64,000 bases of DNA, taken from positions 2,170,001 to 2,234,000 of the forward strand of contig NZ_CP151767.2 in assembly GCF_038443705.2 (NCBI RefSeq), given 5' to 3'. The stretch is from Yoonia sp. SS1-5 (GTDB lineage Bacteria > Pseudomonadota > Alphaproteobacteria > Rhodobacterales > Rhodobacteraceae). The first letter of the stretch is position 1. Every line of letters starts with the position of its first letter. A model generated the notes under the pieces. That model saw only the letters and a list, made by a program, of their open reading frames with translations. It was not told the DNA's origin and did not search any database. Shown here in pieces: positions 1-64,000 of the stretch. The translations under genes and the position numbers were made by a program.

Positions 1-336
1 TCCTCGAACGCCACAATTGCCGAGGCGATTGAGGTAACCCGGGCGGAATGGGCGCGCATGGCAGAGAATGGCCTGACAGCCGAGGAACTGGCGACGGCCA
101 AGACTTTTCTGACCGGCGAATACCCGTTGCGATTTGACGGCAATAGCGAGATTGCAGAGATCATGGTTGGCATGCAGATGATCGGATTGCCGCCTGAATA
201 TGTGGTGAACCGGAATGATTATGTCGAGGCGGTCACCCTGGATGATGTGAACCGGGTTGCGGCCGCGCTTTTGCAGCCGGATGACCTTCATTTCGTTGTG
301 GTCGGCAAACCCGAAGGGTTGGACAGCACACAATAA
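1..336 (+). CDS. M16-family (insulinase-like) zinc peptidase, C-terminal end
   Basis: The frame is open from the first base, so this is the last 111 residues of a longer protein cut by the window edge. The segment with TAEELATAKTFLTGEYPLRF followed by VTLDDVNRVAAALLQPDDL and FVVVGKPEG is typical of the C-terminal, non-catalytic half of M16 peptidases, which closes the substrate chamber. M16 pairs are common in alphaproteobacteria as periplasmic or membrane-anchored proteins. The HxxEH zinc motif is not expected in this half, so activity cannot be judged. It converges on the following minus-strand gene with only 3 bases between stops. Confidence 0.8.
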   Translation, partial: SSNATIAEAIEVTRAEWARMAENGLTAEELATAKTFLTGEYPLRFDGNSEIAEIMVGMQMIGLPPEYVVNRNDYVEAVTLDDVNRVAAALLQPDDLHFVVVGKPEGLDSTQ

Positions 337-339
337 GCC

Positions 340-1326
340 TCAGACTGTGGCCTCTTGGGCGGGCGACATGCCCGCCTTCAAGTCCCTGTCACGCTGCCCA
401 CGATCCCACGCCAGCACCGCCTGCACGGTTTGTGCCAGCGGGCGGGTCCACAGCCCGGCCTGTTGCGCCTTGGTGGTGGATACATTCAGCATATGCGCCA
501 GCGCCGGTGCGTCCGGCACAATGAATGGCAGATCGGTCCAATGCCGCATCCCGGCATTCGTAAAGACGGCAAGCGGCTTGTATTGAATATCAACCGCTCG
601 GCCAGTCGCAGCGCAGATGGTTTCCAACATCTTTTGCATGGTCATCGGCTGGCCTGTCAGGTGAAAGGCGCCGGTTTGCCCCTGTTCGGCAAGCCGGACC
701 AGAAACGCACCGGCATCATTCACGTCGATCAATTGGATATCCCGATCCGGGGGGCCGGGCACGGCAAGCGGCCCGTCCTGATCACACCGCCTGACCCACC
801 AGGTAAATCGGTCGGTGTAATCCTCTGGCCCGACGATCAACCCCAAACGGATCAATGCACAATTCCCCTCACTCCCCTCCTCCGCCGCAATCTCGCAAGA
901 CCGTTTGAGCCGCCCGTAGGACGCCCCATAGGGATCAGCGACGCAGCGCAAGGCAGGCTCAACCGCTGCGGCGAGGTCCAGATCATCCTGCGTTGCGGCG
1001 GATGCCGTTGCGGTTTCGTCAAACTGCGCAACCGACATATCATCATAAACCGAGATGGATGAGACAAAGACATATCGCACCGGTCCGGTCGCTTGCAGCA
1101 GCCGGGCAACCATATCAGGCGCATAGCCGCAGGTGTCGATCACGGCATCGAATTGGCCCCTAAGGTCCGGCACATCGCTTGTGCGGTCTGCGATCAGGGC
1201 TTGCGCACTGGTGGCCACATTCCGCCCGCTGCGCGTCATCACGGTCACCTGATGACCGCCAGCCACAGCGGCCCGCGCGGTTGCGCTACCCAGAAACCCG
1301 GTGCCGCCAACAATGAGTATCCGCAT
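340..1326 (-). CDS. NAD-dependent epimerase/dehydratase (extended SDR)
   Basis: This 328-residue protein has the N-terminal Rossmann motif GGTGFLGS at residues 7-14 and the SDR catalytic pair in YGRLK near residue 137, preceded by a serine-rich strand (FVSSISVYDD). It is a nucleotide-sugar epimerase/reductase-like enzyme of unknown substrate, probably cytosolic. An AGGGAG ribosome site precedes the ATG. A perfect 16+16 bp inverted repeat at 1336-1369 lies just upstream of the start codon, so transcription is probably controlled by a dimeric repressor bound there. It is divergent from mutL. The family is clear; the specific reaction is not. Confidence 0.85.
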   Translation of the reverse strand: MRILIVGGTGFLGSATARAAVAGGHQVTVMTRSGRNVATSAQALIADRTSDVPDLRGQFDAVIDTCGYAPDMVARLLQATGPVRYVFVSSISVYDDMSVAQFDETATASAATQDDLDLAAAVEPALRCVADPYGASYGRLKRSCEIAAEEGSEGNCALIRLGLIVGPEDYTDRFTWWVRRCDQDGPLAVPGPPDRDIQLIDVNDAGAFLVRLAEQGQTGAFHLTGQPMTMQKMLETICAATGRAVDIQYKPLAVFTNAGMRHWTDLPFIVPDAPALAHMLNVSTTKAQQAGLWTRPLAQTVQAVLAWDRGQRDRDLKAGMSPAQEATV

Positions 1327-1335
1327 ATTGTTCTC

Positions 1336-1369
1336 CCTATCTATGTAAGTATGTACTTACATAGATAGG
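1336..1369. promoter_or_regulatory. Perfect 16-bp inverted repeat, probable repressor operator
   Basis: The arms CCTATCTATGTAAGTA (1336-1351) and its exact reverse complement (1354-1369) are separated by the two bases TG. The site starts 9 bases upstream of the ATG of the minus-strand epimerase and about 58 bases before mutL. Its length and symmetry fit a TetR-family operator. No regulator gene lies next to it, so the cognate repressor is unknown. Confidence 0.7.
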
Positions 1370-1427
1370 CAGTCAAACTCGTTTTCCTGCTCGCAGAATC
1401 GCGGATTGTCATGCTATAACTTGTGGC

Positions 1428-3239
1428 ATGATCACAGCTGACCCCCAGATAAAGCCTCGCCCCCTCATCCGGCAACTGGATGAGGCTGCCATAAACCGGA
1501 TCGCCGCGGGCGAGGTATTGGAACGCCCGGCCTCTGCCGTCAAAGAGCTGGTCGAGAATGCCATTGATGCCGGCGCCACCCGGATCGAGGTTGTGATCGC
1601 CGATGGGGGCAAGACGCTGATCCGGGTCACTGATGATGGTTGCGGCATTTCGGCAGAGGATCTGCCATTGGCGCTATCCCGACATGCGACGTCGAAAATT
1701 GATGGCTCTGACCTGCTGAATATCAATTCCTTCGGGTTCCGGGGCGAGGCATTGCCATCGCTAGGGGCCGTTGGGCGGTTGCGCATCACCAGCCGGGTCA
1801 GTGGGGCGGATGCGGCCTGCATCAATGTTGCTGGCGGACAGGTCAGCGCGGTCAAGCCTGCGGCACTGACAACCGGCACCGTGGTTGAATTGCGCGATAT
1901 CTTCTATGCCACACCCGCCCGTTTGAAATTCCTGCGCACGGATCGGGCCGAGGCACAGGCAATCGGCGACGTGGTCAAGCGCCTTGCCATGGCCGAGCCA
2001 TTTATCAGCTTTATCTTGCGCGATGCGACAGGGGGTGACAGCCGAGTAGTCTTTCGGACCGACGCCGAAACAGGGGATTTGTTTGACGCGCTGCACGGTC
2101 GCCTTCGGCGGGTTCTGGGCAAGGATTTCGCGGAAAACGCGCTTGCCATTGATATGGAACGCGATGGATTTCACCTGACAGGATATGCAGCACTGCCCAC
2201 ATATTCGCGCGGCGCTGCCATCGCCCAGTTTCTATTCGTCAATGGCCGACCGGTCAGGGACAAGATGCTGCTGGGGGCCTTGCGGGCGGCTTATATGGAT
2301 GTTCTGTCGCGGGACCGGCATCCGGTGGCCGCACTCTTCGTCACCTGCGATCCCACACTTGTTGATGTCAACGTACACCCGGCCAAGGCCGAGGTTCGGT
2401 TTAGGGAACCCGGGGTTGTTCGGGGTCTGATCGTGTCCGGCCTGCGCCATGCGCTGGCGGATGCCGGGCATCGGGCCTCAACAACTGTGGCCACAGCGAC
2501 CCTGGGCGCAATGACGCCAGAGACTACGACACCGCGCAACTATCAGATGGAGCGGCCCAGCTTCAGCGCAATGTCAATGACGTTCCAGGCACAGGCCCCC
2601 GGTTTCGCCGAGGTCCCATCAGCCAGAATAGAGCCAGAGGCACCCGCCCCAACCAATCATCTGCCGCTTGGGGCCGCCCGCGCGCAGGTGCATGAGAACT
2701 ATATCATCGCACAGACCGAAACCGGGATCGTGATTGTCGATCAGCACGCCGCACATGAACGGCTGGTCTATGAAAAGCTGAAACAGCAAATGACCGAAAA
2801 CGGCGTTGCGGCCCAGGCGTTGCTGATCCCCGAAATCGTCGAACTATCGGCCACTGAAATTGCTCAACTGATGGAGATTGCAGACGACCTTGGGCGCTTG
2901 GGACTGACGCTGGAACCTTTTGGCGGAACAGCCATCGCTGTCCGCGAGACCCCCGCCATTCTGGGCGAGGTGAATGCCGCAAATATGTTGCGCGATATTC
3001 TGGACGAATTGGCCGATCAGGGGCACAGCGCCAGCCTGCAATCCAAGATCGAGGCGATCCTCAGCCGCGTGTCCTGCCATGGGTCCATTCGGTCAGGCCG
3101 CCGGATGCAGGGGGACGAGATGAATGCACTTTTGCGCGAGATGGAGGCGACGCCGCTATCGGGCCAGTGCAACCATGGCCGCCCAACCTATGTCGAACTC
3201 AAGCTGGCTGATATCGAGCGGCTGTTTGGCCGCACATGA
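1428..3239 (+). CDS. mutL: DNA mismatch repair protein MutL
   Basis: This 603-residue protein has the GHKL ATPase motifs of MutL near the N terminus: [16 protein letters not shown] and GFRGEALPS. The C-terminal dimerisation half carries [12 protein letters not shown], matching the DQHA(X)2E(X)4E endonuclease metal motif of MutL proteins from bacteria that lack MutH. It therefore probably nicks the strand to be repaired after MutS recognition. The start has no strong Shine-Dalgarno sequence, but the N-terminal [17 protein letters not shown] block sits where expected. Its stop overlaps the start of rmuC by four bases (ATGA), so the two are co-translated. Confidence 0.97.
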
Positions 3240-4483
3240 TCCAGATTGGCGAACAAAGCTTTGCGCTTGATGATCCCATGGTGATCGCGGCGTTGATCGG
3301 GGCAGTTTGCGTGCTGTTGATCTTGGTGCTGCTGATCATGACGGTCCGCCGTGCGGGCCGGTCTACAGATGCCGTGCAATATGTTGCCGGGCAGGTCGGA
3401 CGCCTTGCACAGGATGTTCAGGCCCTTGGACAAGGACAACACCAGCTTGCCGGCAACATCCAGACCGTCAGCGACGCGCAAGCCAACGCGCAAATCCATG
3501 TGGTGCAGACGATGGAAACGCGACTGGCAGCAGTACAGGCGCAAATGGCGGAAAAACTGGCTGATAATGCGCTGCGGTCCGCCCGGTCACTGTCCGAGAT
3601 GCAGGAACGGATGAAGGATACGCTGACTGGCTCCTCTGAAAAGACCACCAAAAGCCTGACTGCGTTGCAGGAACGCCTGGCCACGATCGACAAGGCGCAA
3701 ACCAATATCGAAAAGCTGTCGGGTGATGTGCTGTCGCTGCAGGATATCTTGTCGAACAAGCAAACGCGGGGCGCATTTGGGGAAATCCAGTTGCAGGATA
3801 TCGTGTCCAAGGCACTGCCGGCAGACAGCTTTACCTGGCAGGCAACGCTGTCGAACAACAAGCGGGCTGATTGCCTCATCCATTTGCCAAACCCGCCCGG
3901 ACCCATTGTGATTGACGCCAAATTCCCGCTTGAGGCCTACGAGGCGCTTGTCACTGCAGACAGCAAAGCCGACAAGGACCGGGCCGCCACAGCGCTGGGT
4001 CAGGCTGTCCGCACCCATATCAAGAAGATTTCCGAAAGCTACCTGATCGAAGGTGAAACGGCGGATGGGGCATTGATGTTCCTACCGTCCGAGGCTGTCT
4101 ATGCAGAACTACACAGCCGCCTGGCGCACATCGTCAGGGAAGGGTTTGCGGCCCGTGTCTGGATCGTGTCGCCCACCACCTGCATGGCCACGCTCAACAC
4201 AATGCGGGCGATCCTGAAAGATGCCCGCATGCGTGAACAGACCGGCGCCATCCGCAAGGAACTGGCCCTGCTGGGCGGTGATGTGGACCGGTTGGTGACG
4301 CGGGTCGGCAATCTTGACCGGCATTTTGGACAGGCCGCCAAGGATATCGAGGATATCAAGATATCAGCTGAAAAGGCAGGCAAACGGGCGCATCGTCTTG
4401 ATCAGTTCGACTTTGAAGAACTCGCCGCGGACGAGCCTGCCAAGGTGGTCCCACTGTCACAGCCCCGCAATTCGCAAAGCTAA
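3236..4483 (+). CDS. rmuC: DNA recombination protein RmuC
   Basis: This 415-residue protein has one N-terminal membrane segment (about residues 15-38), a long coiled-coil region (about 45-165) and the RmuC nuclease-like core with [13 protein letters not shown] and [15 protein letters not shown]. RmuC limits inversion events at short inverted repeats and is thought to process DNA structures. Length and domain order are standard. It overlaps mutL by four bases, forming a two-gene repair operon that ends at the hairpin at 4526-4555. Confidence 0.95.
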
Positions 4484-4525
4484 TCTGGCCCGGGTTATTG
4501 CGCCCCCCCCGGGGTGAGCCAAAGA

Positions 4526-4555
4526 AAAGGCCCCGACGCATGCGCCGGGGCCTTT
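4526..4555. terminator. Bidirectional intrinsic terminator between rmuC and pnp
   Basis: The arms AAAGGCCCCG (4526-4535) and CGGGGCCTTT (4546-4555) pair perfectly around a short loop that itself contains GCATGC. It lies between two convergent genes and can serve both strands. Confidence 0.85.
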
Positions 4556-4578
4556 GAATGCATTTCGGAAGGTTGCGA

Positions 4579-6711
4579 TTACTCGGCAGCTTCTTCCTTG
4601 GCGATTTCCTTGCCGGTCTCCTGATCAACCATTTTCATGGCCAAACGGACCTTGCCGCGATCGTCAAAGCCCAGCAGTTTGACCCAGACTTCCTGACCTT
4701 CTTTGAGGACATCGGAAGGATGGTTCAGGCGGCGGTTTTCAATTTGGGACACGTGGACCAACCCGTCGCGCTTGCCAAAGAAGTTCACGAATGCCCCAAA
4801 GTCGACCAGCTTCACAACTGTGCCTTTGTAGATCACGCCTTCTTCGGGCTCGGCCACGATGGAATGGATCATGTCATAGGCTTTCTTGATCGCTTCGGCA
4901 TCGTTAGAGGCCAGTTTGATCACGCCGTCATCATTGATGTCGACCTTGGCACCTGATGTTTCCACGATTTCGCGGATGACCTTACCACCGGACCCAATGA
5001 CTTCCCGGATCTTGTCGGTCGGGATTTGCATCGTTTCGATCTTGGGCGCGTGGACACTGAATTCCTGTGCGCCAGTCAGGGCTTTGCCCATCTCGCCGAG
5101 GATATGCAGACGGCCAGCCTTGGCCTGATCCAATGCTTTGGACATGATCTCGGGCGTGATGCCTGCGATCTTGATGTCCATCTGCAAGGACGTAATACCA
5201 TTTTCGGTACCCGCGACTTTGAAATCCATGTCGCCAAGGTGATCCTCATCACCCAGAATGTCAGACAGGATCGCGTAGTCGCCATCATCTTCCATCACAA
5301 GACCCATGGCCACACCAGCAACCGGGGCTTTCAACGGCACACCGGCATCCATCATGGACAAGGACCCACCGCAGACAGACGCCATTGAAGACGAGCCGTT
5401 TGATTCAGTGATCTCGGACACAACGCGGATGGTGTAGGGGAAGTCCGTTGCTGCTGGCAAAACCGCTTGCAGCGCACGCCAGGCCAATTTACCGTGACCA
5501 ATCTCACGACGGCCAGGGCCGGATACACGACCAACTTCACCCACAGAATATGGCGGGAAGTTATAATGCAGCATGAAGTTTGACTTATACATGCCGGTCA
5601 GCGCGTCGATCATCTGCTCATCGTCGCCGGTGCCCAATGTGGTCACAACCAGACCTTGGGTTTCACCGCGTGTGAACAGGGCGGAACCGTGGGTTCGTGG
5701 CAAGATGCCAGTCTCAGAGACGATAGGGCGAATAGTGTCGAGCGCACGCCCGTCAATCCGCTTGCCGTTCTTAACCACATCGCCGCGCAGCACTGCTGAT
5801 TCCAGCTTTTTCAAAGCGGCACCAAGGTTGCCGTCTTCCTGCTGTTCTTCGGTCAGGGCCTCAACAATGGCGGCCTTGGCGTCAGCGACTGCGGCAGTAC
5901 GTTCCTGCTTGTCGGTGATCGCGTAAGCTGCACGCATTTTGTCCTCGCCGGCGGCTTTCACAGCGGCTGACAGCTCGGAATAATCAACAGGCTGGAAGTC
6001 AAATGGCTCTTTCGCGCATTCCTCGGCCAGATCAATGATCAGGTCGATGACCGGCTGAATGGCATCATGGGCGAATGTCACCGCGCCGAGCATTTCTTCC
6101 TCGGTCAGCTCATAAGCTTCTGATTCCACCATCATCACGGCGTCTTTGGTGCCGGCGACAACAAGGTCCAAACGCTGCTCTGGGTTCAGGCGCAGGTTAT
6201 GCATGTCGTCGATTTCCGGGTTCAGCACATAGTCGCCATCGACAAAGCCGACGCGGCAGGCCGCAATCGGACCCATGAATGGGGCGCCAGAAATGGTCAG
6301 AGCTGCAGACGCCGCGATCATCGCGACCATATCAGGATCGTTGACCAGATCGTGGGACAGAACCGTACACATCACCAGCACTTCATTTTTGAAGCCGGGG
6401 ACGAACAGGGGGCGGATCGGACGGTCAATCAGGCGCGCCGTTAGCGTCTCTTTTTCAGTTGGACGCGCTTCGCGCTTGAAAAAGCCGCCTGGGACTTTCC
6501 CGGCAGCATAGTATTTCTCTTGGTAGTGGACGGTCAGCGGAAAGAAGTCCTGACCGGGTTTCTGGGCGCGTGCGAATGTCACGTTGGCCATGACGCTGGT
6601 TTCGCCCAGCGTTGCGATGACAGAGCCATCGGCTTGGCGGGCAACCTTGCCCGTTTCCAGTGTGAGCGTTTCTTCGCCCCACTGCATCGATTTTTTCACT
6701 TCGTTGAACAT
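4579..6711 (-). CDS. pnp: Polyribonucleotide nucleotidyltransferase (PNPase)
   Basis: This 710-residue protein has the full PNPase architecture: two RNase PH-like domains (about 10-230 and 310-540), a KH domain with [17 protein letters not shown] (about 560-610) and a C-terminal S1 domain (about 620-690, [17 protein letters not shown]). It degrades RNA 3'-to-5' by phosphorolysis. The AGGAAA ribosome site lies about 8 bases before the ATG. Unusually, rpsO is not directly upstream: a chemoreceptor gene and a 630-base stretch without a clear gene intervene, so pnp probably has its own promoter. Confidence 0.97.
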
Positions 6712-6721
6712 CTATGTTTTC

Positions 6722-6770
6722 CTAGTTGGCCGTGCTGGCCTTTTGCGTAGGGGGCGTATTCCCCCTCATT
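6722..6770 (-). promoter_or_regulatory. pnp: pnp 5' leader with two small hairpins
   Basis: Just upstream of the pnp start are two possible stem-loops: GGCC/GGCC at 6728-6740 and GGGGG/CCCCC at 6750-6765. PNPase commonly autoregulates through its leader RNA after RNase III cleavage. That this leader does so is inference; the stems are short. Confidence 0.35.
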
Positions 6771-7341
6771 CCGGTATCTTCTTTGTCAGGCGCTGGAATG
6801 CGGGCGCCGGCTTCTCAAGATTTGCGGGCAATATCTTAGATTTGTGGTTTTGGAAAGAGGCCAGCGCGGGTCATCTTTTGGTCGTGGCACCCGTCAAACT
6901 GCGAACGAGAACGCCTGGTCTTCACGATGTTGCGTGGCGTGCCGTAGGACGACGTCCCAATCCATGTTCGGGGCAGCCATCGTTCCGACAAATAGAATGG
7001 TTGCTGCGCCGATCTCGTGCGCAGAACATGATCAGGGAAATCCACAAAAGTCTGTCAAAGTGACAGATCCGCAACCGACCAGCAGACATTACGCGGCAAA
7101 GTCAGAAGCGATTTGCGAATATATGCTGCAGATCAGCTATCAAGAAGATCTTATCGCGTGTGCGCTGGCATCCTTCGATCTACGTGATGTCAGGACCCAG
7201 GTGAGAGGACTGGTTCAGCCACCACGCAATGGCAGCGCGACTTATCCACTTGCAACCGTTGCGGGTTGAAATTCATGCGGGTGCTGGCAGTGCCGCGTCC
7301 GTCGCAGCACAACGCAGCCTCTACAAACGCCAATCTTGATC
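6771..7341. other. Long stretch without a convincing gene
   Basis: Together with the pnp leader, about 630 bases separate pnp from the chemoreceptor gene. Open frames exist on both strands (for example 6844-7269 plus), but they have atypical, cysteine- and arginine-rich composition, no ribosome site and no recognisable domain. I saw no tRNA-like cloverleaf. It presumably holds the pnp promoter. Confidence 0.5.
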
Positions 7342-8715
7342 TTATACGGCGGTCTTGAACGGCGCCGCGTGTAAGTCGAGACTGTCGTGATCCCCAAACC
7401 GGGCCAGATCATGCCCTATTTCGATGTCGAATTCATCGATCTGTTCGGTCATCCGGGTCACATTCTGGGTCAGCAGGCGATTGGCCGCAGTAACATCTTC
7501 CACCATGCCCGCGTTTTGCTGCGTGACGGCGTCAAGCTGGCTCACGCTGGTATTCACCTCTGACAGCGCCGTCGACTGCTCGGAAGAGCTGGCCGCAATG
7601 CCACTGACACTGTCGGTAATCGTGCCAACGCTTGCGATGATCTTTTTCAGCTCTTCGCCCGCGCCATTCACAAGCGCGACGCCGCCTGCGACATGTGCCG
7701 CACTTTGCGATATCAGATTCTTGATTTCGCCTGCCGCCTCTTGCGACCTATGCGCCAATCCGCGCACCTCTGATGCAACAACAGCAAACCCGCGTCCTGC
7801 ATCACCGGCGCGCGCCGCCTCAACCCCGGCATTCAAAGCAAGCAGATTTGTCTGGAAGGAAATATCGTCGATAACGGAAATGATCTTTGATATCTCTGCA
7901 GATGATTTTTCGATCTGATCCATCGCCTTGATGGATTTACCGACAACTTCTTCGCTACTTTCTGCAGATACCTTTGTTTCGGCGGCCATGCGCTCTGCCT
8001 GCGCCGCACCCTCGGCAGAGGATTTCACCGTGACGGTCAATTCCTCAAGTGCAGCGGCTGTTTCTTCCAGCGTCGCGGCCTGCCCCGCTGTCCGGCTGGA
8101 CAATTCATCAGAGGATTGGCTGACCTGCGCAATAATTTTTGTAACGTCTGATGACACGGCGGCCATCGTCCGGATCGTCCCACTGAGCCTGTCCGCCGCC
8201 CCATTGAACGACCGGTTGATGGCATCAATATCGGGGATACCACAATCCGCAAGCCGATGGTTCAGTTTACCGTCGCGCAGCGCATCAAGCCCGCTGCCGA
8301 CCCGTTCAACCGCCTCTCGGCGGTCGGTGATATCAACCGCAAGTTTAAGGACACGCAGCACCTTGCCATCGGCATCCAGAATTGGGCCGTAAGACCCCTG
8401 AATCCAGATCACATCACCATTTTTCTTGATGCGCGGATACTGATCGGTAAAGAACTCCCCCGCGCTTAGTCTGTGCCAGAAATCCTTGTACGCCTCGGTA
8501 TCAACCGTATCGGCGCCTACAAACATCGCGTGATGACGACCCGCGATCTCATCCAGCGAATATCCGAACGCATCCAGAAAATTGTCATTTGCGGTAATGA
8601 TTGTGCCATCCGTCTCGAATTGGATGACGGCCTGCGTCCGATACAACATCTCCTCCAACGGAGATCGGGCATTTGGGTCGTTATGTCGGCTGGATTTCTT
8701 TCCCGAAAAAAACAT
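7342..8715 (-). CDS. Soluble methyl-accepting chemotaxis protein with PAS domain
   Basis: This 457-residue protein has an N-terminal PAS domain (about 25-135, with the [17 protein letters not shown] start and a PAC-like end) and a C-terminal chemoreceptor signalling domain with the hairpin tip [20 protein letters not shown] and [15 protein letters not shown]. No membrane segment is visible, so it is probably a cytoplasmic receptor sensing an internal or redox signal through PAS, and passing it to CheA/CheW. No chemotaxis genes are nearby. It sits between rpsO and pnp, interrupting the usual order. Confidence 0.93.
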
Positions 8716-8812
8716 GCTTTCTGCGCCCGCTATTGTGCTTCCAACGCGGTTCTAGGCCAAGTTCCTTGATATTCTATTGATACCCACCGCCGCGATCGCC
8801 TGGCACATGTTC

Positions 8813-8848
8813 AAAAAAAACACCCATGCCGCATGGCATGAGTGTTTT
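8813..8848 (-). terminator. rpsO intrinsic terminator
   Basis: On the minus strand the arms AACACTCATGCC and GGCATGGGTGTT pair with one G-T wobble around ATGC and are followed by a run of eight T. It lies about 45 bases after the rpsO stop codon, so transcription of rpsO should end before the chemoreceptor gene. Confidence 0.88.
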
Positions 8849-8892
8849 CGATGCACACCGTCACAATGGCGGCGCGTATGTCGTTATGTGAG

Positions 8893-9162
8893 TTAGCGGC
8901 GCAATCCAAGGCGTTTGATCAGGTCCTGATAACGGGCCTCATCCTTGGCGCGGGTGTAGTCCAGCAGTTTGCGGCGCTGTGCCACCATCTTCAACAGACC
9001 ACGGCGACCGTGGTTGTCTTTCTTATGGGTCTTGAAATGCTCTGTCAGCGTCGCGATGCGCGAGGACAGGATTGCAACCTGTACTTCGGGGGAGCCGGTA
9101 TCACCATCCTTGGTGCCGTATTCCTTGATCACGCGTGCTTTTTCTTCAGCAGTAATCGACAT
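8893..9162 (-). CDS. rpsO: 30S ribosomal protein S15
   Basis: The 89-residue protein is full length for S15, with the conserved [20 protein letters not shown] and [19 protein letters not shown] blocks, and ends in LIKRLGLRR. It binds 16S rRNA helix 22 in the small-subunit platform. An AAGGAG ribosome site sits 6-7 bases before the ATG. A strong terminator follows, which uncouples it from pnp downstream. Confidence 0.98.
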
Positions 9163-9295
9163 CGGGGTCTCCTTCGTGGTTTGTGTGGATGGCGCAGGCC
9201 GGGATGTCGTCCAGCAAGGCCCATGGAGGGTCTGGCAGATCAGATTCTCTGCGCAGTGGGCTGCGTTTAATAGCGACCGCCAAAAAAGAAAAGCC

Positions 9296-10147
9296 TTATG
9301 ATGCGTTCAGGCTGATTTTCGTAAGATCAAGTTCCGTGAGATTGGCAAATGTGGCGACAGGCTCACCATCTGCCAACAGCACCAGACCTGCATCGGACAA
9401 TGCGGTTGTGAGGCTGGGTGGTCTGTCCCCCTCATAGTCGACTTCGATACTGTCCTGTTGCGGGTCAAAATCCGCAACCATCGCATCTGCACCAGCGAGA
9501 AAGTCGAAATGATCCGCGCCACTGCCCCCATGATAGTGATCGCCGATGCCACCAATCAGAATGTCATCGCCTGCCGCGCCATTCAGAAAATCAACATCAT
9601 CGTCGCCACGGTCAATGATCGTATCGTTTCCGGATCCGGCATGAATGGTATCGGCACCAGCCCCACCAATCAGCATATCGTCCCCGCGGGACCCCAACAA
9701 CGCGTCATCACCATTGCCACCAATGATCAGATCATCGCCCTCGCCGCCATTCAGCAAGTCGTCGCCCGCCCCGCCAATCAGCTGGTCGTCACCGACATGA
9801 CCGTTCAGTATATCATTCCCGTCACCACCATTGAGCAGATCGTCGCCGCGCCCGCCTTGCAGCGTGTCGTCGCCAGCACCCGTTGAAATATCATCATCAC
9901 CATCTTCGCCATGAACATAATCATCGCCAGCGCCGGTCCGTATGATGTCATCGCCCTCACCGGAAAAGATGACCTCATCACCTTCGGCGCTGTCCAACAA
10001 CTCGTCCAGCGGCACGACCTCGGTATCAGGCTCCTGCGGTGCGTCATCCTTTGCGTCCGACGATATCTTTTCATCCGCCTCGGCATCATCTGCCGTGAAC
10101 ATGATCGCGGAAAGGGCAACACCCATCAGTCCAAAAATCGCAAGCAT
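9296..10147 (-). CDS. RTX-type calcium-binding repeat protein with N-terminal membrane segment
   Basis: This 283-residue acidic protein starts with a hydrophobic stretch ([16 protein letters not shown]), then an Asp/Glu-rich linker, then about ten GGxGxDxLx-type nonapeptide repeats (about residues 60-210). The repeats form a calcium-bound beta-roll. The C-terminal part ([15 protein letters not shown]) resembles the tail after RTX blocks in type I secreted proteins. The N-terminal anchor suggests a surface or membrane-tethered protein rather than a freely secreted toxin. No catalytic domain is seen. No type I secretion genes are in the window. Its role is unknown. Confidence 0.8.
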
Positions 10148-10227
10148 TCTACAACACCACAGTTAAACGCATGGCCCCAACCGGCACCGGGGCGGAGTAT
10201 ACCACGCACTGTCTAAAGAAACCGTGT

Positions 10228-10752
10228 CTAACTCGGGGTTTGGTTAATGTGCCAGAGAATGGGCTGCTGTGCGTAGGTGACATAAAGCGGATGTCTGGGA
10301 TGCCCGGCCTTGGTCAGCCCAAGAACATGAACAGGGCGGCCCAGCGCCCGCAAAAGACCGGCGACGGCAGGACCGCGACCCATATGGGCGCCATGTGTGC
10401 CCCAGGCCGCCAGGATCATATCCGCACCAGCAACCGCATCGCGAATGGATTGGTCATTTTCCGGCCCGACAGGGTCGGCAGCGCGGCGCATTTGTCGGGG
10501 GTCCGTCTCACGCCAGGCAAAAATATTCACGGCCTGAAATGCACCAAAACCCAATTGGGTGGCACGCCGCTGGCAGCGCTCGATTGTGGGGTCGTTGTCA
10601 ATCTCGGTCGCGCGGGACGGGTTCAGCATGATATAAAGCAACTGCTGGCCTGCTGGGTCCCAGCGGCGGGTCAACGCATAGCGATACCGTTGGCAATCAG
10701 AATAGGTCGCGACGGATGAGGTGGTACCATCATGGTGTGTGCGGGTGATCAT
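10228..10752 (-). CDS. DUF1643 domain protein
   Basis: This 174-residue protein has the features of the DUF1643 family: RYALTRRWDPAGQQLLYIML, then NPSRATEIDNDPTIERC and later AAWGTHGAHMGR. The family is widespread and its biochemical role is not known to me. It lies between truB and the RTX gene, on the same strand as both. No clear ribosome site precedes the ATG. Confidence 0.85.
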   Translation of the reverse strand: MITRTHHDGTTSSVATYSDCQRYRYALTRRWDPAGQQLLYIMLNPSRATEIDNDPTIERCQRRATQLGFGAFQAVNIFAWRETDPRQMRRAADPVGPENDQSIRDAVAGADMILAAWGTHGAHMGRGPAVAGLLRALGRPVHVLGLTKAGHPRHPLYVTYAQQPILWHINQTPS

Positions 10753-10768
10753 ATCGGCGCCACGGCGT

Positions 10769-10790
10769 AGGATGGATCAAGATCCATCCT
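10769..10790. repeat. Perfect 10-bp inverted repeat at the truB stop
   Basis: AGGATGGATC (10769-10778) and its exact complement (10781-10790) are separated by AA and include the first two bases of the truB stop codon. There is no T run, so it may be a weak terminator or a repeated palindrome. Its core arms GATGGATC/GATCCATC recur at 55157-55175. Confidence 0.6.
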
Positions 10791-11694
10791 AGGTTACGAA
10801 AACACGGGTTGGTTGCATCTCACCGCCACGATAGGTGCCAACCGCAACGGCACGGCCGTCGTAAGAGGCCCAGACCTCGTCACCAAATTCCACCCCTGCC
10901 GCCACAACCGGGGCGGGGTTTCCGTTGCGCAGCTTTGCAACGCTTTCCGCCAGACACCGGACTTCGGGCAGATCGGCAAGGCCGACCTCCAAAGGTTGCA
11001 GATAGGCATCAAGGGCGGGATCTTTGGCCTGCTGTTCAACCGTGGCAAGGTCGATGCCCTCCGAGGCAACAAAGGGGCCGGACCATATTCGGCGCAATGT
11101 CACAACATGGCCGCAACAGCCCAGTGCGGCACCCAGATCGCGGGCGATTGAGCGCACATACCCGCCCTTGCCACAGGTCATTTCAAGAACAACATGATCG
11201 GGATCCGGACGATCAACCAATAGCAGTTCTTCCACCCAGAGCGGGCGGGCGGCAAGCGCCATGTCCTCACCCTCGCGGGCCTTTTTATAGGCGCGTTCAC
11301 CATCGACCTTCACCGCCGAAAACTGTGGGGGAACCTGCATGATATCGCCCACGAAACCGGCAAGGGCGGCCTTGATCGCCGCGTCATCCGGGCGCAGATC
11401 GCTGGTGGCGATAACAGTGCCTTCCGCGTCATCGGTATTGGTGGCCTGCCCCAGACGAACGGTAAAGACATAGGCTTTCAAGGCGTCGGTGATATAGGGG
11501 ACAGTCTTGGTGGCCTCGCCCAGCGCAACAGCCAACACCCCGGTCGCCTCGGGATCCAGCGTGCCCGCATGACCGGCCTTTTTGGCATCAAAGGCCCATT
11601 TGATCTTGTTGACGACGGCAGTCGACGTCATCCCCGCTGGTTTATCCACAACCAACCAGCCAGAAATATCGCGACCTTTGCGCTTGCGTGCCAT
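10789..11694 (-). CDS. truB: tRNA pseudouridine(55) synthase TruB
   Basis: The protein (301 residues from the chosen start) has the TruB blocks [15 protein letters not shown] and [16 protein letters not shown], the latter with the catalytic aspartate, and [14 protein letters not shown]. It makes pseudouridine 55 in the T-loop of tRNAs. The frame extends further upstream, but the ATG at 11694 is preceded by AGAGAGG at good distance and starts with [21 protein letters not shown], so I use it. TruB and rpsO are often neighbours; here an RTX and a DUF1643 gene separate them. Confidence 0.96.
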
Positions 11695-11787
11695 TGACGT
11701 GCCTCTCTGCAAAACCTCGGGGTTGCTAGTCCCCGGCACGCGGCGGGTCAAGCACCACAATCAGGTGACCGACATCGCATGAGCGGC

Positions 11788-12055
11788 CTTAGGGTCAGGA
11801 CCCTTCAATTCCACGCCGCCAGCGCTGACTTCACGAAATATCAGCGGTTTGGGACGCGCAGACCATAGTTGTTCTACGGACAAGCGGCCCACGCCGCTGA
11901 GATGAAGTGAAATCCGCGCCCAAGGGGTTTGACTGATTTCGGCCGTGATCAGCGTTACATCCCCTTGAAATAGAACCACTATTGCGGCGGGGCTGCGCCT
12001 CGTCACGACCAAAATCAGTCAAACTGGCGACGTGGAATTGAAGGGTCCTGACCCT
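11788..12055. repeat. MITE-like element with 24-bp perfect terminal inverted repeats
   Basis: The bases 11791-11814 (beginning AGGGTCAGGACCC) are repeated exactly as a reverse complement at 12032-12055. Similarity continues a few bases on both sides with single mismatches. A second, nested inverted pair of 21 bp with two mismatches lies at 11928-11948 and 12003-12023 (TTTGACTGATTT core). No transposase is encoded. The right end supplies the first base of the stop codon of the VOC gene, so the element may have inserted at or redefined that gene's end. It fills the 360-base space between truB and the VOC gene. Confidence 0.7.
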
Positions 12056-12453
12056 CAGGGCATCCCATGCCAGACAAGTTCCAACCGGATGCCGCCGGGT
12101 TCGGTAAAGATCATGTGCTTGCGCGGGCCCTTGCCCATGAATTCAGGCATGAACGCGACGATAACCCCCGGTGTCCGGGAAATCCTGTCGGCCAGATCCA
12201 TCAGGACCTGTTCTGTGGGGACACTCATCGCCAGATGATGCAATCCGATATGGGCGCGCCTGTCGAAATCGGCAGCGCCCGGATCGGTCTGCCACAGTGT
12301 CAGCCGCAATGCGCCATCAGTCACCGTCGTGCGGGGATAGCCCGGATCGCGGGCGGTCTCTGTCCAGCCAAGCACGTCCACAAAGAACCCGGTTGTCTCG
12401 TCAAGATCACGTACAGCCAGACCAAGATGGTTCAAGCCTTCTGTTTCAGCCAT
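12055..12453 (-). CDS. VOC-family (glyoxalase/bleomycin-resistance fold) protein
   Basis: From the ATG at 12453 the protein has 132 residues. It starts LNHLGLAVRDLDETTGFFVD, with the first metal-ligand histidine of the VOC fold, and has HIGLHHLAMSV in the middle and FTEPGGIRLELVWHG at the end with the last glutamate. This is a single-domain VOC metalloprotein of unknown substrate. An upstream in-frame ATG was rejected because it reaches into the GNAT gene without similarity to the family. It overlaps the GNAT gene by 8 bases. Its stop codon lies at the right edge of the MITE-like repeat. Confidence 0.85.
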   Translation of the reverse strand: MAETEGLNHLGLAVRDLDETTGFFVDVLGWTETARDPGYPRTTVTDGALRLTLWQTDPGAADFDRRAHIGLHHLAMSVPTEQVLMDLADRISRTPGVIVAFMPEFMGKGPRKHMIFTEPGGIRLELVWHGMP

Positions 12454-12922
12454 GCTGCACCCCCCGCCAGAAGATAACCTTGTCATCGCCGGGCGCCCAA
12501 AAGTCACGAATGCAGCCCTGTTGTTCAAAACCTTGCGCCAGATAGAATGCGCGGGGGCCCTCAAACGCAGCGGCACCGGACGTCTCGGCGATCAGAACAC
12601 GCTGTCCCTTGCCCTGCAGGTCGCCCAGAAGTGCGGTCGTCAACGCGCCGCCGCACCCCGTCCCTTGCTGATCTGGGGCAACGGCGATCGCCAGCATGTT
12701 CCAGCTGCCGTCGGCAAATTGCGCAGGCACGGCATAGCAAAAGCCCACCGGCGTTTCATCAACAAACGCGGTCAGCCACAGATCGAGGCTGTCAGGGTCG
12801 GACAGAAACGGCGCGATCATATCTGCCAGCATCTCGGCGGGAAACAGGGCGGTCTGGTCAAGAACCGCGCACAGATCGGGAAGATCAGCAGCTTGTGTCG
12901 GGCGAACGGACATGTGCCTCAT
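12446..12922 (-). CDS. GNAT-family N-acetyltransferase
   Basis: This 158-residue protein has the GNAT acetyl-CoA loop in VAPDQQGTGCGGALTTALLG (the Q/RxxGxG/A pattern, about residues 83-102) and a C-terminal FYLAQGFEQQGCIRDFW block typical of the fold. The acceptor is unknown. The start overlaps the recQ stop (ATGA), so it is translated with recQ and followed by the VOC gene in a three-gene operon. A second ATG three codons downstream is an equally possible start. Confidence 0.85.
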   Translation of the reverse strand: MRHMSVRPTQAADLPDLCAVLDQTALFPAEMLADMIAPFLSDPDSLDLWLTAFVDETPVGFCYAVPAQFADGSWNMLAIAVAPDQQGTGCGGALTTALLGDLQGKGQRVLIAETSGAAAFEGPRAFYLAQGFEQQGCIRDFWAPGDDKVIFWRGVQHG

Positions 12923-14952
12923 GTGCTCTCCAGAACTTCGAGGAATGCTTCACCAAACCGTTCGGCATATTTGTCGCCAAGAAGGCGGCTGAGGTGATCT
13001 ATATCGGTCGCCGGAAGCCTGGCCACTTTCGCGATCAGCGAGGCCGAGCAACTCATGGGTTTGTCCGCACCATGTGGTCCACGGCTGAGCCGGGCCTGCG
13101 CCTCAAGCAGCTTGTCGTAGATCTGCGCCTCATTGCGGCCAGCCAACTTGCGGCGGGCCGGGTGAATGTCGTCAACAGCGCCTGCAATCACCTCGAGAAA
13201 GGCGCGTCCGTAGCTTTCAAGCTTTTTCGCACCCACACCGCCGATATTCGCCATCTCATCCAGATTGGCAGGGCGTTTCTCGGCCATCTCGATCAGGGTG
13301 CGATCGTTGAAAATAATATAGGCTGGCGCATTTGCCTGCTCTGCCAGATAGCGGCGCTTGGCCTTGAGGGCGGACAAGAGCGGCGCATCCTCTTCACTGA
13401 CCAGCATGCGCACCTGCGGGCCGGATTTTGCGGCGCGGATCGTATCACGACGCAGGCTGATCGTGGCCTCACCGCGCAGGATCGGACGGGCCGCCGGGGT
13501 CATCCGCAAGGCGCCGTGCCGTTCGCGATCCGGACGGACAAGATCATGACCCATCATCTGCCGGAAAATCGCCTGCCACTGGCGTTTGTCATAATCCGTG
13601 CCAACACCAAAGGTGGGCAGCGCGTCATGCCCGCGCTGCTGGATCTTGTCGGTCATATTGCCCAGCAGAATATCAATCAGGTGACCTGCGCCAAACCACT
13701 CCTCTGTCCGCAGGGCTGCCGATAGGGCCATGCGGACCGGGGTTGTGCCGTCAAACACCTCGGCCGGCTTGTCACAAAGATCGCATTTGCCGCAGGGGCC
13801 GGGCGTCTCGCCAAAATATTCCAACAGGTTCTGCCGGCGGCAATGCAACGCCTCTGCCAGACCCAACAATGCGTTCAGGCGGCCATGATCAGCAGCCCGA
13901 CGCTCTGCAGGGGCAAGCCCCTCGTCGATTTGCTGGCGGCGATAGCGAATGTCATCCGGGCCAAACAGGGTCAGGGTTTCGGCAGGTGCGCCATCGCGAC
14001 CAGCGCGACCAATCTCTTGATAATAGGCCTCGATTGATTTGGGCAGGTCCGCATGGGCCACCCAGCGAATGTCGGGCTTGTCGATCCCCATCCCGAACGC
14101 AATCGTCGCACAAACGATCAGCCCGTCCTCTTGCTGAAAACGGCGTTCGACATCGCGCCTGTCCTCGGCGTCCATCCCGCCGTGATAGTGGCAGGCCGAA
14201 TGCCCGGCCTCACCCAAAGCGCGGGCGAGCGTTTCGGTCTTCGCACGCGTGCCGCAATAGACAATGCCGGACTGTCCCTTGCGGGCCGCCGCAAAGTTCA
14301 GGATCTGATTGCGCGGGCCATCCTTGACCGCAAAGGCCAGATGAATGTTGGGCCGGTCGAAACCCTGCAGAAAAGTGGCCGGGGACTGGCCCGCAAATAG
14401 CTTTTGGACAATCTCGGCGCGGGTTTCGGCGTCAGCCGTGGCGGTAAAGGCCGCAAGCGGCACATCAAGGGCTTCGCAAAGCTCGCCGATGCGCAGGTAG
14501 TCGGGGCGAAAATCATGGCCCCACTGGCTGACGCAATGGGCCTCATCCACAGCAATCAGGCTGATATTGGCGCGATGCAGCATCTGGATCGTGCCGCCGG
14601 ATGCCAAACGCTCTGGCGCCATATAAAGCAGCTTCAACGTCCCATCGTCGAGGGCCGCCCAGACGGCATCGGTTTCTTCTTCGGTATTGCCAGAGGTTAG
14701 CGCGCCTGCGGCGACGCCTGCCTCGCGCAGACCGCGGACCTGATCGCGCATCAACGCAATCAGCGGCGAAATTACAACGGTTACACCGCTGCGCAACAGT
14801 GCCGGAAGCTGGAAACACAGCGACTTGCCACCGCCCGTGGGCATGATCGCCAGCGTGTTCTGGCCGCCGGCAACCGCCTCGACAATTTCCTGCTGGCCGG
14901 GTCGGAAACTGTCAAAGCCAAAAACGTCACTCAACAGCGTGGCAGCGCGCAT
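12919..14952 (-). CDS. recQ: ATP-dependent DNA helicase RecQ
   Basis: This 677-residue protein has the SF2 helicase motifs in order: Walker A in MPTGGGKSLCFQLPAL, DEAH box in VDEAHCVSQWGHDFRPDY, motif VI around QEIGRAGRDG. A RecQ zinc site follows with CRRQNLLEYF and CGKCDLC, then a winged-helix region and a C-terminal HRDC domain (about 525-605, LKAKRRYLAEQANAPAYIIF). It unwinds DNA 3'-to-5' in recombination repair. Length is slightly above the usual 600-620, with an extended C terminus. Confidence 0.96.
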   Translation of the reverse strand: MRAATLLSDVFGFDSFRPGQQEIVEAVAGGQNTLAIMPTGGGKSLCFQLPALLRSGVTVVISPLIALMRDQVRGLREAGVAAGALTSGNTEEETDAVWAALDDGTLKLLYMAPERLASGGTIQMLHRANISLIAVDEAHCVSQWGHDFRPDYLRIGELCEALDVPLAAFTATADAETRAEIVQKLFAGQSPATFLQGFDRPNIHLAFAVKDGPRNQILNFAAARKGQSGIVYCGTRAKTETLARALGEAGHSACHYHGGMDAEDRRDVERRFQQEDGLIVCATIAFGMGIDKPDIRWVAHADLPKSIEAYYQEIGRAGRDGAPAETLTLFGPDDIRYRRQQIDEGLAPAERRAADHGRLNALLGLAEALHCRRQNLLEYFGETPGPCGKCDLCDKPAEVFDGTTPVRMALSAALRTEEWFGAGHLIDILLGNMTDKIQQRGHDALPTFGVGTDYDKRQWQAIFRQMMGHDLVRPDRERHGALRMTPAARPILRGEATISLRRDTIRAAKSGPQVRMLVSEEDAPLLSALKAKRRYLAEQANAPAYIIFNDRTLIEMAEKRPANLDEMANIGGVGAKKLESYGRAFLEVIAGAVDDIHPARRKLAGRNEAQIYDKLLEAQARLSRGPHGADKPMSCSASLIAKVARLPATDIDHLSRLLGDKYAERFGEAFLEVLEST

Positions 14953-15043
14953 GGGTGGGACCTGTCATTATGATTATTCTGCTCTTGAGGGTCACAATCC
15001 CACGCTAAGAATCAGTAAACAAGTCCAAGCAGCCCCGCGCACG

Positions 15044-15079
15044 AAAAAAGGGCCGGTCCCTTATATGGGTCCGGCCCTT
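15044..15079 (-). terminator. Intrinsic terminator after the 109-residue secreted protein
   Basis: On the minus strand AAGGGCCGG pairs with CCGGCCCTT and is followed by TTTTTT. It ends the two-gene unit of tandem paralogs. Confidence 0.85.
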
Positions 15080-15102
15080 GAGCGGGAGGGAGGTTGGGTG
15101 GT

Positions 15103-15432
15103 TTAGTTAACGATGAATTCTTTCTGTGCGGCGACCTGTCCGTCGACCTTGAGAACAGCAATGACGTCGCGCTTGGCGGGCAGCACAGTGTTGACGCGGA
15201 CGTCTGTGTTGGCGCCTGCATTCACCATTTCAGCGCCCAGCAATGCGCCCTGCTCACCAGTGTGGAAGTCGTAGATTTCAACAACACCGTTGTTGTCTGC
15301 GGTCACCAGACCCAGCTCCAGCACGGTGCCGGCATCCAATGTGCGGCCCTTCTGGAAATAGCTGTCAGCAGCGCCAGCAGTAGCAGTCACAGCAACAGCA
15401 GCGGCGGCGAGTACGATTGATTTGATAGACAT
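15103..15432 (-). CDS. Small secreted protein, tandem paralog 2
   Basis: This 109-residue protein has a clear Sec signal (SIKSIVLAAAAVAVTATAGA, cleavage near residue 21) and a mature part of about 88 residues that is predicted all-beta, with YFQKGRTLDAG, GVVEIYDFHTGEQGALLG and KRDVIAVLKVDGQ. About two thirds of its residues match the neighbouring gene at 15531-15860, so the pair arose by tandem duplication. The pattern loosely recalls DUF7282-like domains (a repeated lG.....aG..tdV.v..LP motif), but I do not recognise the family with certainty. AAGGAAC precedes the ATG. Confidence 0.8.
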   Translation of the reverse strand: MSIKSIVLAAAAVAVTATAGAADSYFQKGRTLDAGTVLELGLVTADNNGVVEIYDFHTGEQGALLGAEMVNAGANTDVRVNTVLPAKRDVIAVLKVDGQVAAQKEFIVN

Positions 15433-15530
15433 GAGAGAGTTCCTTTTGAGAGATTTTTAAGATGTGAGAGATATTGAGAGAGGGATTGGGGGCCCGGACC
15501 GGCCCTTTGGACCAGCCCGGACAGGGGGGA

Positions 15531-15860
15531 TTAGTTCACGACGAAGTCTTTTGCCGCTTTTTCCTGACCGTCGACACTGATCACGGCGATCACGTCACGC
15601 TTGGTCGGCAGGCCGGTTTTGACGCGGACATCTGTGTTGGCGCCAGCGCTCAGCTGCTCGGTGCCCAGCAGGGCGCCGCGCTCACCGCGGTGGTAGTCAT
15701 AGATGGCGACCACGCCGTTACCTTCGGCTGTGATCAGGCCCAGATCCAGGGTGCTGCCTGCGTCCAGCGTGCGGCCCTTCTGGAAGTATGTGTCTGCAAC
15801 ACTTGCGCTTGCTGTGATGGAAGCGGCGGCTGCGGCGAGGATGAGTGTCTTGATTGTCAT
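15531..15860 (-). CDS. Small secreted protein, tandem paralog 1
   Basis: From the ATG at 15860 the product also has exactly 109 residues, with a Sec signal (TIKTLILAAAAASITASASV) and the same blocks as its neighbour: YFQKGRTLDAG, GVVAIYDYHRGERGALLG and KRDVIAVISVDGQ. AAAAAGGAC lies at good distance from this ATG, which is why the longer upstream frame was not used. No cysteines occur in the mature part. It is probably periplasmic or extracellular; function is unknown. The unit is likely expressed from a promoter within 15861-16095. Confidence 0.8.
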   Translation of the reverse strand: MTIKTLILAAAAASITASASVADTYFQKGRTLDAGSTLDLGLITAEGNGVVAIYDYHRGERGALLGTEQLSAGANTDVRVKTGLPTKRDVIAVISVDGQEKAAKDFVVN

Positions 15861-16579
15861 TGTCTTAGTCCTTTTTAAAGTTTGGTTTGTTGCGGTGCAG
15901 AGCGTGTCTGCTTGCGTTTCGATGAGGCTAAGATTGTCGCTGTTGCTGTGTTTTGGTAGGGCGTGGCCGATCACGAAAAAGGTGATGATTGTGAGGTGTT
16001 TTGGTGCTTGACACGCGTGATGCGGGCTCTAATCGCGCTTCATGTGCGTTTACGCACAAAACTGACATTGCATCTGTGCGCAAGCTGCCCTTGGGTTAAG
16101 CGCGGGGGTTGGCGAAAGGCTTCATCTGTTCACAGGTTACAGGGTTACCCAAAGGCGTGAGCGGCCAATATTTCCACCCGGTGCCGGGTCTGTGAGCGAT
16201 CTGAAACCATTGAGGGGCCGTTTCGGCATATTCCAGCAGGGAATCAGCGGCCCAAAACGGGACAAAACGAGTCGGATGGGTGCGGGTGGCGATCAATGAG
16301 CCGACCAGAATCGCAATCAGTCCCGTCAGCCTCTTCAGAATGACGCGATGAATAGGGCCACTGAGTGGCATTTTCTGTTTTTCGGGCCCGCAGCAAGTTT
16401 TCGCCCGACGTAATCGGGTTCGCAGTGCCAGATATTCGCCTTCGACCTATGTCGTCGGTGGAAATTGTGGCTATATTTTTATTCATATTATGTATATGTA
16501 TACCCTTGTCCGGGTGCATCCGAGTGATCGACATCTGGATAGCAGGCTTGCGCGCCCGAAACGTGAAAGGAACTGCCAC
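15861..16579. other. Intergenic stretch with one doubtful ORF
   Basis: This 719-base stretch holds the promoter of the tandem secreted genes (minus strand) and that of the enolase-superfamily gene (plus strand). A short perfect palindrome, TGTGCGT-TT-ACGCACA, lies at 16043-16058 and may be an operator. The region 16470-16500 is AT-rich and contains TTATGTATAT (16488-16497), a weak relative of the TGATGTATCA motif found elsewhere in the window. The only candidate gene is the doubtful minus-strand ORF at 16096-16371. Confidence 0.5.
16096..16371 (-). CDS. Doubtful small ORF, 91 residues
   Basis: The frame codes for a 91-residue basic protein with one hydrophobic stretch (RLTGLIAILVGSLIA, about residues 14-28) that could be a membrane anchor or signal, followed by a polar tail. 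There is no clear ribosome site and I recognise no domain. It may be a real small membrane protein or a chance frame. Confidence 0.3.
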   Translation of the reverse strand: MPLSGPIHRVILKRLTGLIAILVGSLIATRTHPTRFVPFWAADSLLEYAETAPQWFQIAHRPGTGWKYWPLTPLGNPVTCEQMKPFANPRA

Positions 16580-17740
16580 ATGAAAATCACGGCAATCAAA
16601 AGCCATGTGCTGCAATATGACCTGCCCGAGGAACTGGGCTATTCGCAGCAATATTATGCCAAACGCACCGCGCATCTTGTCGAGGTGCAGACCGATGAAG
16701 GGATCACCGGGTGGGGCGAATGCTTTGGCCCCGGCCCTATCGCGCTGGCCAATAAGGGTATTGTCGAAGGCGTCATTGCACCCATGGTCATCGGAATGGA
16801 CCCGATGGATCGGGACGTGATCTGGCACAAGGTCTACAATCTGATGCGGGATCATGGGCAGAAAGGCATGCCGATGCAGTCGCTATCGGGCGTGGATATT
16901 GCGCTGTGGGATATTGCCGGCAAGATCTGCCAACAGCCCCTGCACAAACTGATCGGCGGAACCCATCGCAAGCATGTGCGTGCGTACGGCTATGGCATGA
17001 TGCTAAAGCGCGAAAGCGTCGCAGACCATATCGCCCGTTTCAAGGACGAGGCGGCAGCCATCATCGCAATGGGCTTTACAGCGACCAAGATGAAAACAGG
17101 TCTTGGCCCAAAGGAAGATGTCAGGCTTTGCGCAGCCGTTGCCGAAGGTGTTGGCGACGCAAGGTTCATGGTGGACGCCAATCATTGCTACACAACGTCA
17201 GACGCATTCTATGTGGGCCGCGGGTTAGAGGAATTGGGCGCCTACTGGTTTGAAGAACCCGTCGCCCCCGAAGATCACGACGGCTACCGCGAATTGCGCG
17301 CGGGCCTCAAGGTCAACATCTCGGGCGGTGAGGCTGAATTCGGCCGCTGGGGCTGGCGCCAGATCCTTGAGAACCGGGGATTGGACATCGCGCAGCCAGA
17401 GGTCTGCGCCTTGGGGGGCATTACGGAATATCTGCGCGTGCTCGCCCTATGTCACGCTCACTTTACGCCCGTCGTGAACCATGTCTGGGGTTCTGCGGTT
17501 GCCGTGGCGACCAATCTGCACCTGCTTGCCGCAATGCCACCACTGCCCGGCGGCCTGCATCCGTGGGAACCAATGCTGGAATTTGACACGACCCATAACC
17601 TGTTTCGTGACAATCTTTTGGCCGAGCCGCTGGATATTCAGGGGCAGGTTGCCACCAATGATGGGTTCGTGACGGTCCCGCAGGGGCCGGGCATCGGGGT
17701 CACGCCTGATCCGGATTTCATCAAGCACTACGAAATCTGA
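16580..17740 (+). CDS. Enolase-superfamily enzyme (mandelate racemase/muconate lactonizing type)
   Basis: This 386-residue enzyme has the superfamily capping domain and a barrel with catalytic lysines at K170 and K172 (TKMKTG), metal ligands D199 (MVDANH), E225/E226 (FEEP) and E251 (GGEAE), and a histidine at H301 (VVNHVWGS). Such enzymes abstract a proton alpha to a carboxylate; sugar-acid dehydratases and racemases are common. The start at 16580 is preceded by AAAGGA; a longer frame from 16490 lacks this. It converges on a FadR-type regulator gene, which probably controls it. No transporter is adjacent, so the substrate cannot be named. Confidence 0.88.
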   Translation: MKITAIKSHVLQYDLPEELGYSQQYYAKRTAHLVEVQTDEGITGWGECFGPGPIALANKGIVEGVIAPMVIGMDPMDRDVIWHKVYNLMRDHGQKGMPMQSLSGVDIALWDIAGKICQQPLHKLIGGTHRKHVRAYGYGMMLKRESVADHIARFKDEAAAIIAMGFTATKMKTGLGPKEDVRLCAAVAEGVGDARFMVDANHCYTTSDAFYVGRGLEELGAYWFEEPVAPEDHDGYRELRAGLKVNISGGEAEFGRWGWRQILENRGLDIAQPEVCALGGITEYLRVLALCHAHFTPVVNHVWGSAVAVATNLHLLAAMPPLPGGLHPWEPMLEFDTTHNLFRDNLLAEPLDIQGQVATNDGFVTVPQGPGIGVTPDPDFIKHYEI

Positions 17741-17752
17741 ACCCGCGGCCAA

Positions 17753-18436
17753 TCACCGGGCGTCTGGGGCCGCGTCCAGTCTTGCAGCAAGACGGGCGGC
17801 GGCATCTGTCAGATGCGCTGTCATGGCCCGGCGCGCCTGCGCTGCATCGCCATCGGCAATCGCGTCGGATATGTCGCGATGAAGCGGCAGCGATTTGCGA
17901 TTGCGCGCCGCATCCGGATTGGTCAACCGGATGCTCAGCAGCAATCCGGTGAAGATGGCGTTTTCCAAAGCGTCAAAATACCTGTTTCGGGCAGTGTGCA
18001 AAATGGCGATGTGAAATCTGGCATCCGCCACGACATATTCATTGTTCTGGCCAACGGTCTTTTCCATCTGGGCCAACGCGTCACGGATGGCCTGCATATC
18101 CCCGTCAGTGCGCCGTTGCGCCGCCAGCGCAGCTGCATCCGGCTCAACCGCCTGCCGCAACTCGATCAGGTCTTTCAATTGCCCGCCATCAAGCTGGACC
18201 CCCTGCTGCCATTGCAGGACAGCACGGTCCAGCAACTGCCAGTCTTTCGGATCCAGAACCCGGGTGCCGATCCGCGGCCGCACCTCAAGCATTCCCTTCG
18301 CGACAAGCATGCGCACAGCCTCGCGGACCACGGTCCGGCTGACCCCGAATTCTTCGCAAAGTAGCGGTTCCTCGGCCAGCGTTTGCCCGGGCGGGTAGAC
18401 GCCACCCAGAATGCGCGTGCCAATCTGTTCGGCCAC
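17753..18436 (-). CDS. FadR-type GntR transcriptional regulator
   Basis: The 227-residue frame has the winged-helix with FGVSRTVVREAVRMLVAKGM and EVRPRIGTRV, then an FCD ligand-binding domain with helix-borne histidines and ARFHIAILHTARN. The only standard in-frame start is GTG at 18436, yet family-like sequence (KLLSRNLSEQV) continues upstream in the same frame without ATG, GTG or TTG for more than 40 codons. Either the gene begins at GTG with a short N terminus, or a frameshift separates it from an ATG at 18522 in the neighbouring frame. A TGATGTATCA site lies at 18545-18554, suggesting autoregulation. Confidence 0.82.
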   Translation of the reverse strand: MAEQIGTRILGGVYPPGQTLAEEPLLCEEFGVSRTVVREAVRMLVAKGMLEVRPRIGTRVLDPKDWQLLDRAVLQWQQGVQLDGGQLKDLIELRQAVEPDAAALAAQRRTDGDMQAIRDALAQMEKTVGQNNEYVVADARFHIAILHTARNRYFDALENAIFTGLLLSIRLTNPDAARNRKSLPLHRDISDAIADGDAAQARRAMTAHLTDAAARLAARLDAAPDAR

Positions 18437-18544
18437 CTGTTCGGACAGGTTGCGACTAAGAAGCTTTGTTTGCGGTGACGGATTGATGTCGATTGTGCCT
18501 TGTATGTGGGGGTGTCGCGCATTTGCGCAGCTGCCCGGGGCGTT

Positions 18545-18554
18545 TGATACATCA
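18545..18554 (-). promoter_or_regulatory. Putative GntR operator TGATGTATCA
   Basis: On the minus strand the 13 bases ATGATGTATCAAA match exactly the site before the other GntR gene (30329-30341). It is a near-palindrome (8 of 10 positions) about 110 bases before the GTG of the FadR-type gene. Confidence 0.55.
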
Positions 18555-18600
18555 TATCTTTGCGGCGGCGGCGGTCAACGACGGCTGCGATCATGAAAAT

Positions 18601-18622
18601 GGGCACCCCAGATGGGATGCCC
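18601..18622 (-). terminator. Stem-loop terminator after the iron-binding protein gene
   Basis: GGGCACCC and GGGATGCCC pair with one mismatch; on the minus strand a short T run (ATTTTC) follows. It lies about 25 bases after the stop codon at 18647. Confidence 0.65.
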
Positions 18623-18646
18623 AATCCGCTTTGGCGTTGTGGCCGC

Positions 18647-19672
18647 TTATTCCCAACCGACCTCGTTGAAAATTTGCTGTGCGGCGGGCAGGTTCTTGGC
18701 CACCGCACTTAGATCAACGGCATCCGGGCGGAAAAGCCCAAGTGCCGCAACCGACGCCGACAAACCAACCCCGGGGACGGCAGGGTATTCATCATTGCCC
18801 GCGCTGAAATATTGCTGCGCCTGATCCGAGGCGAGGTATTCCATGAACTTGATGGCGTTATCCTTGTTCGGGGCATGTGACGCGACGCCACCACCGGACA
18901 GGTTCATATGCGCGCCTTCGGCATTTTGTGCGGGGAAAATCCAGCCGATATTGTCCATGGCTTCTGGGTCCAGACCGTCCACATCCTTTCGGATCGCGCG
19001 GGCGAAGTAGTATGTGTTCGAGATGGAAATATCGCATTCACCCGACACAAGGCCGCGCAGCTGATCAGTATCGCCACCCTGCGGCGCCCGCGCGAAGTTA
19101 TCCACCACGCCCTGCGCCCAGTTTTTGGCAGCCTCAGCGCCGTGGTTTTCGATGACTGCCGACAACAAGGTCTGCGAATACACATTCGACGATGACCGGT
19201 GACAGACCTGCCCCTGATAAGCCGGATCAGCAAGCGAAACATAATCCATCGGTGGGTTTGTCACGTCTGTCTTGTCGTAAAAGATGATCCGGGCGCGCTG
19301 GCTGAACCCAAACCACTGATTGTCTGCATCCTGCAACGATGCGGGAATGCGGGCTTCCAGGACATCGCTGTCAATGCTTTGCAAGACACCGGCATCCTTG
19401 GCCCGCTCCAACCGGGATGTATCGACCGTCAGCAGGATATCGGCGGGCGAATTCGCGCCCTCTGCCTGCATACGGGCGATCAGTTCATCGGCCTTGCCCT
19501 CAATCCGGTTGATCGTGATACCGGTCATATCCGTGAAATCAGAGTAAAGCCGCTCATCCGTGTCATAATGGCGGGACGAGTAGAGGTTCAGCTCGCCCTC
19601 AGCCAAGGCATTGGTTGCCAGAACCGCAACCGTACTCGCCAGAATCAGTCGGGCGCAGGTATTCGTTTTCAT
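18647..19672 (-). CDS. Fe(3+) ABC transporter periplasmic binding protein (FutA/FbpA-like)
   Basis: The 341-residue protein has a Sec signal ending ATNALA before EGELNLYSSRHYDTDERLY, the start typical of FutA/FbpA proteins. The iron-binding tyrosines appear in the SNTYYFARAIR block (about residue 216). It captures ferric iron in the periplasm for an ABC importer whose other subunits are not adjacent here. The ATG at 19672 is preceded by AAGGA. It is divergent from a hemP operon over a 192-base AT-rich spacer, which suggests shared iron control. Terminator at 18601-18622. Confidence 0.9.
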   Translation of the reverse strand: MKTNTCARLILASTVAVLATNALAEGELNLYSSRHYDTDERLYSDFTDMTGITINRIEGKADELIARMQAEGANSPADILLTVDTSRLERAKDAGVLQSIDSDVLEARIPASLQDADNQWFGFSQRARIIFYDKTDVTNPPMDYVSLADPAYQGQVCHRSSSNVYSQTLLSAVIENHGAEAAKNWAQGVVDNFARAPQGGDTDQLRGLVSGECDISISNTYYFARAIRKDVDGLDPEAMDNIGWIFPAQNAEGAHMNLSGGGVASHAPNKDNAIKFMEYLASDQAQQYFSAGNDEYPAVPGVGLSASVAALGLFRPDAVDLSAVAKNLPAAQQIFNEVGWE

Positions 19673-19864
19673 CGCGTTTTCCTTTTGCGAGTGTTTCACT
19701 CAGGAATGGGTTGTAACGTCCTTTTCCAGATTGTCCATATTTCCTGATTAAAATTGTCGGATTGACATAACTTATTATTTTACTCAGGATTAAGGGGCAT
19801 TTCTAGCCACCCCAACACATTCACGGGGAAGCCCGAACATCGTCAGACTGAAAGGACTTCCCCT
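19673..19864. promoter_or_regulatory. AT-rich divergent promoter region of futA-like and hemP units
   Basis: The 192 bases between the two divergent starts include TTGACA at 19762-19767 on the plus strand and strongly AT-rich sequence from 19736 to 19795. Iron-response control is expected from the flanking genes, but I could not find a convincing iron-rhodo box (TGA-N9-TCA); the nearest is TGA-N9-TCG starting at 19745. Confidence 0.5.
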
Positions 19865-20032
19865 ATGCCAAGACAAGATACTGACACGACAGCGCCACGG
19901 CCCGCAGACCAACTATCCGTGCCCAGCAAGTCCGAGATCATCGCGGCTTTGCAGCAGGATGCCGGGCGCGCTGGCCTGCGATTGGAATGGGTTCTGGACA
20001 GATGCGTCACCGCGAAGGCAGGCGGCGAATGA
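19865..20032 (+). CDS. 55-residue small protein, first gene of the hemP operon
   Basis: An ATG at 19865 preceded by GAAAGGAC opens a frame of 55 codons ending at TGA 20030-20032, whose last bases overlap the hemP start (ATGA). The product begins MPRQDTDTTAPRPADQLSVP and ends with a possible amphipathic helix (SEIIAALQQDAGRAGLRLEW). I do not recognise it. The good ribosome site, the coupling to hemP and codon usage like the neighbours support a real gene. Confidence 0.65.
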   Translation: MPRQDTDTTAPRPADQLSVPSKSEIIAALQQDAGRAGLRLEWVLDRCVTAKAGGE

Positions 20033-20196
20033 TCGCGCAGATCGCGGCCACAGGCCCAAAAACACAACCATTGCGCCGCCCCTCATTTGATGCGCGGGAC
20101 CTTGTCGGTGACGATGGTCAGGCGAATATCGTGCTGGGGGATCAGGTCTATGTCCTGCGGATCACACGCGCGGGCAAACTGATCCTGACGAAATGA
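20029..20196 (+). CDS. hemP: Hemin uptake protein HemP
   Basis: This 55-residue protein ends with the HemP signature: FDARDLVGDDG, IVLGDQVYVLRITRAGKLIL and a final TK. HemP is a small cytosolic protein linked to haem uptake and its regulation in proteobacteria. The start used overlaps the previous stop; an upstream ATG in frame at 19987 is less likely because it would overlap that gene by 46 bases. It overlaps the next gene by four bases, giving a three-gene coupled unit. Confidence 0.88.
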   Translation: MIAQIAATGPKTQPLRRPSFDARDLVGDDGQANIVLGDQVYVLRITRAGKLILTK

Positions 20197-20672
20197 CAAT
20201 CCCATTCGAAAACCGTGGCGGCGCGGCTGTTGGATTTGTCGCCGACCTTGATGCCGTGACTGCCGCGTCCGTGATCTATTTGCGGATGTGGTGCAACGGC
20301 CCCGATACACAGGCCTGCGTCAGCAACGATCTGGCTGCGACGCTGGGGGTGGGGCGGGGACGCAAAGCTGTTCAGGCGTTTGATGAGCTTTGCAGAATAT
20401 GCGCCCGACACGGGCGCCGCCCATTGATGCGACATGCGGTGACCTGCAAATGTGTGGGCGCGGATGAAGCATGCTTTGGCAATTTCGTCGCCATTGCTGC
20501 AGAGGGTGATCGCGATGACGCGATGCTGATGGCGACCTTGCTTGTCCGGCCGGATGTGGCGCCGCTTGTGGTCTCACTTGCCGCCGAATTCGGCCTGGCC
20601 CTGATGCAAATGAACCTGTCAGCCCCGCGCGAGATTGCTGGCCATCGTGACGTTCCGGTCGCCTACCACTGA
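20193..20672 (+). CDS. Uncharacterised 159-residue protein downstream of hemP
   Basis: I do not recognise this protein. It has six cysteines, including a CKC pair near residue 85 and RMWCNGPDTQACVSND near residues 31-46, and no signal peptide or membrane segment. It overlaps hemP by four bases (ATGA), so it is co-translated with it. Cysteine content and position suggest a role in haem or iron handling, for example binding or regulation; this is inference from context only. Confidence 0.75.
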   Translation: MTIPFENRGGAAVGFVADLDAVTAASVIYLRMWCNGPDTQACVSNDLAATLGVGRGRKAVQAFDELCRICARHGRRPLMRHAVTCKCVGADEACFGNFVAIAAEGDRDDAMLMATLLVRPDVAPLVVSLAAEFGLALMQMNLSAPREIAGHRDVPVAYH

Positions 20673-20760
20673 TCGGATATCGGGCATGAACAGCGTGCCT
20701 TTCAATCGGTCACGCGCGACTTAAATATGCGGTAGCGTATAAACCGCCACCGGAGATCCG

Positions 20761-21012
20761 ATGCCCAAAACCCCCAGCCCCTGCATTGATGTCTGCAAAT
20801 ACAAGCGGGCCGGCCATTGCATAGGCTGTTCCATGACGAAGGCCCAGAAGTCGCTTTTCAAACAGTTGAGGAAAAACGGCCATCGGGACGGTTTCATCAC
20901 GATGCTGATCGCACAACAAAACCAGATGGGTGGCTTTGGCGGCTGGCCCGGCGCTTATGCGAAAAAGTGCCGCAAGAAGGGTGTCAAACCGCCGATTGAT
21001 CTGGCCCCGTAA
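20761..21012 (+). CDS. DUF1289-like small cysteine-rich protein
   Basis: The 83-residue protein begins SPCIDVCKYKRAGHCIGCSM, matching the SPCxxVCxxxxxxxCxGC pattern of DUF1289 proteins, which probably hold a metal with four cysteines. The usual following DUF1289 block is replaced by TKAQKSLFKQLRK and the C terminus is longer and basic. GGAG precedes the ATG. Function is unknown. Confidence 0.75.
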   Translation: MPKTPSPCIDVCKYKRAGHCIGCSMTKAQKSLFKQLRKNGHRDGFITMLIAQQNQMGGFGGWPGAYAKKCRKKGVKPPIDLAP

Positions 21013-21238
21013 ACTGCCAGCAGCGTTGCACCGGCGCCGCAATCCTTGCAATTTCCCCGGTCCGAACACATTCCGCGCCGATGCAACTGTTAAGGTTCTG
21101 CGCAATTTCTGCTTCTTTGTTCAGACAAACCTGGACTACCCTGTGCCAGAGGACGGCTGATGAGACCTGCAACACGTAAATATATGACCCACCCAAGCGC
21201 TGCGCCATTGGGCAAGGCCAGCACGCGGGGCGCGTAAC

Positions 21239-22630
21239 GTGGCAATCGGCGAAGCAGGCAGCATCACGACAAATTCTCCGACCGAGAACGCGCCAATCAC
21301 CATCAATCTGACCCAGCCACTGACCGATCCGGTCTTTGCGCTGACCGCCACCAATAATGGCGGCAATCAGTTCACATTGCGCGTCACCGATGAAACGCTG
21401 GATGCAGACGGCAACACAATCGCCTTCACCTTCATCATCGAAGAATGGGAATATCACGACGGTCCGCACCCCGCGACCGAGACAATCAACTGGATCGCGG
21501 TTGAAGAGGGCATTCATACACTGCCCGACGGCCGGATCATCGAAGCGGGGACCGTCTCTGCCGACAACACCAACAGCCCCGTGACCTTGCAGGGTGATTT
21601 CGCCGCGCCGCCCGTGGTGCTGACATCGGTGATGTCAGAAAACGATACAACAACCGTCGACAGTGATCCGTTGAACATTACCGCAGATGGCTTTGTCGTA
21701 CGCCTGCAAGAGGAAGAAGGCCAAGACGGTGTCCACGCGGATGAAACCGTTGGCTGGATTGCGATACAGGCGGGCGGAAATGCAGAATCCGGAACGGCAA
21801 ACACGTTTGACAGTGTTGACGAGAATACCGATATCCTTGGCCTTGGCGCGACATTCACAGATGGTGTGGTTGTGGCCGAGACCCAGACAATCAATGGCGG
21901 CGACACCGCGACCGTTGTCATTGACGGGCAGACCAGCGACACCGTCGGCGTGTTCATCGAGGAAGAACAATCCAGAGACGCCGAAACAAACCATATTGAT
22001 GAAACGGTCGGTATCGTCGCCTTCGAGGACGGCCTTATCCCATGTCTGACCGCCGGAACACGCATCCAGACCCCGTCAGGGCCGCGCCTGATTGACGACC
22101 TTCAGGCAGGCGACAGCATCACACTGCATGGTGAGCCAGGCACCAAGGATATCCTGCGGATATTCCGCCGCGATCTGGACCTTGCAGACCTGCGCCGTCA
22201 CCCACATTTTCGCCCCGTCCGCATAAAGGCCGGCGCATTGAACGGCACCCTGCCACAGCGCGACTTGCTGGTATCGCGGCAGCATCGGATGCTTGTATCC
22301 TCCAAGATCGCAAAGCGGATGTTTGGCAGATTCGAGGTCTTGATCCCCGCCATCAAGCTGGTCGGCCTGCCGGGCATTTTCGTGGATGAGACGGTGAGGT
22401 CAGTGACCTATTATCACCTTCTGTGTGATGCGCATGTGGTCATTTACGCCGAAGGCGCCCCAACCGAGAGCCTTTATACAGGCAAACAGGCGCTCAAGGC
22501 GCTATTGCCGGAAATACAAACCGAGATCTTGTCGATCTTTCCTGAAATCGCTGACGAGACCCACCTGCCGCAACCCGCGCGCCGCTGCCAATCGGCGTTC
22601 AGCAAAAGACACTGGTGCGGCGGCATCTGA
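21239..22630 (+). CDS. Hint-domain (intein-like) protein with three internal repeats
   Basis: From the GTG start (an in-frame stop lies 54 bases upstream) the protein has 463 residues. Residues 1-265 hold three copies of a unit of about 80 residues, each with an acidic EE stretch, then D..H..ET and IA: EEWEYHDGPHPATETINWIA, EEEGQDGVHADETVGWIA and EEEQSRDAETNHIDETVGIVA. From about residue 267 a Hint domain starts at CLTAGTRIQTPSGPRLIDDL, with SRQHRMLVSS further on. Hint domains of this type self-cleave or self-ligate and are common in Rhodobacterales secreted proteins. No Sec signal is seen. The repeats may bind sugar or a surface; that is inference. Confidence 0.82.
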   Translation: MAIGEAGSITTNSPTENAPITINLTQPLTDPVFALTATNNGGNQFTLRVTDETLDADGNTIAFTFIIEEWEYHDGPHPATETINWIAVEEGIHTLPDGRIIEAGTVSADNTNSPVTLQGDFAAPPVVLTSVMSENDTTTVDSDPLNITADGFVVRLQEEEGQDGVHADETVGWIAIQAGGNAESGTANTFDSVDENTDILGLGATFTDGVVVAETQTINGGDTATVVIDGQTSDTVGVFIEEEQSRDAETNHIDETVGIVAFEDGLIPCLTAGTRIQTPSGPRLIDDLQAGDSITLHGEPGTKDILRIFRRDLDLADLRRHPHFRPVRIKAGALNGTLPQRDLLVSRQHRMLVSSKIAKRMFGRFEVLIPAIKLVGLPGIFVDETVRSVTYYHLLCDAHVVIYAEGAPTESLYTGKQALKALLPEIQTEILSIFPEIADETHLPQPARRCQSAFSKRHWCGGI

Positions 22631-22684
22631 AAAATGCCACCCACCTGCTAAGCGCATACGAAAAATAGCGGGCACCCGCCCCGG

Positions 22685-23155
22685 TCACCGCAAATGCACC
22701 CGAAGGAACCACGCGAATTTCTCATGTGTCTGACCGCGTGCGATGCACAGGTCTTCGGTCAGCGTGTCGCCATGTTCGGCCGCCAGCGCGCCACACCCGG
22801 CCAACGTTGCCGCCAGGGTCTCTTGCGCATCAAGCATCGCTTTGATCATGTCCTTGTCGCTTGCACGGCCATCATGTTCGGCAACCTTGGACCGTTTGAT
22901 CATACCTGCAAGCGTTGCTTCTGCATGCCCGTCAATGGCCTTGATCCGCTCGGCCAGGTCATCCTGGGCCGCAAAATGATCCTCATAGATTTGCTGAAAG
23001 AGTTCATGCAATGGCGCAAAGGCCATGCCTGTGACGTTCCAGTGGAAATTCTGCGCAAGCATGGTTGTCACTACGGTTTCAGCCACCGACTGATTAAGCG
23101 CGTCTGCAATGGCGGATCGGGCGTCTGTATCAAGGGACATTGCTGTCTGGGTCAT
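22685..23155 (-). CDS. dps: Dps-family ferritin-like DNA-binding/iron-storage protein
   Basis: The 156-residue protein has the Dps iron site in NFHWNVTGMAF and YEDHFAAQDDLAERIKAIDG, spread over four helices. Dps oligomers oxidise and store iron with peroxide, protecting DNA. The ATG at 23155 is preceded by GGAGAG; the longer upstream frame has no family similarity. It fits the iron theme of the hemP and FutA genes nearby, though on the other strand. Confidence 0.9.
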   Translation of the reverse strand: MTQTAMSLDTDARSAIADALNQSVAETVVTTMLAQNFHWNVTGMAFAPLHELFQQIYEDHFAAQDDLAERIKAIDGHAEATLAGMIKRSKVAEHDGRASDKDMIKAMLDAQETLAATLAGCGALAAEHGDTLTEDLCIARGQTHEKFAWFLRVHLR

Positions 23156-23257
23156 TCCAACTCTCCAAATTATCTGTGTGCATTCTGGCTGGCGATGGCT
23201 GGCTAATCGCCAAGATAATCCGCCGCGCGCCATCGGCAAGGCCGTTTTGGAACTATT

Positions 23258-23686
23258 CTAAATCCTGACAAATGATGCCGAGATGCCGTTGATCAGGAAG
23301 GCAATGTTGCGTTGATCCTGCTTGGGGATCCGCGACCGGATCAGAAAAGCGAAGCTGTCATGATCGTTGTCGGCGGCGACAATTGCGCGCATCAGCCATG
23401 CTTCATCGAACGAGATTTCGGCCACACCCGGCCGGAACATGATCGGTTGCGTTCCTGTTGACTGTCGGACGCATCTGAAAAATGCGCGGGCAAAGACATC
23501 GCCCGGGACCGTCGGCTGATTGGCAAGCCGCGCACAGGTTTCAAAAAGGTCAGCATGGGACGCGGATCGGCATTCCAACGCCACATGGCGCAGCCTGTTC
23601 AAGCAATCGCGCCACGCCAATGATCGCGCCGGCGTTGCCGGAAATGCCGTTTCACCATAGAGCCGCGCAGCAGAGGCCATCATATC
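23258..23686 (-). CDS. Uncharacterised protein, about 142 residues
   Basis: I do not recognise this protein. It is mostly helical by composition, has cysteines at CLNRLR, CRSASH, CARLA and CVRQ, and no signal peptide. The frame is open further upstream into the sulfatase gene (to 23827), but an AGGCG site and an AT-rich promoter-like stretch (TATAGTTATAGT on the minus strand) favour the ATG at 23686. It may not belong to the sulfatase operon. Confidence 0.55.
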   Translation of the reverse strand, partial: DMMASAARLYGETAFPATPARSLAWRDCLNRLRHVALECRSASHADLFETCARLANQPTVPGDVFARAFFRCVRQSTGTQPIMFRPGVAEISFDEAWLMRAIVAADNDHDSFAFLIRSRIPKQDQRNIAFLINGISASFVRI

Positions 23687-23786
23687 ACTCACGCCTATCA
23701 ATAGCCGGGAATCGTTTGCCCCAACATATTCCCGACTATAACTATAAGGATTGTGGCGATAGATAAAGTCCCATTGCGCGGGACGA

Positions 23787-25316
23787 TCAATGCCACCCGA
23801 CGCGGGGTGCGGTGGGGATGATATCATCTGGCCGCTGCCTGATCATGTCGCGCAGTTCCGATTTGACCGCCGCACGCCCCTGATCGTCAAACAGATTGTG
23901 CATTTCGCCGGGGTCCTCCTGCATATCATACAATTCGCCCGTATCCGTCCGCAGGTCGATGGACATCCGGTAACGGCCACTGCGGACCGTCATCAGATCC
24001 ATATCGACCGCACTGCGCAACGCGTCGACCTCGTATTCTGACAGCGCAAAGTCGCGCGAGCCCGTGCCTTGCCACAATCCCCGCCAGGATTGGCCATGGG
24101 TCGCGGGGGCAGCAATGGCGCATAAATCCGCAGCGGTCGCCAGAATGTCGATCGTATTGATCGGGTCCTGCACCACCTTCCCCGCAGGGATGCCGGGCCC
24201 CATCGCCAGACATGGCACCCGAAGCAGCCCGTCATACATCATGGGTCCCTTCAAAAGGAGGCCATGATCCCCCAACCATTCCCCATGGTCGCTGGTGAAT
24301 ATGATATAGGTATTGTCCAGCTCGCCCTTGGCTTTCAGCGCATCCAGAATGCGCCCGACCTGATGGTCAACCGCCGAGATCATGCCGAAATAGATTGCGG
24401 TGATATCGCGCAGGGCCTGTTCGGTCAGATCGCCCTTTTGGCCCCAATCAACCCCACCTGCATTATGTTCCGACCCTTGTTTGATCGGCTTTGCCCGATC
24501 CTCGACAAAGGCCCGATGCCACCAAGGCCGGTGATCAAGATCAAGCGTGCTATTGGCGGCAATCGTCACATCCTCGCCGGCATACATGTCGCACCAGGGC
24601 CGTGGCGCAAGAAAGGGCGGGTGCGGATCGGGAAATGACACCCAGGCCATCAGCGGATCGTCGCCCTTATTTTCGATCATCTCGACAGCGCGATCCCCAA
24701 TCCACGGTGAGGAATGCCATTTCTGATCCAGCGCCGACCGCCAGGCCTGAAAATGCGCGCTTTCGGGCTTTAAAGTATCCTTGGCGTGGTCCCAGCGGGC
24801 TTGCCCCTGCCCGTCCTGATCCAGCCAGTATTCGTAATGCAGGGCCTCTGGCGGGGCATACCACTGGGTATGGTGATGCGGGCGCAGCATCATCTGGACA
24901 TGCGAAAAACCGAAATAGTCGCCGGTCCAGTCGGGGCCAAAATCCTTGGCGCTTTTATAGCATTCAGGTCGTCCGGTGGGCTCAAATGTCTGCTGGCTGG
25001 ACAAGTGCGCCTTGCCGATAAAGTGAGTCTGATATCCGGCGCGGGTGAAAACCCCGCCCAACCCATCGGGACCCACACTTTCATCAAGATCACGACCATT
25101 GTCACGGACCCCGTGGCTGTAGGGAAGCTTTCCCGTCAGGATCGACGCGCGCGCCGCCTGGCACATCGGGTGCGGCGTGATGCATTTGGTAAAGCGCACG
25201 CCATCCCGTCCGATTCGGTCAATATGCGGTGTTTTCACGCCGCGCCCTTCCGCCCCGATACAGTCACCACGTTGCTGATCGGTCGTAATCAATATGAAAT
25301 TTGGGCGTTTTTGCAT
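23787..25316 (-). CDS. Sulfatase (alkaline-phosphatase superfamily) with CxAxR site
   Basis: The 509-residue protein begins RPNFILITTDQQRGDCIGAE, with the metal-binding aspartate of type I sulfatases, and has the active-site motif C52-Q-A-A-R (the usual form is C-x-P-x-R), then ASILTGKLPYSHG. Later blocks FTSDHGEWLGDHGLL and DPHPPFLAPRPW also fit. C52 should be converted to formylglycine; the formylglycine-generating enzyme is encoded at 31115-32056. No Sec signal is seen, so it is probably cytosolic and acts on an imported sulfate ester. The start at 25316 has the expected N terminus. It is divergent from a sugar ABC importer with paired operator sites between. Confidence 0.92.
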   Translation of the reverse strand: MQKRPNFILITTDQQRGDCIGAEGRGVKTPHIDRIGRDGVRFTKCITPHPMCQAARASILTGKLPYSHGVRDNGRDLDESVGPDGLGGVFTRAGYQTHFIGKAHLSSQQTFEPTGRPECYKSAKDFGPDWTGDYFGFSHVQMMLRPHHHTQWYAPPEALHYEYWLDQDGQGQARWDHAKDTLKPESAHFQAWRSALDQKWHSSPWIGDRAVEMIENKGDDPLMAWVSFPDPHPPFLAPRPWCDMYAGEDVTIAANSTLDLDHRPWWHRAFVEDRAKPIKQGSEHNAGGVDWGQKGDLTEQALRDITAIYFGMISAVDHQVGRILDALKAKGELDNTYIIFTSDHGEWLGDHGLLLKGPMMYDGLLRVPCLAMGPGIPAGKVVQDPINTIDILATAADLCAIAAPATHGQSWRGLWQGTGSRDFALSEYEVDALRSAVDMDLMTVRSGRYRMSIDLRTDTGELYDMQEDPGEMHNLFDDQGRAAVKSELRDMIRQRPDDIIPTAPRVGWH

Positions 25317-25386
25317 CTGTCTCAGTTCCCATTGCGTCAAGAAAAATAGGCTAGAAAGGCAAAATCGACTATGGATCAAGAATAAA

Positions 25387-25416
25387 TGATGTACAATAGG
25401 CAAAAATAATGTACGA
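25387..25416. promoter_or_regulatory. Two putative GntR operators 20 bp apart
   Basis: TGATGTACAA (25387-25396) and TAATGTACGA (25407-25416) lie exactly 20 bases (about two helical turns) apart between the divergent sulfatase and ABC importer starts. Both resemble the TGATGTATCA sites before the two GntR genes. Confidence 0.5.
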
Positions 25417-25443
25417 TTTTAAGTGAATAACGGGAGAGAGATC

Positions 25444-26661
25444 ATGAAACGACTAATCGCCTTAAGTATGACCGGCCTTTTGGCTGCCTCTGCTGTCACC
25501 GCCCAGACCACGTTGGAAGTGACCGCATGGAAAGGCAACGAGGCCGAACCTGCCGGAATGGATGAGATCGTGGCCAAGTTCGAGGCCGCCCATCCTGATA
25601 TTGACGTCGAACTGTCCTATATCAGCCGGTCGGATACTGACGTCGTGATCCCGCCCCGTCTTCAAAGCGGCAATCCACCGGATGTGATGATGGCAGATAT
25701 GCCGCTGACCAAGGTCTGGGGTGATGCGGGACTGCTGGTTGACTGGGGAACGGATGCGGAATGGTACGGGCGTGTTCCTGCCGGGCTGCAGGATGCCATC
25801 ACCATCAACGGGGCCGCCTATGTCATGCCCTTGGAAGTGATTGGCATGGGGCTTTATACTAACATGGATTTGCTGGCGCAGGTCGGCATTGATGCCGCCC
25901 CAACCAGTCTTGATGATCTCAAAGCTGCCTGCGGCGCCCTTGCGGATGCAGGGATCAAGCCGATGCTGATGACCGGCGGTTTTCCGTCCGTTCTGTTTGT
26001 GATCGCCAACGGGCTTGAGGCCGCAACCACGCCTGTCGCCGATCTGGGCAATGGCACTGCGCAATTTGTGGATGACCCGGGCTTCAGCGGTGCCCTTGAT
26101 ACCGTGCGGGACCTTGCCGATGCGCGCTGCTTTGACGCCAAGGAAATGGCCGGCGTCGATCCGTGGAGCACCGCATTAAGCGAGTTCAAGGCAGGCAACT
26201 TTGCGATGCTGCCCCAAGGTGCGTGGAATATCGGCAGTTTCCGCGAAGATCCCGCACTGAACTTTGTGTTCGGCCCGGTTCCGACCGCGTCGGGCACCGG
26301 CGTTACCGCTGATCTGTTTGGCTTTGGCTGGGTGATTGCATCAGAATCTGAAAATCAGGCCGCGGCAAAAACATTCGTCGAATTCTGGTCGCAACCTGAA
26401 AACCTGCAGCCGCTGCTGGATGCCGAGGCCGCCTATTCGCCTTTTGATGACGGCGCCAGCGGCACGCCAGCGCTTGCGGCCGGTTATGACGCCGCGCGGG
26501 CTGCGGGCGGTATCCGGAACTATCCGTTTTCCGTCGGCCAATGGCCCGGGGCGCTGGATGGCGAGATGCAGAACAGCATGACCGGCTTCCTGCTTGATCT
26601 GGAGCAGGACAATGGTGACATCCTCGTCCGCTGGGACGAAACTGTCGAAGACAACCTCTAA
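25444..26661 (+). CDS. CUT1-type sugar ABC transporter, periplasmic binding protein
   Basis: The 405-residue protein has a Sec signal (LIALSMTGLLAASAVTA before QTTLEV) and the fold of family 1 sugar-binding proteins, with VTAWKGNEAEPAGMDEIVAK and FEAAHPDIDVELSYI at the start and APQ-like NFAMLPQGAWNIGSF in the middle. GGGAGAG precedes the ATG at 25444. It heads an operon with two permeases, an SDR and an ATPase. A hairpin at 26673-26700 after its stop probably lowers downstream expression relative to the binding protein, as is common. Confidence 0.92.
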   Translation: MKRLIALSMTGLLAASAVTAQTTLEVTAWKGNEAEPAGMDEIVAKFEAAHPDIDVELSYISRSDTDVVIPPRLQSGNPPDVMMADMPLTKVWGDAGLLVDWGTDAEWYGRVPAGLQDAITINGAAYVMPLEVIGMGLYTNMDLLAQVGIDAAPTSLDDLKAACGALADAGIKPMLMTGGFPSVLFVIANGLEAATTPVADLGNGTAQFVDDPGFSGALDTVRDLADARCFDAKEMAGVDPWSTALSEFKAGNFAMLPQGAWNIGSFREDPALNFVFGPVPTASGTGVTADLFGFGWVIASESENQAAAKTFVEFWSQPENLQPLLDAEAAYSPFDDGASGTPALAAGYDAARAAGGIRNYPFSVGQWPGALDGEMQNSMTGFLLDLEQDNGDILVRWDETVEDNL

Positions 26662-26672
26662 GCTCTCATTTG

Positions 26673-26700
26673 CCCCCGGTCACGCACTGGCCGGGGGTTT
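26673..26700 (+). terminator. Intercistronic hairpin after the sugar-binding protein gene
   Basis: CCCCCGG (26673-26679) pairs with CCGGGGG (26691-26697), followed by TTT. It lies between the binding-protein gene and the permeases and is probably a partial terminator or mRNA stabiliser. Confidence 0.7.
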
Positions 26701-26730
26701 GCCGTCAGACATCACCTGAAAGCCAGTCCC

Positions 26731-27600
26731 ATGTCTCCGAAGATGACCCGATTTCTCTTCATGCTTCCGGCCCTGATTGTTCTTGGGGTATTCTTTGTCT
26801 ACCCGATCCTGCTGACATTCTATTACAGCTTCACCGACTTCACCGGGGTGGGGCAGCCGGAATATGCAGGCCTGAAAAACTACGACCGGATCGTATCCCG
26901 CAGCCGCTATCCCGAGGCCCTGAAAATCACGGTGCTGTTTACGGTCATCGTGGTGACCATTCAGACCACCGCGGGCCTGTTCATCGCCACGCTGTTGCAG
27001 CGTCTTCCGGCGGTGCGGAACTTTGCCCGGGCGGCCCTGTTCACACCGGCAATGATGTCCTTTGTGATTGTCGGCTACGTATGGCAATTCATCTATTCCC
27101 CTTTCAATGGGGGGTTGAATGCATTGTTGACCTCTGTCGGGCTGGAAAGCCTGGCCCGCGGTTGGCTGGGCGATCCGAACACCGCCCTGATTGCCATCGC
27201 CATCGCCCATGTCTGGATGTTCACGGGCTATACCACCGCGATCTTTCTGGCGGGCTTTGCCAATATCCCCGGCGATATCGACGAGGCCGGGCGTCTTGAT
27301 GGCGCCAGTTCCTGGCAGCGTTTCCGATATCTTGAACTGCCCCTGCTGGCCCCCAGCGTGACCATCAACGTGATGTTGTCGACCATCGGCACGCTCAAGA
27401 CCTTCGAGCTGCCCTTTATCATGACACGTGGCGGACCGGATGGGGCGACCCGGACCCTCAGCCTTGAGATCATCGAGAACCTGTTCGGGGCCTACAAGTT
27501 CGGCTTTGCCTCGGCCCTGTCGATTGTAATGCTGGTGATCGTCGTGATCGTGGCCTTCGTCCAGAACAAGTATCTGCGCAGCAGGGAGGATGTGACATGA
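26731..27600 (+). CDS. Sugar ABC transporter permease, MalF/UgpA type
   Basis: The 289-residue membrane protein has six predicted membrane segments and the EAA loop DIDEAGRLDGASSWQRFRYL, which contacts the ATPase. It belongs to the CUT1 inner-membrane permeases that pair with a MalG-type partner. It overlaps the next gene by four bases. The substrate is not readable from the permease. Confidence 0.92.
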   Translation: MSPKMTRFLFMLPALIVLGVFFVYPILLTFYYSFTDFTGVGQPEYAGLKNYDRIVSRSRYPEALKITVLFTVIVVTIQTTAGLFIATLLQRLPAVRNFARAALFTPAMMSFVIVGYVWQFIYSPFNGGLNALLTSVGLESLARGWLGDPNTALIAIAIAHVWMFTGYTTAIFLAGFANIPGDIDEAGRLDGASSWQRFRYLELPLLAPSVTINVMLSTIGTLKTFELPFIMTRGGPDGATRTLSLEIIENLFGAYKFGFASALSIVMLVIVVIVAFVQNKYLRSREDVT

Positions 27601-28427
27601 ACCTGACATCGCGAAAATTGGGGCAATGGATCGGCGGCGCCTTTGTCATCCTGCTCGTTCTGGTCATGCTGACCCCTGTCTTTTACATGATCATGATGTC
27701 GTTCCGGACCGGCGAGGAAATTGCCGCCGATCCGCTTGGCCTGCCATCGGGGCTGTTTCTGGGCAATTACGCCAATACGCTGGCCTCGATGGACTATGTG
27801 CGATCAGTCATCAACTCTATCGGCATTACGCTTTCGGTCACGGTTCTTGTGGCATTTGTCGGATCACTGGCCGCCTACCCGCTGGCCCGAAACACCACCG
27901 CACTGGGCCGGGCCTTTATCATGCTGGTCGCCCTTGGGCTTGCCACACCGGCCTTTGTGACGATTACGCCAATCTATGTGATCTTCCGCGAATTGGGCCT
28001 GCTGGATAGCTATATCGGGATCATCCTGGCCTTCACCGCGTTGAACCTGCCGCTTGCCGTTTTCTTCTATGTCGGTTTCATCGGGGCTGTCCCGCGCGAG
28101 CTTGAGGAAGCCGCCAAGCTGGACAATTGCAATGACTTTCAGATCTTCTGGTATGTCATCCGGCCCTTGCTTGGCCCCGCAACGGCCACGCTGTCGCTGT
28201 TTGTCATGCTGATGGTCTGGAACGACTTTACCTACCCGCTGCTATTGCTGACGGATCCGGACAAGTTCACCGTGATGATTTCGGTCTATCGCTTTGTCGG
28301 CAACCACAACATCGAACCTGATCTGCTATTCCCGGCCGCCGTTTTGGGATCACTGCCGCTGCTGATCATCTTTATCATCTTCCAGCGCCGGATCGTGGCT
28401 GGTGTGACTGCAGGGGCCGTCAAATGA
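27597..28427 (+). CDS. Sugar ABC transporter permease, MalG/UgpE type
   Basis: The 276-residue membrane protein has the EAA loop ELEEAAKLDNCNDFQIFWYV and an N-terminal membrane segment followed by SFRTGEEIAADPLGLP, as in MalG-type permeases. It overlaps both neighbours by four bases, so subunits are made together. Confidence 0.92.
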   Translation: MNLTSRKLGQWIGGAFVILLVLVMLTPVFYMIMMSFRTGEEIAADPLGLPSGLFLGNYANTLASMDYVRSVINSIGITLSVTVLVAFVGSLAAYPLARNTTALGRAFIMLVALGLATPAFVTITPIYVIFRELGLLDSYIGIILAFTALNLPLAVFFYVGFIGAVPRELEEAAKLDNCNDFQIFWYVIRPLLGPATATLSLFVMLMVWNDFTYPLLLLTDPDKFTVMISVYRFVGNHNIEPDLLFPAAVLGSLPLLIIFIIFQRRIVAGVTAGAVK

Positions 28428-29164
28428 ACCTTGAAAACCGGCATATTATCGTCACCGGCGCGGGCGCCGGGATTGGGCTGGGGATTGCCCGGCAATGCAT
28501 TGCAGCAAAGGCGCGGGTCACCGGTTTTGACATCTCTGATACCGCCGCAGACCAACTTGCGCAGATCGGTGCGGATTTCGTGCCTGTCGATGTCAGCGAG
28601 GCCAGCGGATTTGCGGCGGCGATCCGATCAGCGACCGAAAATGCGGGTCAGTTGGACGGGCTGGTCAATAATGCAGGGGTGACGATCCAGGCACCCCTTG
28701 CCAAGTTGAGCACCGACCAGATGGAAAAGATGTGGGGCATCAATCAACGATCCGTCCTTGTGGGCTGCCAGACGGCGGCCGGATTGCTGGGGCGCGGTGG
28801 CGCAATCGTCAATATCGCATCGAACCACGCGCGCTGCACTGATGCAGGCTCCGAGGCTTATGCAGGCACCAAGGGCGCGATTGTTGCCATGACCCGCGCC
28901 ATGGCCTGGTCGCTTGGGCCGCAAGGTATTCGCGTCAACGCCCTATGCCCGGGAATGACCCGAACCGAAATCGTCGAGGACGCTATGCGCGATCCTGCCC
29001 TGGACGCCAAGTTTCGCGGCTGGGGCGCCGATAACGAGGTGAGCACCGTAGACGAGATTGGCAAGGTCGCCGTTTTCTTGCTTTCGGATGCGGCCATGGC
29101 CCTGAACGGCAGCGACGTCGTTGCCGATCGCGGCATGTCAGCGCGTCTTGGCGCCAATTTTTGA
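28424..29164 (+). CDS. SDR-family oxidoreductase
   Basis: This 246-residue classical SDR has the cofactor motif [12 protein letters not shown] (residues 11-22), NNAG, and the catalytic serine and YAGTK pair (Y-x-x-x-K), followed by [19 protein letters not shown]. It probably oxidises a hydroxyl of the sugar brought in by the importer in whose operon it lies; sugar-1- or alcohol dehydrogenation are typical in such operons. It overlaps the permease by four bases and is followed after 13 bases by the ATPase. Confidence 0.9.
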
Positions 29165-29177
29165 ACAGGGGGACAGG

Positions 29178-30263
29178 ATGTCAGAACTAACCTTGAAAAA
29201 TGTCGTCAAACGATACGGCCAGGTCCAGGTGATCCATGGCGTGGACCTGCAGGTCAATGACGGCGAATTCTGTGTCTTCGTAGGCCCCTCGGGCTGCGGG
29301 AAATCCACGCTTTTGCGCATGATCGCGGGGCTGGAGGAAACAACCGAGGGTCAGATGACCATTGGGCCGCGCGATGTCACCCAGCTTGACGCCGCCAAAC
29401 GCGGTGTGGCGATGGTATTTCAGACCTACGCGCTTTATCCGCATATGTCCGTCCGCGACAATATGAGCTTTGGCCTGAAAATGGGTGGGATGGGCAAATC
29501 CGAGATTGATGACAAGGTGAATGGGGCCGCCAAGATCCTGAAACTTGACAGCTATATGGATCGCAAGCCCAAGGCCCTGTCGGGCGGGCAGCGTCAGCGG
29601 GTTGCCATCGGACGCGCCATTGTGCGCGAACCCGAAGTGTTCCTGTTTGACGAACCATTGTCGAACCTGGACGCCGAATTGCGGGTTGAAATGCGTGTTG
29701 AAATCGCGCGGCTGCACAAGAAGCTTGGCGCCACGATGATCTATGTGACCCATGACCAGGTTGAGGCCATGACCATGGCAGACAAGATCGTCGTGCTGCG
29801 CGACGGCGTGATTGAACAGGTCGGCGCGCCCGTCCAGCTCTATGATGACCCCGACAACCTGTTTGTGGCAGGGTTCATCGGCAGCCCCCGGATGAACTTC
29901 TTTACCGGAACAGTGACGCAGGTCACAGGTGGGACCGCTATCGTCACCCTGCCACGGCTTGGCGGATTGGAGGTTCCCGTGCAACTTGCCAATCCCCCCA
30001 GCGAAGGCACCGCCGTCACCGCCGGGCTACGGCCCGAGCATTTCGAGCCCGACGGGCAATTGCGCGCAGAACTGCCCGTTGATGTGATCGAAAATCTGGG
30101 TGGCGTTTCTTACGCCTATTCCGCCTCCGACACCGATGACGCGCCCATCATCGTCGAATGGCGGGGCAAGGAACGCCCGACGGGCGGTGCGCAGATGCGC
30201 GTCGGTTTTGATGCTTCTTCGGTCCTGCTATTTGATACTGCATCCGAACGCCGCTTGCGCTAG
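29178..30263 (+). CDS. Sugar ABC transporter ATPase, MalK/UgpC type
   Basis: The 361-residue protein has Walker [17 protein letters not shown], the signature [16 protein letters not shown], Walker [17 protein letters not shown] and a C-terminal TOBE/MalK regulatory region (about 235-355). The start at 29178 follows GGGGGACAGG. It energises the permeases encoded just upstream and completes the importer. Confidence 0.94.
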
Positions 30264-30329
30264 GGCGCAATTGCGGGTTTCTGTGCCAAAACCAGACGCC
30301 GGACGTCTTAACGGTAAGCAATTGCGGGA

Positions 30330-30339
30330 TGATGTATCA
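30330..30339 (+). promoter_or_regulatory. Putative GntR operator TGATGTATCA
   Basis: This 10-mer, part of the 13-base ATGATGTATCAAA that also occurs before the FadR-type gene, lies 73 bases before the ATG of the GntR gene at 30412. Confidence 0.55.
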
Positions 30340-30411
30340 AATTTTGAACATAGCGTGTGAAATGCCGCCAGCCCGCTTGACCCCACTACCGGAAAGGAGG
30401 ACGATCCGCCC

Positions 30412-31122
30412 ATGACAAGTCACGGACCACTCGCATTGGCGGCAGATGAAGAAACTGCCGAAACGACCTCCAGCTCGATCTATTCCCGGATCCGGCACGA
30501 TATCCTTTCAGGTGTCTTGCAGGCAAATTCGCGGTTGAAAATCTCCGAGCTTGCCCGCCGGCACGACACCTCGACCAACCCGGTGCGCGAAGCCTTGCAG
30601 CAGTTGCGCGGTGAGGGGTTGGTGCTATTTACCCCAAATCAGGGGGCGCGGGTCCGACCCATCGACATGGAATTTGTGCGCGACGTGGCCGAGGTGGGTT
30701 ACCAGCTCGAACCCTATCTGTTGCGGCTTTATGTCGAGACGGCCAGCACCGACGACATCGCCGAGCTGGACAAGATACAGGCCGAGATCGGAGAGCTGAA
30801 CTTTACCGATCGCGAGCGCCACACAATGCTGGACCGGCGGTTTCACGAAACCATGTATGAACGGCACTATAATCGTGTGGCGTTTGGCGTCTGGAACCAG
30901 CATCGCGAGATCATGGGGTCGATCAGTACCCGCATCCCTATCGCCATGGGCCGTCAGGAGGCCATCCTGCGCGAGCATCGTAGCCTGATTGACGCCATCA
31001 AGCGGCAGGATGTCGATGGCGCGATTGCTGTACTCAGCCAGCATATCGGTGATGCCGGGCGGCATCTGGTTGACCAGCTCCGGATTGAGCAGACCCGCGC
31101 CACCCGCAACCGCAGTGCCTGA
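30412..31122 (+). CDS. GntR-family regulator with FCD-type ligand domain
   Basis: The 236-residue protein has a GntR winged helix (about 20-85: IYSRIRHDILSGVLQ, then HDTSTNPVREALQQLRGEGL) and an all-helical FCD domain with metal-type histidines in RRFHETMYERH and LREHRSLIDAI. AAGGAGG lies before the ATG. It overlaps the formylglycine-generating enzyme gene by 8 bases. It probably represses the surrounding sulfatase and importer genes until a sugar-derived ligand binds; the shared TGATGTA sites support this. Confidence 0.9.
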   Translation: MTSHGPLALAADEETAETTSSSIYSRIRHDILSGVLQANSRLKISELARRHDTSTNPVREALQQLRGEGLVLFTPNQGARVRPIDMEFVRDVAEVGYQLEPYLLRLYVETASTDDIAELDKIQAEIGELNFTDRERHTMLDRRFHETMYERHYNRVAFGVWNQHREIMGSISTRIPIAMGRQEAILREHRSLIDAIKRQDVDGAIAVLSQHIGDAGRHLVDQLRIEQTRATRNRSA

Positions 31123-32056
31123 GAAGGCCTGCTGCCAACCCCCCAGCCCGCCGCGACCGGCGGCCCAGACCCGGCGACTGCCCCGCACGGATAGGTCGGG
31201 ACGGCGTGACCCCGATGTGGTGCACGTGCCCGGTGGGCGCGCCCTGTTAGGAACCGCCCGCCCCCTGATCGTTCCGGATGCCGAGGGCCCGCTGACCCAT
31301 AAACGCGTGCGTGATCTTTGGTGGGAACGGGGGGCTGTCAGCATTGCTGCCTACCGGGCATTTGTGGATGCTACGGGGCATGTCACACTGGCCGAACAGT
31401 TCGGCTGGTCCTTTGTCTTTCACACCCACCTGCCCGGTGGCGCCGCGGGGACAGAGGGTATCGACGGGCTTGAATGGTGGCGCAAAATTAACGGGGCCAG
31501 CTGGGCCAGACCCTTCGGGCCGGATGTCACCGACATTGATGAAACCCTGCCTGCCACGCATATCGCCTGGGACGACGCCCGGGCCTATGCCGCATGGATG
31601 GGCGGCCGCTTGCCCAAAGAGGCGGAATGGGAACATGCCGCCCGCGGCGGGCTGGGCGATGTCCGTTATCCGTGGGGCGATGACGATCCGGACGACACCA
31701 CGTTCCTGCCCTGCAATATCTGGCAAGGGCATTTCCCGATGCAGGATACCGGCGCCGATGGTTTTGCCGGGCCGGCGCCGGTGCTGGCGCTGGCGCCAAA
31801 CGGGTATGGATTGCACCACATGGTTGGCAACGTCTGGGAATGGACGGCAGAGCCATTCCGGCTGCGATCCCAAAGCCGCGACGCCCGCCGCCGCATGGCC
31901 GAGGCGAAGGGACAAAAACTGCTGAAGGGCGGATCATATCTGTGCCACGAAAGCTATTGCCACCGCTACCGTATCGCTGCGCGGTCGGGAAACACGCCCG
32001 ACAGTACAAGCGGGCATACCGGGTTTCGCGTGGTCTATGACCGACCGCCGACCTGA
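31115..32056 (+). CDS. Formylglycine-generating enzyme (sulfatase-modifying factor)
   Basis: From the GTG at 31115 the protein has 313 residues. It shows the FGE-sulfatase fold from VVHVPGGRALLGT (residues 35-47), GLHHMVGNVWEWTAEPF (232-248) and the active-site pair C277/C282 in KGGSYLCHESYCHRYRIAAR, followed by NTPDSTSGHTGFR. It oxidises the motif cysteine of sulfatases to formylglycine using oxygen. The longer upstream frame lies inside the GntR gene and is rejected. The segment around residues 60-80 is less conserved than in typical family members. It sits between two sulfatase genes and clearly serves them. Confidence 0.92.
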   Translation: MPEKACCQPPSPPRPAAQTRRLPRTDRSGRRDPDVVHVPGGRALLGTARPLIVPDAEGPLTHKRVRDLWWERGAVSIAAYRAFVDATGHVTLAEQFGWSFVFHTHLPGGAAGTEGIDGLEWWRKINGASWARPFGPDVTDIDETLPATHIAWDDARAYAAWMGGRLPKEAEWEHAARGGLGDVRYPWGDDDPDDTTFLPCNIWQGHFPMQDTGADGFAGPAPVLALAPNGYGLHHMVGNVWEWTAEPFRLRSQSRDARRRMAEAKGQKLLKGGSYLCHESYCHRYRIAARSGNTPDSTSGHTGFRVVYDRPPT

Positions 32057-32059
32057 CAC

Positions 32060-33472
32060 TCAATTTGGGTGATGGTTATGCTGCTCGGCCCTGTCGCGCC
32101 CGTCAATATAGCTGCCCACGGGCGGATGATGCCCAGGCCCGGCCAGCCAGTCACCTTCGGCGTGCATCCAATCGAACAGCCTGGCCTTCAGATCCGCCTG
32201 AACCGCCGCGATCTGTGGCTGCCCTGCAAGATTATGGCGCTCTTGCGGGTCGGTCTCCAGATCATACAGCTCTTCGATGTCATGCGGGCTCCACGCGTAT
32301 TTGTAGCGCGCACCGCGAATGCCGCGAAAGCGGAACTGGCGCCCTTGATAGGCATCATAGACATATGTCGCGTGATCTGCCGTTGTTTCCCAATAACTGC
32401 GGGCGAACTCATCCGTGCGTAGCAAGTCAGTGCCGCCGCTGCGCGCAATCATGGTGGGAAAAAGGTCGCGGAAACTGACAAACGCATCCGAGGTCGCCCC
32501 GCCCGTATCGCCAGGCGCGCGGATCAGCATCGGAATACGCATCACTTCATCATAAAAGAACGGTCCCTTGTCGAACCAGCCATGCGCGCCCAGCATTTCG
32601 CCATGATCGGCAGTGAATGCGATGGCGGTACTGTCGTCCAGCCCATGCGCGGATACCGCATCTGTCAACCGTCCGAACATGGCGTCGATATAGGAACAAA
32701 AGCCCCAATAATGCTGCGCAGTGCGGCGCCAATCCTCTGCCGTCATATGTGACGTGTCCTGACAGGGCCAATAGGATGCAGATTGCGCCACGGGCTTGCC
32801 CACCTCCGAGAATTGCGGACACCAGTTATCCGGTACGAAATCCGACGGCAGATCATCATAAAGTGCCACATATTCTGCGGGGACATGGTGGGGGAAATGA
32901 GGCCCATGCAGACAGACCACCAGGCAGAACGGCTGATCCTTTTTGGCGAGATCGGCCAGTTTGTGGATGGCCGCATCAACGCGCCTTTCATCCAGCGGGA
33001 TACCGTCTGTGATCGTGCCGTAATAGGGGGATTTACGTGGTTCGGCGAACCGCACGTCGCTGGTATTCATCAGGGCCAGATCACCACCATCGCTGAGAAT
33101 GACATCGTCAATACCGCGATCATGGATCGTGCCGTCGCCCAGATGCCACTTGCCAATGAACGTGACGTGATAGCCGTCATCGCGCAATCGTTCCAGATAG
33201 GTGGTCTGGGCGGGGTGCAGCTTGCCATGCGGGTAAAAGGACGTTCCCTGCACATTATCCATGGTGCCGTTCTGGTGCGGCAGCTTGCCGGTAAACAGAC
33301 TGCCACGGGCGGGTGTGCACAGGGGAACTGTCGTGAAGGCATTGACGAAATTCGTTGCGGTTTTTTCGAATGCTTTCAGATGGGGCAGCTTGGCGGGATG
33401 CCCCGGCGCGTTCAACGTGTCCCAACGCCATTGGTCGGTCACAAAAAGAACCATGTTCTTGCGATCTGTCAT
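32060..33472 (-). CDS. Sulfatase with canonical CTPAR site
   Basis: The 470-residue enzyme begins KNMVLFVTDQWRWDTLNAPG, with active-site motif C52-T-P-A-R-G-S-L-F-T-G-K, and later FTADHGEMLGAHGW. C52 is converted to formylglycine. No signal peptide is present, so it is probably cytosolic like the other sulfatase here. The ATG at 33472 follows GGGGAT. It converges on the formylglycine-generating enzyme gene with 3 bases between. Sulfate removal from an imported sugar or sugar acid is the likely role. Confidence 0.92.
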   Translation of the reverse strand: MTDRKNMVLFVTDQWRWDTLNAPGHPAKLPHLKAFEKTATNFVNAFTTVPLCTPARGSLFTGKLPHQNGTMDNVQGTSFYPHGKLHPAQTTYLERLRDDGYHVTFIGKWHLGDGTIHDRGIDDVILSDGGDLALMNTSDVRFAEPRKSPYYGTITDGIPLDERRVDAAIHKLADLAKKDQPFCLVVCLHGPHFPHHVPAEYVALYDDLPSDFVPDNWCPQFSEVGKPVAQSASYWPCQDTSHMTAEDWRRTAQHYWGFCSYIDAMFGRLTDAVSAHGLDDSTAIAFTADHGEMLGAHGWFDKGPFFYDEVMRIPMLIRAPGDTGGATSDAFVSFRDLFPTMIARSGGTDLLRTDEFARSYWETTADHATYVYDAYQGRQFRFRGIRGARYKYAWSPHDIEELYDLETDPQERHNLAGQPQIAAVQADLKARLFDWMHAEGDWLAGPGHHPPVGSYIDGRDRAEQHNHHPN

Positions 33473-33553
33473 GCACGTATCCCCTGATTTTGATCGTCGC
33501 CCAGCATATGGCAATTCATCTCAATTACCATATCGCGCTCTATTTTTCAAAAA

Positions 33554-33563
33554 TAATGTATGA
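33554..33563 (+). promoter_or_regulatory. Putative GntR operator TAATGTATGA
   Basis: This site, in the context AAAATAATGTATGATTTTA, is nearly identical to that at 25403-25421 (AAAATAATGTACGATTTTA). It lies between the divergent sulfatase and enolase-superfamily genes. Confidence 0.5.
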
Positions 33564-33620
33564 TTTTATAATTTTCATGCTACGGTAAGGCAACGATGGA
33601 TTCGAATTGGGAGGCGAATC

Positions 33621-34841
33621 GTGGAAAGCTCATCCGCAAGCGACGTCGAAACAGCGGCAATCACACCGCTGCCATCAACGTCCCGCGACGCGCAAATCGC
33701 CAAAATCGAAACCATTCTGGCACGTGTCGGGGTGCGCAATCAGCTTTTGATCCGTGTCGAAACAAATGACGGGCTGATCGGTTGGGGCGAATCCGGTCTG
33801 TCGTCACGCGAACAGGCCGTGGCTGCGGTTGTTGCGGATTTTGCCCGCTTTCTGATCGGACAGGACTCGCGCCAGATCGGGCGCATCTGGCAGGAAGCCT
33901 ACCGCAGTCAGTATTTCGAAGGCGGGCGGGTGCTGACGGCTGCGATCTCGGCCATCGACATCGCGCTGCATGACATTCTGGGCAAGCGCCTTGGTGTGCC
34001 GGTCTATCAGCTGCTGGGCGGCAAGCAGCGCGATGTTGTGCCCAGTTTTGCAAGCTTCATGGCCGCTGATGTTGATCAGGCGCTGGCAGATACCCGCACC
34101 CTTGTGAATGACGGCTGGGATTGCGTGCGCATCTATCCGGCAGGGTTCGACAGCGGCAGCACGTTCAATCCGCGTACCACCCTGGACAAGACCGTCAAAA
34201 TCCTGACCGTGATGCGCCAGGAATTCGGCCGCAACCTGACCATCGGGATCGACCTGCACCACCGGTATACCCCGGCTGAAATTGCCAGTTTCTGCAACAT
34301 GCTGCCTGCTGGCACGCTGGATTTTCTCGAAGAGCCGATCCGCTGCGAAACACCTGAAGCTTACGAAATGCTGCGCCGCATGACGAATATCCCCTTCGCG
34401 GTAGGCGAGGAATTTGCGTCAAAATGGCAGGCGGGTCCTTACCTCGATAAGGCGCTGACCCAGTATATGCGCCTGGATATCTGCAACATTGGCGGTTTCA
34501 CCGAGGCGATGAAAGTCGCCGGCTGGAGCGAGCGTCACTATATCGACCTGATGCCGCATAACCCGCTTGGCCCGATCTGCACCGCGGCAAGTGTGCATAT
34601 GTCCGCGGCAGTTCCAAATTTCAGCTGGCTTGAGACGCGTCAATCAAGCGTCGAAAACCTCGGTTTTCATGACCAAGCCCTTTTTCCGGTTCAAGTCGCG
34701 CTGGAGGGCGCGGTTTACGTCGTGCCGGACACGCCCGGCCTGGGGGTCGACGTCGACGAAGATGCACTGCGGAACGCAAATGCATCACATGTTGAATGCC
34801 CCCATCTCAGCCGGCCTGATGGATCAGTGACCAACTGGTGA
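33621..34841 (+). CDS. Enolase-superfamily sugar-acid dehydratase (galactonate-dehydratase-like)
   Basis: The 406-residue enzyme (GTG start preceded by GGGAGG) has metal ligands D211 (GIDLHH), E237/E238 (FLEEPI) and E263/E264 (VGEEFAS), H213, and a catalytic H313 in MPHNPLGPI, a block typical of galactonate-type dehydratases. It lacks the usual KxK pair at the second strand; CVRIYPAG stands there, also seen in dehydratases using a histidine base. It probably dehydrates an aldonate to a 2-keto-3-deoxy acid. Upstream of the large Dpp-type importer operon. Confidence 0.88.
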   Translation: MESSSASDVETAAITPLPSTSRDAQIAKIETILARVGVRNQLLIRVETNDGLIGWGESGLSSREQAVAAVVADFARFLIGQDSRQIGRIWQEAYRSQYFEGGRVLTAAISAIDIALHDILGKRLGVPVYQLLGGKQRDVVPSFASFMAADVDQALADTRTLVNDGWDCVRIYPAGFDSGSTFNPRTTLDKTVKILTVMRQEFGRNLTIGIDLHHRYTPAEIASFCNMLPAGTLDFLEEPIRCETPEAYEMLRRMTNIPFAVGEEFASKWQAGPYLDKALTQYMRLDICNIGGFTEAMKVAGWSERHYIDLMPHNPLGPICTAASVHMSAAVPNFSWLETRQSSVENLGFHDQALFPVQVALEGAVYVVPDTPGLGVDVDEDALRNANASHVECPHLSRPDGSVTNW

Positions 34842-34880
34842 TCAACAACAAGACGACCGACAAGTGGAGGAGGAAAGACA

Positions 34881-36824
34881 ATGAATATGGTGAAGTCGAC
34901 AAAGAGATATCTGGTGTCCAGCGTTGCCGCCCTGGGCCTGTGCGCCTTGGGTGCGCTGCCTGCCTTTGCAGAGGATTACGCGCAAGCACCGTTCTTTGAT
35001 GCGGCAGTGGAGTCAGGTGACTTGCCCCCGGTGGACGAACGTCTGCCCGCCAATCCGCTGGTGCTTGAGACGCTTGGTTCTATCGGGGAATATGGCGGCA
35101 CGATGCGCCGGGCCATTCTGGGCGGCGGTGACCAGCACAACATCGTGCGGACCATCGCGCATGAAAATCTGGTCCGCTGGTCCGCCGACTGGACCGAGGT
35201 CAAACCCAACATCGCCGAAAGCTGGGAAGTCTCGGAAGATGCGACCACATTTACCTTCACGCTCCGCGAAGGGATGCGTTGGTCGGATGGCGCGCCCTTC
35301 ACTGCGGATGACGTCATGTTCTGGTACGAGATTTTCTCGGACGAGCGGCTGACACCATCCAAGCACCCGATCTATGTTGGCCCCGAAGGCCCGGTAGCGG
35401 TGACCAAGGTTGATGACACAACTGTCGAATTCAAGTTCGGGTCCCCAAATGGGCTGTTCATCAACAACATGGCCTATGGTTTTGGCTACTATCCGGTCAA
35501 CTACCCCAAGCATTATCTGTCGCAATTCCACATTGATCATAACCCTGACGGCATTCAGGCATTGATTGATGCCGAACCGGCAGCCGCTGGCTGGGTGTCA
35601 CTGTTCAACCTCAAGGCCGGCCCAATGCACACCCCCGCATTCTGGCAAAACCCTGACCGGCCCACATTGCACCCCTGGAAGCTGCAAAATGCCTATGGCG
35701 CATCCGACCGTGTCGTGGCCGAGCGCAACCCGTATTTCTGGAAAGTCGATGCGGACGGCAATCAGCTGCCCTATTTTGACGCAATCACATGGGATCAGGT
35801 CGAGGACCCCGAGACGATCCTGCTGAAGGCGTTCAATGGCGAAATCGACTACATGAACCGCCATCTGGGTCGCCCGGCAAACCGCGCCGTGCTGACCGAC
35901 AATATGGAGCGGGGCCAATACGGGTTCTTTGACACCAACGATCTGCCATCCAACGGCGCGATCCTGATGCTGAACCTCAACAACCCGGACCCGGTCAAGA
36001 ACGCCATCGTGAACGATCTGAACTTCCGCATCGGCCTGAGCCATGCGGTGAACAGGCAGGAAATCATCGACCTGATCTATTTCGGGTCCGGCCGCGCGGC
36101 GCAGACCGCACCACAGCCGGTATCGCCCCTTTATGATGAGGAAATGGCAACACAGTTTACCGAGTATAATCCCGATCTGGCGGCCGAATATCTCGACAAG
36201 GCGGGCCTGACGGAAATGGACGCCGACGGGTATCGTCTTGATCCCAATGGCGAGCGCTTCACCCTCGTCTTCCTGACGGCTGACGTGTTTGGTGCGCAAT
36301 TCCCCGATGTGCTGGAACTTGTGGCCTCTTACGCCCGCGATGTGGGCATCGACATCCAGATCCGCGTCAGCGACCGTGCCCGCCTGCAAGAGATTGCGGC
36401 CAGCGCAGAACATGACGCCTATATCTGGAACTGTGCCGGTGGACAGTCCGACGCCTATACCTCGCCGGAATGCTATCTGCCATTTGGCACGGCCGTCTAC
36501 TGGGCCCCTGAATGGGCCAAGTGGGGTGTTGACCCCAGCACCGGTATCGAACCCCCACAGCACATCAAGGACCTCTTCGTCGCCTATGACGAGGTCAAGG
36601 CCGCTGCCACGCCGGAACAGCGTCAGGCCGAAATGGAAGAACTTCTGGAAATGTCCAAGGCACTGTTACTGACCGTTGGTCTGGTGCAAAGCGATCCTGC
36701 CTTTGGTGTGGCGCGTAACAACGTGCGCAACCACCCCAATCCGCTGCCGATCTCCGGCCAGCTTTGGTATCCGTCGCCTTACGTTAGCCAGATGTACTAC
36801 GAGGGTGGCAAATCACTGCCGTAA
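34881..36824 (+). CDS. Dpp/Opp-type ABC transporter binding protein, large
   Basis: The 647-residue protein has a Sec signal (VSSVAALGLCALGALPAFA) and family 5 solute-binding blocks: ESWEVSEDATTFTFTLREGM, RWSDGAPFTADDV, and later LAAEYLDKAGL. At about 620 mature residues it is clearly longer than DppA or OppA (about 510-540). Members of this larger subgroup have been linked to oligosaccharide rather than peptide uptake; with a dehydratase and sulfatases around, a sugar ligand is likely here. GGAGGAGGAAAG precedes the ATG. Confidence 0.9.
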   Translation: MNMVKSTKRYLVSSVAALGLCALGALPAFAEDYAQAPFFDAAVESGDLPPVDERLPANPLVLETLGSIGEYGGTMRRAILGGGDQHNIVRTIAHENLVRWSADWTEVKPNIAESWEVSEDATTFTFTLREGMRWSDGAPFTADDVMFWYEIFSDERLTPSKHPIYVGPEGPVAVTKVDDTTVEFKFGSPNGLFINNMAYGFGYYPVNYPKHYLSQFHIDHNPDGIQALIDAEPAAAGWVSLFNLKAGPMHTPAFWQNPDRPTLHPWKLQNAYGASDRVVAERNPYFWKVDADGNQLPYFDAITWDQVEDPETILLKAFNGEIDYMNRHLGRPANRAVLTDNMERGQYGFFDTNDLPSNGAILMLNLNNPDPVKNAIVNDLNFRIGLSHAVNRQEIIDLIYFGSGRAAQTAPQPVSPLYDEEMATQFTEYNPDLAAEYLDKAGLTEMDADGYRLDPNGERFTLVFLTADVFGAQFPDVLELVASYARDVGIDIQIRVSDRARLQEIAASAEHDAYIWNCAGGQSDAYTSPECYLPFGTAVYWAPEWAKWGVDPSTGIEPPQHIKDLFVAYDEVKAAATPEQRQAEMEELLEMSKALLLTVGLVQSDPAFGVARNNVRNHPNPLPISGQLWYPSPYVSQMYYEGGKSLP

Positions 36825-36836
36825 GCTCTCTCTCCC

Positions 36837-36875
36837 GTCGCGACCGGGGTTTGCCTCCCAGGCTTCGGTCGCGGC
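36837..36875 (+). terminator. Stem-loop after the large binding-protein gene
   Basis: GTCGCGACCG (36837-36846) pairs with CGGTCGCGGC (36866-36875) with one mismatch. There is no T run, so it more likely stabilises or attenuates the transcript before the permease genes than ends it. Confidence 0.55.
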
Positions 36876-36958
36876 ACCTAATACGCTTTGTGATCCCACC
36901 CCGTCAGATCAGCATCAAAGCCACCTCACCCCGCCCGTAAACGCAGAAAGGACAGCCG

Positions 36959-37942
36959 ATGATCGGATATTTCTATCGCCGCATCCTTTATATGATCCCG
37001 ACTGTGTTTCTGGTCTCTATCGTGACCTTCATCATCATCCAGCTGCCGCCCGGGGACTATCTCGATACGCTCGCCGCAGAGCTGAGCGATAGCGGCGGTC
37101 TGGATACCGGCACGTTGCAGGCGCTGCGTGATCAGTATGGGCTGGGGCAGCCCATGTATATCCAATACTGGAAATGGATCACCGGTATCCTGTTTCAGGG
37201 CGATTTCGGCCTGTCATTTGAAAAGAACCTGCCGGTCAATGAACTGATCTGGGATCGGCTGGGCTGGACCTTTGCGATTTCGCTGCTGACGTTGCTGTTC
37301 ATCTGGGCGGTGGCCCTGCCAATTGGCATCTATTCAGCGGTGCGCAAATATTCGGTCGGGGATTACGCGGCCACGTTCTTTGGGTTCATCGGGCTGGCTG
37401 TCCCCAACTTTCTGCTGGCTCTGGTGATGATGTATGTGGCGTTCAAGTATTTCGGCCAAAGTGTCGGCGGGCTGGTCAGCCCGGAATATATCGACGCGCC
37501 CTGGGCCTGGGACAAGTTCGTCGATCTGATGAAACATATCTGGATGCCGATTGTCGTGGTGGGCACATCAGGTGCGGCTGCGTTGATCCGCATCATGCGC
37601 GCCAACCTTCTGGACGAGCTTTATCGCCCCTATGTCGTCACCGCCCGGGCCAAGGGGATGTCCGAGTTTCAGCTATTGATGAAATACCCTGTCCGGGTCG
37701 CGCTTAATCCGTTCATCTCGACCATCGGATGGATTCTGCCCACCCTTGTGTCGGGCGAGATCATTGTGGCGGTTGTGATGAACCTGCCGACCACTGGCCC
37801 GATGCTGCTGCGCGCGCTGCTGGTGCAGGACATGTATCTGGCAGGCTCGCTGATCCTGATTGTCAGCCTGCTGACCGTTCTGGGCACCCTGATTTCCGAC
37901 CTGCTGCTGGCCTGGATTGATCCAAGGATACGCTACCAATGA
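36959..37942 (+). CDS. Dpp/Opp-type ABC transporter permease 1
   Basis: The 327-residue membrane protein begins MIGYFYRRILYMIPTVFLVS, typical of DppB/OppB, and has the EAA-type loop VVTARAKGMSEFQLLMKYPV. Six membrane segments are expected. AGAAAGGAC precedes the ATG. It overlaps the second permease by four bases. Confidence 0.92.
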   Translation: MIGYFYRRILYMIPTVFLVSIVTFIIIQLPPGDYLDTLAAELSDSGGLDTGTLQALRDQYGLGQPMYIQYWKWITGILFQGDFGLSFEKNLPVNELIWDRLGWTFAISLLTLLFIWAVALPIGIYSAVRKYSVGDYAATFFGFIGLAVPNFLLALVMMYVAFKYFGQSVGGLVSPEYIDAPWAWDKFVDLMKHIWMPIVVVGTSGAAALIRIMRANLLDELYRPYVVTARAKGMSEFQLLMKYPVRVALNPFISTIGWILPTLVSGEIIVAVVMNLPTTGPMLLRALLVQDMYLAGSLILIVSLLTVLGTLISDLLLAWIDPRIRYQ

Positions 37943-39081
37943 GTACGCACGCCACAGACCTGCCCGAGCCACAAGATGATGTGCGGATGCCCGCCCTGCT
38001 GGGGCCAACCGCCCTGATGTGGCGCAAGTTCAAACGACATCGTGTGGCCTATATCAGCCTGTGGGTGGTCGTTTTCATCTACGTTCTGGCCCTTTTCGGA
38101 GAGTTCTTCACCACGACCGATATTGATGAAACCAACGTGCGGGCCCCCTTTGCGCCCCCGATGGGTGTTTCACTATTCGTCGAGGATGAAGACGGAACAT
38201 CGACATTTCAGTTGCATGCCAAGGGTCTGAAACTGGAACTGGATCGCGAGGCGATGCGCCGCACCTTCGTGCAAGACCCCGAAAAGATCATACCGCTTGG
38301 CTTTTTCGTACAGGGATACGAATATGAGCTGCTGGGCCTCATCCCGATGACGACCCACTTTTTCGGCCCGAAAGATCCGCGTGATCGGGTCTATTTCTGG
38401 GGCGCTGACAGGCTGGGCCGGGATATCTACAGCCGGATCATCATGGGAACGCGCATTTCGATGTCCATCGGGCTGGTTGGTGTGGCGTTTTCGCTGTTCA
38501 TCGGCGTCTCGCTTGGCGGCATTTCGGGCTATTACGGGGGATGGATCGACAACGCCATTCAGCGGCTGATCGAATTCATCCGGTCTATCCCGACAATCCC
38601 GCTCTGGATGGGGCTGGCGGCTGCGATCCCGTTGGGCTGGCCACCGTTGCGCACTTATTTCGTGGTGACCTTGATTGTCTCGATGATCGGCTGGACCGGG
38701 CTCGCCCGGGAAGTCAGGGGCAAATTCTTGAGCCTGCGCAACGAGGATTTCATCGTTGCAGCACGGCTGGACGGATTGACCGACTGGGAAGTGATCTGGA
38801 AACATATGGTGCCCAGCTTTTCCAGCCATATCATCGCATCGCTGACACTTGCCGTGCCTTTGATGATTTTGGCCGAAACCTCGCTGTCCTTTCTGGGGAT
38901 CGGATTGCAGCCCCCCATCGTCAGCTGGGGAACCTTGCTGAAAGAGGCGCAGAATATCCGGACAATTATTCAGGCCCCGTGGCTGCTGATCGCCCCCGGC
39001 ACGATGATTGTTGTTGCAGTGCTGGCACTGAACTTTCTAGGGGACGGACTTCGTGATGCCGCAGACCCAAATGCACACTGA
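37939..39081 (+). CDS. Dpp/Opp-type ABC transporter permease 2 with large periplasmic insert
   Basis: The 380-residue protein has the DppC/OppC features: a cytosolic N-terminal tail with LMWRKFKRHRVAYISLW, first membrane segment, GADRLGRDIYSRIIMGTRIS, and the loop FIVAARLDGLTDWEVIWKHM. Between membrane segment 1 and the GADRLGRD block it has about 105 residues, much longer than in DppC; such inserts are typical of YejE-like and saccharide-linked members. This fits the oversized binding protein upstream. Confidence 0.9.
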   Translation: MSTHATDLPEPQDDVRMPALLGPTALMWRKFKRHRVAYISLWVVVFIYVLALFGEFFTTTDIDETNVRAPFAPPMGVSLFVEDEDGTSTFQLHAKGLKLELDREAMRRTFVQDPEKIIPLGFFVQGYEYELLGLIPMTTHFFGPKDPRDRVYFWGADRLGRDIYSRIIMGTRISMSIGLVGVAFSLFIGVSLGGISGYYGGWIDNAIQRLIEFIRSIPTIPLWMGLAAAIPLGWPPLRTYFVVTLIVSMIGWTGLAREVRGKFLSLRNEDFIVAARLDGLTDWEVIWKHMVPSFSSHIIASLTLAVPLMILAETSLSFLGIGLQPPIVSWGTLLKEAQNIRTIIQAPWLLIAPGTMIVVAVLALNFLGDGLRDAADPNAH

Positions 39082-40081
39082 TCCGCTGGTCGAAATCCGC
39101 AACCTGCAGACCCACTTCTTTACCGATGACGGGGTAGTCAAAGCCGTCGACGGGGTAGATCTGGATGTATACCCGAACCGCACCCTCTGCATTCTGGGGG
39201 AAAGCGGGTGCGGAAAATCAATCATGGCCCGATCCATCCTGCGCATTGTCGACGCGCCGGGGCGGATCGTGGATGGGGCAATCACCTATCGCAACGCCGA
39301 TGGGCAAACCATTGATCTGGCCAAGGCCCGGCACGGGTCGCGGGAACTGCGCGCAATCCGTGGTCAGGATATCGCGATGATTTTTCAGGAACCGATGTCC
39401 TCGCTCGGGCCGATCCAGAAGATCGGCAAACAGATTACTGAAACGATCCTGCTGCACCGTCCAATGTCCAAGGCCGAAGCAAAGGAAACAGCGATCGAGA
39501 TGCTTGACCGGGTGGGCATACCCAAACCAGCCGAGCGGTTCGAGGCCTATCCGTTCGAGCTGTCGGGCGGGATGCGTCAACGGGCGATGATCGCCATGGC
39601 GCTGTGCTGCCAGCCACGCCTGCTGATCGCCGATGAACCAACAACCGCGCTGGACGTCACGACACAGGCTCAAATCCTCGATCTGATCGCCGAACTGAAG
39701 GACGAATTTCAGATGGGCGTTATGCTGATCACCCACGATCTTGGGGTTGTGGCCGAGGTGGCCGAAGACGTGGCAGTGATGTATATGGGCACCGTTGTCG
39801 AAAGAGGCGACGTCTATTCGATCTTCGAGAACCCGCAGCACCCCTACACACAAGCCTTGCTGAAGTCAGTCCCCCGTATGGGCATGACCCGGCAACATCG
39901 CCTGCCTGCCATTCGGGGCATGGTCCCGCACCCGTTGGCCCGCCCGTCCGGCTGCACCTTCCGTACCAGATGCGACCATTTCATGCCCGGTATTTGCGAC
40001 AAGGCCACACCGCCCATGACGCCCGCAGGTGACAGTGCTGCTGCGTGTTTCCTGCATAGCGAAAGCGCGGCTCATGAGTGA
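39056..40081 (+). CDS. Dpp/Opp-type ABC transporter ATPase, DppD-like
   Basis: The 341-residue protein has Walker [16 protein letters not shown], signature [15 protein letters not shown] and Walker [19 protein letters not shown], and a C-terminal cysteine cluster ([20 protein letters not shown]) that may bind an iron-sulfur cluster as known for this family. The start overlaps the permease end; ATGs at 39056 and 39071 are both possible, the first having GGGGACGG upstream. Confidence 0.92.
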
Positions 40082-41057
40082 TCCCATTCTACAGGTCCGC
40101 GATCTGGACATGCATTTTCCCATCGGTGGCGGGCTGTTCGGCAAACCGACCGATGTGGTGCGTGCGGTCGATGATATCTCTTTCGATGTGATCCGGGGCG
40201 AATCCTTTGGCGTTGTGGGCGAGTCCGGCAGTGGAAAGACCACACTGGGCCGGTGCATCATGCAGATTTTGGAACCCACCGCAGGATCCATCCGGTTTCA
40301 TGGGCGCGACAAGGATGCGGTTGAACTGGTGGGCGGCGAAAAGGAACAGCTGCGCGGCATCTGGCGGGCAATCCGCATGGTGTTTCAGGACCCGCAATCA
40401 TCCTTGAACCCCCGTCTGCGGGTGATCGAACTGGTGGGCCAATGCCTGCGCAAATCCGAAGGGTTAAAGGGGCAGGCTCTGGCCGATCGGGTATCCGCCC
40501 TCCTGGAGCAGGTTGGCCTGCGCAAGGAATTCCTGCTGCGCTACCCCAACGCATTCTCGGGCGGGCAACGGCAGCGGCTGGGGATCGCCCGCGCATTGGC
40601 CACAAACCCCGAACTGATCATCGCCGACGAGGCCGTATCGGCATTGGATGTGTCCATTCAGGCGCAGACGCTGAACCTGTTGCAGGACCTGCAATCAGAA
40701 TTCGACCTGACGTATGTCTTCATCGCCCATGATCTGGCCGTTGTGGAACATTTCTGCGACCGGATTGCAGTGATGTATCTGGGCCAGGTGGTCGAGCTTT
40801 CGACAACCGAAGAGTTGTTTCGCGCCCCCAAACACCCCTATACTCGCGCCCTGCTTGAGGCCGTGCCAATCCCTGATCCACGCGCCCGCAGGGGCAAGCG
40901 TCAGCCGGTGGCGATCAGTGACGGATCCGTCAGCAAGACAGGCTGCCGTTTCGCATCACGCTGCCCGCATGCAACCGATTTGTGCCACTCCACCAGCCCG
41001 CCGAAAAAAACCATCAACGGGGCCGATATCCTGTGCCATTTCGCCGGAGAGATTTAA
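40074..41057 (+). CDS. Dpp/Opp-type ABC transporter ATPase, DppF-like
   Basis: The 327-residue protein has Walker [16 protein letters not shown], signature [15 protein letters not shown] and Walker [19 protein letters not shown] (DEA in place of DEP, common in DppF proteins), and a C-terminal [16 protein letters not shown] cysteine motif. It overlaps the DppD-like gene by 8 bases and finishes the importer. Confidence 0.92.
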
Positions 41058-41060
41058 GAA

Positions 41061-42518
41061 ATGAAAGACGCCATGACGACAGCTACATTCGCAAAGAAAA
41101 TGTATATCGCCGGTGAATTGACCGATGGTCAGGGCACGGTGGATGTGTTGAACCCGGCCAATGACCAACTTGTGGCCAGCGTCCCCACGGCGGGCATTGA
41201 CGATGCAGATCGCGCCCTGGCTGCAGCGCGTGATGCGTTTCCAATGTGGTCACGGACGTCTATCGCAGAACGGCAGATGTGGATGCACAAGTTGCGCGAT
41301 GCCGTGATCGCCAATGAAGACCATTTGCGTGACTGCATGCACCACGAGATGGGAAAACCATGGGGCAACACGCAAGAGGATTTCGACAGTCTCAAGAATT
41401 CGCTCGAATTCTACGCCGATGAGATCGCCCGCATTCATGACACCGCTGTAGCTGACCGGGCGGGCACGCATACGCATCGGCTTGTCCACGAACCGGCAGG
41501 CGTCGCCCTGGCGTTTCTGGCATGGAACTTTCCGCTGCTGAACCTGGCGTTCAAGATCGGCCCAGCCATGGCCGCAGGCTGCCCGATCATCATCCGCCCG
41601 TCAGAACAGACCCCCATCTCGGCCTATGCTGTCGGCGAACTCTGCGCGCAGACCGGTTTGCCGCCGGGCGTCGTGCAAATTCTGTGCACCGATGGATATG
41701 ACGTGGCCGACCATCTGTCTGCCTCCCCCGTTCCGGCCCTGATCACGCTGATCGGCTCGACCAAGACCGGCCAGCATATCATGCGAACGGGCGCGACCAG
41801 CATCAAGAAATATTCGATGGAACTGGGGGGCAACGCCCCCGTTCTGATCTTTCCCGATGCCGATCTGGATGTGGCTGCTGACATTGTCTGCGGGGTCAAA
41901 TTCAACAATGCGGGCCAGATCTGCGTCTCGCCCAACCGGGTCTTTGTCCATCAGGACGTGCTGGAGGAATTTACCGCCCAGGCAGTTGCAAAAGCGCAAA
42001 ATGCGGGTGTCGGCTGGGACAAGACCGCTGACATCCTGACCGGGCCGGTGATTGATGGCCGGGCGTGGGCGCGGCTGAAGGGGCTGATTGACGGGGCCGC
42101 CGCCGGGGGCGCGCAGGTTCTTGCCGGTGGCGACCGCCCCGGCGATTTGCCGGATGGGCATTTTCTGGCCCCAACCGTGCTTGGCAACGTTACCGAAGAT
42201 ATGGATGTCTACCGGCAGGAAACATTTGGCCCGATTGTCAGCATCATTCCGTTTGATGATGATACGGATCTGGATCGCATGGCGAATGATTGCGACGAAG
42301 GCGGGCTGACCGCCTATATCTTTACCCGCGACCTGGCATTGGCCGAGGATTGGGCCGCCCGTCTGCGATATGGCGAAGTCCAGATCAACGGGGTGAAATA
42401 CGATATTGACCTGCCACATGGCGGTATCGGTCAATCGGGCATCGGGCATGATTGTTCGACGCTCGCATTGCATGATTATCTGGTCATCAAACGCATCACA
42501 CGGGCGCTGCCTGCCTAA
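41061..42518 (+). CDS. NAD(P)-dependent aldehyde dehydrogenase (semialdehyde dehydrogenase type)
   Basis: The 485-residue protein has the ALDH catalytic glutamate in MELGGNAPVLIF and the catalytic cysteine in FNNAGQICVSPNRVFVH, plus AWNFPLLNLAFKIGPAMAAG for cofactor binding. It is closest in pattern to succinate- or 2-ketoglutarate-semialdehyde dehydrogenases. Following a sugar-acid dehydratase and importer, it probably performs the last oxidation of a non-phosphorylated sugar-acid route; the direct substrate is inferred. GGAGAG precedes the ATG, three bases after the ATPase stop. Confidence 0.92.
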   Translation: MKDAMTTATFAKKMYIAGELTDGQGTVDVLNPANDQLVASVPTAGIDDADRALAAARDAFPMWSRTSIAERQMWMHKLRDAVIANEDHLRDCMHHEMGKPWGNTQEDFDSLKNSLEFYADEIARIHDTAVADRAGTHTHRLVHEPAGVALAFLAWNFPLLNLAFKIGPAMAAGCPIIIRPSEQTPISAYAVGELCAQTGLPPGVVQILCTDGYDVADHLSASPVPALITLIGSTKTGQHIMRTGATSIKKYSMELGGNAPVLIFPDADLDVAADIVCGVKFNNAGQICVSPNRVFVHQDVLEEFTAQAVAKAQNAGVGWDKTADILTGPVIDGRAWARLKGLIDGAAAGGAQVLAGGDRPGDLPDGHFLAPTVLGNVTEDMDVYRQETFGPIVSIIPFDDDTDLDRMANDCDEGGLTAYIFTRDLALAEDWAARLRYGEVQINGVKYDIDLPHGGIGQSGIGHDCSTLALHDYLVIKRITRALPA

Positions 42519-42599
42519 ACGCGGCGCCTGACCTGGCATTGCATCTGGCCACCTTGCCTGCATGATAGGCAAACCAACCGGATGGGGCGAACGCGTCAG

Positions 42600-42887
42600 A
42601 TGATCACAACACAAGATCAGGTCACCGTGGCCTTCACCCTGGCAGGGCAAGTGGGGGCCCGTGACTTTCCGGATTGGATCGCCCGGCACGCCGCAAAACT
42701 GGGCATAGCCTATGACATTGCCGAAAGCACACAGCGCAGCCTGAGCCTGCGGGCCACGGGCGCCGCCGAGATGGTGGATGCCTTTGCGCTTGCCTGCAGC
42801 CTGGGTCCACAAAGCGTCGAGATTGAGGCTTTGACCTTCGCTGATACATCCGCTGATTTGCGAAGTGACGGATTTTTCAGCGGTTGA
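42600..42887 (+). CDS. Small acylphosphatase-like protein lacking the active site
   Basis: From ATG 42600 the product has 95 residues. The pattern VAFTLAGQVGARDFPDWIAR, AAKLGIAYDIAE, LSLRATGAAEMVDAFALAC and LGPQSVEIEAL follows the acylphosphatase fold (about 90 residues), but the catalytic loop xGxVQGVGFR is degraded to AGQVGARDF and the catalytic asparagine is not at its place. It is probably not a phosphatase; a ligand-binding or structural role is possible. The start is uncertain (ATG 42582 also in frame). It stands alone between the ALDH and the Rieske operon. Confidence 0.6.
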   Translation: MITTQDQVTVAFTLAGQVGARDFPDWIARHAAKLGIAYDIAESTQRSLSLRATGAAEMVDAFALACSLGPQSVEIEALTFADTSADLRSDGFFSG

Positions 42888-42995
42888 CGGCACATCACCC
42901 AACCCAAGGTGGAAAGCGTCCTGATATCGCTCAGAAAGCTTGATCTTGGACTTTTTCACCTTCTAAACTCATTGCCGGGTCTAAGAGGACATTGT

Positions 42996-43595
42996 GTGGA
43001 CTGGGTTGCTGTCGGATTGTGCGAGGATGTTCCCGCGGGCACTGTTGTGCCGCGGCGCGTCCTCGGCACAGATCTGGCAATCTGGCGCAGTGCAACCGGC
43101 AAATTTCACGCCTGGGGGGATCGTTGCCCGCATCGCGGCATGCGGCTGTCACACGGTTTTGTCCGGGGCGAGGTTTTGTCCTGCATCTACCATGGATGGC
43201 AATACGGCACGGATGGTGCCTGCGGCTATATTCCCGCCCATCCGAACCTGACCCCGCCCAAGACGATTTGCGCGCAAACCTATCCATGCAATCAGCATGA
43301 TGACGCGATATGGGTCACGTTGTCCGGAACAGACCAACCCCTGCCAGATGTTGGCGGGTGCCGCCCTGTCCGGTCCCTCGACTTCGCAGTTCCGGCGGCG
43401 GACATCGCGGCATGGTTTGGGCAATCACTTGCACCGGTCATTACGGTTGCAGCACCGCATGACCTGCATATCGCATTGCAGCCCAGCACGGACAACGCGT
43501 GTATGGTCCATGCATTCGCCCCGGCGGATCAGGATCGCAAAGCCGTTTCACGATATCTGGAACAGATACGGGCCGATATCGAGGAGGCCGCATGA
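42996..43595 (+). CDS. Stand-alone Rieske [2Fe-2S] protein of a split oxygenase
   Basis: From GTG 42996 (AGAGG 7 bases upstream) the protein has 199 residues. It starts DWVAVGLCEDVPAGTVVPRR and has the full Rieske motif C44-P-H46, 16 residues, C63-x2-H66 in RCPHRGMRLSHG and LSCIYHGWQYG. After about residue 110 it continues with a short segment that looks like a worn-down part of an oxygenase catalytic domain, without the iron ligands. It therefore can pass electrons but not hydroxylate. It overlaps the next gene, which has the catalytic iron site but no Rieske motif; the two probably form one enzyme. A longer frame from 42909 is possible. Confidence 0.85.
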   Translation: MDWVAVGLCEDVPAGTVVPRRVLGTDLAIWRSATGKFHAWGDRCPHRGMRLSHGFVRGEVLSCIYHGWQYGTDGACGYIPAHPNLTPPKTICAQTYPCNQHDDAIWVTLSGTDQPLPDVGGCRPVRSLDFAVPAADIAAWFGQSLAPVITVAAPHDLHIALQPSTDNACMVHAFAPADQDRKAVSRYLEQIRADIEEAA

Positions 43596-44428
43596 ACGAC
43601 GCCGCCGATCATCACTGGTATCCGGTTGGATTGCTGTCCGACATTACTACGCCCCGCCAGACGTTACTGCTTGGGCAGGACATCACGGTTCAGGGGGACG
43701 GCACCGGTTATCAAGTGATCAATGCGGCTGGTCAGGCCATGCCGACCATCCAGCGATTTGGGCATTTGTGGACAAGCCCCGGCCAACCGAACCGTGATCT
43801 TTTCACGATCCCCGAGACGGATGCGCCCGGTCGCAGATTGGTTGATGTGGGTTCTGTGCGGGTAAAGTGTTCGCCCCTGCGGGCGGTCGAGAACTTTCTC
43901 GACATCGCGCATTTCCCCTTTGTGCACACCGATATCCTTGGCGCAGAACCACATACCGAGGTTGCCCGGTATCAGGTCGATATCCGCGAAGAGGTGGACG
44001 AGGTCTGGGCCACGAAGGTCAAGTTCTTTCAGCCGCAGGCCGCCAAATCCGCCGAAGGCGGGATCACGACCGAATATATGTACCGGGTGCCCGCACCAAC
44101 CTGCGCGGTCTTGTACAAGACCTGCCCGCCGCGCCCGGGCGAATGGGATGTGATCACCCTGTTCGTTCAGCCCCTGACCGAAGAATGGTGCGAGGTCTGG
44201 CCATGGATGGCGCTGTATGATGACCAATCCACCATGGCCGAGATGATCAGCTTTCAACAGCTGATCTTCATGCAGGACCGATCGATCCTGGAAAACCAGA
44301 TACCGCGCAAGCTGCCGCTTGATCCGGGGCTTGAGGTGCCGACACAGGCTGACATGACATCGGTTGCGTATCGGCGCTGGCTGAAACGGATTGGGTACAC
44401 ATATGGGGCGCAGTTGGTGGCCGCATGA
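43592..44428 (+). CDS. Rieske-oxygenase catalytic subunit lacking the Rieske cluster segment (NdmC-like)
   Basis: The 278-residue protein begins HHWYPVGLLSDITTPRQTLL, the start of a VanA-type Rieske domain, then jumps from VINAAG to IQRFGHLWTSPG, so the part that normally carries CxH and CxxH is missing. The mononuclear iron site is intact: N101, D104, H107 and H112 in ENFLDIAHFPFVH, with MQDRSILENQ further on. Such cluster-less catalytic subunits are known in NdmC, the 7-methylxanthine N7-demethylase component, which borrows a Rieske domain from a partner. Here the partner is the protein just upstream, overlapping by four bases. The likely reaction is oxidative N- or O-demethylation. Confidence 0.85.
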   Translation: MNDAADHHWYPVGLLSDITTPRQTLLLGQDITVQGDGTGYQVINAAGQAMPTIQRFGHLWTSPGQPNRDLFTIPETDAPGRRLVDVGSVRVKCSPLRAVENFLDIAHFPFVHTDILGAEPHTEVARYQVDIREEVDEVWATKVKFFQPQAAKSAEGGITTEYMYRVPAPTCAVLYKTCPPRPGEWDVITLFVQPLTEEWCEVWPWMALYDDQSTMAEMISFQQLIFMQDRSILENQIPRKLPLDPGLEVPTQADMTSVAYRRWLKRIGYTYGAQLVAA

Positions 44429-45036
44429 TCCTGTATGACTATGTGCTGAGTGCCAGCTGCTACAAGCTGCGTTTGATGGCCGCCCTTTTGGGGCAGCCGT
44501 TGACATTGCGCGCGGTGAATTTTCATCCGGGCCGGGAACATAAATCACCCCAGATGCTGGCATTGAACCCGCAGGGAACCCTACCGATCCTGCAAGATGG
44601 CGATCTGGTATTGACCCAAAGTGCGGACATGCTGCGCCACCTCACCCGTGATCACCCGGACTGGCGGGGCGCCGACGATCCGTGGCTGTCTTTTGCTGCC
44701 GACCTGAACGCAAGCCTCGGCCTGGCCCGGCTACACGACATCCTGTGCTATCCGGCAGATATCTACGCCGTCCGGCGGGCGGGCGTGCAGCAATTGCGGC
44801 AGCTTGAGGCGCATCTGGCCGAACAGCGGTTTGATGGGCTGACGTTTCTGACAGGGTCAAGGCCGACCATCGCCGATATCGCCTGTTTCCCCAATACCGC
44901 GCTGGCCCCTGATGGGGGCGTCAGTCTTGATGTCTATCCGTCCATCCGCCTGTGGATGCGGGCCATCCGGTCGCTGCCCGGTTTCATCGAAATGCCGGGC
45001 ATTCACCGCCTGCACGAGTTGGAGCGCCCGTCATGA
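44425..45036 (+). CDS. Glutathione S-transferase-like protein (NdmE-like position)
   Basis: The 203-residue protein has a thioredoxin-like N-terminal domain (YVLSASCYKLRLMAALLG, NPQGTLPILQDGDLVLTQSA) and a helical GST C-terminal domain with TGSRPTIADIACFP. In the methylxanthine system, NdmE is a GST-like protein needed structurally by NdmC and NdmD rather than as an enzyme. The same place and coupling (four-base overlaps on both sides) suggest a comparable role here. Ordinary glutathione transferase activity cannot be excluded. Confidence 0.85.
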   Translation: MILYDYVLSASCYKLRLMAALLGQPLTLRAVNFHPGREHKSPQMLALNPQGTLPILQDGDLVLTQSADMLRHLTRDHPDWRGADDPWLSFAADLNASLGLARLHDILCYPADIYAVRRAGVQQLRQLEAHLAEQRFDGLTFLTGSRPTIADIACFPNTALAPDGGVSLDVYPSIRLWMRAIRSLPGFIEMPGIHRLHELERPS

Positions 45037-46418
45037 CGGCGGTATTACTGAAAGGCTGCGCGGCGGTTGTGACATCGGCCTATGACCCGGTGCTGTGGGA
45101 CCATGATATTTTGTGCCAAGACGGGGCGATTACAGCCATCGGCCCCGATCTTGCCCGGGCGGCACCAGCAGGGGCCGAGATCATCAATGGGGCAGGGCTT
45201 TTTGTCTATCCGGGGTTGGTCAACACGCATCATCACTTCTTTCAGTGCTTCGTGCGTAACCGGGCCGCGCTGGACTGGACCAGATACAGCGTGATCGAAT
45301 GGCTTGACCGGATTTATCCGATCTTTGCGCGACTGACCGAGGATTGCTTTTACCACAGCGCCGTTGTTGCGATGGCAGAACTGATCAAGCATGGCTGTAC
45401 CACGGCCTTTGACCACCAATACTGCTTTCCAAAACATGCAGGCTCGCGGATCATTGATCGGCAGTTCGAGGCGGCCGACCTGATGGGGATGCGGTTTCAC
45501 GCGGGCCGGGGCGGAAACACCCTGCCCAAATCCGAAGGCAGCACCATTCCGGACGAAATGCGCGAAACAACCGACGCATTCATTGCGGATTGCGCCCGTG
45601 TGATCGACGCCTATCACGACCCGGCCCCCCTTGCGATGCGGCAGGTTGCGGTCGCGCCCTGCCAGCCGGTCAATTGTTACCGCGAAACATTTGTGGAATC
45701 CGTCGCCCTTGCCCACGACAAAGGTGTGATCCTGCACAGCCATGTGGGCGAAGGCGAAAGCCCTGTCATCGAACAGGTCCATGGGATGCGCACGGTCGAT
45801 TACTGCGAAAGCCTTGGCTTTGCCGGGCCGGATACGTTTTATGCCCATTGCTGGGAGCTGTCGCGCGAAGAGCTGCAAAAGATGGCCGCGGCCGGCACCG
45901 GCGTCGCGCATTGCTCTGAACCTGTCTATCTGGTGGGGGCGGAGATCACCGATATTCCGGCAATGGATGCGCTGGGACTGCGCGTGGGTCTGGGATGTGA
46001 TGGCGCTGCGTCAAACGACAATTCCAACCTGATGCACTGCGTACATTCGGCTTATATGCTGCAGTGCCTGGCATCTGCGTCCCGGCAGGATCCGGTTCCG
46101 CCGCCTGCTGCCTTTCTTGCCTACGCAACCGAAGGCGGTGCATCGCTATTGGGGCGCACGGATATCGGGGCGCTGCGTCCCGGCATGGCGGCGGACCTCT
46201 TTGCGATTGATACGCGCAAGCTTGACTATGTGGGCACCCGCCACGATCCGATCAGCCTGATTGCCAAGGTCGGGATTGGCGCACCGGTCGACCTGACAAT
46301 GATCAACGGACGCGTCGTCTGGCAAAACGGCGCATTTCCACATCTGGACGAGGGCGCGCTGTTTGCCGCCGCCGAAAAGACACTTCACACCATATTGCCA
46401 CAAACAGGGGGACTATAA
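45033..46418 (+). CDS. Guanine/8-oxoguanine deaminase-type amidohydrolase
   Basis: The 461-residue enzyme has the subtype-III amidohydrolase metal motif in VNTHHHFFQ (H66/H68), then HSHVGEGESP, AHCWEL and GCDGAASNDNSNLMH with the catalytic aspartate. The block PGLVNTHHHFFQCFVRNR and the SND ending match the 8-oxoguanine deaminase/ATZ-TRZ group. It removes an amino group from a purine or s-triazine-like ring. With a nucleobase/nucleoside importer in the same operon, a modified guanine is the natural substrate. It overlaps the GST gene by four bases and ends right before the BMP gene. Confidence 0.88.
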   Translation: MTAVLLKGCAAVVTSAYDPVLWDHDILCQDGAITAIGPDLARAAPAGAEIINGAGLFVYPGLVNTHHHFFQCFVRNRAALDWTRYSVIEWLDRIYPIFARLTEDCFYHSAVVAMAELIKHGCTTAFDHQYCFPKHAGSRIIDRQFEAADLMGMRFHAGRGGNTLPKSEGSTIPDEMRETTDAFIADCARVIDAYHDPAPLAMRQVAVAPCQPVNCYRETFVESVALAHDKGVILHSHVGEGESPVIEQVHGMRTVDYCESLGFAGPDTFYAHCWELSREELQKMAAAGTGVAHCSEPVYLVGAEITDIPAMDALGLRVGLGCDGAASNDNSNLMHCVHSAYMLQCLASASRQDPVPPPAAFLAYATEGGASLLGRTDIGALRPGMAADLFAIDTRKLDYVGTRHDPISLIAKVGIGAPVDLTMINGRVVWQNGAFPHLDEGALFAAAEKTLHTILPQTGGL

Positions 46419-47513
46419 ATGTCATACACCACCAAACGCCGCACGTTTCTGAAAGGATCGCTTGCCGCGACAACCGCCATTGCATTGCCGATGCGGGCAA
46501 TGGCCGACGACACGCTGAAAATGGGGGTGGTATTACCCTCACCCGAGGCGGATGTGGGCTGGTCGCATACCTTGATGGACGGCGTCCGGACCGTACAAGA
46601 GGCCTACGGCGACAAGATCGAAGTCACCGTGCTTGAAAACATCGCCGAAGGGCCAGATGCGGACCGGATCGCCAATGGGCTGGTTGCGGATGGTAACACC
46701 GTCCTGCTGCTGGGGTCCTTCGGGTATCAGAATGGCGGCGTCCAGATCGCCAAGCGCCGGCGCGATGTGTCGATCATTCACGCATCCGGCTTTCTGACAG
46801 AGCCGAATTTCGCACCATTCACCGCGAAATATTGGCAGGGCACCTATCTGATGGGGATGGCCGCCGCATCGCTGAGCCAATCCAAGAAGCTTGGCTGCGT
46901 CGGCGCATTTGCAATCCCCGAACTGATCACCTCGATCAATGCCTTCATGCTGGGCGCCAAATCTGTCGACCCCGAGATCGAAATGAGCGTCGTCTGGGTC
47001 AATAGCTGGTTTGACCCGGCCTCTGAACAGGACGCGGCCAAGGCCCTGATCTCGCAAGGGGCTGACGTGATCTTTTCCAATGCACAAGACACCCCGTCCG
47101 TGATCGCCGTGGCGGAAGAGGCCGGGGTTTATGCATGGAACCTCAACTCGTCCATGAAGTCATACGCCCCATCGAAATATCTGGGCGTTGTCGGCACCGA
47201 CTGGGGCCCGCATTTCAAACGCCTCGTTGATGCCCATGTCGCGGGGGAGTTCCCGGGCGAAAACTTCTGGCTGGGGATGGAGGACGACATTGTCTACACC
47301 GCCGACTGGAACCCCGATATCCCCGCCGATATTGTGGCAAGCATCGAAGCCCGACAGGCCGAAATCCAGGCCGGCACATTCGACGTCTTCAAGGGGCCAC
47401 TGACCGATCAGGCGGGCGCAGAGCGGGTCGCTGACGGTGTCACCATGACGGATGATGAAATACTCAGCATGGATTGGCACGTCACCGGCGTGACAACCCC
47501 GCTGCCTTCATGA
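46419..47513 (+). CDS. BMP-family (PnrA-like) nucleobase/nucleoside binding protein
   Basis: The 364-residue protein has a twin-arginine signal (KRRTFLKGSLAATTAIALPM) and the BMP family fold with GVVLPSPEADVGWSHTLMDG, LLLGSFGYQ and ALISQGADVIFSNAQDTPSV. BMP proteins bind purine nucleosides or bases in the periplasm. It follows the deaminase by one base and precedes the ATPase with a four-base overlap. Confidence 0.9.
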   Translation: MSYTTKRRTFLKGSLAATTAIALPMRAMADDTLKMGVVLPSPEADVGWSHTLMDGVRTVQEAYGDKIEVTVLENIAEGPDADRIANGLVADGNTVLLLGSFGYQNGGVQIAKRRRDVSIIHASGFLTEPNFAPFTAKYWQGTYLMGMAAASLSQSKKLGCVGAFAIPELITSINAFMLGAKSVDPEIEMSVVWVNSWFDPASEQDAAKALISQGADVIFSNAQDTPSVIAVAEEAGVYAWNLNSSMKSYAPSKYLGVVGTDWGPHFKRLVDAHVAGEFPGENFWLGMEDDIVYTADWNPDIPADIVASIEARQAEIQAGTFDVFKGPLTDQAGAERVADGVTMTDDEILSMDWHVTGVTTPLPS

Positions 47514-49009
47514 CCGAACCGGCCCTATTGACCCTGTCAGGCGTGTCAAAACGCTATGGCACGGTTCAGGCCAACAAGGCGATCGACCTGGCTGTCAGGC
47601 CCGGGTCGATCCACGCCGTTCTAGGTGAGAACGGCGCTGGCAAGTCCACATTGATGAAACTGATCTACGGCGTCGAACACCCCGATGAAGGCACCATCGC
47701 CTGGAACGGCGCCCCGGTCCAGTTGGCCCGGCCATCGGATGCGCAGGCATTGGGCATTGGTATGGTATTTCAACATTTTTCGCTATTTGAGACGCTGAAT
47801 GTGTTGCAAAATGTTTCCCTGATGGTCCCCGGCAAGCCAGCCGATCTGGCCCGACAGATTGGCGCGCTTGGACAAAAGTTCGGCCTGACCGTTGATCCCT
47901 ATGCCATGGTTCACACCCTGTCCGTGGGCGAACGTCAGCGGGTCGAGATTATCCGCTGCCTGCTGTTGAACCCAAAACTTTTGATCCTGGACGAGCCCAC
48001 ATCGGTTTTGCCCCCGCAAAGCGTCAGATTGCTGTTTGACACCCTGCGCAAGTTGCAGGCCGATGGCACGGCCATCCTTTTCATTTCGCACAAGCTGGAA
48101 GAAATCCGCGAATTATGTGACGAGGCGACCGTTTTGCGCGGGGGCGAGGTGACCGGCCATATCGACCCGCGTGAACATGACGCCCGCGCGCTCGCACAGA
48201 TGATGATCGGGCGCGCCATGCCCCAGGTGGCCGCATCCAGCGCCACTGAACCGGGCGAAATCCGCTTGCGCCTGACCGGCCTTAGTCATGCACGTGCGAC
48301 GCGTTTTGGCACAAGTCTGGAGGATATCAACCTTGATCTGCACGGTGGCCAGATCATCGGAATTGCGGGTATTTCAGGCAATGGGCAACAGGAACTTGCG
48401 GCCCTGATATCGGGCGAAACCCGCGCCGGGCAATCCGATATGATCCAGATCATGGGCCGGTCTGTGGGCCACCTGGGGCCGATGCAACGCCGCAAACTTG
48501 GGTTTACCTTTGTCCCCGAAGAACGGCTTGGCCGTGGGGCCGTGCCCGAAATGTCGCTCGCCGATAACAGCCTGCTGACGGCGCATCGGCAAGGGATGCT
48601 CAGGGGCGGCTTTATCAGACGTCAGGTCGAAAAGACCTTTACCCGCCGCTGCATCGAGGAATTCGACGTCCGCACTCCCGGACCGGATGCCGAGGCCGGC
48701 GCCATGTCGGGCGGCAATCTGCAAAAGTTCATTCTGGGACGCGAGATCATGCTTGCCCCCGACGTCATGCTGGTTGCCCAGCCGACCTGGGGGGTCGATA
48801 TTGGTGCTGCAACAGCTATCCGGCGCCGCCTTGTGGACATGCGCGACAGCGGAACCGCCATCCTCGTGATTTCTGAAGAGCTCGAAGAACTGTTCGAGAT
48901 TTGCGACATCCTGCATGTCCTGCACGAGGGGCATCTATCCGCGCCCCTGCCCGTGGCCGAAACATCTGCGGATGATGTCGGGGCCTACATGATTGGAGCC
49001 AGCGCATGA
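47510..49009 (+). CDS. BMP-type ABC transporter ATPase with two ABC domains
   Basis: The 499-residue protein has two fused ATPase domains. The first has Walker A GENGAGKSTLMKLIYG and Walker B LLILDEPTSVLPPQS; its signature region reads LSVGERQRVEIIRC. The second is degenerate at Walker A (GISGNGQQELAALISG) and has MSGGNLQKFILGRE and LVAQPTWGVD, as usual for this family. It energises the two permeases downstream. Confidence 0.93.
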   Translation: MTEPALLTLSGVSKRYGTVQANKAIDLAVRPGSIHAVLGENGAGKSTLMKLIYGVEHPDEGTIAWNGAPVQLARPSDAQALGIGMVFQHFSLFETLNVLQNVSLMVPGKPADLARQIGALGQKFGLTVDPYAMVHTLSVGERQRVEIIRCLLLNPKLLILDEPTSVLPPQSVRLLFDTLRKLQADGTAILFISHKLEEIRELCDEATVLRGGEVTGHIDPREHDARALAQMMIGRAMPQVAASSATEPGEIRLRLTGLSHARATRFGTSLEDINLDLHGGQIIGIAGISGNGQQELAALISGETRAGQSDMIQIMGRSVGHLGPMQRRKLGFTFVPEERLGRGAVPEMSLADNSLLTAHRQGMLRGGFIRRQVEKTFTRRCIEEFDVRTPGPDAEAGAMSGGNLQKFILGREIMLAPDVMLVAQPTWGVDIGAATAIRRRLVDMRDSGTAILVISEELEELFEICDILHVLHEGHLSAPLPVAETSADDVGAYMIGASA

Positions 49010-50076
49010 GGTTGCAACTGATCCGACGCGACGCGGCCTCGCGCCTTGCGATGTTTGGCGCGCCCGCATTGGCCCTGATCCTGACCTGCCTAAGCAGCCT
49101 GATCCTGTTTGCGTTGTTGGGCATTCCCGCAGGCAAAGCATTGCATGCGCTACTGCTAAAGCCGTTTCTAAGCTGGTACAGCTTTTCCGAGGTGCTGCTG
49201 AAAATGGCACCGCTGCTGTTGATTGCGCAGGGTCTGGCCATCGGGTTTCGGGCAAATGTGTTCAACATTGGGGCCGAGGGGCAGTTTATCATCGGGGCGG
49301 TCTGCGCATCGGCCTTTCCGGTATTTTACCCCGACGGCAGTTTCCCGATGATGCTGCCTGCAATGATCATTGCAGGCGGGTTGGGCGGGATGGCCTATGC
49401 GGGCATTGCCGCAGGGCTGCGCACGCGCTTTGGGGCGTCCGAAATTCTCGTCACGTTGATGCTAAGCCTGATTGCGGTGCAGATACTGAACTACCTCCTG
49501 TTGGGGCCGTGGAAGGATCCGCGTGGCTTCAATTTCCCGCAAACCGTGATGTTCCCCGATAACGCGCTTTTGCCGCTGCTATTTGAAAATGTGCGGCCCA
49601 ATATCTCGTTGATCTTTGCATTGGGCGCGAGCCTTTTTGCCTATCTGATGATGGAACGCCACTTTCGCGGTTATCAATTGCGCACGGCGGGCCTCGCGCC
49701 GAAGGCGGCCCGCTACGCGGGGTTTTCGGCCCCCCGGATGATCTGGCTCAGCCTTGCGCTCAGCGGGCTGGCCGCCGGGATCGCAGGGGCCAGCGAAGTT
49801 GCCGGACCACTGGGACAACTGCAACGATCTGTTGCAACAGGGTACGGATATGCGGCCATCATCGTGGCCTATGTGGGCGGGCTGCGACCCATTGGGATCA
49901 TCGCATCAAGCTTTCTGATCTCGGTTTTGTATATCGGAGGGGACAGCGCGACCGTTTCCGCCGGGCTGCCTGTCGCGGCGGTTGAGGTCTTTCAGGGCAT
50001 GCTGCTGTGCTTTTACCTGCTGACCTTCACGCTGATCCGCTTTCGGATCCAGATCACGCGAGGTGCAACCACATGA
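49006..50076 (+). CDS. BMP-type ABC transporter permease 1
   Basis: The 356-residue membrane protein has the family block GLAIGFRANVFNIGAEGQFIIG and ASEILVTLMLSLIAVQILNY, as in nucleoside importers related to RbsC. It overlaps both neighbours by four bases. Confidence 0.92.
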   Translation: MRLQLIRRDAASRLAMFGAPALALILTCLSSLILFALLGIPAGKALHALLLKPFLSWYSFSEVLLKMAPLLLIAQGLAIGFRANVFNIGAEGQFIIGAVCASAFPVFYPDGSFPMMLPAMIIAGGLGGMAYAGIAAGLRTRFGASEILVTLMLSLIAVQILNYLLLGPWKDPRGFNFPQTVMFPDNALLPLLFENVRPNISLIFALGASLFAYLMMERHFRGYQLRTAGLAPKAARYAGFSAPRMIWLSLALSGLAAGIAGASEVAGPLGQLQRSVATGYGYAAIIVAYVGGLRPIGIIASSFLISVLYIGGDSATVSAGLPVAAVEVFQGMLLCFYLLTFTLIRFRIQITRGATT

Positions 50077-50954
50077 GCGCGCTCGAATTCCTTTTGGCCG
50101 GCACATTGGCTGCGGCCCTTCCGCTACTGCTGGCCGCTTTGGGGGAAATGGTGGTGGAAAAGACCGGCCTTCTGAACCTGGGGCTGGAAGGGATGATGGC
50201 CATCGGTGCCGCGATCGCCTTTATCTGCGTCTATCATTCCGGATCACATGGGCTTGGCTTTGCGGCAGCCGCGATTGTCAGCGCGATCTTGGCCATGGTG
50301 TTTGCGTTTCTGGTCATTTTTGTCCGCGCGAATGAGGTCGCGGCGGGCTTGGCCGTTGGTGTGTTGGGGCTGGGGTTGTCGGCGTTGTTTGGCAAGACAT
50401 ATGAAAGCCTGACAATCACCGGCCTGCCCGAATTCGGCCTGCCTGTCCTGTCGCAAATCCCGGTCATCGGCCCGACCTTGCTGACCCAGGATGTCGTGGT
50501 CTGGCTGGCCATCCTTGGCACTGTCGGGCTGTGGTTTGTGCTGAACAAGACAAAGCTTGGGCTGATCATCACCGCCGTCGGCGAGAATGCCGAAGCCGCC
50601 CGCGCCATTGGGTATCCCGTGGCAGCGATACGGTGTGCGGCGGTCGCATTTGGCGGGGCGATGTGCGGCTTGGCGGGCGCATACGCATCGACGGTGTACA
50701 CACCGCTTTGGGCAGATGGTATGATCGCCGGGCGGGGCTGGATTGCGCTTGCGCTTGTCGTATTCGGCACATGGCAGACAGGCCGCGTCGCCTTTGGTGC
50801 GCTGTTGTTTGGGGTGTTGTCACTGGGCGAATTAACAGCCCAGGCGATTGGTGTCGCCATTCCATCGCAGGTTCTGTCCAGCCTGCCCTACATTGTCACA
50901 ATCCTGATGCTGGTCGCGATTTCGCGTCATCGGCATCGCGCCAGCCTGCAGTAG
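50073..50954 (+). CDS. BMP-type ABC transporter permease 2
   Basis: The 293-residue membrane protein has LLAALGEMVVEKTGLLNLGL and EGMMAIGAA near the N terminus and VFGTWQTGRVAFGALLFG near the end, matching the second permease of BMP-type importers. It closes the eight-gene operon that starts at 42996; a stem-loop follows at 50962-51002. Confidence 0.92.
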   Translation: MSALEFLLAGTLAAALPLLLAALGEMVVEKTGLLNLGLEGMMAIGAAIAFICVYHSGSHGLGFAAAAIVSAILAMVFAFLVIFVRANEVAAGLAVGVLGLGLSALFGKTYESLTITGLPEFGLPVLSQIPVIGPTLLTQDVVVWLAILGTVGLWFVLNKTKLGLIITAVGENAEAARAIGYPVAAIRCAAVAFGGAMCGLAGAYASTVYTPLWADGMIAGRGWIALALVVFGTWQTGRVAFGALLFGVLSLGELTAQAIGVAIPSQVLSSLPYIVTILMLVAISRHRHRASLQ

Positions 50955-50961
50955 ATCAGCA

Positions 50962-51002
50962 CCCTGCCGGGCAATCCGTAAAGAACGGCGCGCCCGGCAG
51001 GG
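50962..51002. terminator. Stem-loop at the end of the purine-type operon
   Basis: CCCTGCCGGGC (50962-50972) pairs perfectly with GCCCGGCAGGG (50992-51002). No T run follows, so its terminator strength is uncertain. Confidence 0.6.
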
Positions 51003-51055
51003 AGGTACGATCACAAGGCACAAAGCGTTTGACGAAATGCCTGACGCATCACGCT

Positions 51056-54000
51056 TTATGCGATCAGGTCATCATCGCCAAATCCGAACACGCCGATCAA
51101 TGTCACGCTCCCCTCTGACGCGCCGGTCAGGGTGATCTCGGTTCCGTGGATGGTATCGGCGAATGCAATATCCGAATCTTCAAGGTCGATGAATGCGAGC
51201 GTGTCCTGCCTGGCGTTGAAATCCTCGATCACGTCATCGCCAAAACTGCCCGCAAAGATGAACGTATCCGCACCGCGACCACCAAACAGCGTGTCGTCGC
51301 CTTCGCCACCGGTCACATTATCCCGGCCCCGACCACCAAAGATCAGATCGTCGCCGTCACCCCCGAACAGCGCATCAGCGCCGCGCCCGCCGAACAGATG
51401 GTCATCGCCATCGCCGCCATCGACGCTGTCGCGCCCGCGGCCTGCGAAGATCAGATCATCCCCATTTCCACCCGACAGGGTATCCCGGCCGCGCAGGCCA
51501 AGGATAATATCATCACCACCTTCGCCCGTCAGAACATTGGCCCGTCTGTCACCAACAAGGAACAAATCATCCGCCTGTTCCAAGAGGAACGTGGCGACGA
51601 CGGGTTCGTGATCCGACGCGAAATCAGCGAAGTCGTTGTTGACATGCACAACATCGACCTGCGCGCCGTCCAACAGGTTATCGGTGACAAAAACGTGGTC
51701 CAGAACCTGGCTGTTGCCCTGAAATACAAACGTGTAGGCCTCGTCACCCGGAAGCGCGTCGATCAGGTTCGTCAGAACCTTTTCATCCCCCGTACCGGGC
51801 AGATCCTCGGCCAGTTCGTCGGTGAACTCAAAGGTGTTGAGATCGCCCAGAACAGACACATTGGCATCGGGGTCAGCCGCCAGCAGCGCGTCGACAACCT
51901 GATTGATGGCCAGCGCCTGTTGTTCGCGTGCGTCTTCGCCCGCCTGCAGGAAAGGCTGCTCTGCCCCAAAGATCGGCGTCGACCCAAACCGCGACGAGAA
52001 GTGATTGTTGATCAACGTCACATCATGGCCGTTGAATTCGAACACACCCAATAGCGGATCACGGGAGCCCGCGAATGCATCCGCGTTGCTGACCCCGTAT
52101 TCGGCGAGAATATCGGATTCCAGCGTCTGCACGTCCTTGAGCGCAACCCGATCTGCATTCCAAAGAAACGCATTGCGGATGTTGCCCCCCGGTACGCCCC
52201 CGTTTTCGCCGTCTTCATCGACAACAGCGCTGACAAACTCGTAACGCGGACCGCCGGCAGCGACGATGGCATCGGCGATAGCTTGCAATGTGGCATCAGC
52301 ACCAAGCGTGCCATCATCTGCAACACCGCTGTCATCCTGAATTTCCTGCAGCGCCAGAATATCCGGCGTACCCAGATTTTCGACAATTTGCAGGGCCAGT
52401 TGCGCGATTTGATCAGCATCGCCATCAGCCTCGGCCGCCGTCACGTTCAGGACGTTGTAGGTCGCGACGCTTAGCCTGTCGTCCCCGCCAACGACTTCGG
52501 TGATTTCAGCGACATTTGCGCTTGGGGTCTCGACCGCGAACAGCTCTGTCACCCTGACCTCGTAGTTGCCAAAGCCGTAGTCGATCACGCCGGTGATGTT
52601 TGAAAGGTCATCGCCCAGATTGATATCCGCCGGGTCAAACCCGTCAGGCAGCAAATCTGCATCAAACTGAATCTGAATACGTTCCGGGTTCAGGTCACCC
52701 AGCCCATCCGCATCGGCGTTCAGGTTCAGGCCACCCCGGTCATTCAGCCCCCCGTTGGGCGAGGTGACATTAGCACCGTCATCGGCCACAACCCAGGTTT
52801 CGCCAAATCGGTTCGTGGCAGAAATCGCGACCGGATTATAGACCGTCGCCAACATACCCTCGAGGCTTTCGTAAAAATCAATCGCGTCGGTTTCGGGGTT
52901 GAAAACGCCCGGATCGTCTTGAAGGTTAACAGGCAATTCGCCATCCGAAATGACGATTTCGCTGGGTGGATTGCGCCCCGCGGCACCAATCAGCACCGCG
53001 TCCGGCAGGGCATTGCCACTGCTTAGCACGTCGATCTCGACATTGCTTAGCTGTGTTGTCGACAGATTGCCGCTTGCCGCACCGCCGGGGATGAATTCAC
53101 CGACCGTACCCTGAAGCCGGACCGCATCCCCGATTGCGACGCCATCCGTATTGCCGAAACCGGTAAAGACAAAGATCGCGTCAGAGGTGGCCGTGTCGCC
53201 ATCCCCCTCTGGGTCCTGCACATAGAAACCAGCCCCATCAATGGCCGTTACGATGCCTGACGTGATCACATCATCGCCAACAAAGGCCGAGATATGCCCT
53301 GCCCCCTGAATTTCCGGAATTGTCAGGGTCGGCGTGGCGGGAATGATATCGTAGACAATTGTGCTGCCTGATATCTCATAGGCAACCGCGATTTGTGCAT
53401 TGCCGCTTGTGCTGTCTTCTGCCGGGATAAAGGCAATCGTCTCGGGGCCGTGGCGGGCCACGTCACCCGCTGCGGTGGTATCGACAAAGGCCGGTGGAAT
53501 GTAGTTCACGAATGTGGAATTGGCCGGGTCGCTGATGTCATAAATCATGATCCCGCTGTCGCGCTCTAACCCGATAAAGGCGTATGTTGCGTCGCCGACC
53601 TCGCCGATGATGATGGCTTCCGGCTCTGGGCCTTTTGCGTCAGACCGGTCTTCGCCATCGTCGCCATCATCATCGTTAAACCGCTCGGGCGCGCGGCTGG
53701 CAATGATCTGTTCAAACTGGGGGCCGGAATCGAACACAAGATTGCCCGCCGCATCAAAGATCGAGAATGATCGCGACGAGAATGTGTGCAGCACATCAAT
53801 ATCGCCATCCCCGTCCGTGTCGCCATCGACGGTCGACACCTCCAGCCGTTCCAGCCCGGTGATGTCAACGGCAGGGTCAAGCAGGCCATCTGCGGCCAGG
53901 TCCGCGACCCGATCTTCGTCAAAGTCGCGGCTATCGCCTTCGTTTGCGGTGGCGATATATGTCTGGCCATTCAGTTCGAAAGCGGCAATTGCGTCGGCCA

Positions 54001-54940
54001 TCCGAAACCCGACAAGATTGTCAAAATTGGTGATATTGACGACCCCGTTGTCATCAGCGTCGATCTTGCTTTCGCTGCTGAAATCAACCGTCCCCAATGA
54101 GAAGATGTCAACAATCGCCCCGCTGGTCAGGTCAATCGTCGCAATCGCGTTACTTTCCTGCAGCGACACAAAGGCCTGGGTGCCATCGGGACTGATGGCG
54201 ATATATTCAGGCTCTACATCCTCGGCCAGACTGACGCCCTGCTGAATGCGGATACCGGCGTCGCGGGCGCGATCCTCCAGCCCGTTGAACTGCGTGAAAT
54301 CAAGGATAGTGGCGGCGGGGGCTGCCGGATTTGTCGTGTCGATGATGGCAACCGTCCCAAGCGGGTTGTCGTCGCTTTCGGTATCAGCGTTCTTTTCGCC
54401 CTCACCCGCGACAAGCAATTGGCTGCCATCCGCGTTGAATGTCAGCTGATCAGGCAGATTGCCCACATCGACAGTCGACAGTAGCGCCCCGGTCGCCGCA
54501 TCAAATAGCGCGACAAACCCGGGTTGCGACAGTTCCACCGTTTCGCCAAACAGGTCCCGCGTGATATTCGGACGCGAAATGGCAACCGCGACAACACCAT
54601 TGCTGACCGCGACGGATTGCACACTGTCAAACCCGTCAAGCGCGCTCAGATCAATCGACCCTGCTTGCGCATTGGCCGCGATGTCAAAAATGTCGATACG
54701 GTCGCGCGCCCCGTTGGTGACGTATAGTTTGCCATCCTCGTGCACGACCACTTCCGATGCGCCCTCGGCATCATCGGGCGCTTCACCTTCGCCCTGAAAT
54801 TCCGCAGCGATTGCAAAACCAAGGCTTTCGGTTGCAACCGGCGCGCCTGCATCATTTTCGGGCAATGCAAGGTTCCGAACGCGCGGGTCATCCTGCCCTG
54901 CCAGATCGGAGGTCTGCATCGTCTGTTGTTCATTCGTCAT
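51056..54940 (-). CDS. Very large RTX extracellular nuclease (ExeM/NucH type) with choice-of-anchor I propeller
   Basis: The product has 1294 residues. The first half (about 40-540) is a choice-of-anchor I beta-propeller (SEVVVHEDGKLYVTNGARDR, YIAISPDGTQAFVSLQESNA). An OB-fold region follows (about 545-810), then an endonuclease/exonuclease/phosphatase domain (about 825-1145) with VATYNVLN, ALQEIQDDSG, NNHFSS, VLGDLNTFEF and SDHEPVVATF. The C terminus (about 1155-1245) has GGxGxD RTX repeats. No Sec signal is visible, so it is probably exported by a type I system and degrades extracellular DNA, a source of phosphate and purines. AGGA precedes the ATG at 54940. Confidence 0.92.
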   Translation of the reverse strand: MTNEQQTMQTSDLAGQDDPRVRNLALPENDAGAPVATESLGFAIAAEFQGEGEAPDDAEGASEVVVHEDGKLYVTNGARDRIDIFDIAANAQAGSIDLSALDGFDSVQSVAVSNGVVAVAISRPNITRDLFGETVELSQPGFVALFDAATGALLSTVDVGNLPDQLTFNADGSQLLVAGEGEKNADTESDDNPLGTVAIIDTTNPAAPAATILDFTQFNGLEDRARDAGIRIQQGVSLAEDVEPEYIAISPDGTQAFVSLQESNAIATIDLTSGAIVDIFSLGTVDFSSESKIDADDNGVVNITNFDNLVGFRMADAIAAFELNGQTYIATANEGDSRDFDEDRVADLAADGLLDPAVDITGLERLEVSTVDGDTDGDGDIDVLHTFSSRSFSIFDAAGNLVFDSGPQFEQIIASRAPERFNDDDGDDGEDRSDAKGPEPEAIIIGEVGDATYAFIGLERDSGIMIYDISDPANSTFVNYIPPAFVDTTAAGDVARHGPETIAFIPAEDSTSGNAQIAVAYEISGSTIVYDIIPATPTLTIPEIQGAGHISAFVGDDVITSGIVTAIDGAGFYVQDPEGDGDTATSDAIFVFTGFGNTDGVAIGDAVRLQGTVGEFIPGGAASGNLSTTQLSNVEIDVLSSGNALPDAVLIGAAGRNPPSEIVISDGELPVNLQDDPGVFNPETDAIDFYESLEGMLATVYNPVAISATNRFGETWVVADDGANVTSPNGGLNDRGGLNLNADADGLGDLNPERIQIQFDADLLPDGFDPADINLGDDLSNITGVIDYGFGNYEVRVTELFAVETPSANVAEITEVVGGDDRLSVATYNVLNVTAAEADGDADQIAQLALQIVENLGTPDILALQEIQDDSGVADDGTLGADATLQAIADAIVAAGGPRYEFVSAVVDEDGENGGVPGGNIRNAFLWNADRVALKDVQTLESDILAEYGVSNADAFAGSRDPLLGVFEFNGHDVTLINNHFSSRFGSTPIFGAEQPFLQAGEDAREQQALAINQVVDALLAADPDANVSVLGDLNTFEFTDELAEDLPGTGDEKVLTNLIDALPGDEAYTFVFQGNSQVLDHVFVTDNLLDGAQVDVVHVNNDFADFASDHEPVVATFLLEQADDLFLVGDRRANVLTGEGGDDIILGLRGRDTLSGGNGDDLIFAGRGRDSVDGGDGDDHLFGGRGADALFGGDGDDLIFGGRGRDNVTGGEGDDTLFGGRGADTFIFAGSFGDDVIEDFNARQDTLAFIDLEDSDIAFADTIHGTEITLTGASEGSVTLIGVFGFGDDDLIA

Positions 54941-55156
54941 TATCCTGGTCCCCACCATAGTCATCTTATAGGGCGCACACGCGCCGCAGCCGTAAAATCA
55001 CAGCATCATGCAACAGCTTCACGACGGCCCATCCCGACGCAACTGCACATGTCCTGAACAGAATTGAAAATCGAGACCAACCGCCGCGCGATACGGCGAT
55101 GGGCAATGCGAAAACTGCGTTTTTGTGAAATCCTATGGATCACGCGCACCTACATT

Positions 55157-55175
55157 GATGGATCAGTGATCCATC
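55157..55175. repeat. Perfect 19-bp palindrome
   Basis: GATGGATCA-G-TGATCCATC is perfectly symmetric. Its arms GATGGATC/GATCCATC recur in the inverted repeat at 10769-10790. It lies about 215 bases before the large nuclease gene. Confidence 0.55.
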
Positions 55176-55472
55176 TCTCTCGACCAACAAAAATCGCACC
55201 CGGCGGCCGCTGCCACAGTCTGTTTGAAACCATTCGCGGCCAGCAAAAGCCTTGTTTGCCGCCCCCATACCGTTTCGCGCATCTGTGCCGGTTGCGAAAA
55301 TGCGCAACTGCAAGCAGTCGGGTCACCCAGCCCGATACCTTTGACAGTACAGCCGCGCATTTTTGTTGCAATAGATTGCCGAGCACTTTCGGTGCGAGAC
55401 GCTACGTCAATCAGCCGCGATACGGCCTGGAGGCACGGACGGCGCTGGCCCTTCATCATCATGCGCAAAACA

Positions 55473-55503
55473 AAAAGGGCCGCGTATGATCACGCAGCCC
55501 TTT
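55473..55503 (-). terminator. Terminator of the dhaKL-like operon
   Basis: On the minus strand AAAGGGC-T-GCGT pairs with ACGC-G-GCCCTTT and runs into a T-rich tail (TTTTTG). It lies about 60 bases after the dhaL-like stop codon. Confidence 0.8.
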
Positions 55504-55564
55504 CAATGTGAGTGGTCGTAAATTTGGGAGGGTCGTTCAGTGGGTCGTCAACGGTAAAAATTCA

Positions 55565-56179
55565 TCAGCCTTTGGCGAGCGCCTCAAGCATCCGTTTGAT
55601 TGCCATCATGCCCGGATCATCCAGTCCGATGGATTTATCGGCGTATACCCGGGCCCGCCCGATCTTGTTCGGCTTGTCCCGGAATGTGTCCAGCGTGGTA
55701 TCAGCCGCGGCTTGCGCAGCCGTCAGCATGGCGGCGGGATCCTGCATGCCATCCAAGGCGGTGATGATCGCGTCCATGACATCAAGCATCGTCTTGTCGC
55801 CCAGATTGGCGCCACCCCGTGCGATCATCGCCTCTTGTGCCGCAGCCAGAAGCGCCGGCACCTGGGCCCATTCAACCGCCTCCTGCCCCTTGACGGACTT
55901 GCCCGCAGCCATCAGTGCGGTTGCCATCAGGGTACCAAAGCTTGATCCGGACACCGCCGTCACGCTTTTGGCGGCTGCAAACAGGGCCTTGCCAAGGTCG
56001 GCGGGCAGTTCATCGGTGATCCCCGAAAGGTTGTTGAACCCGTTGATCAACGTGACCCCAAGATCCCCGTCGCCCAACTGCCCGTCAAGTTCGTTCATCT
56101 CGGCCCCGATAGGGTCCACATGCGCATGGATGCGTGTGATCGCCGTCTTCAGGCTGTCTGTCGTAAGCGTCATTCTCAT
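55565..56179 (-). CDS. dhaL: Dihydroxyacetone kinase-type subunit L (nucleotide-binding)
   Basis: The 204-residue helical protein has the DhaL nucleotide site in IGAEMNELDGQLGDGDLGVT (two Mg-binding aspartates), then SSFGTLMATAL and RGGANLGDKTMLDVMDAI. It phosphorylates the substrate held by the DhaK partner, using ATP or a phosphorylated DhaM (not seen here). It overlaps the dhaK-like gene by four bases. Confidence 0.9.
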   Translation of the reverse strand: MRMTLTTDSLKTAITRIHAHVDPIGAEMNELDGQLGDGDLGVTLINGFNNLSGITDELPADLGKALFAAAKSVTAVSGSSFGTLMATALMAAGKSVKGQEAVEWAQVPALLAAAQEAMIARGGANLGDKTMLDVMDAIITALDGMQDPAAMLTAAQAAADTTLDTFRDKPNKIGRARVYADKSIGLDDPGMMAIKRMLEALAKG

Positions 56180-57171
56180 ACCTTCCAGAAAGGGCAGTTT
56201 GCTGGCGCCTTCATCAGCTTTTCAAGCTGATCGTCCAGATGCAGGATCGACAGCGACGCACCGGCCATTTCCATGGAGGTCGCATAGTTGCCGATCATGT
56301 GCAGGGCCAATTCGGCACCGGCCTCGTCCAACCGGGCTTTGGCGCGTCGGAAGACCAGATACAACTCTTCGACAGGTGTCGCGCCCAAACCATTGACCAG
56401 CAGGGCCACGCGGTCACCCTTGCTCACCGGTTTGTCGGCCAGCAGCATATCCATCATTTCGTCGATGATCGCGTCGACCGGGCGAAGCTTGCCGCGGCGG
56501 ACACCGGGCTCGCCATGAATACCCATGCCGATTTCCATTTCGTCATCCGCAATCTCAAATGTCGGACGGCCAGCCTGCGGCACCGTGCATGATGACAATG
56601 CCACCCCAACAGACCGGACATTGTCCGCCGCCGATTGGGCCAGTGCAGCAACTTCCTGCAGGGAATGACCCGCCGCCGCCGCCGCGCCCGCAACTTTCGT
56701 CACCAGAACAAAGCCCGCAACACCGCGACGCTTTTCAGCCTCATCCGGGCCGGCAGCCGCAACATCGTCGGATACGATGACCTTGGCGGTTTCGATATCG
56801 TCCATCTCGGCCATTTCGCAGGCCATGTCGAAATTCATCCGGTCGCCGCCGTAGTTGCCGACAACACATAGAACACCCTTGCCGGTATTCGCGAATTCGA
56901 TTGATCCCAGCATCGGGTTCATATCGGGCGATGCAAACACGTCGCCCACAGCGCAGGCGTCAAGCAATCCATCACCAACATAGCCCGCGAAAACGGGAAT
57001 GTGCCCAAAGCCACCACCGGATACGACCCCGACCTTGCCATCAACCGCATCGGGACGGCGCAGAATGCGACCTGTCGGACCATCAATCTTGTAATGCTCC
57101 GGATGCGCAAGCGCCATGCCTGCCAGCACTTCGTCAACGTAATTCGCGGCCTCATTAATGAGCTTTTTCAA
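56176..57171 (-). CDS. dhaK: Dihydroxyacetone kinase-type subunit K (substrate-binding)
   Basis: From TTG 57171 (GGGGGGAGGA 7 bases upstream) the protein has 331 residues and begins LKKLINEAANYVDEVLAG, the usual DhaK start. It has the substrate loop SGGGFGHIPVFAGYVGDGLL, where DhaK usually reads GGGSGHEP, and the covalent histidine in MGIHGEPG. The changed loop suggests a ketose other than dihydroxyacetone, for example a tetrulose. It is divergent from an IclR regulator and shares an operator-like site with the oxidoreductase operon. Confidence 0.88.
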   Translation of the reverse strand: MKKLINEAANYVDEVLAGMALAHPEHYKIDGPTGRILRRPDAVDGKVGVVSGGGFGHIPVFAGYVGDGLLDACAVGDVFASPDMNPMLGSIEFANTGKGVLCVVGNYGGDRMNFDMACEMAEMDDIETAKVIVSDDVAAAGPDEAEKRRGVAGFVLVTKVAGAAAAAGHSLQEVAALAQSAADNVRSVGVALSSCTVPQAGRPTFEIADDEMEIGMGIHGEPGVRRGKLRPVDAIIDEMMDMLLADKPVSKGDRVALLVNGLGATPVEELYLVFRRAKARLDEAGAELALHMIGNYATSMEMAGASLSILHLDDQLEKLMKAPANCPFWKV

Positions 57172-57205
57172 GTGACGTTCCTCCCCCCGCAAACGCCTAA
57201 GCGTT

Positions 57206-57241
57206 TTGCATTGCAATATATCAGTTTTCTATTGTGAAATA
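57206..57241. promoter_or_regulatory. Putative IclR operator between dhaK-like and IclR genes
   Basis: TTGCATTGCAATA (57206-57218) and ATTGTGAAATA (57231-57241) form an imperfect inverted pair. The same 13-mer occurs, inverted, at 58177-58189, and ATTGTGAAAT occurs again at 58162-58171. Confidence 0.65.
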
Positions 57242-57340
57242 TGCTTCCAAGATCAACCTGTCAATGAAGATGTCATGGAGTCGCCCGTTCAATTGCGCTA
57301 GGCAGGCTGTTAAGCATCAAGAAACGGGCGGGCTGGCTAT

Positions 57341-58105
57341 ATGGTTCGGGAACTACAAAGCTCTATTGTCGAGAAAAGCGTCACTGTCGTGGATCTATTG
57401 GCCAAAACCTCGGGGCGTCTGACCCAAAGCGAGATTGCGGCCACAACCGGATTCAACAAAAGCTCGACCCATCGCATTCTATCGATTCTCATGGGCCAGG
57501 ATCTGGTGACCTACGATGAAAGGGACCGCAGCTATTCGGTTGGCCCAAAGCTGATCAGCTGGGCCCGCGCCGCATGGGAGAAGATGGACCTGAGCCTGAT
57601 TGAAGATCAGGATCTTGCGGAACTCAGCGAAGAAACGGGCATGAATGTCGCCGTTTCAGTGCTGAGTGAACATACGGTCACATTCATCAAGACACGCATC
57701 CCCCATCCTTACAGACTGGCCGTCAAGACGGGCGGGCAGTCCGAGCTGCACAATACCGCCGCCGGAAAGGTGTTTCTGGCACATATGACAACAGAGGCCG
57801 TGGATACGTTCTTTGCGCAGGCCGAATTGGAAAAGTTCACCGAGACCACGCTGACAACGCCAGACGCGTTGCGCGCCGATATGGCGGATATCCGTGAACG
57901 TGGCTACGCGATATCGGATCGCGAGGAGTTCTATCAGGTCGTCGGCCTTGCAGCGCCCATACTGGACTATGATCAGCGGATCCTGGCGGCGCTTAGCATC
58001 TGGATACCTTTGCGGGTCGCCTCATTCGAGGAACTCTTGGACCAGTCCGGCAAGCTTGTTGGAATGGCCGACCGAATATCGGCACGCTTCGGGCAGATGA
58101 CCTGA
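57341..58105 (+). CDS. IclR-family transcriptional regulator
   Basis: The 254-residue protein has an N-terminal winged helix (about 10-70: LTQSEIAATTGFNKSSTHRI) and a C-terminal IclR effector domain (about 80-250: ETGMNVAVSVLSEHTVTF, LHNTAAGKVFLAHM). It is divergent from dhaKL and precedes the oxidoreductase-cupin pair; exact 13-bp repeats before both units suggest it controls both. The ATG has only a weak ribosome site. Confidence 0.9.
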   Translation: MVRELQSSIVEKSVTVVDLLAKTSGRLTQSEIAATTGFNKSSTHRILSILMGQDLVTYDERDRSYSVGPKLISWARAAWEKMDLSLIEDQDLAELSEETGMNVAVSVLSEHTVTFIKTRIPHPYRLAVKTGGQSELHNTAAGKVFLAHMTTEAVDTFFAQAELEKFTETTLTTPDALRADMADIRERGYAISDREEFYQVVGLAAPILDYDQRILAALSIWIPLRVASFEELLDQSGKLVGMADRISARFGQMT

Positions 58106-58161
58106 GAGATATACCCGCACGGCGCGCTGATTTGCCCTTGGCAAATCTCAAAGAGTCATGC

Positions 58162-58189
58162 ATTGTGAAATTCGGGTATTGCAATGCAA
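58162..58189. promoter_or_regulatory. Putative IclR operator before the oxidoreductase gene
   Basis: ATTGTGAAATT (58162-58172) is followed after a few bases by TATTGCAATGCAA (58177-58189), the exact reverse complement of the 13-mer at 57206-57218. Confidence 0.65.
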
Positions 58190-58249
58190 CACTTCGCGGA
58201 TGTGATTCCCGCCCCACCGACGGCTCGTTCCAGCGACAGAGAGATGTTG

Positions 58250-59587
58250 ATGACCGCAAACAAGGCCATACCCGAAGAAATCCATTGGCACCGGACGGCG
58301 CCACCGCCCCCGGATTGCAGCCCCCTTGAGGGCACCATCAAAACAGATGTGGCGATTATTGGCGCCGGGCTGACGGGGTTGCGCACAGCCGTGACACTGG
58401 CCGAGGCTGGTACACAGACAATCGTGATGGACGCGCAGAGCATCGGCTTTGGCGCATCAGGGCGAAGTGGCGGGCAATGCAACCCGATCTGGCGCGCCAC
58501 CCCCGATGACCTGAACAAACGCTTTGGAAATGCGCAGGCCGAACGCCTTGTTCAGACAACCCTGACATCCGCTGATGATCTGTTCGACGATATCAGGCGC
58601 TACGAGATTGATTGCGAAGCCGAGCAGAATGGCTGGCTTCAGACGGCGCATACCCGTTCTGCCGCAAAGGGTATCGCAAAGCTGGGCGAAAGCTGGCGCG
58701 CCGTGGGCGCAGATATCGAAGAGATTTCAGGCCCGGAACTGCACGCAAAATCCGGCTCCCCCGAATACAGTTTCGGACTAAGGCACGCCAAGGGCGGCTT
58801 TGTGCAGCCCATGGCCCTGACCCGCGGATATGCAAAGGTTGCGCAGGCCCATGGCGCGCAACTATTTGAAAAGACCCCCGCTACAAGCATTGAAAAGAAG
58901 GATGGCAAGTGGCATCTGCGCACCCCCAATGGGGAGGTTATCGCGGATACTGTGATCCTGACGACAAATGCCTATACCGACAAACTGTGGCCCGGATTGC
59001 AGCAAACCGTGCTGCCGATGGTCAGTGTGGCGCTGGCAACAGCCCCGTTGACTGCGGCGCAGCAGGCCAGCGTGCTGCCGGGGCGGATGACCATATCCGA
59101 TACACGTCTCGCTATTTATTTTGCCCGCTATGACGCCGGTAACCGTCTGATCTTTGGCTGTGTCGGCAGCGGCGACAGCCCGCGGGATTGGGGTGGCGTC
59201 GGCCGCCTGCGCACCGGGTTGCGCACCGTGTTCCCGCAGATCGCCGATATCGACATCGAATGCTCATGGGCCGGACGTATCGGGGTCACCCAGGAAATGA
59301 TGCCGCATCTTCACGAACCGGCCCCCGGCGTGTTGGCCGGGGTCGGCTTTAGTGGTCGCGGGATTGCGATGACGTCTGTTATGGGCCGCACATTGGCCCG
59401 CAAGGTGCTGGGCGGTGCAAATTCCGACCTGGCCTTCCCGGTCACCCCCATCAAACCCATGCCGCTATACGCCCTATCGCGGGCCTTTGTGCCTTTGATG
59501 GCGCCAGCCATGTCAACCCACGACCACGCAAGCGTTATTCTGGATCGCGGCTTTCGTCGGTCAAACCCAGAAAGAGCCGATCAATGA
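58250..59587 (+). CDS. FAD-dependent oxidoreductase (DAO family, PuuB-like)
   Basis: The 445-residue protein has an FAD-binding Rossmann motif VAIIGAGLTGLRTAVTLAEA (about residues 37-56), FGASGRSGGQCNP and C-terminal ECSWAGRIGVTQEMMPHL with GVGFSGRGIAMT. It is in the D-amino-acid/glycine oxidase group, closest in pattern to gamma-glutamylputrescine oxidase-like amine oxidases; the substrate is unknown. The start at 58250 has the best-spaced GAGAG site. It overlaps a cupin gene by four bases. Confidence 0.88.
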   Translation: MTANKAIPEEIHWHRTAPPPPDCSPLEGTIKTDVAIIGAGLTGLRTAVTLAEAGTQTIVMDAQSIGFGASGRSGGQCNPIWRATPDDLNKRFGNAQAERLVQTTLTSADDLFDDIRRYEIDCEAEQNGWLQTAHTRSAAKGIAKLGESWRAVGADIEEISGPELHAKSGSPEYSFGLRHAKGGFVQPMALTRGYAKVAQAHGAQLFEKTPATSIEKKDGKWHLRTPNGEVIADTVILTTNAYTDKLWPGLQQTVLPMVSVALATAPLTAAQQASVLPGRMTISDTRLAIYFARYDAGNRLIFGCVGSGDSPRDWGGVGRLRTGLRTVFPQIADIDIECSWAGRIGVTQEMMPHLHEPAPGVLAGVGFSGRGIAMTSVMGRTLARKVLGGANSDLAFPVTPIKPMPLYALSRAFVPLMAPAMSTHDHASVILDRGFRRSNPERADQ

Positions 59588-59940
59588 AATTCGTAAACTT
59601 CTCCGACCTCAAAACAGAGCCCTTCAAGAAGGAATTTGCCGAGGACATTATCGACGGAAGCCCCGAGCAGAATGTCTGGAGCCATTTTGTCGGCGCCGAC
59701 GGCACCTTCAAATCGGGAATGTGGGACAGCACTGCGGGGGTGTTTCGCGGCCCCATGAACGACCAGATCGAATTCTGCCACATCCTTGAGGGCGAGGCCC
59801 GGATCGAGATCGCCGATGGCACATCATATGTGGTCAAGCCTGGCGACGCGTTTGTCATGGATAACGGGCTGCAGCCGGTCTGGCATGTCGATAAATACGT
59901 GCGAAAGCACTACGTGATCGTGTCTGTCGAAAACAGCTGA
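59584..59940 (+). CDS. Cupin-domain protein (cupin_3 type)
   Basis: The 118-residue single cupin has WDSTAGVFRGPMNDQIEFCH, ILEGEARIEIADGTSYVVKP and GDAFVMDNGLQPVWHV, following the small cupin_3/DUF861 pattern often found next to DAO-type oxidases. It may act as an auxiliary enzyme or ligand binder in the same pathway. It shares the ATGA overlap with the oxidase and is followed by a strong terminator. Confidence 0.88.
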   Translation: MKFVNFSDLKTEPFKKEFAEDIIDGSPEQNVWSHFVGADGTFKSGMWDSTAGVFRGPMNDQIEFCHILEGEARIEIADGTSYVVKPGDAFVMDNGLQPVWHVDKYVRKHYVIVSVENS

Positions 59941-59980
59941 TCGGCGTCGCCGCTGGCCACGGCCAGTGCGCGGACACCGC

Positions 59981-60021
59981 AAAATGGGCTGCCGCGTGAT
60001 CAAACGCGGCAGCCCATTTTT
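59981..60021. terminator. Strong bidirectional terminator
   Basis: AAAATGGGCTGCCGCG pairs perfectly with CGCGGCAGCCCATTTT around TGATCAAA, with a T run on the plus strand and an A/T tail on the other. It separates two convergent units. Confidence 0.92.
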
Positions 60022-60027
60022 GTTGGC

Positions 60028-60480
60028 TTATTCGGCTTTGTGCTGGTTGAACATGTCAACGACGATGTCCCAGCCTTCGCCATTGCGCTGCAGCACAAAG
60101 AGATACGTACCCTCGGCCTGCGCACCGGCCTTTTCAACGTCCAGATCGTAGCGCCCGATCATGACGGCCTGGGTGCCGTCATCAGACACGAAAAGCTCAT
60201 CAAAGCTGTGGGTCAGAAAGCCCTCGTTCTGGATGATAAAGCCAAATGTCCCGCGTGGCACATCGAGGCCGGCGACCGGTGGCGTATCCGGCGCGATCCA
60301 CAGTGGCGTATCGTTGTAGAGCGCCACAAACGCATCCAGATCATAGTCGCGGATGATTTCGTTATAGCGGTCATTATAAGCTGTCAGCTCGTTCTCGATC
60401 TCTGCCTTTTCGACAGCGAAGGAAGGGAATGCCACCAGTGTGGCGAGGGCAAAGCCCATCAGGGAGGAAGCCAAGCGCAT
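60028..60480 (-). CDS. Secreted NTF2-like (SnoaL/DUF4440) protein
   Basis: The 150-residue protein has a Sec signal (SSLMGFALATLVAFPSFA) and a mature NTF2-like fold with YNEIIRDYDLDAFVALYND, and a final GWDIVVDMFNQH. It is probably periplasmic, and may bind a small ligand. It follows another NTF2-like gene and a peroxiredoxin on the same strand. Confidence 0.82.
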   Translation of the reverse strand: MRLASSLMGFALATLVAFPSFAVEKAEIENELTAYNDRYNEIIRDYDLDAFVALYNDTPLWIAPDTPPVAGLDVPRGTFGFIIQNEGFLTHSFDELFVSDDGTQAVMIGRYDLDVEKAGAQAEGTYLFVLQRNGEGWDIVVDMFNQHKAE

Positions 60481-60525
60481 CGTCTTGTCCTTTCAGTTTT
60501 TCAGATTTTGGGGTTTGATTTAGGT

Positions 60526-60924
60526 TTAGATGTCTTCGGGACGCAGGAAAATGACTTCGCGGGTCACCTGCCAGCGGTCGTTTTCAAAGATCAGATCAAT
60601 GCTGAGCGTCAGATCCATATTGACGCCGCTCAGGTCGTTTTTGCGCGACAACAAGACATGTGCGGTATCACCGGCAACATCAATGCTGTGATATTTCGCC
60701 CAGGTGTTCATCGGCGGATCGCCCGCCGCACCCTTGGATGCAAACAGCGCTTTGAACGCGGCCTTGTCAGCGGTGTTCAGGTTGTGATCGGTGTCGATCA
60801 TCACCACGTGAAGACTGTCGTGATAGATCTTCTCCAGCACGTCTACATCATATGTCGTGGCGGTCTGGATAAGGTTGTCAATTGCCTGACGCACCTCGGT
60901 TTGTTGTGGGGTATCAAGTGCCAT
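60526..60924 (-). CDS. NTF2-like (SnoaL/DUF4440) protein, cytosolic
   Basis: The 132-residue protein has the NTF2 fold pattern with LIQTATTYDVDVLEKIYHDS and a C-terminal DRWQVTREVIFLRPED. No signal peptide is present, unlike its downstream neighbour. Function is unknown; it is probably co-transcribed with the peroxiredoxin gene upstream. Confidence 0.82.
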   Translation of the reverse strand: MALDTPQQTEVRQAIDNLIQTATTYDVDVLEKIYHDSLHVVMIDTDHNLNTADKAAFKALFASKGAAGDPPMNTWAKYHSIDVAGDTAHVLLSRKNDLSGVNMDLTLSIDLIFENDRWQVTREVIFLRPEDI

Positions 60925-60946
60925 TTTTCTGTCCTTTCAGGCGTGT

Positions 60947-61483
60947 TCAGGCGGCAAGCGTGCCGCGAATGGGGTAGTTGTTTTCCGGATTGCGAATGAA
61001 ACGCAGACCGCCAAGCAGGGTCTTGAGGTCCGGGCGGGCGAAGGGCGCATTCGAGATGTCGGTGACCTGCACCTGACCATCTGCATTCACCACGAAAATG
61101 CCGGGTTCCGCGAAGGGTTTGTCTGTCTCTTGGGGCGAACGCGGCTCGGAGACATAAAGCCCCAGCGCATGCATCTGTGCGATGCTCAGATCATAGCCGA
61201 CGGGGAAATTTGGCGTGACGGCTGCCATCTGATCCTGGGCTTTGGCCTTTGGGTCGGCAGACACGGCCACCACGTCCACGCCCAGCGCATGAAATTCGGG
61301 CAGCAGCGTTGTCAGCTCCTTCAGATAGCTGGTGCACATCGGGCAATGCTTGCCCCGATAGACAACAACCATTTGCCAGTCGCGCCCGTCGCGTGGCTGT
61401 CCAAGCGCAATTGATTCGCCGTCGAGACCGGGGACAACGATGTCCGGAAATGCCGCGCCGGCAGGGATTTTCTGTGCAGTCAT
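60947..61483 (-). CDS. Peroxiredoxin-like (AhpC/TSA) protein
   Basis: The 178-residue protein has a thioredoxin fold with YRGKHCPMCTSYLKELTTLL, where the peroxidatic cysteine region carries a CxxC, and DVVAVSADPKAKAQDQM. The start at 61483 follows AAGGAG. It probably reduces peroxides or serves as a thiol oxidoreductase. It is divergent from a TetR gene with an inverted repeat between them. Confidence 0.88.
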   Translation of the reverse strand: MTAQKIPAGAAFPDIVVPGLDGESIALGQPRDGRDWQMVVVYRGKHCPMCTSYLKELTTLLPEFHALGVDVVAVSADPKAKAQDQMAAVTPNFPVGYDLSIAQMHALGLYVSEPRSPQETDKPFAEPGIFVVNADGQVQVTDISNAPFARPDLKTLLGGLRFIRNPENNYPIRGTLAA

Positions 61484-61506
61484 GAGATGCTCCTTGCATT
61501 TTGTTA

Positions 61507-61536
61507 TGATCGTTATAAAATACATCACAACGACCA
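61507..61536. promoter_or_regulatory. Putative TetR operator
   Basis: TGATCGTTAT (61507-61516) and ACAACGACCA (61527-61536) form an inverted repeat with two mismatches, spaced by ten bases, in the 69-base divergent spacer between the peroxiredoxin and TetR genes. Confidence 0.55.
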
Positions 61537-61552
61537 AGTCAAGGATTTTGTA

Positions 61553-62176
61553 ATGAACGTCACAAAAAAAGCTGGCCGGCCGAAAAAGTTCGACCGCGAT
61601 GAGGCATTACTCAAGGCGATTGGTGTCTTCTGGAAGCAAGGCTATGAAGGGGCTTCGATGAAGCTTCTGACGGATGGCATGGGAATTAACAGCCCCAGCC
61701 TGTATGCCGCGTTCGGCGACAAGCACGCGCTTTATCTCGAGGCGATTGACCGCTACGCCCAGAACGATGCCTGCGCGCCCCTCGTGGCGCTGGAAACGGA
61801 GCCGGATATCAAAAAGGCCGTTCGTGCTTTCTTTGAGGCCGCGATTGACTATTCGACCCATCATGAAAGTGGGGCAAAGGGGTGCTTTCTGGCCTCTTGC
61901 GTGGCCACCAGTGCAGGACATATCGAAGGCACGGCAGAGTTGCTGCGCGATGCAATCGAAGCGACCGACACAGGTATCGCGGCCCGTTTTGATATCGAGA
62001 AGGCCCGCGGGACGCTACCGCCAGACTTCCCGTCTTCAGATCAGGCGAAGCTGCTGTTTGACCTGCGCCAGGGTCTGGTCTTTCGCGCACGCGCCGGGTT
62101 CGGTGAAGACGCGCTGCGCGCCGATATCGGCAAAGCCGTCAACGCGGTCCTGGCCCCGGCCATCGCCCAGACCTGA
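61553..62176 (+). CDS. TetR-family transcriptional regulator
   Basis: The 207-residue protein has a TetR DNA-binding domain (about 10-58: KKFDRDEALLKAIGVFWKQG, then SMKLLTDGMGINSPSLYAAF and GDKHALYLEAI). The C-terminal domain has a cysteine-containing GCFLASCVATS block that may sense redox state. The start at 61553 is the first with a family-like N terminus (KKAGRPKKFD). It probably represses itself and the divergent peroxiredoxin unit. Confidence 0.9.
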   Translation: MNVTKKAGRPKKFDRDEALLKAIGVFWKQGYEGASMKLLTDGMGINSPSLYAAFGDKHALYLEAIDRYAQNDACAPLVALETEPDIKKAVRAFFEAAIDYSTHHESGAKGCFLASCVATSAGHIEGTAELLRDAIEATDTGIAARFDIEKARGTLPPDFPSSDQAKLLFDLRQGLVFRARAGFGEDALRADIGKAVNAVLAPAIAQT

Positions 62177-62208
62177 ACCGCGCTGCTTATTTCGCCCGAC
62201 GAGGTGCG

Positions 62209-64000
62209 TTAGACAAACTTTACACCGTTTTCATTCATCGGCAGCGATGCGATATGCAGACCACTGGCCACAGAAATTGCATTGGCCAATGCGGGGGCAG
62301 CAGGTGGTGTTCCGGGTTCGCCGACCCCGCTGGGGGCTTCCGTCGAGGGCATGATATGCACGTCGATTGCCCCGATATCACCGATACGCAGCGGTTCGTA
62401 ATCAGGAAAATTGTACTGATCGACCGCCCCGCCTGACAACGTGATCTGATCCCGCATGTTATGCCCGATCCCGTAGCCGATTGCCCCCTCCATCTGTGCC
62501 TTGATCACATCGGGGTTGACCGCAATGCCGCAATCCACCGCGCAGGTAACCTTCTCGATCCGGATGCCCTCGCTGGCATTGCCGGAAATCTCGACCACCT
62601 CTGCGACATAGCTGCCAAAGGATTTGTGCACCGCAATACCTTGCGCGTTTCCGGACGCAGGCGCCCCCCATCCGGCCTTTTCCGCAGCCAGCCTGAGAAC
62701 GCCAGCCATGCGGGCCTGGTCCGCGCCGTCCTGCAGATATTGCAGCCGGTAGTCCACCGGGTCCTGCCCGGCAGCCTTGGCGGCCTTGTCCATCATCACT
62801 TCCATCACATAGGCCGTGTGCGTGTGCCCGACGGCCCGCCACCACAGGGTGCTTGTGGCCTTCTCGGTATCGGTCAGGCCAAAGAAGGTGGCCGGTATGC
62901 GATATGGGCTGTCTGCGGCCCCTTCAACAGAGCTGTGATCAACACCGTCCTTCACAATCGCCGCCTCGAATGGCGTTCCCTTCATGATGGATTGGCCGGC
63001 AATCCGGTGATCCCAGCCGACGATCTGCCCGGCAGCATCCAATCCAACGCGCACCCTATGCCCAAAGGCCGGGCGGTAATAGCCACTGCGCAGATCATCC
63101 TCGCGCGACCAGACCAGTTTCACCGGGCGGCTGCGATCCGTCATGACAAAGGCCAGCGCCGCTTCGACCTGATAATCCGCATCCGGGGTGGCGCGTCTGC
63201 CAAAGGATCCCCCTGCCAGCATCGTCTTGATCTGGATCTTTTCCATCGGAAGTTCGAAAATCTGCGCCAGCGCCATATGCGGACCTGTCGGCATTTGCGC
63301 GCCATCATGCAGGATGATCCCACCATCATCACTCGCTGCAATGGTGCAGTTCAGCGGCTCCATCGGCGCGTGCGCGAGCAGTGGGAAATAGAATGTCTCT
63401 TCAATCACCTGTTCGGCCCCGTCAATCGCGGCCTGCGTGACTGACTGATCGGTCTGTTGCACGTTGTAGGTTGGTGCGGCCTCCAATGCGGCCATGATTT
63501 CGGCCTTGATCTCGTCCGAGCCACGGGTTTCGGCAGCCGACAAATCCCATTCAACCGTGATCGCATCCCGGGCCTGCATCGCAGCCCATGTATTTTCCGC
63601 ATAGACCGCAACACCGGCCTTGTTGGGCAGAATGGCCGCCCGAATAAAACCGGTGACATCTTTGGCAGCACTGTCGTCAAAACCGGTCGCAAGGCCGCCG
63701 CGTTGTTCAGGGCGGGCGATCATGGCGACCATCTGGTTTGGCAGGTGCAGATCCATCGCAAACATCGCCGATCCATTGACCTTGATCGGGCTGTCCAGAC
63801 GACGCGTGTCAGGATTGCCGATCAGCCGGAATTCCGACGGGTCTTTCAAAGTCGGCGCCTCGGGCGGGGTGACAAGGGCCGCAGCTTCGACGAACTCGCC
63901 CAAAGGCGCAGATTGATCTGCCCCGATCACAACACCGTCCTCGATGCGCAGGGAAGACGGATCAACGGCCCAACTGTCGGCAGCAGCGGTCAGGATCATC
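62209..64000 (-). CDS. Molybdenum hydroxylase large subunit (isoquinoline 1-oxidoreductase beta-like), partial
   Basis: The 596 residues visible continue past the right edge; the first methionine here aligns with an internal position of the family, so about 130-150 N-terminal residues are missing. Mo-cofactor binding blocks MLAGGSFGRRATPDADYQVE and PSGVGEPGTPPAAPALANAI (with the catalytic glutamate) are present, and WWRAVGHTHTAYV. These enzymes hydroxylate N-heterocycles or aldehydes with molybdenum. A small [2Fe-2S] subunit and further partners are expected outside the window. Confidence 0.9.
   Translation of the reverse strand, partial: MILTAAADSWAVDPSSLRIEDGVVIGADQSAPLGEFVEAAALVTPPEAPTLKDPSEFRLIGNPDTRRLDSPIKVNGSAMFAMDLHLPNQMVAMIARPEQRGGLATGFDDSAAKDVTGFIRAAILPNKAGVAVYAENTWAAMQARDAITVEWDLSAAETRGSDEIKAEIMAALEAAPTYNVQQTDQSVTQAAIDGAEQVIEETFYFPLLAHAPMEPLNCTIAASDDGGIILHDGAQMPTGPHMALAQIFELPMEKIQIKTMLAGGSFGRRATPDADYQVEAALAFVMTDRSRPVKLVWSREDDLRSGYYRPAFGHRVRVGLDAAGQIVGWDHRIAGQSIMKGTPFEAAIVKDGVDHSSVEGAADSPYRIPATFFGLTDTEKATSTLWWRAVGHTHTAYVMEVMMDKAAKAAGQDPVDYRLQYLQDGADQARMAGVLRLAAEKAGWGAPASGNAQGIAVHKSFGSYVAEVVEISGNASEGIRIEKVTCAVDCGIAVNPDVIKAQMEGAIGYGIGHNMRDQITLSGGAVDQYNFPDYEPLRIGDIGAIDVHIMPSTEAPSGVGEPGTPPAAPALANAISVASGLHIASLPMNENGVKFV

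Follow-up and report, generated by a model that had tools for sequence, protein, structure and literature searches.

The question raised by this locus, part of a 64,000-nucleotide window of the Yoonia sp. SS1-5 genome, is which compound is taken up and broken down by the products of a compact forward-strand operon combining oxygenase, hydrolase and importer genes. A first-pass annotation had proposed that an imported methylpurine is deaminated and N-demethylated; the importer and the kinship with NdmC and NdmE agree with this and a conversion of 7-methylguanine via 7-methylxanthine to xanthine is possible, but the supposed deaminase is of the NdmH type. It is fairly probable that the operon serves accessory catabolism of N-methylated guanines, with import, NdmH-type hydrolysis at N2 and ring N-demethylation to xanthine by a split Rieske enzyme.

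Operon architecture and conservation

The eight genes originally annotated (42996..50954, + strand) were all found in place, with Pfam in agreement for each. A 199-aa Rieske protein (42996..43595; Rieske, 81.7 bits) is followed by an NdmC-type catalytic subunit of 278 aa (43592..44428; VanA_C, 75.6 bits), an NdmE-type GST-like protein of 203 aa (44425..45036; GST_N_3, 45.1 bits) and an amidohydrolase (45033..46418; Amidohydro_1, 163.7 bits). The remaining genes encode a complete BMP-type, purine-type importer, as had been proposed, consisting of a periplasmic binding protein (46419..47513; Bmp, 126.6 bits), an ATPase with two ABC domains (47510..49009; ABC_tran in two stretches, 155.7 bits) and two permeases (49006..50076 and 50073..50954), each with one match to BPD_transp_2. 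Six of the seven junctions are four-base overlaps (Rieske/catalytic, catalytic/GST, GST/amidohydrolase, binding protein/ATPase with the overlap ATGA, ATPase/permease and permease/permease), and at the seventh the start of the binding-protein gene directly follows the amidohydrolase stop.

The annotated extent omitted a first gene, such that the operon comprises nine genes. This gene (42582..42887, + strand, with the true start maybe at ATG 42600) encodes a small acylphosphatase-like protein, and a homologue occupies the same place in 78 of 80 related loci, a sample of named genomes that comprises the best 80 of at least 515 confirmed matches and is biased towards close relatives. The protein is 35% identical to its counterpart in Rhizobium johnstonii and 32% identical to that in R. 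tumorigenes. It does not qualify as a true acylphosphatase: the match to the NCBIfam acylphosphatase model is weak (20.5 bits, under the cut-off of 98), and in an alignment of 82 rows the columns that are conserved do not include the acylphosphatase catalytic loop, a QGVGFR-type motif.

The whole nine-gene order including the small gene is intact in 67 of these best 80 loci, which indicates conservation far beyond chance, and the same sample spans many genera. An oligopeptide-type importer and an aldehyde dehydrogenase encoded upstream (34881-42518) were left out of the operon, since none of the 12 relatives checked retains them next to it; only some of these genes have matches there, at 27-47% identity. 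The NdmH-type gene lies inside the operon in 72 of the best 80 loci, two of the 80 (L081, L095) have the operon without a hydrolase and another locus (L086) has the Rieske and GST genes with neither hydrolase nor importer, absences which imply that the demethylase and hydrolase activities are separable. No description of this operon was recognised in the open-licence PMC literature on the operon, split Rieske enzymes or methylguanine breakdown, and one may exist elsewhere.

The split Rieske oxygenase and its electron donor

The earlier reading of a stand-alone Rieske protein acting with a cluster-less catalytic subunit is borne out by the metal ligands, as the Rieske protein has all four cluster ligands and the catalytic protein lacks them. 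Both proteins look like shrunken whole oxygenase subunits with complementary loss of metal sites, the first combining a Rieske domain with a reduced catalytic-domain shell devoid of the iron site and the second a mononuclear-iron domain with a reduced, cluster-less Rieske shell. Profile comparison backs a degenerate Rieske shell in the catalytic protein (probability 91-96%), whereas the relation of the C-terminal part of the Rieske protein to the catalytic domain is seen in the structure model and full-length alignments only, profile comparison of its C-terminal 88 residues giving no match (E 0.9). Confidence is low for the iron-ligand loop (residues 107-121) in the model of the catalytic protein. 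In the proposed reaction, the [2Fe-2S] cluster would come from the Rieske protein and the mononuclear iron from the NdmC-type protein; since each seems to have lost the metal site of the other, the pair must meet head to tail for electrons to pass. The GST would probably scaffold the pair, as proposed for NdmCDE. Structurally characterised Rieske oxygenases are described as C3-symmetric assemblies, with the cluster serving the iron of the neighbouring subunit (PMC12445004), which makes the stoichiometry of this pair a real puzzle. The operon probably represents one reaction shared between two shrunken copies of an oxygenase.

Kinship with NdmC and NdmE was assessed using the Paraburkholderia caffeinilytica CF1 cluster as a stand-in for NdmC, NdmD and NdmE of Pseudomonas putida CBB5. 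Within this cluster, the closest kin of the catalytic subunit is the NdmC-like protein (49% identity) and that of the GST is the NdmE-like protein (40% over 205 columns), while the Rieske protein corresponds to the N-terminal part of NdmD. The comparison with NdmC, named at the outset as one point on which the annotation could fail, did not refute it: the kinship is seen at the sequence level, and SxtT, NdmA and NdmB share the modelled fold. The catalytic subunit falls with the NdmC-like proteins in one cluster-less clade (100/100), on a branch separate from the fused-type relatives; this separation and the identity of 42-49% to catalytic subunits of fused-type clusters mean that the methyl position may differ from N7.

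The wider family also includes HpxD-type oxygenases, which brings up the explanation that the enzyme is a purine C8 ring hydroxylase, like the molybdenum-independent xanthine hydroxylase HpxD, rather than a demethylase. This is very unlikely, as HpxD lies outside the cluster-less clade and retains its own Rieske cluster, and the genome already encodes the xanthine dehydrogenase XdhB (1206 bits against a cut-off of 849.5). Five weaker plasmid-borne oxygenase matches were inspected; the plasmid listings used in the analysis were spread samples of 60, 60 and 40 rows. Three, all single-chain, are linked to purines: one from Leptolyngbya adjoins a BMP importer, one from Niallia adjoins an NCS2-like permease and one is named HpxD; those from Mycetohabitans and Rhodococcus have no adjoining purine gene.

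As previously noted, none of the operon genes encodes a reductase, and the Rieske protein stands alone in the window and is not fused to an NADH reductase in the layout of NdmD. The best 80 of at least 515 loci contain no match to a VanB-type reductase at the cut-off used, and a weak match to NdmD (26%) occurs in a single one of them (L041). The Rieske protein would have to be reduced by an NAD(P)H reductase or a ferredoxin from outside the operon. One VanB-type reductase in the genome, L012 (319 aa; C2:3725831-3726787), stands alone. Its identity to the reductase halves of two NdmD-like proteins is 43-45%, and three further frames of the genome match L012 at 37-39%. L012 was rejected as a dedicated partner on its distribution. 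Among 295 family genomes, close relatives occur only in G174 (74%) and G001 (69%), neither of which has a catalytic subunit at E<=1e-60. Conversely, G184 and G266 carry catalytic subunits 82% and 84% identical to the one described here and have best L012 matches of 38% (G184) and E 8e-51 (G266), and G088, G094, G224 and G273 (73%-complete) have no L012 match at E<=1e-30. Matches of 40-44% are found in other genomes (e.g., G104, G153, G165 and G226), and a search for Fer2 proteins in nine such genomes returned many candidates.

Hydrolase, importer and the proposed pathway

The amidohydrolase had been assigned to the guanine/8-oxoguanine deaminases, an assignment that has to be replaced. Its scores fall below the cut-offs for both 8-oxoguanine deaminase (NF006055, 376 bits against 532) and guanine deaminase GuaD (TIGR02967, 116 bits against 375.4), and the operon hydrolases form, with AtzB and a Pusillibacter enzyme, a clade apart from both families (100/99). 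All 13 residues reported for poNdmH (Q74, W85, W93, Y98, Y133, N165, C213, Q214, N217, E243, H275, P300 and D326 in poNdmH numbering) are present at a constant offset of 3, and from its sequence the protein is best read as a predicted N2,N2-dimethylguanine hydrolase. NdmH enzymes, defined by a kcat/KM of 10^5-10^6 on N2,N2-dimethylguanine, are 150-3600-fold better on this substrate than on guanine, which they also accept (PMC13054789). An NdmH-type hydrolase suggests that N2-methyl groups are probably present on the natural substrate, besides or in place of an N7-methyl group.

This preference bears on a simpler route, in which 7-methylguanine alone is imported, converted to 7-methylxanthine and demethylated at N7 to xanthine, with no part played by N2-methyl groups. 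The NdmC-type subunit and NdmE-type GST would suit it, as would the acceptance of guanine by NdmH enzymes and the demethylation of 7-methylxanthine by NdmCDE reported in PMC4408171, but the full residue set of enzymes so strongly biased towards N2,N2-dimethylguanine makes it unlikely.

In some related operons a guanine deaminase, at another position, takes the place of NdmH, which suggests that the substrate is guanine-like. This variant is found in three of the 80 named loci (best 80 of at least 515) and in L023, and the three proteins tested (L023, L094 and L105) score 420-434 bits against the cut-off of 375.4. Elsewhere, the Yoonia genome encodes a curated guanine deaminase (500.8 bits against 375.4) and an 8-oxoguanine deaminase (673 bits against 532). 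No match to PF11927, which we take to be the dimethylamine oxidase DmmA/HODM family, was found in the genome, and dimethylamine freed by the hydrolase may therefore be wasted carbon. Both the exchange of hydrolases beside the same Rieske genes and the missing PF11927 match would fit removal of the exocyclic N2-methyls by the Rieske enzyme, yielding guanine for conversion to xanthine by the hydrolase or guanine deaminase, as parallel routes for one base. Such a scheme would be redundant wherever the operon includes an NdmH-type gene, and the only NdmC-type complex studied is reported to be N7-specific; we regard this scheme as improbable.

The preferred pathway of N-methylated guanine catabolism would begin with uptake of the base by the BMP-type importer, for which guanine binding by AtzT is the precedent. 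The binding protein has solved relatives in 3s99 and AtzT 6pi5 (E 7e-71), scores 91.4 bits against the cut-off of 400 for the B6-type BMP importer NF047927, and has a Tat-type signal match of 21.5, just below the Pfam cut-off of 22.7. The hydrolase, judged by relatives with the same residues, would strip the exocyclic N2 group, whether amino, methylamino or dimethylamino, and leave either xanthine or a xanthine methylated on the ring. From the latter the split demethylase, by analogy with NdmC, would oxidise the ring N-methyl, most likely at N7, to release formaldehyde and xanthine, which would pass to the genome's xanthine dehydrogenase. We infer both the substrate and the methyl position, with N7 most likely; methylated guanine bases, e.g., from decaying RNA, probably serve as food. 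A separate observation, which counts against the pathway, is that NdmH alone turns N2,N2-dimethylguanine into xanthine, the demethylase having no obvious duty on that substrate.

A more far-reaching version, which is tentative and rather doubtful as a whole, has the operon act on methylguanines derived from RNA, up to N2,N2,7-trimethylguanine, which is the base found in the trimethylguanosine cap. The imported base would lose dimethylamine to NdmH and its last methyl to the N7-demethylase. The demethylase would have arisen by duplication of one Rieske oxygenase, after which one copy lost its iron site and the other its cluster, so that an obligate hetero-complex took the place of the usual homotrimer, and such operons would be the pool from which AtzB came.

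Comparison with known systems

According to PMC4408171, no Rieske domain separated from its oxygenase and fused to the reductase had been reported before NdmCDE of P. putida CBB5, and the pair described here is the unfused counterpart of that system. The two systems share a cluster-less catalytic subunit and a GST-like partner, and the Rieske protein of the operon is a homologue of the N-terminal region of NdmD. In contrast to NdmCDE, the Rieske protein is free, NdmH and a BMP importer have joined, the catalytic subunit has its own branch and the reductase half of NdmD is absent, which makes the operon a sister variant of NdmCDE and not a member. The best solved folds for both halves are the single-chain Rieske oxygenases SxtT/GxtA and NdmA, which hold in one chain the two metal sites that the operon pair divides.

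NdmH of Pleomorphomonas oryzae and others is known from purified enzymes, whereas the operon hydrolase, with its complete residue set, is read from sequence. The operon also occurs in a Pleomorphomonas MAG (L091), whose hydrolase has the same N165/C213 numbering as poNdmH. A word search of the main text of PMC13054789 finds no mention of Rieske, BMP or operon, and its authors describe the physiological context of NdmH as still under investigation in 2026, a question to which the operon offers a concrete, testable answer.

AtzT and the operon binding protein belong to the same family of BMP (PnrA-like) proteins. Five of the seven guanine contacts named for AtzT are kept when mapped on the printed alignment, while Tyr45 is replaced by Trp and the Asn220 loop has one inserted residue, and a guanine-type ligand is expected by this analogy. 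AtzB, a hydroxyatrazine ethylaminohydrolase held to be recently evolved for a herbicide, is 57% identical to the operon hydrolase and in the same clade. This kinship with two proteins of atrazine breakdown might suggest that the hydrolase acts on a heterocycle of plant or synthetic origin, for example an s-triazine, in a xenobiotic pathway, an explanation that is highly improbable given the spread of the operon over many genera (among the best 80 of at least 515 matches) and the loss of key residues in AtzB. Unlike the operon hydrolase, AtzB of P. aurescens TC1 has SSII in place of the N, C, Q and N residues (CQNN) that all 20 sampled operon enzymes keep, and a change of these residues is what yields hydroxyatrazine hydrolases (PMC13054789). 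The operon also hints at where the herbicide-degrading AtzB may have originated.

Gene content, order and distribution of the operon

All eight genes of the operon described in the first-pass annotation are present in the window on the plus strand, encoding a Rieske protein (42996-43595), a catalytic subunit (43592-44428), a GST-like protein (44425-45036), a hydrolase (45033-46418) and a BMP-type importer composed of a binding protein (46419-47513), an ATPase (47510-49009) and two permeases (49006-50076 and 50073-50954). A ninth gene, first in the operon order, encodes a small acylphosphatase-like protein (42582-42887) that has seemingly lost the usual catalytic loop and keeps other near-invariant family residues. 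Searching with the catalytic subunit gave at least 515 confirmed matches, and the 80 best of these, all in named genomes, were compared. The order small gene-Rieske-catalytic-GST-hydrolase-binding protein-ATPase-permease-permease is kept in 67 of the 80, a four-base overlap joins the Rieske gene to the catalytic gene in 65, and a gene of the N2,N2-dimethylguanine hydrolase (NdmH) type lies within the operon in 72. Within the same best 80, L048 and L050 are without only a detectable small gene, L081 and L095 are missing the hydrolase from the operon, in L094, L104 and L105 the hydrolase gives way to a guanine deaminase and the transporter genes are shuffled, and six loci hold a shorter piece, mostly next to a contig end, with L086 a true short form among them. 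Judged by title and taxonomy, most of the 80 loci belong to Rhodobacterales and Rhizobiales, with one from a gammaproteobacterial MAG (L107). The Rhizobium johnstonii plasmid pRL10 carries the same nine genes. The catalytic subunit is found at E<=1e-60 in 20 of 295 sampled genomes of the window's family and not in G294, the sole sampled genome of its genus, and it occurs in 8 of 385 genomes in the class-level sample, so this is a patchy accessory operon. A rearranged form occurs on Rhizobium tumorigenes pRt1078 (L023, 2185-11215), where the small protein, Rieske and GST genes are divergent from those for the importer, catalytic subunit and a guanine deaminase.

Convergent with the operon is a minus-strand gene (51056-54964) whose 1302-aa product is a choice-of-anchor I protein that combines RTX repeats with an endonuclease/exonuclease domain and scores 147 bits against the ExeM/NucH extracellular endonuclease model (cut-off 300). 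It is tempting to link this protein to the operon via nucleic-acid scavenging, but no match to its first 900 residues occurs in 12 related loci. A further minus-strand gene (62209-63999), running off the window end, encodes a molybdopterin-cofactor-binding protein with MoCoBD domains and a sub-threshold match to the XdhB model.

The hydrolase, the importer and a proposed pathway

The hydrolase falls below the NCBIfam cut-offs for 8-oxoguanine deaminase (376 vs 532) and guanine deaminase (116 vs 375.4). It carries 13 of 13 active-site residues, at a constant offset of 3, of the N2,N2-dimethylguanine hydrolases described in the available text of PMC13054789 (2026), where the words Rieske, BMP and operon are absent from the main text. 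Each of the 13 positions is kept in 83 to 89 of 89 aligned deaminase rows; six paralogues are without the residue set. The 8-oxoguanine deaminase of the window's genome differs at 5 of 13 positions, and AtzB of P. aurescens TC1, an atrazine-breakdown hydrolase 57% identical to the window enzyme and in a common clade (100/99), has I, S, S, I in place of N, C, Q, N. The same operon in a Pleomorphomonas MAG (L091) encodes an enzyme whose N165 and C213 numbering equals that of the characterised P. oryzae enzyme. Because guanine deaminase, 8-oxoguanine deaminase and XdhB are each encoded elsewhere in the window's genome, the enzyme in the operon is a third, specialised one. Guanine deaminase takes the place of NdmH in the operons of L023, L094, L104 and L105, which points to guanine derivatives as substrates; the three such proteins tested (L023, L094, L105) exceed the curated cut-off. 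In the gut clostridium Pusillibacter faecalis (L218, 2280-9383), an NdmH-like enzyme with 12 of 13 residues accompanies a BMP importer and a purine-nucleoside phosphorylase, with no Rieske gene annotated in that stretch.

The nearest solved relatives of the binding protein are 3s99 and AtzT, the latter found with guanine bound (KD ~110 nM; available text of PMC6834077). Mapping by hand of the AtzT guanine contacts on the printed alignment shows Ser97, Phe98, Glu165, Trp194 and Asn218 to be kept, with Tyr45 replaced by Trp and Asn220 in a loop with one residue inserted. This contact pattern supports a guanine-like ligand of somewhat altered shape.

The operon of the first-pass annotation is real, and of more interest than was claimed. 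Its genes, their homologies and the conservation of metal ligands and active-site residues are established. A pathway can be proposed in which the importer would take up methylguanines, the hydrolase would act at N2 and the Rieske demethylase would remove an N-methyl group, with xanthine, an amine and formaldehyde as the products. N2,N2,7-trimethylguanine, 7-methylguanine and N2,N2-dimethylguanine are found in RNA; breakdown of the first would require exactly N2 hydrolysis and N7-demethylation, and the other two would require one activity each, or both. N7 is the most likely methyl position because NdmCDE of Pseudomonas putida CBB5 demethylates 7-methylxanthine at N7 (available text of PMC4408171). 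The widespread operon is a likely physiological setting for NdmH.

The predicted split demethylase and its relatives

Of five weaker plasmid matches with single-chain oxygenases, three show a link to purines. The Niallia oxygenase follows an NCS2-like permease (assigned by reading the sequence), that of Pantoea is annotated as the xanthine hydroxylase HpxD, and those of Mycetohabitans and Rhodococcus have no purine gene nearby. The Leptolyngbya oxygenase gene lies downstream of a complete BMP importer on L. boryana pLBX (L201, 6356-12010), a layout that is possibly the ancestral arrangement of the split system. In the window's own genome, a VanB-type reductase gene (L012, 790-1749) stands alone: none of the frames listed for its 3.2-kb stretch is an oxygenase.

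The window's catalytic subunit shares 49% identity with an NdmC-like protein of Paraburkholderia caffeinilytica CF1, a caffeine degrader as its name indicates. The CF1 gene is plasmid-borne; its neighbours are genes for an NdmD-like Rieske-reductase fusion of 591 aa and for an NdmE-like GST (40% identical to the window GST), two more oxygenase genes and two formaldehyde-oxidation genes. The window Rieske protein aligns with the N-terminal part of NdmD at 36% identity (residues 12-154); for its R. tumorigenes counterpart the alignment spans residues 12-254. Two different NdmC-type subunits with a single NdmD and NdmE occur per locus on Sinorhizobium meliloti pSymA (L024, 8956-13216) and in L176; both have BMP importer genes close by, and S. 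meliloti also has xanthine dehydrogenase nearby.

A tree of 59 catalytic subunits with nine single-chain oxygenases groups the cluster-less subunits in one clade (100/100). The split form occupies a single branch of this clade (48 rows, 96/85), and several branches at an unresolved base hold the fused forms. L176_c2 was counted as fused because it adjoins an NdmD-type gene; L176_c1 falls in the split branch, and the only Rieske gene in the stretch examined around it is the fused NdmD-type one. In the Rieske-domain tree, built from 43 split and 9 single-chain domains and those of the 8 usable loci out of 10 fused, a branch separates the split domains from all others (93/85) and another does so for the fused domains (99/93). 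The predicted demethylase of the window is related to NdmCDE and is split into what look like two complementary shrunken subunits.
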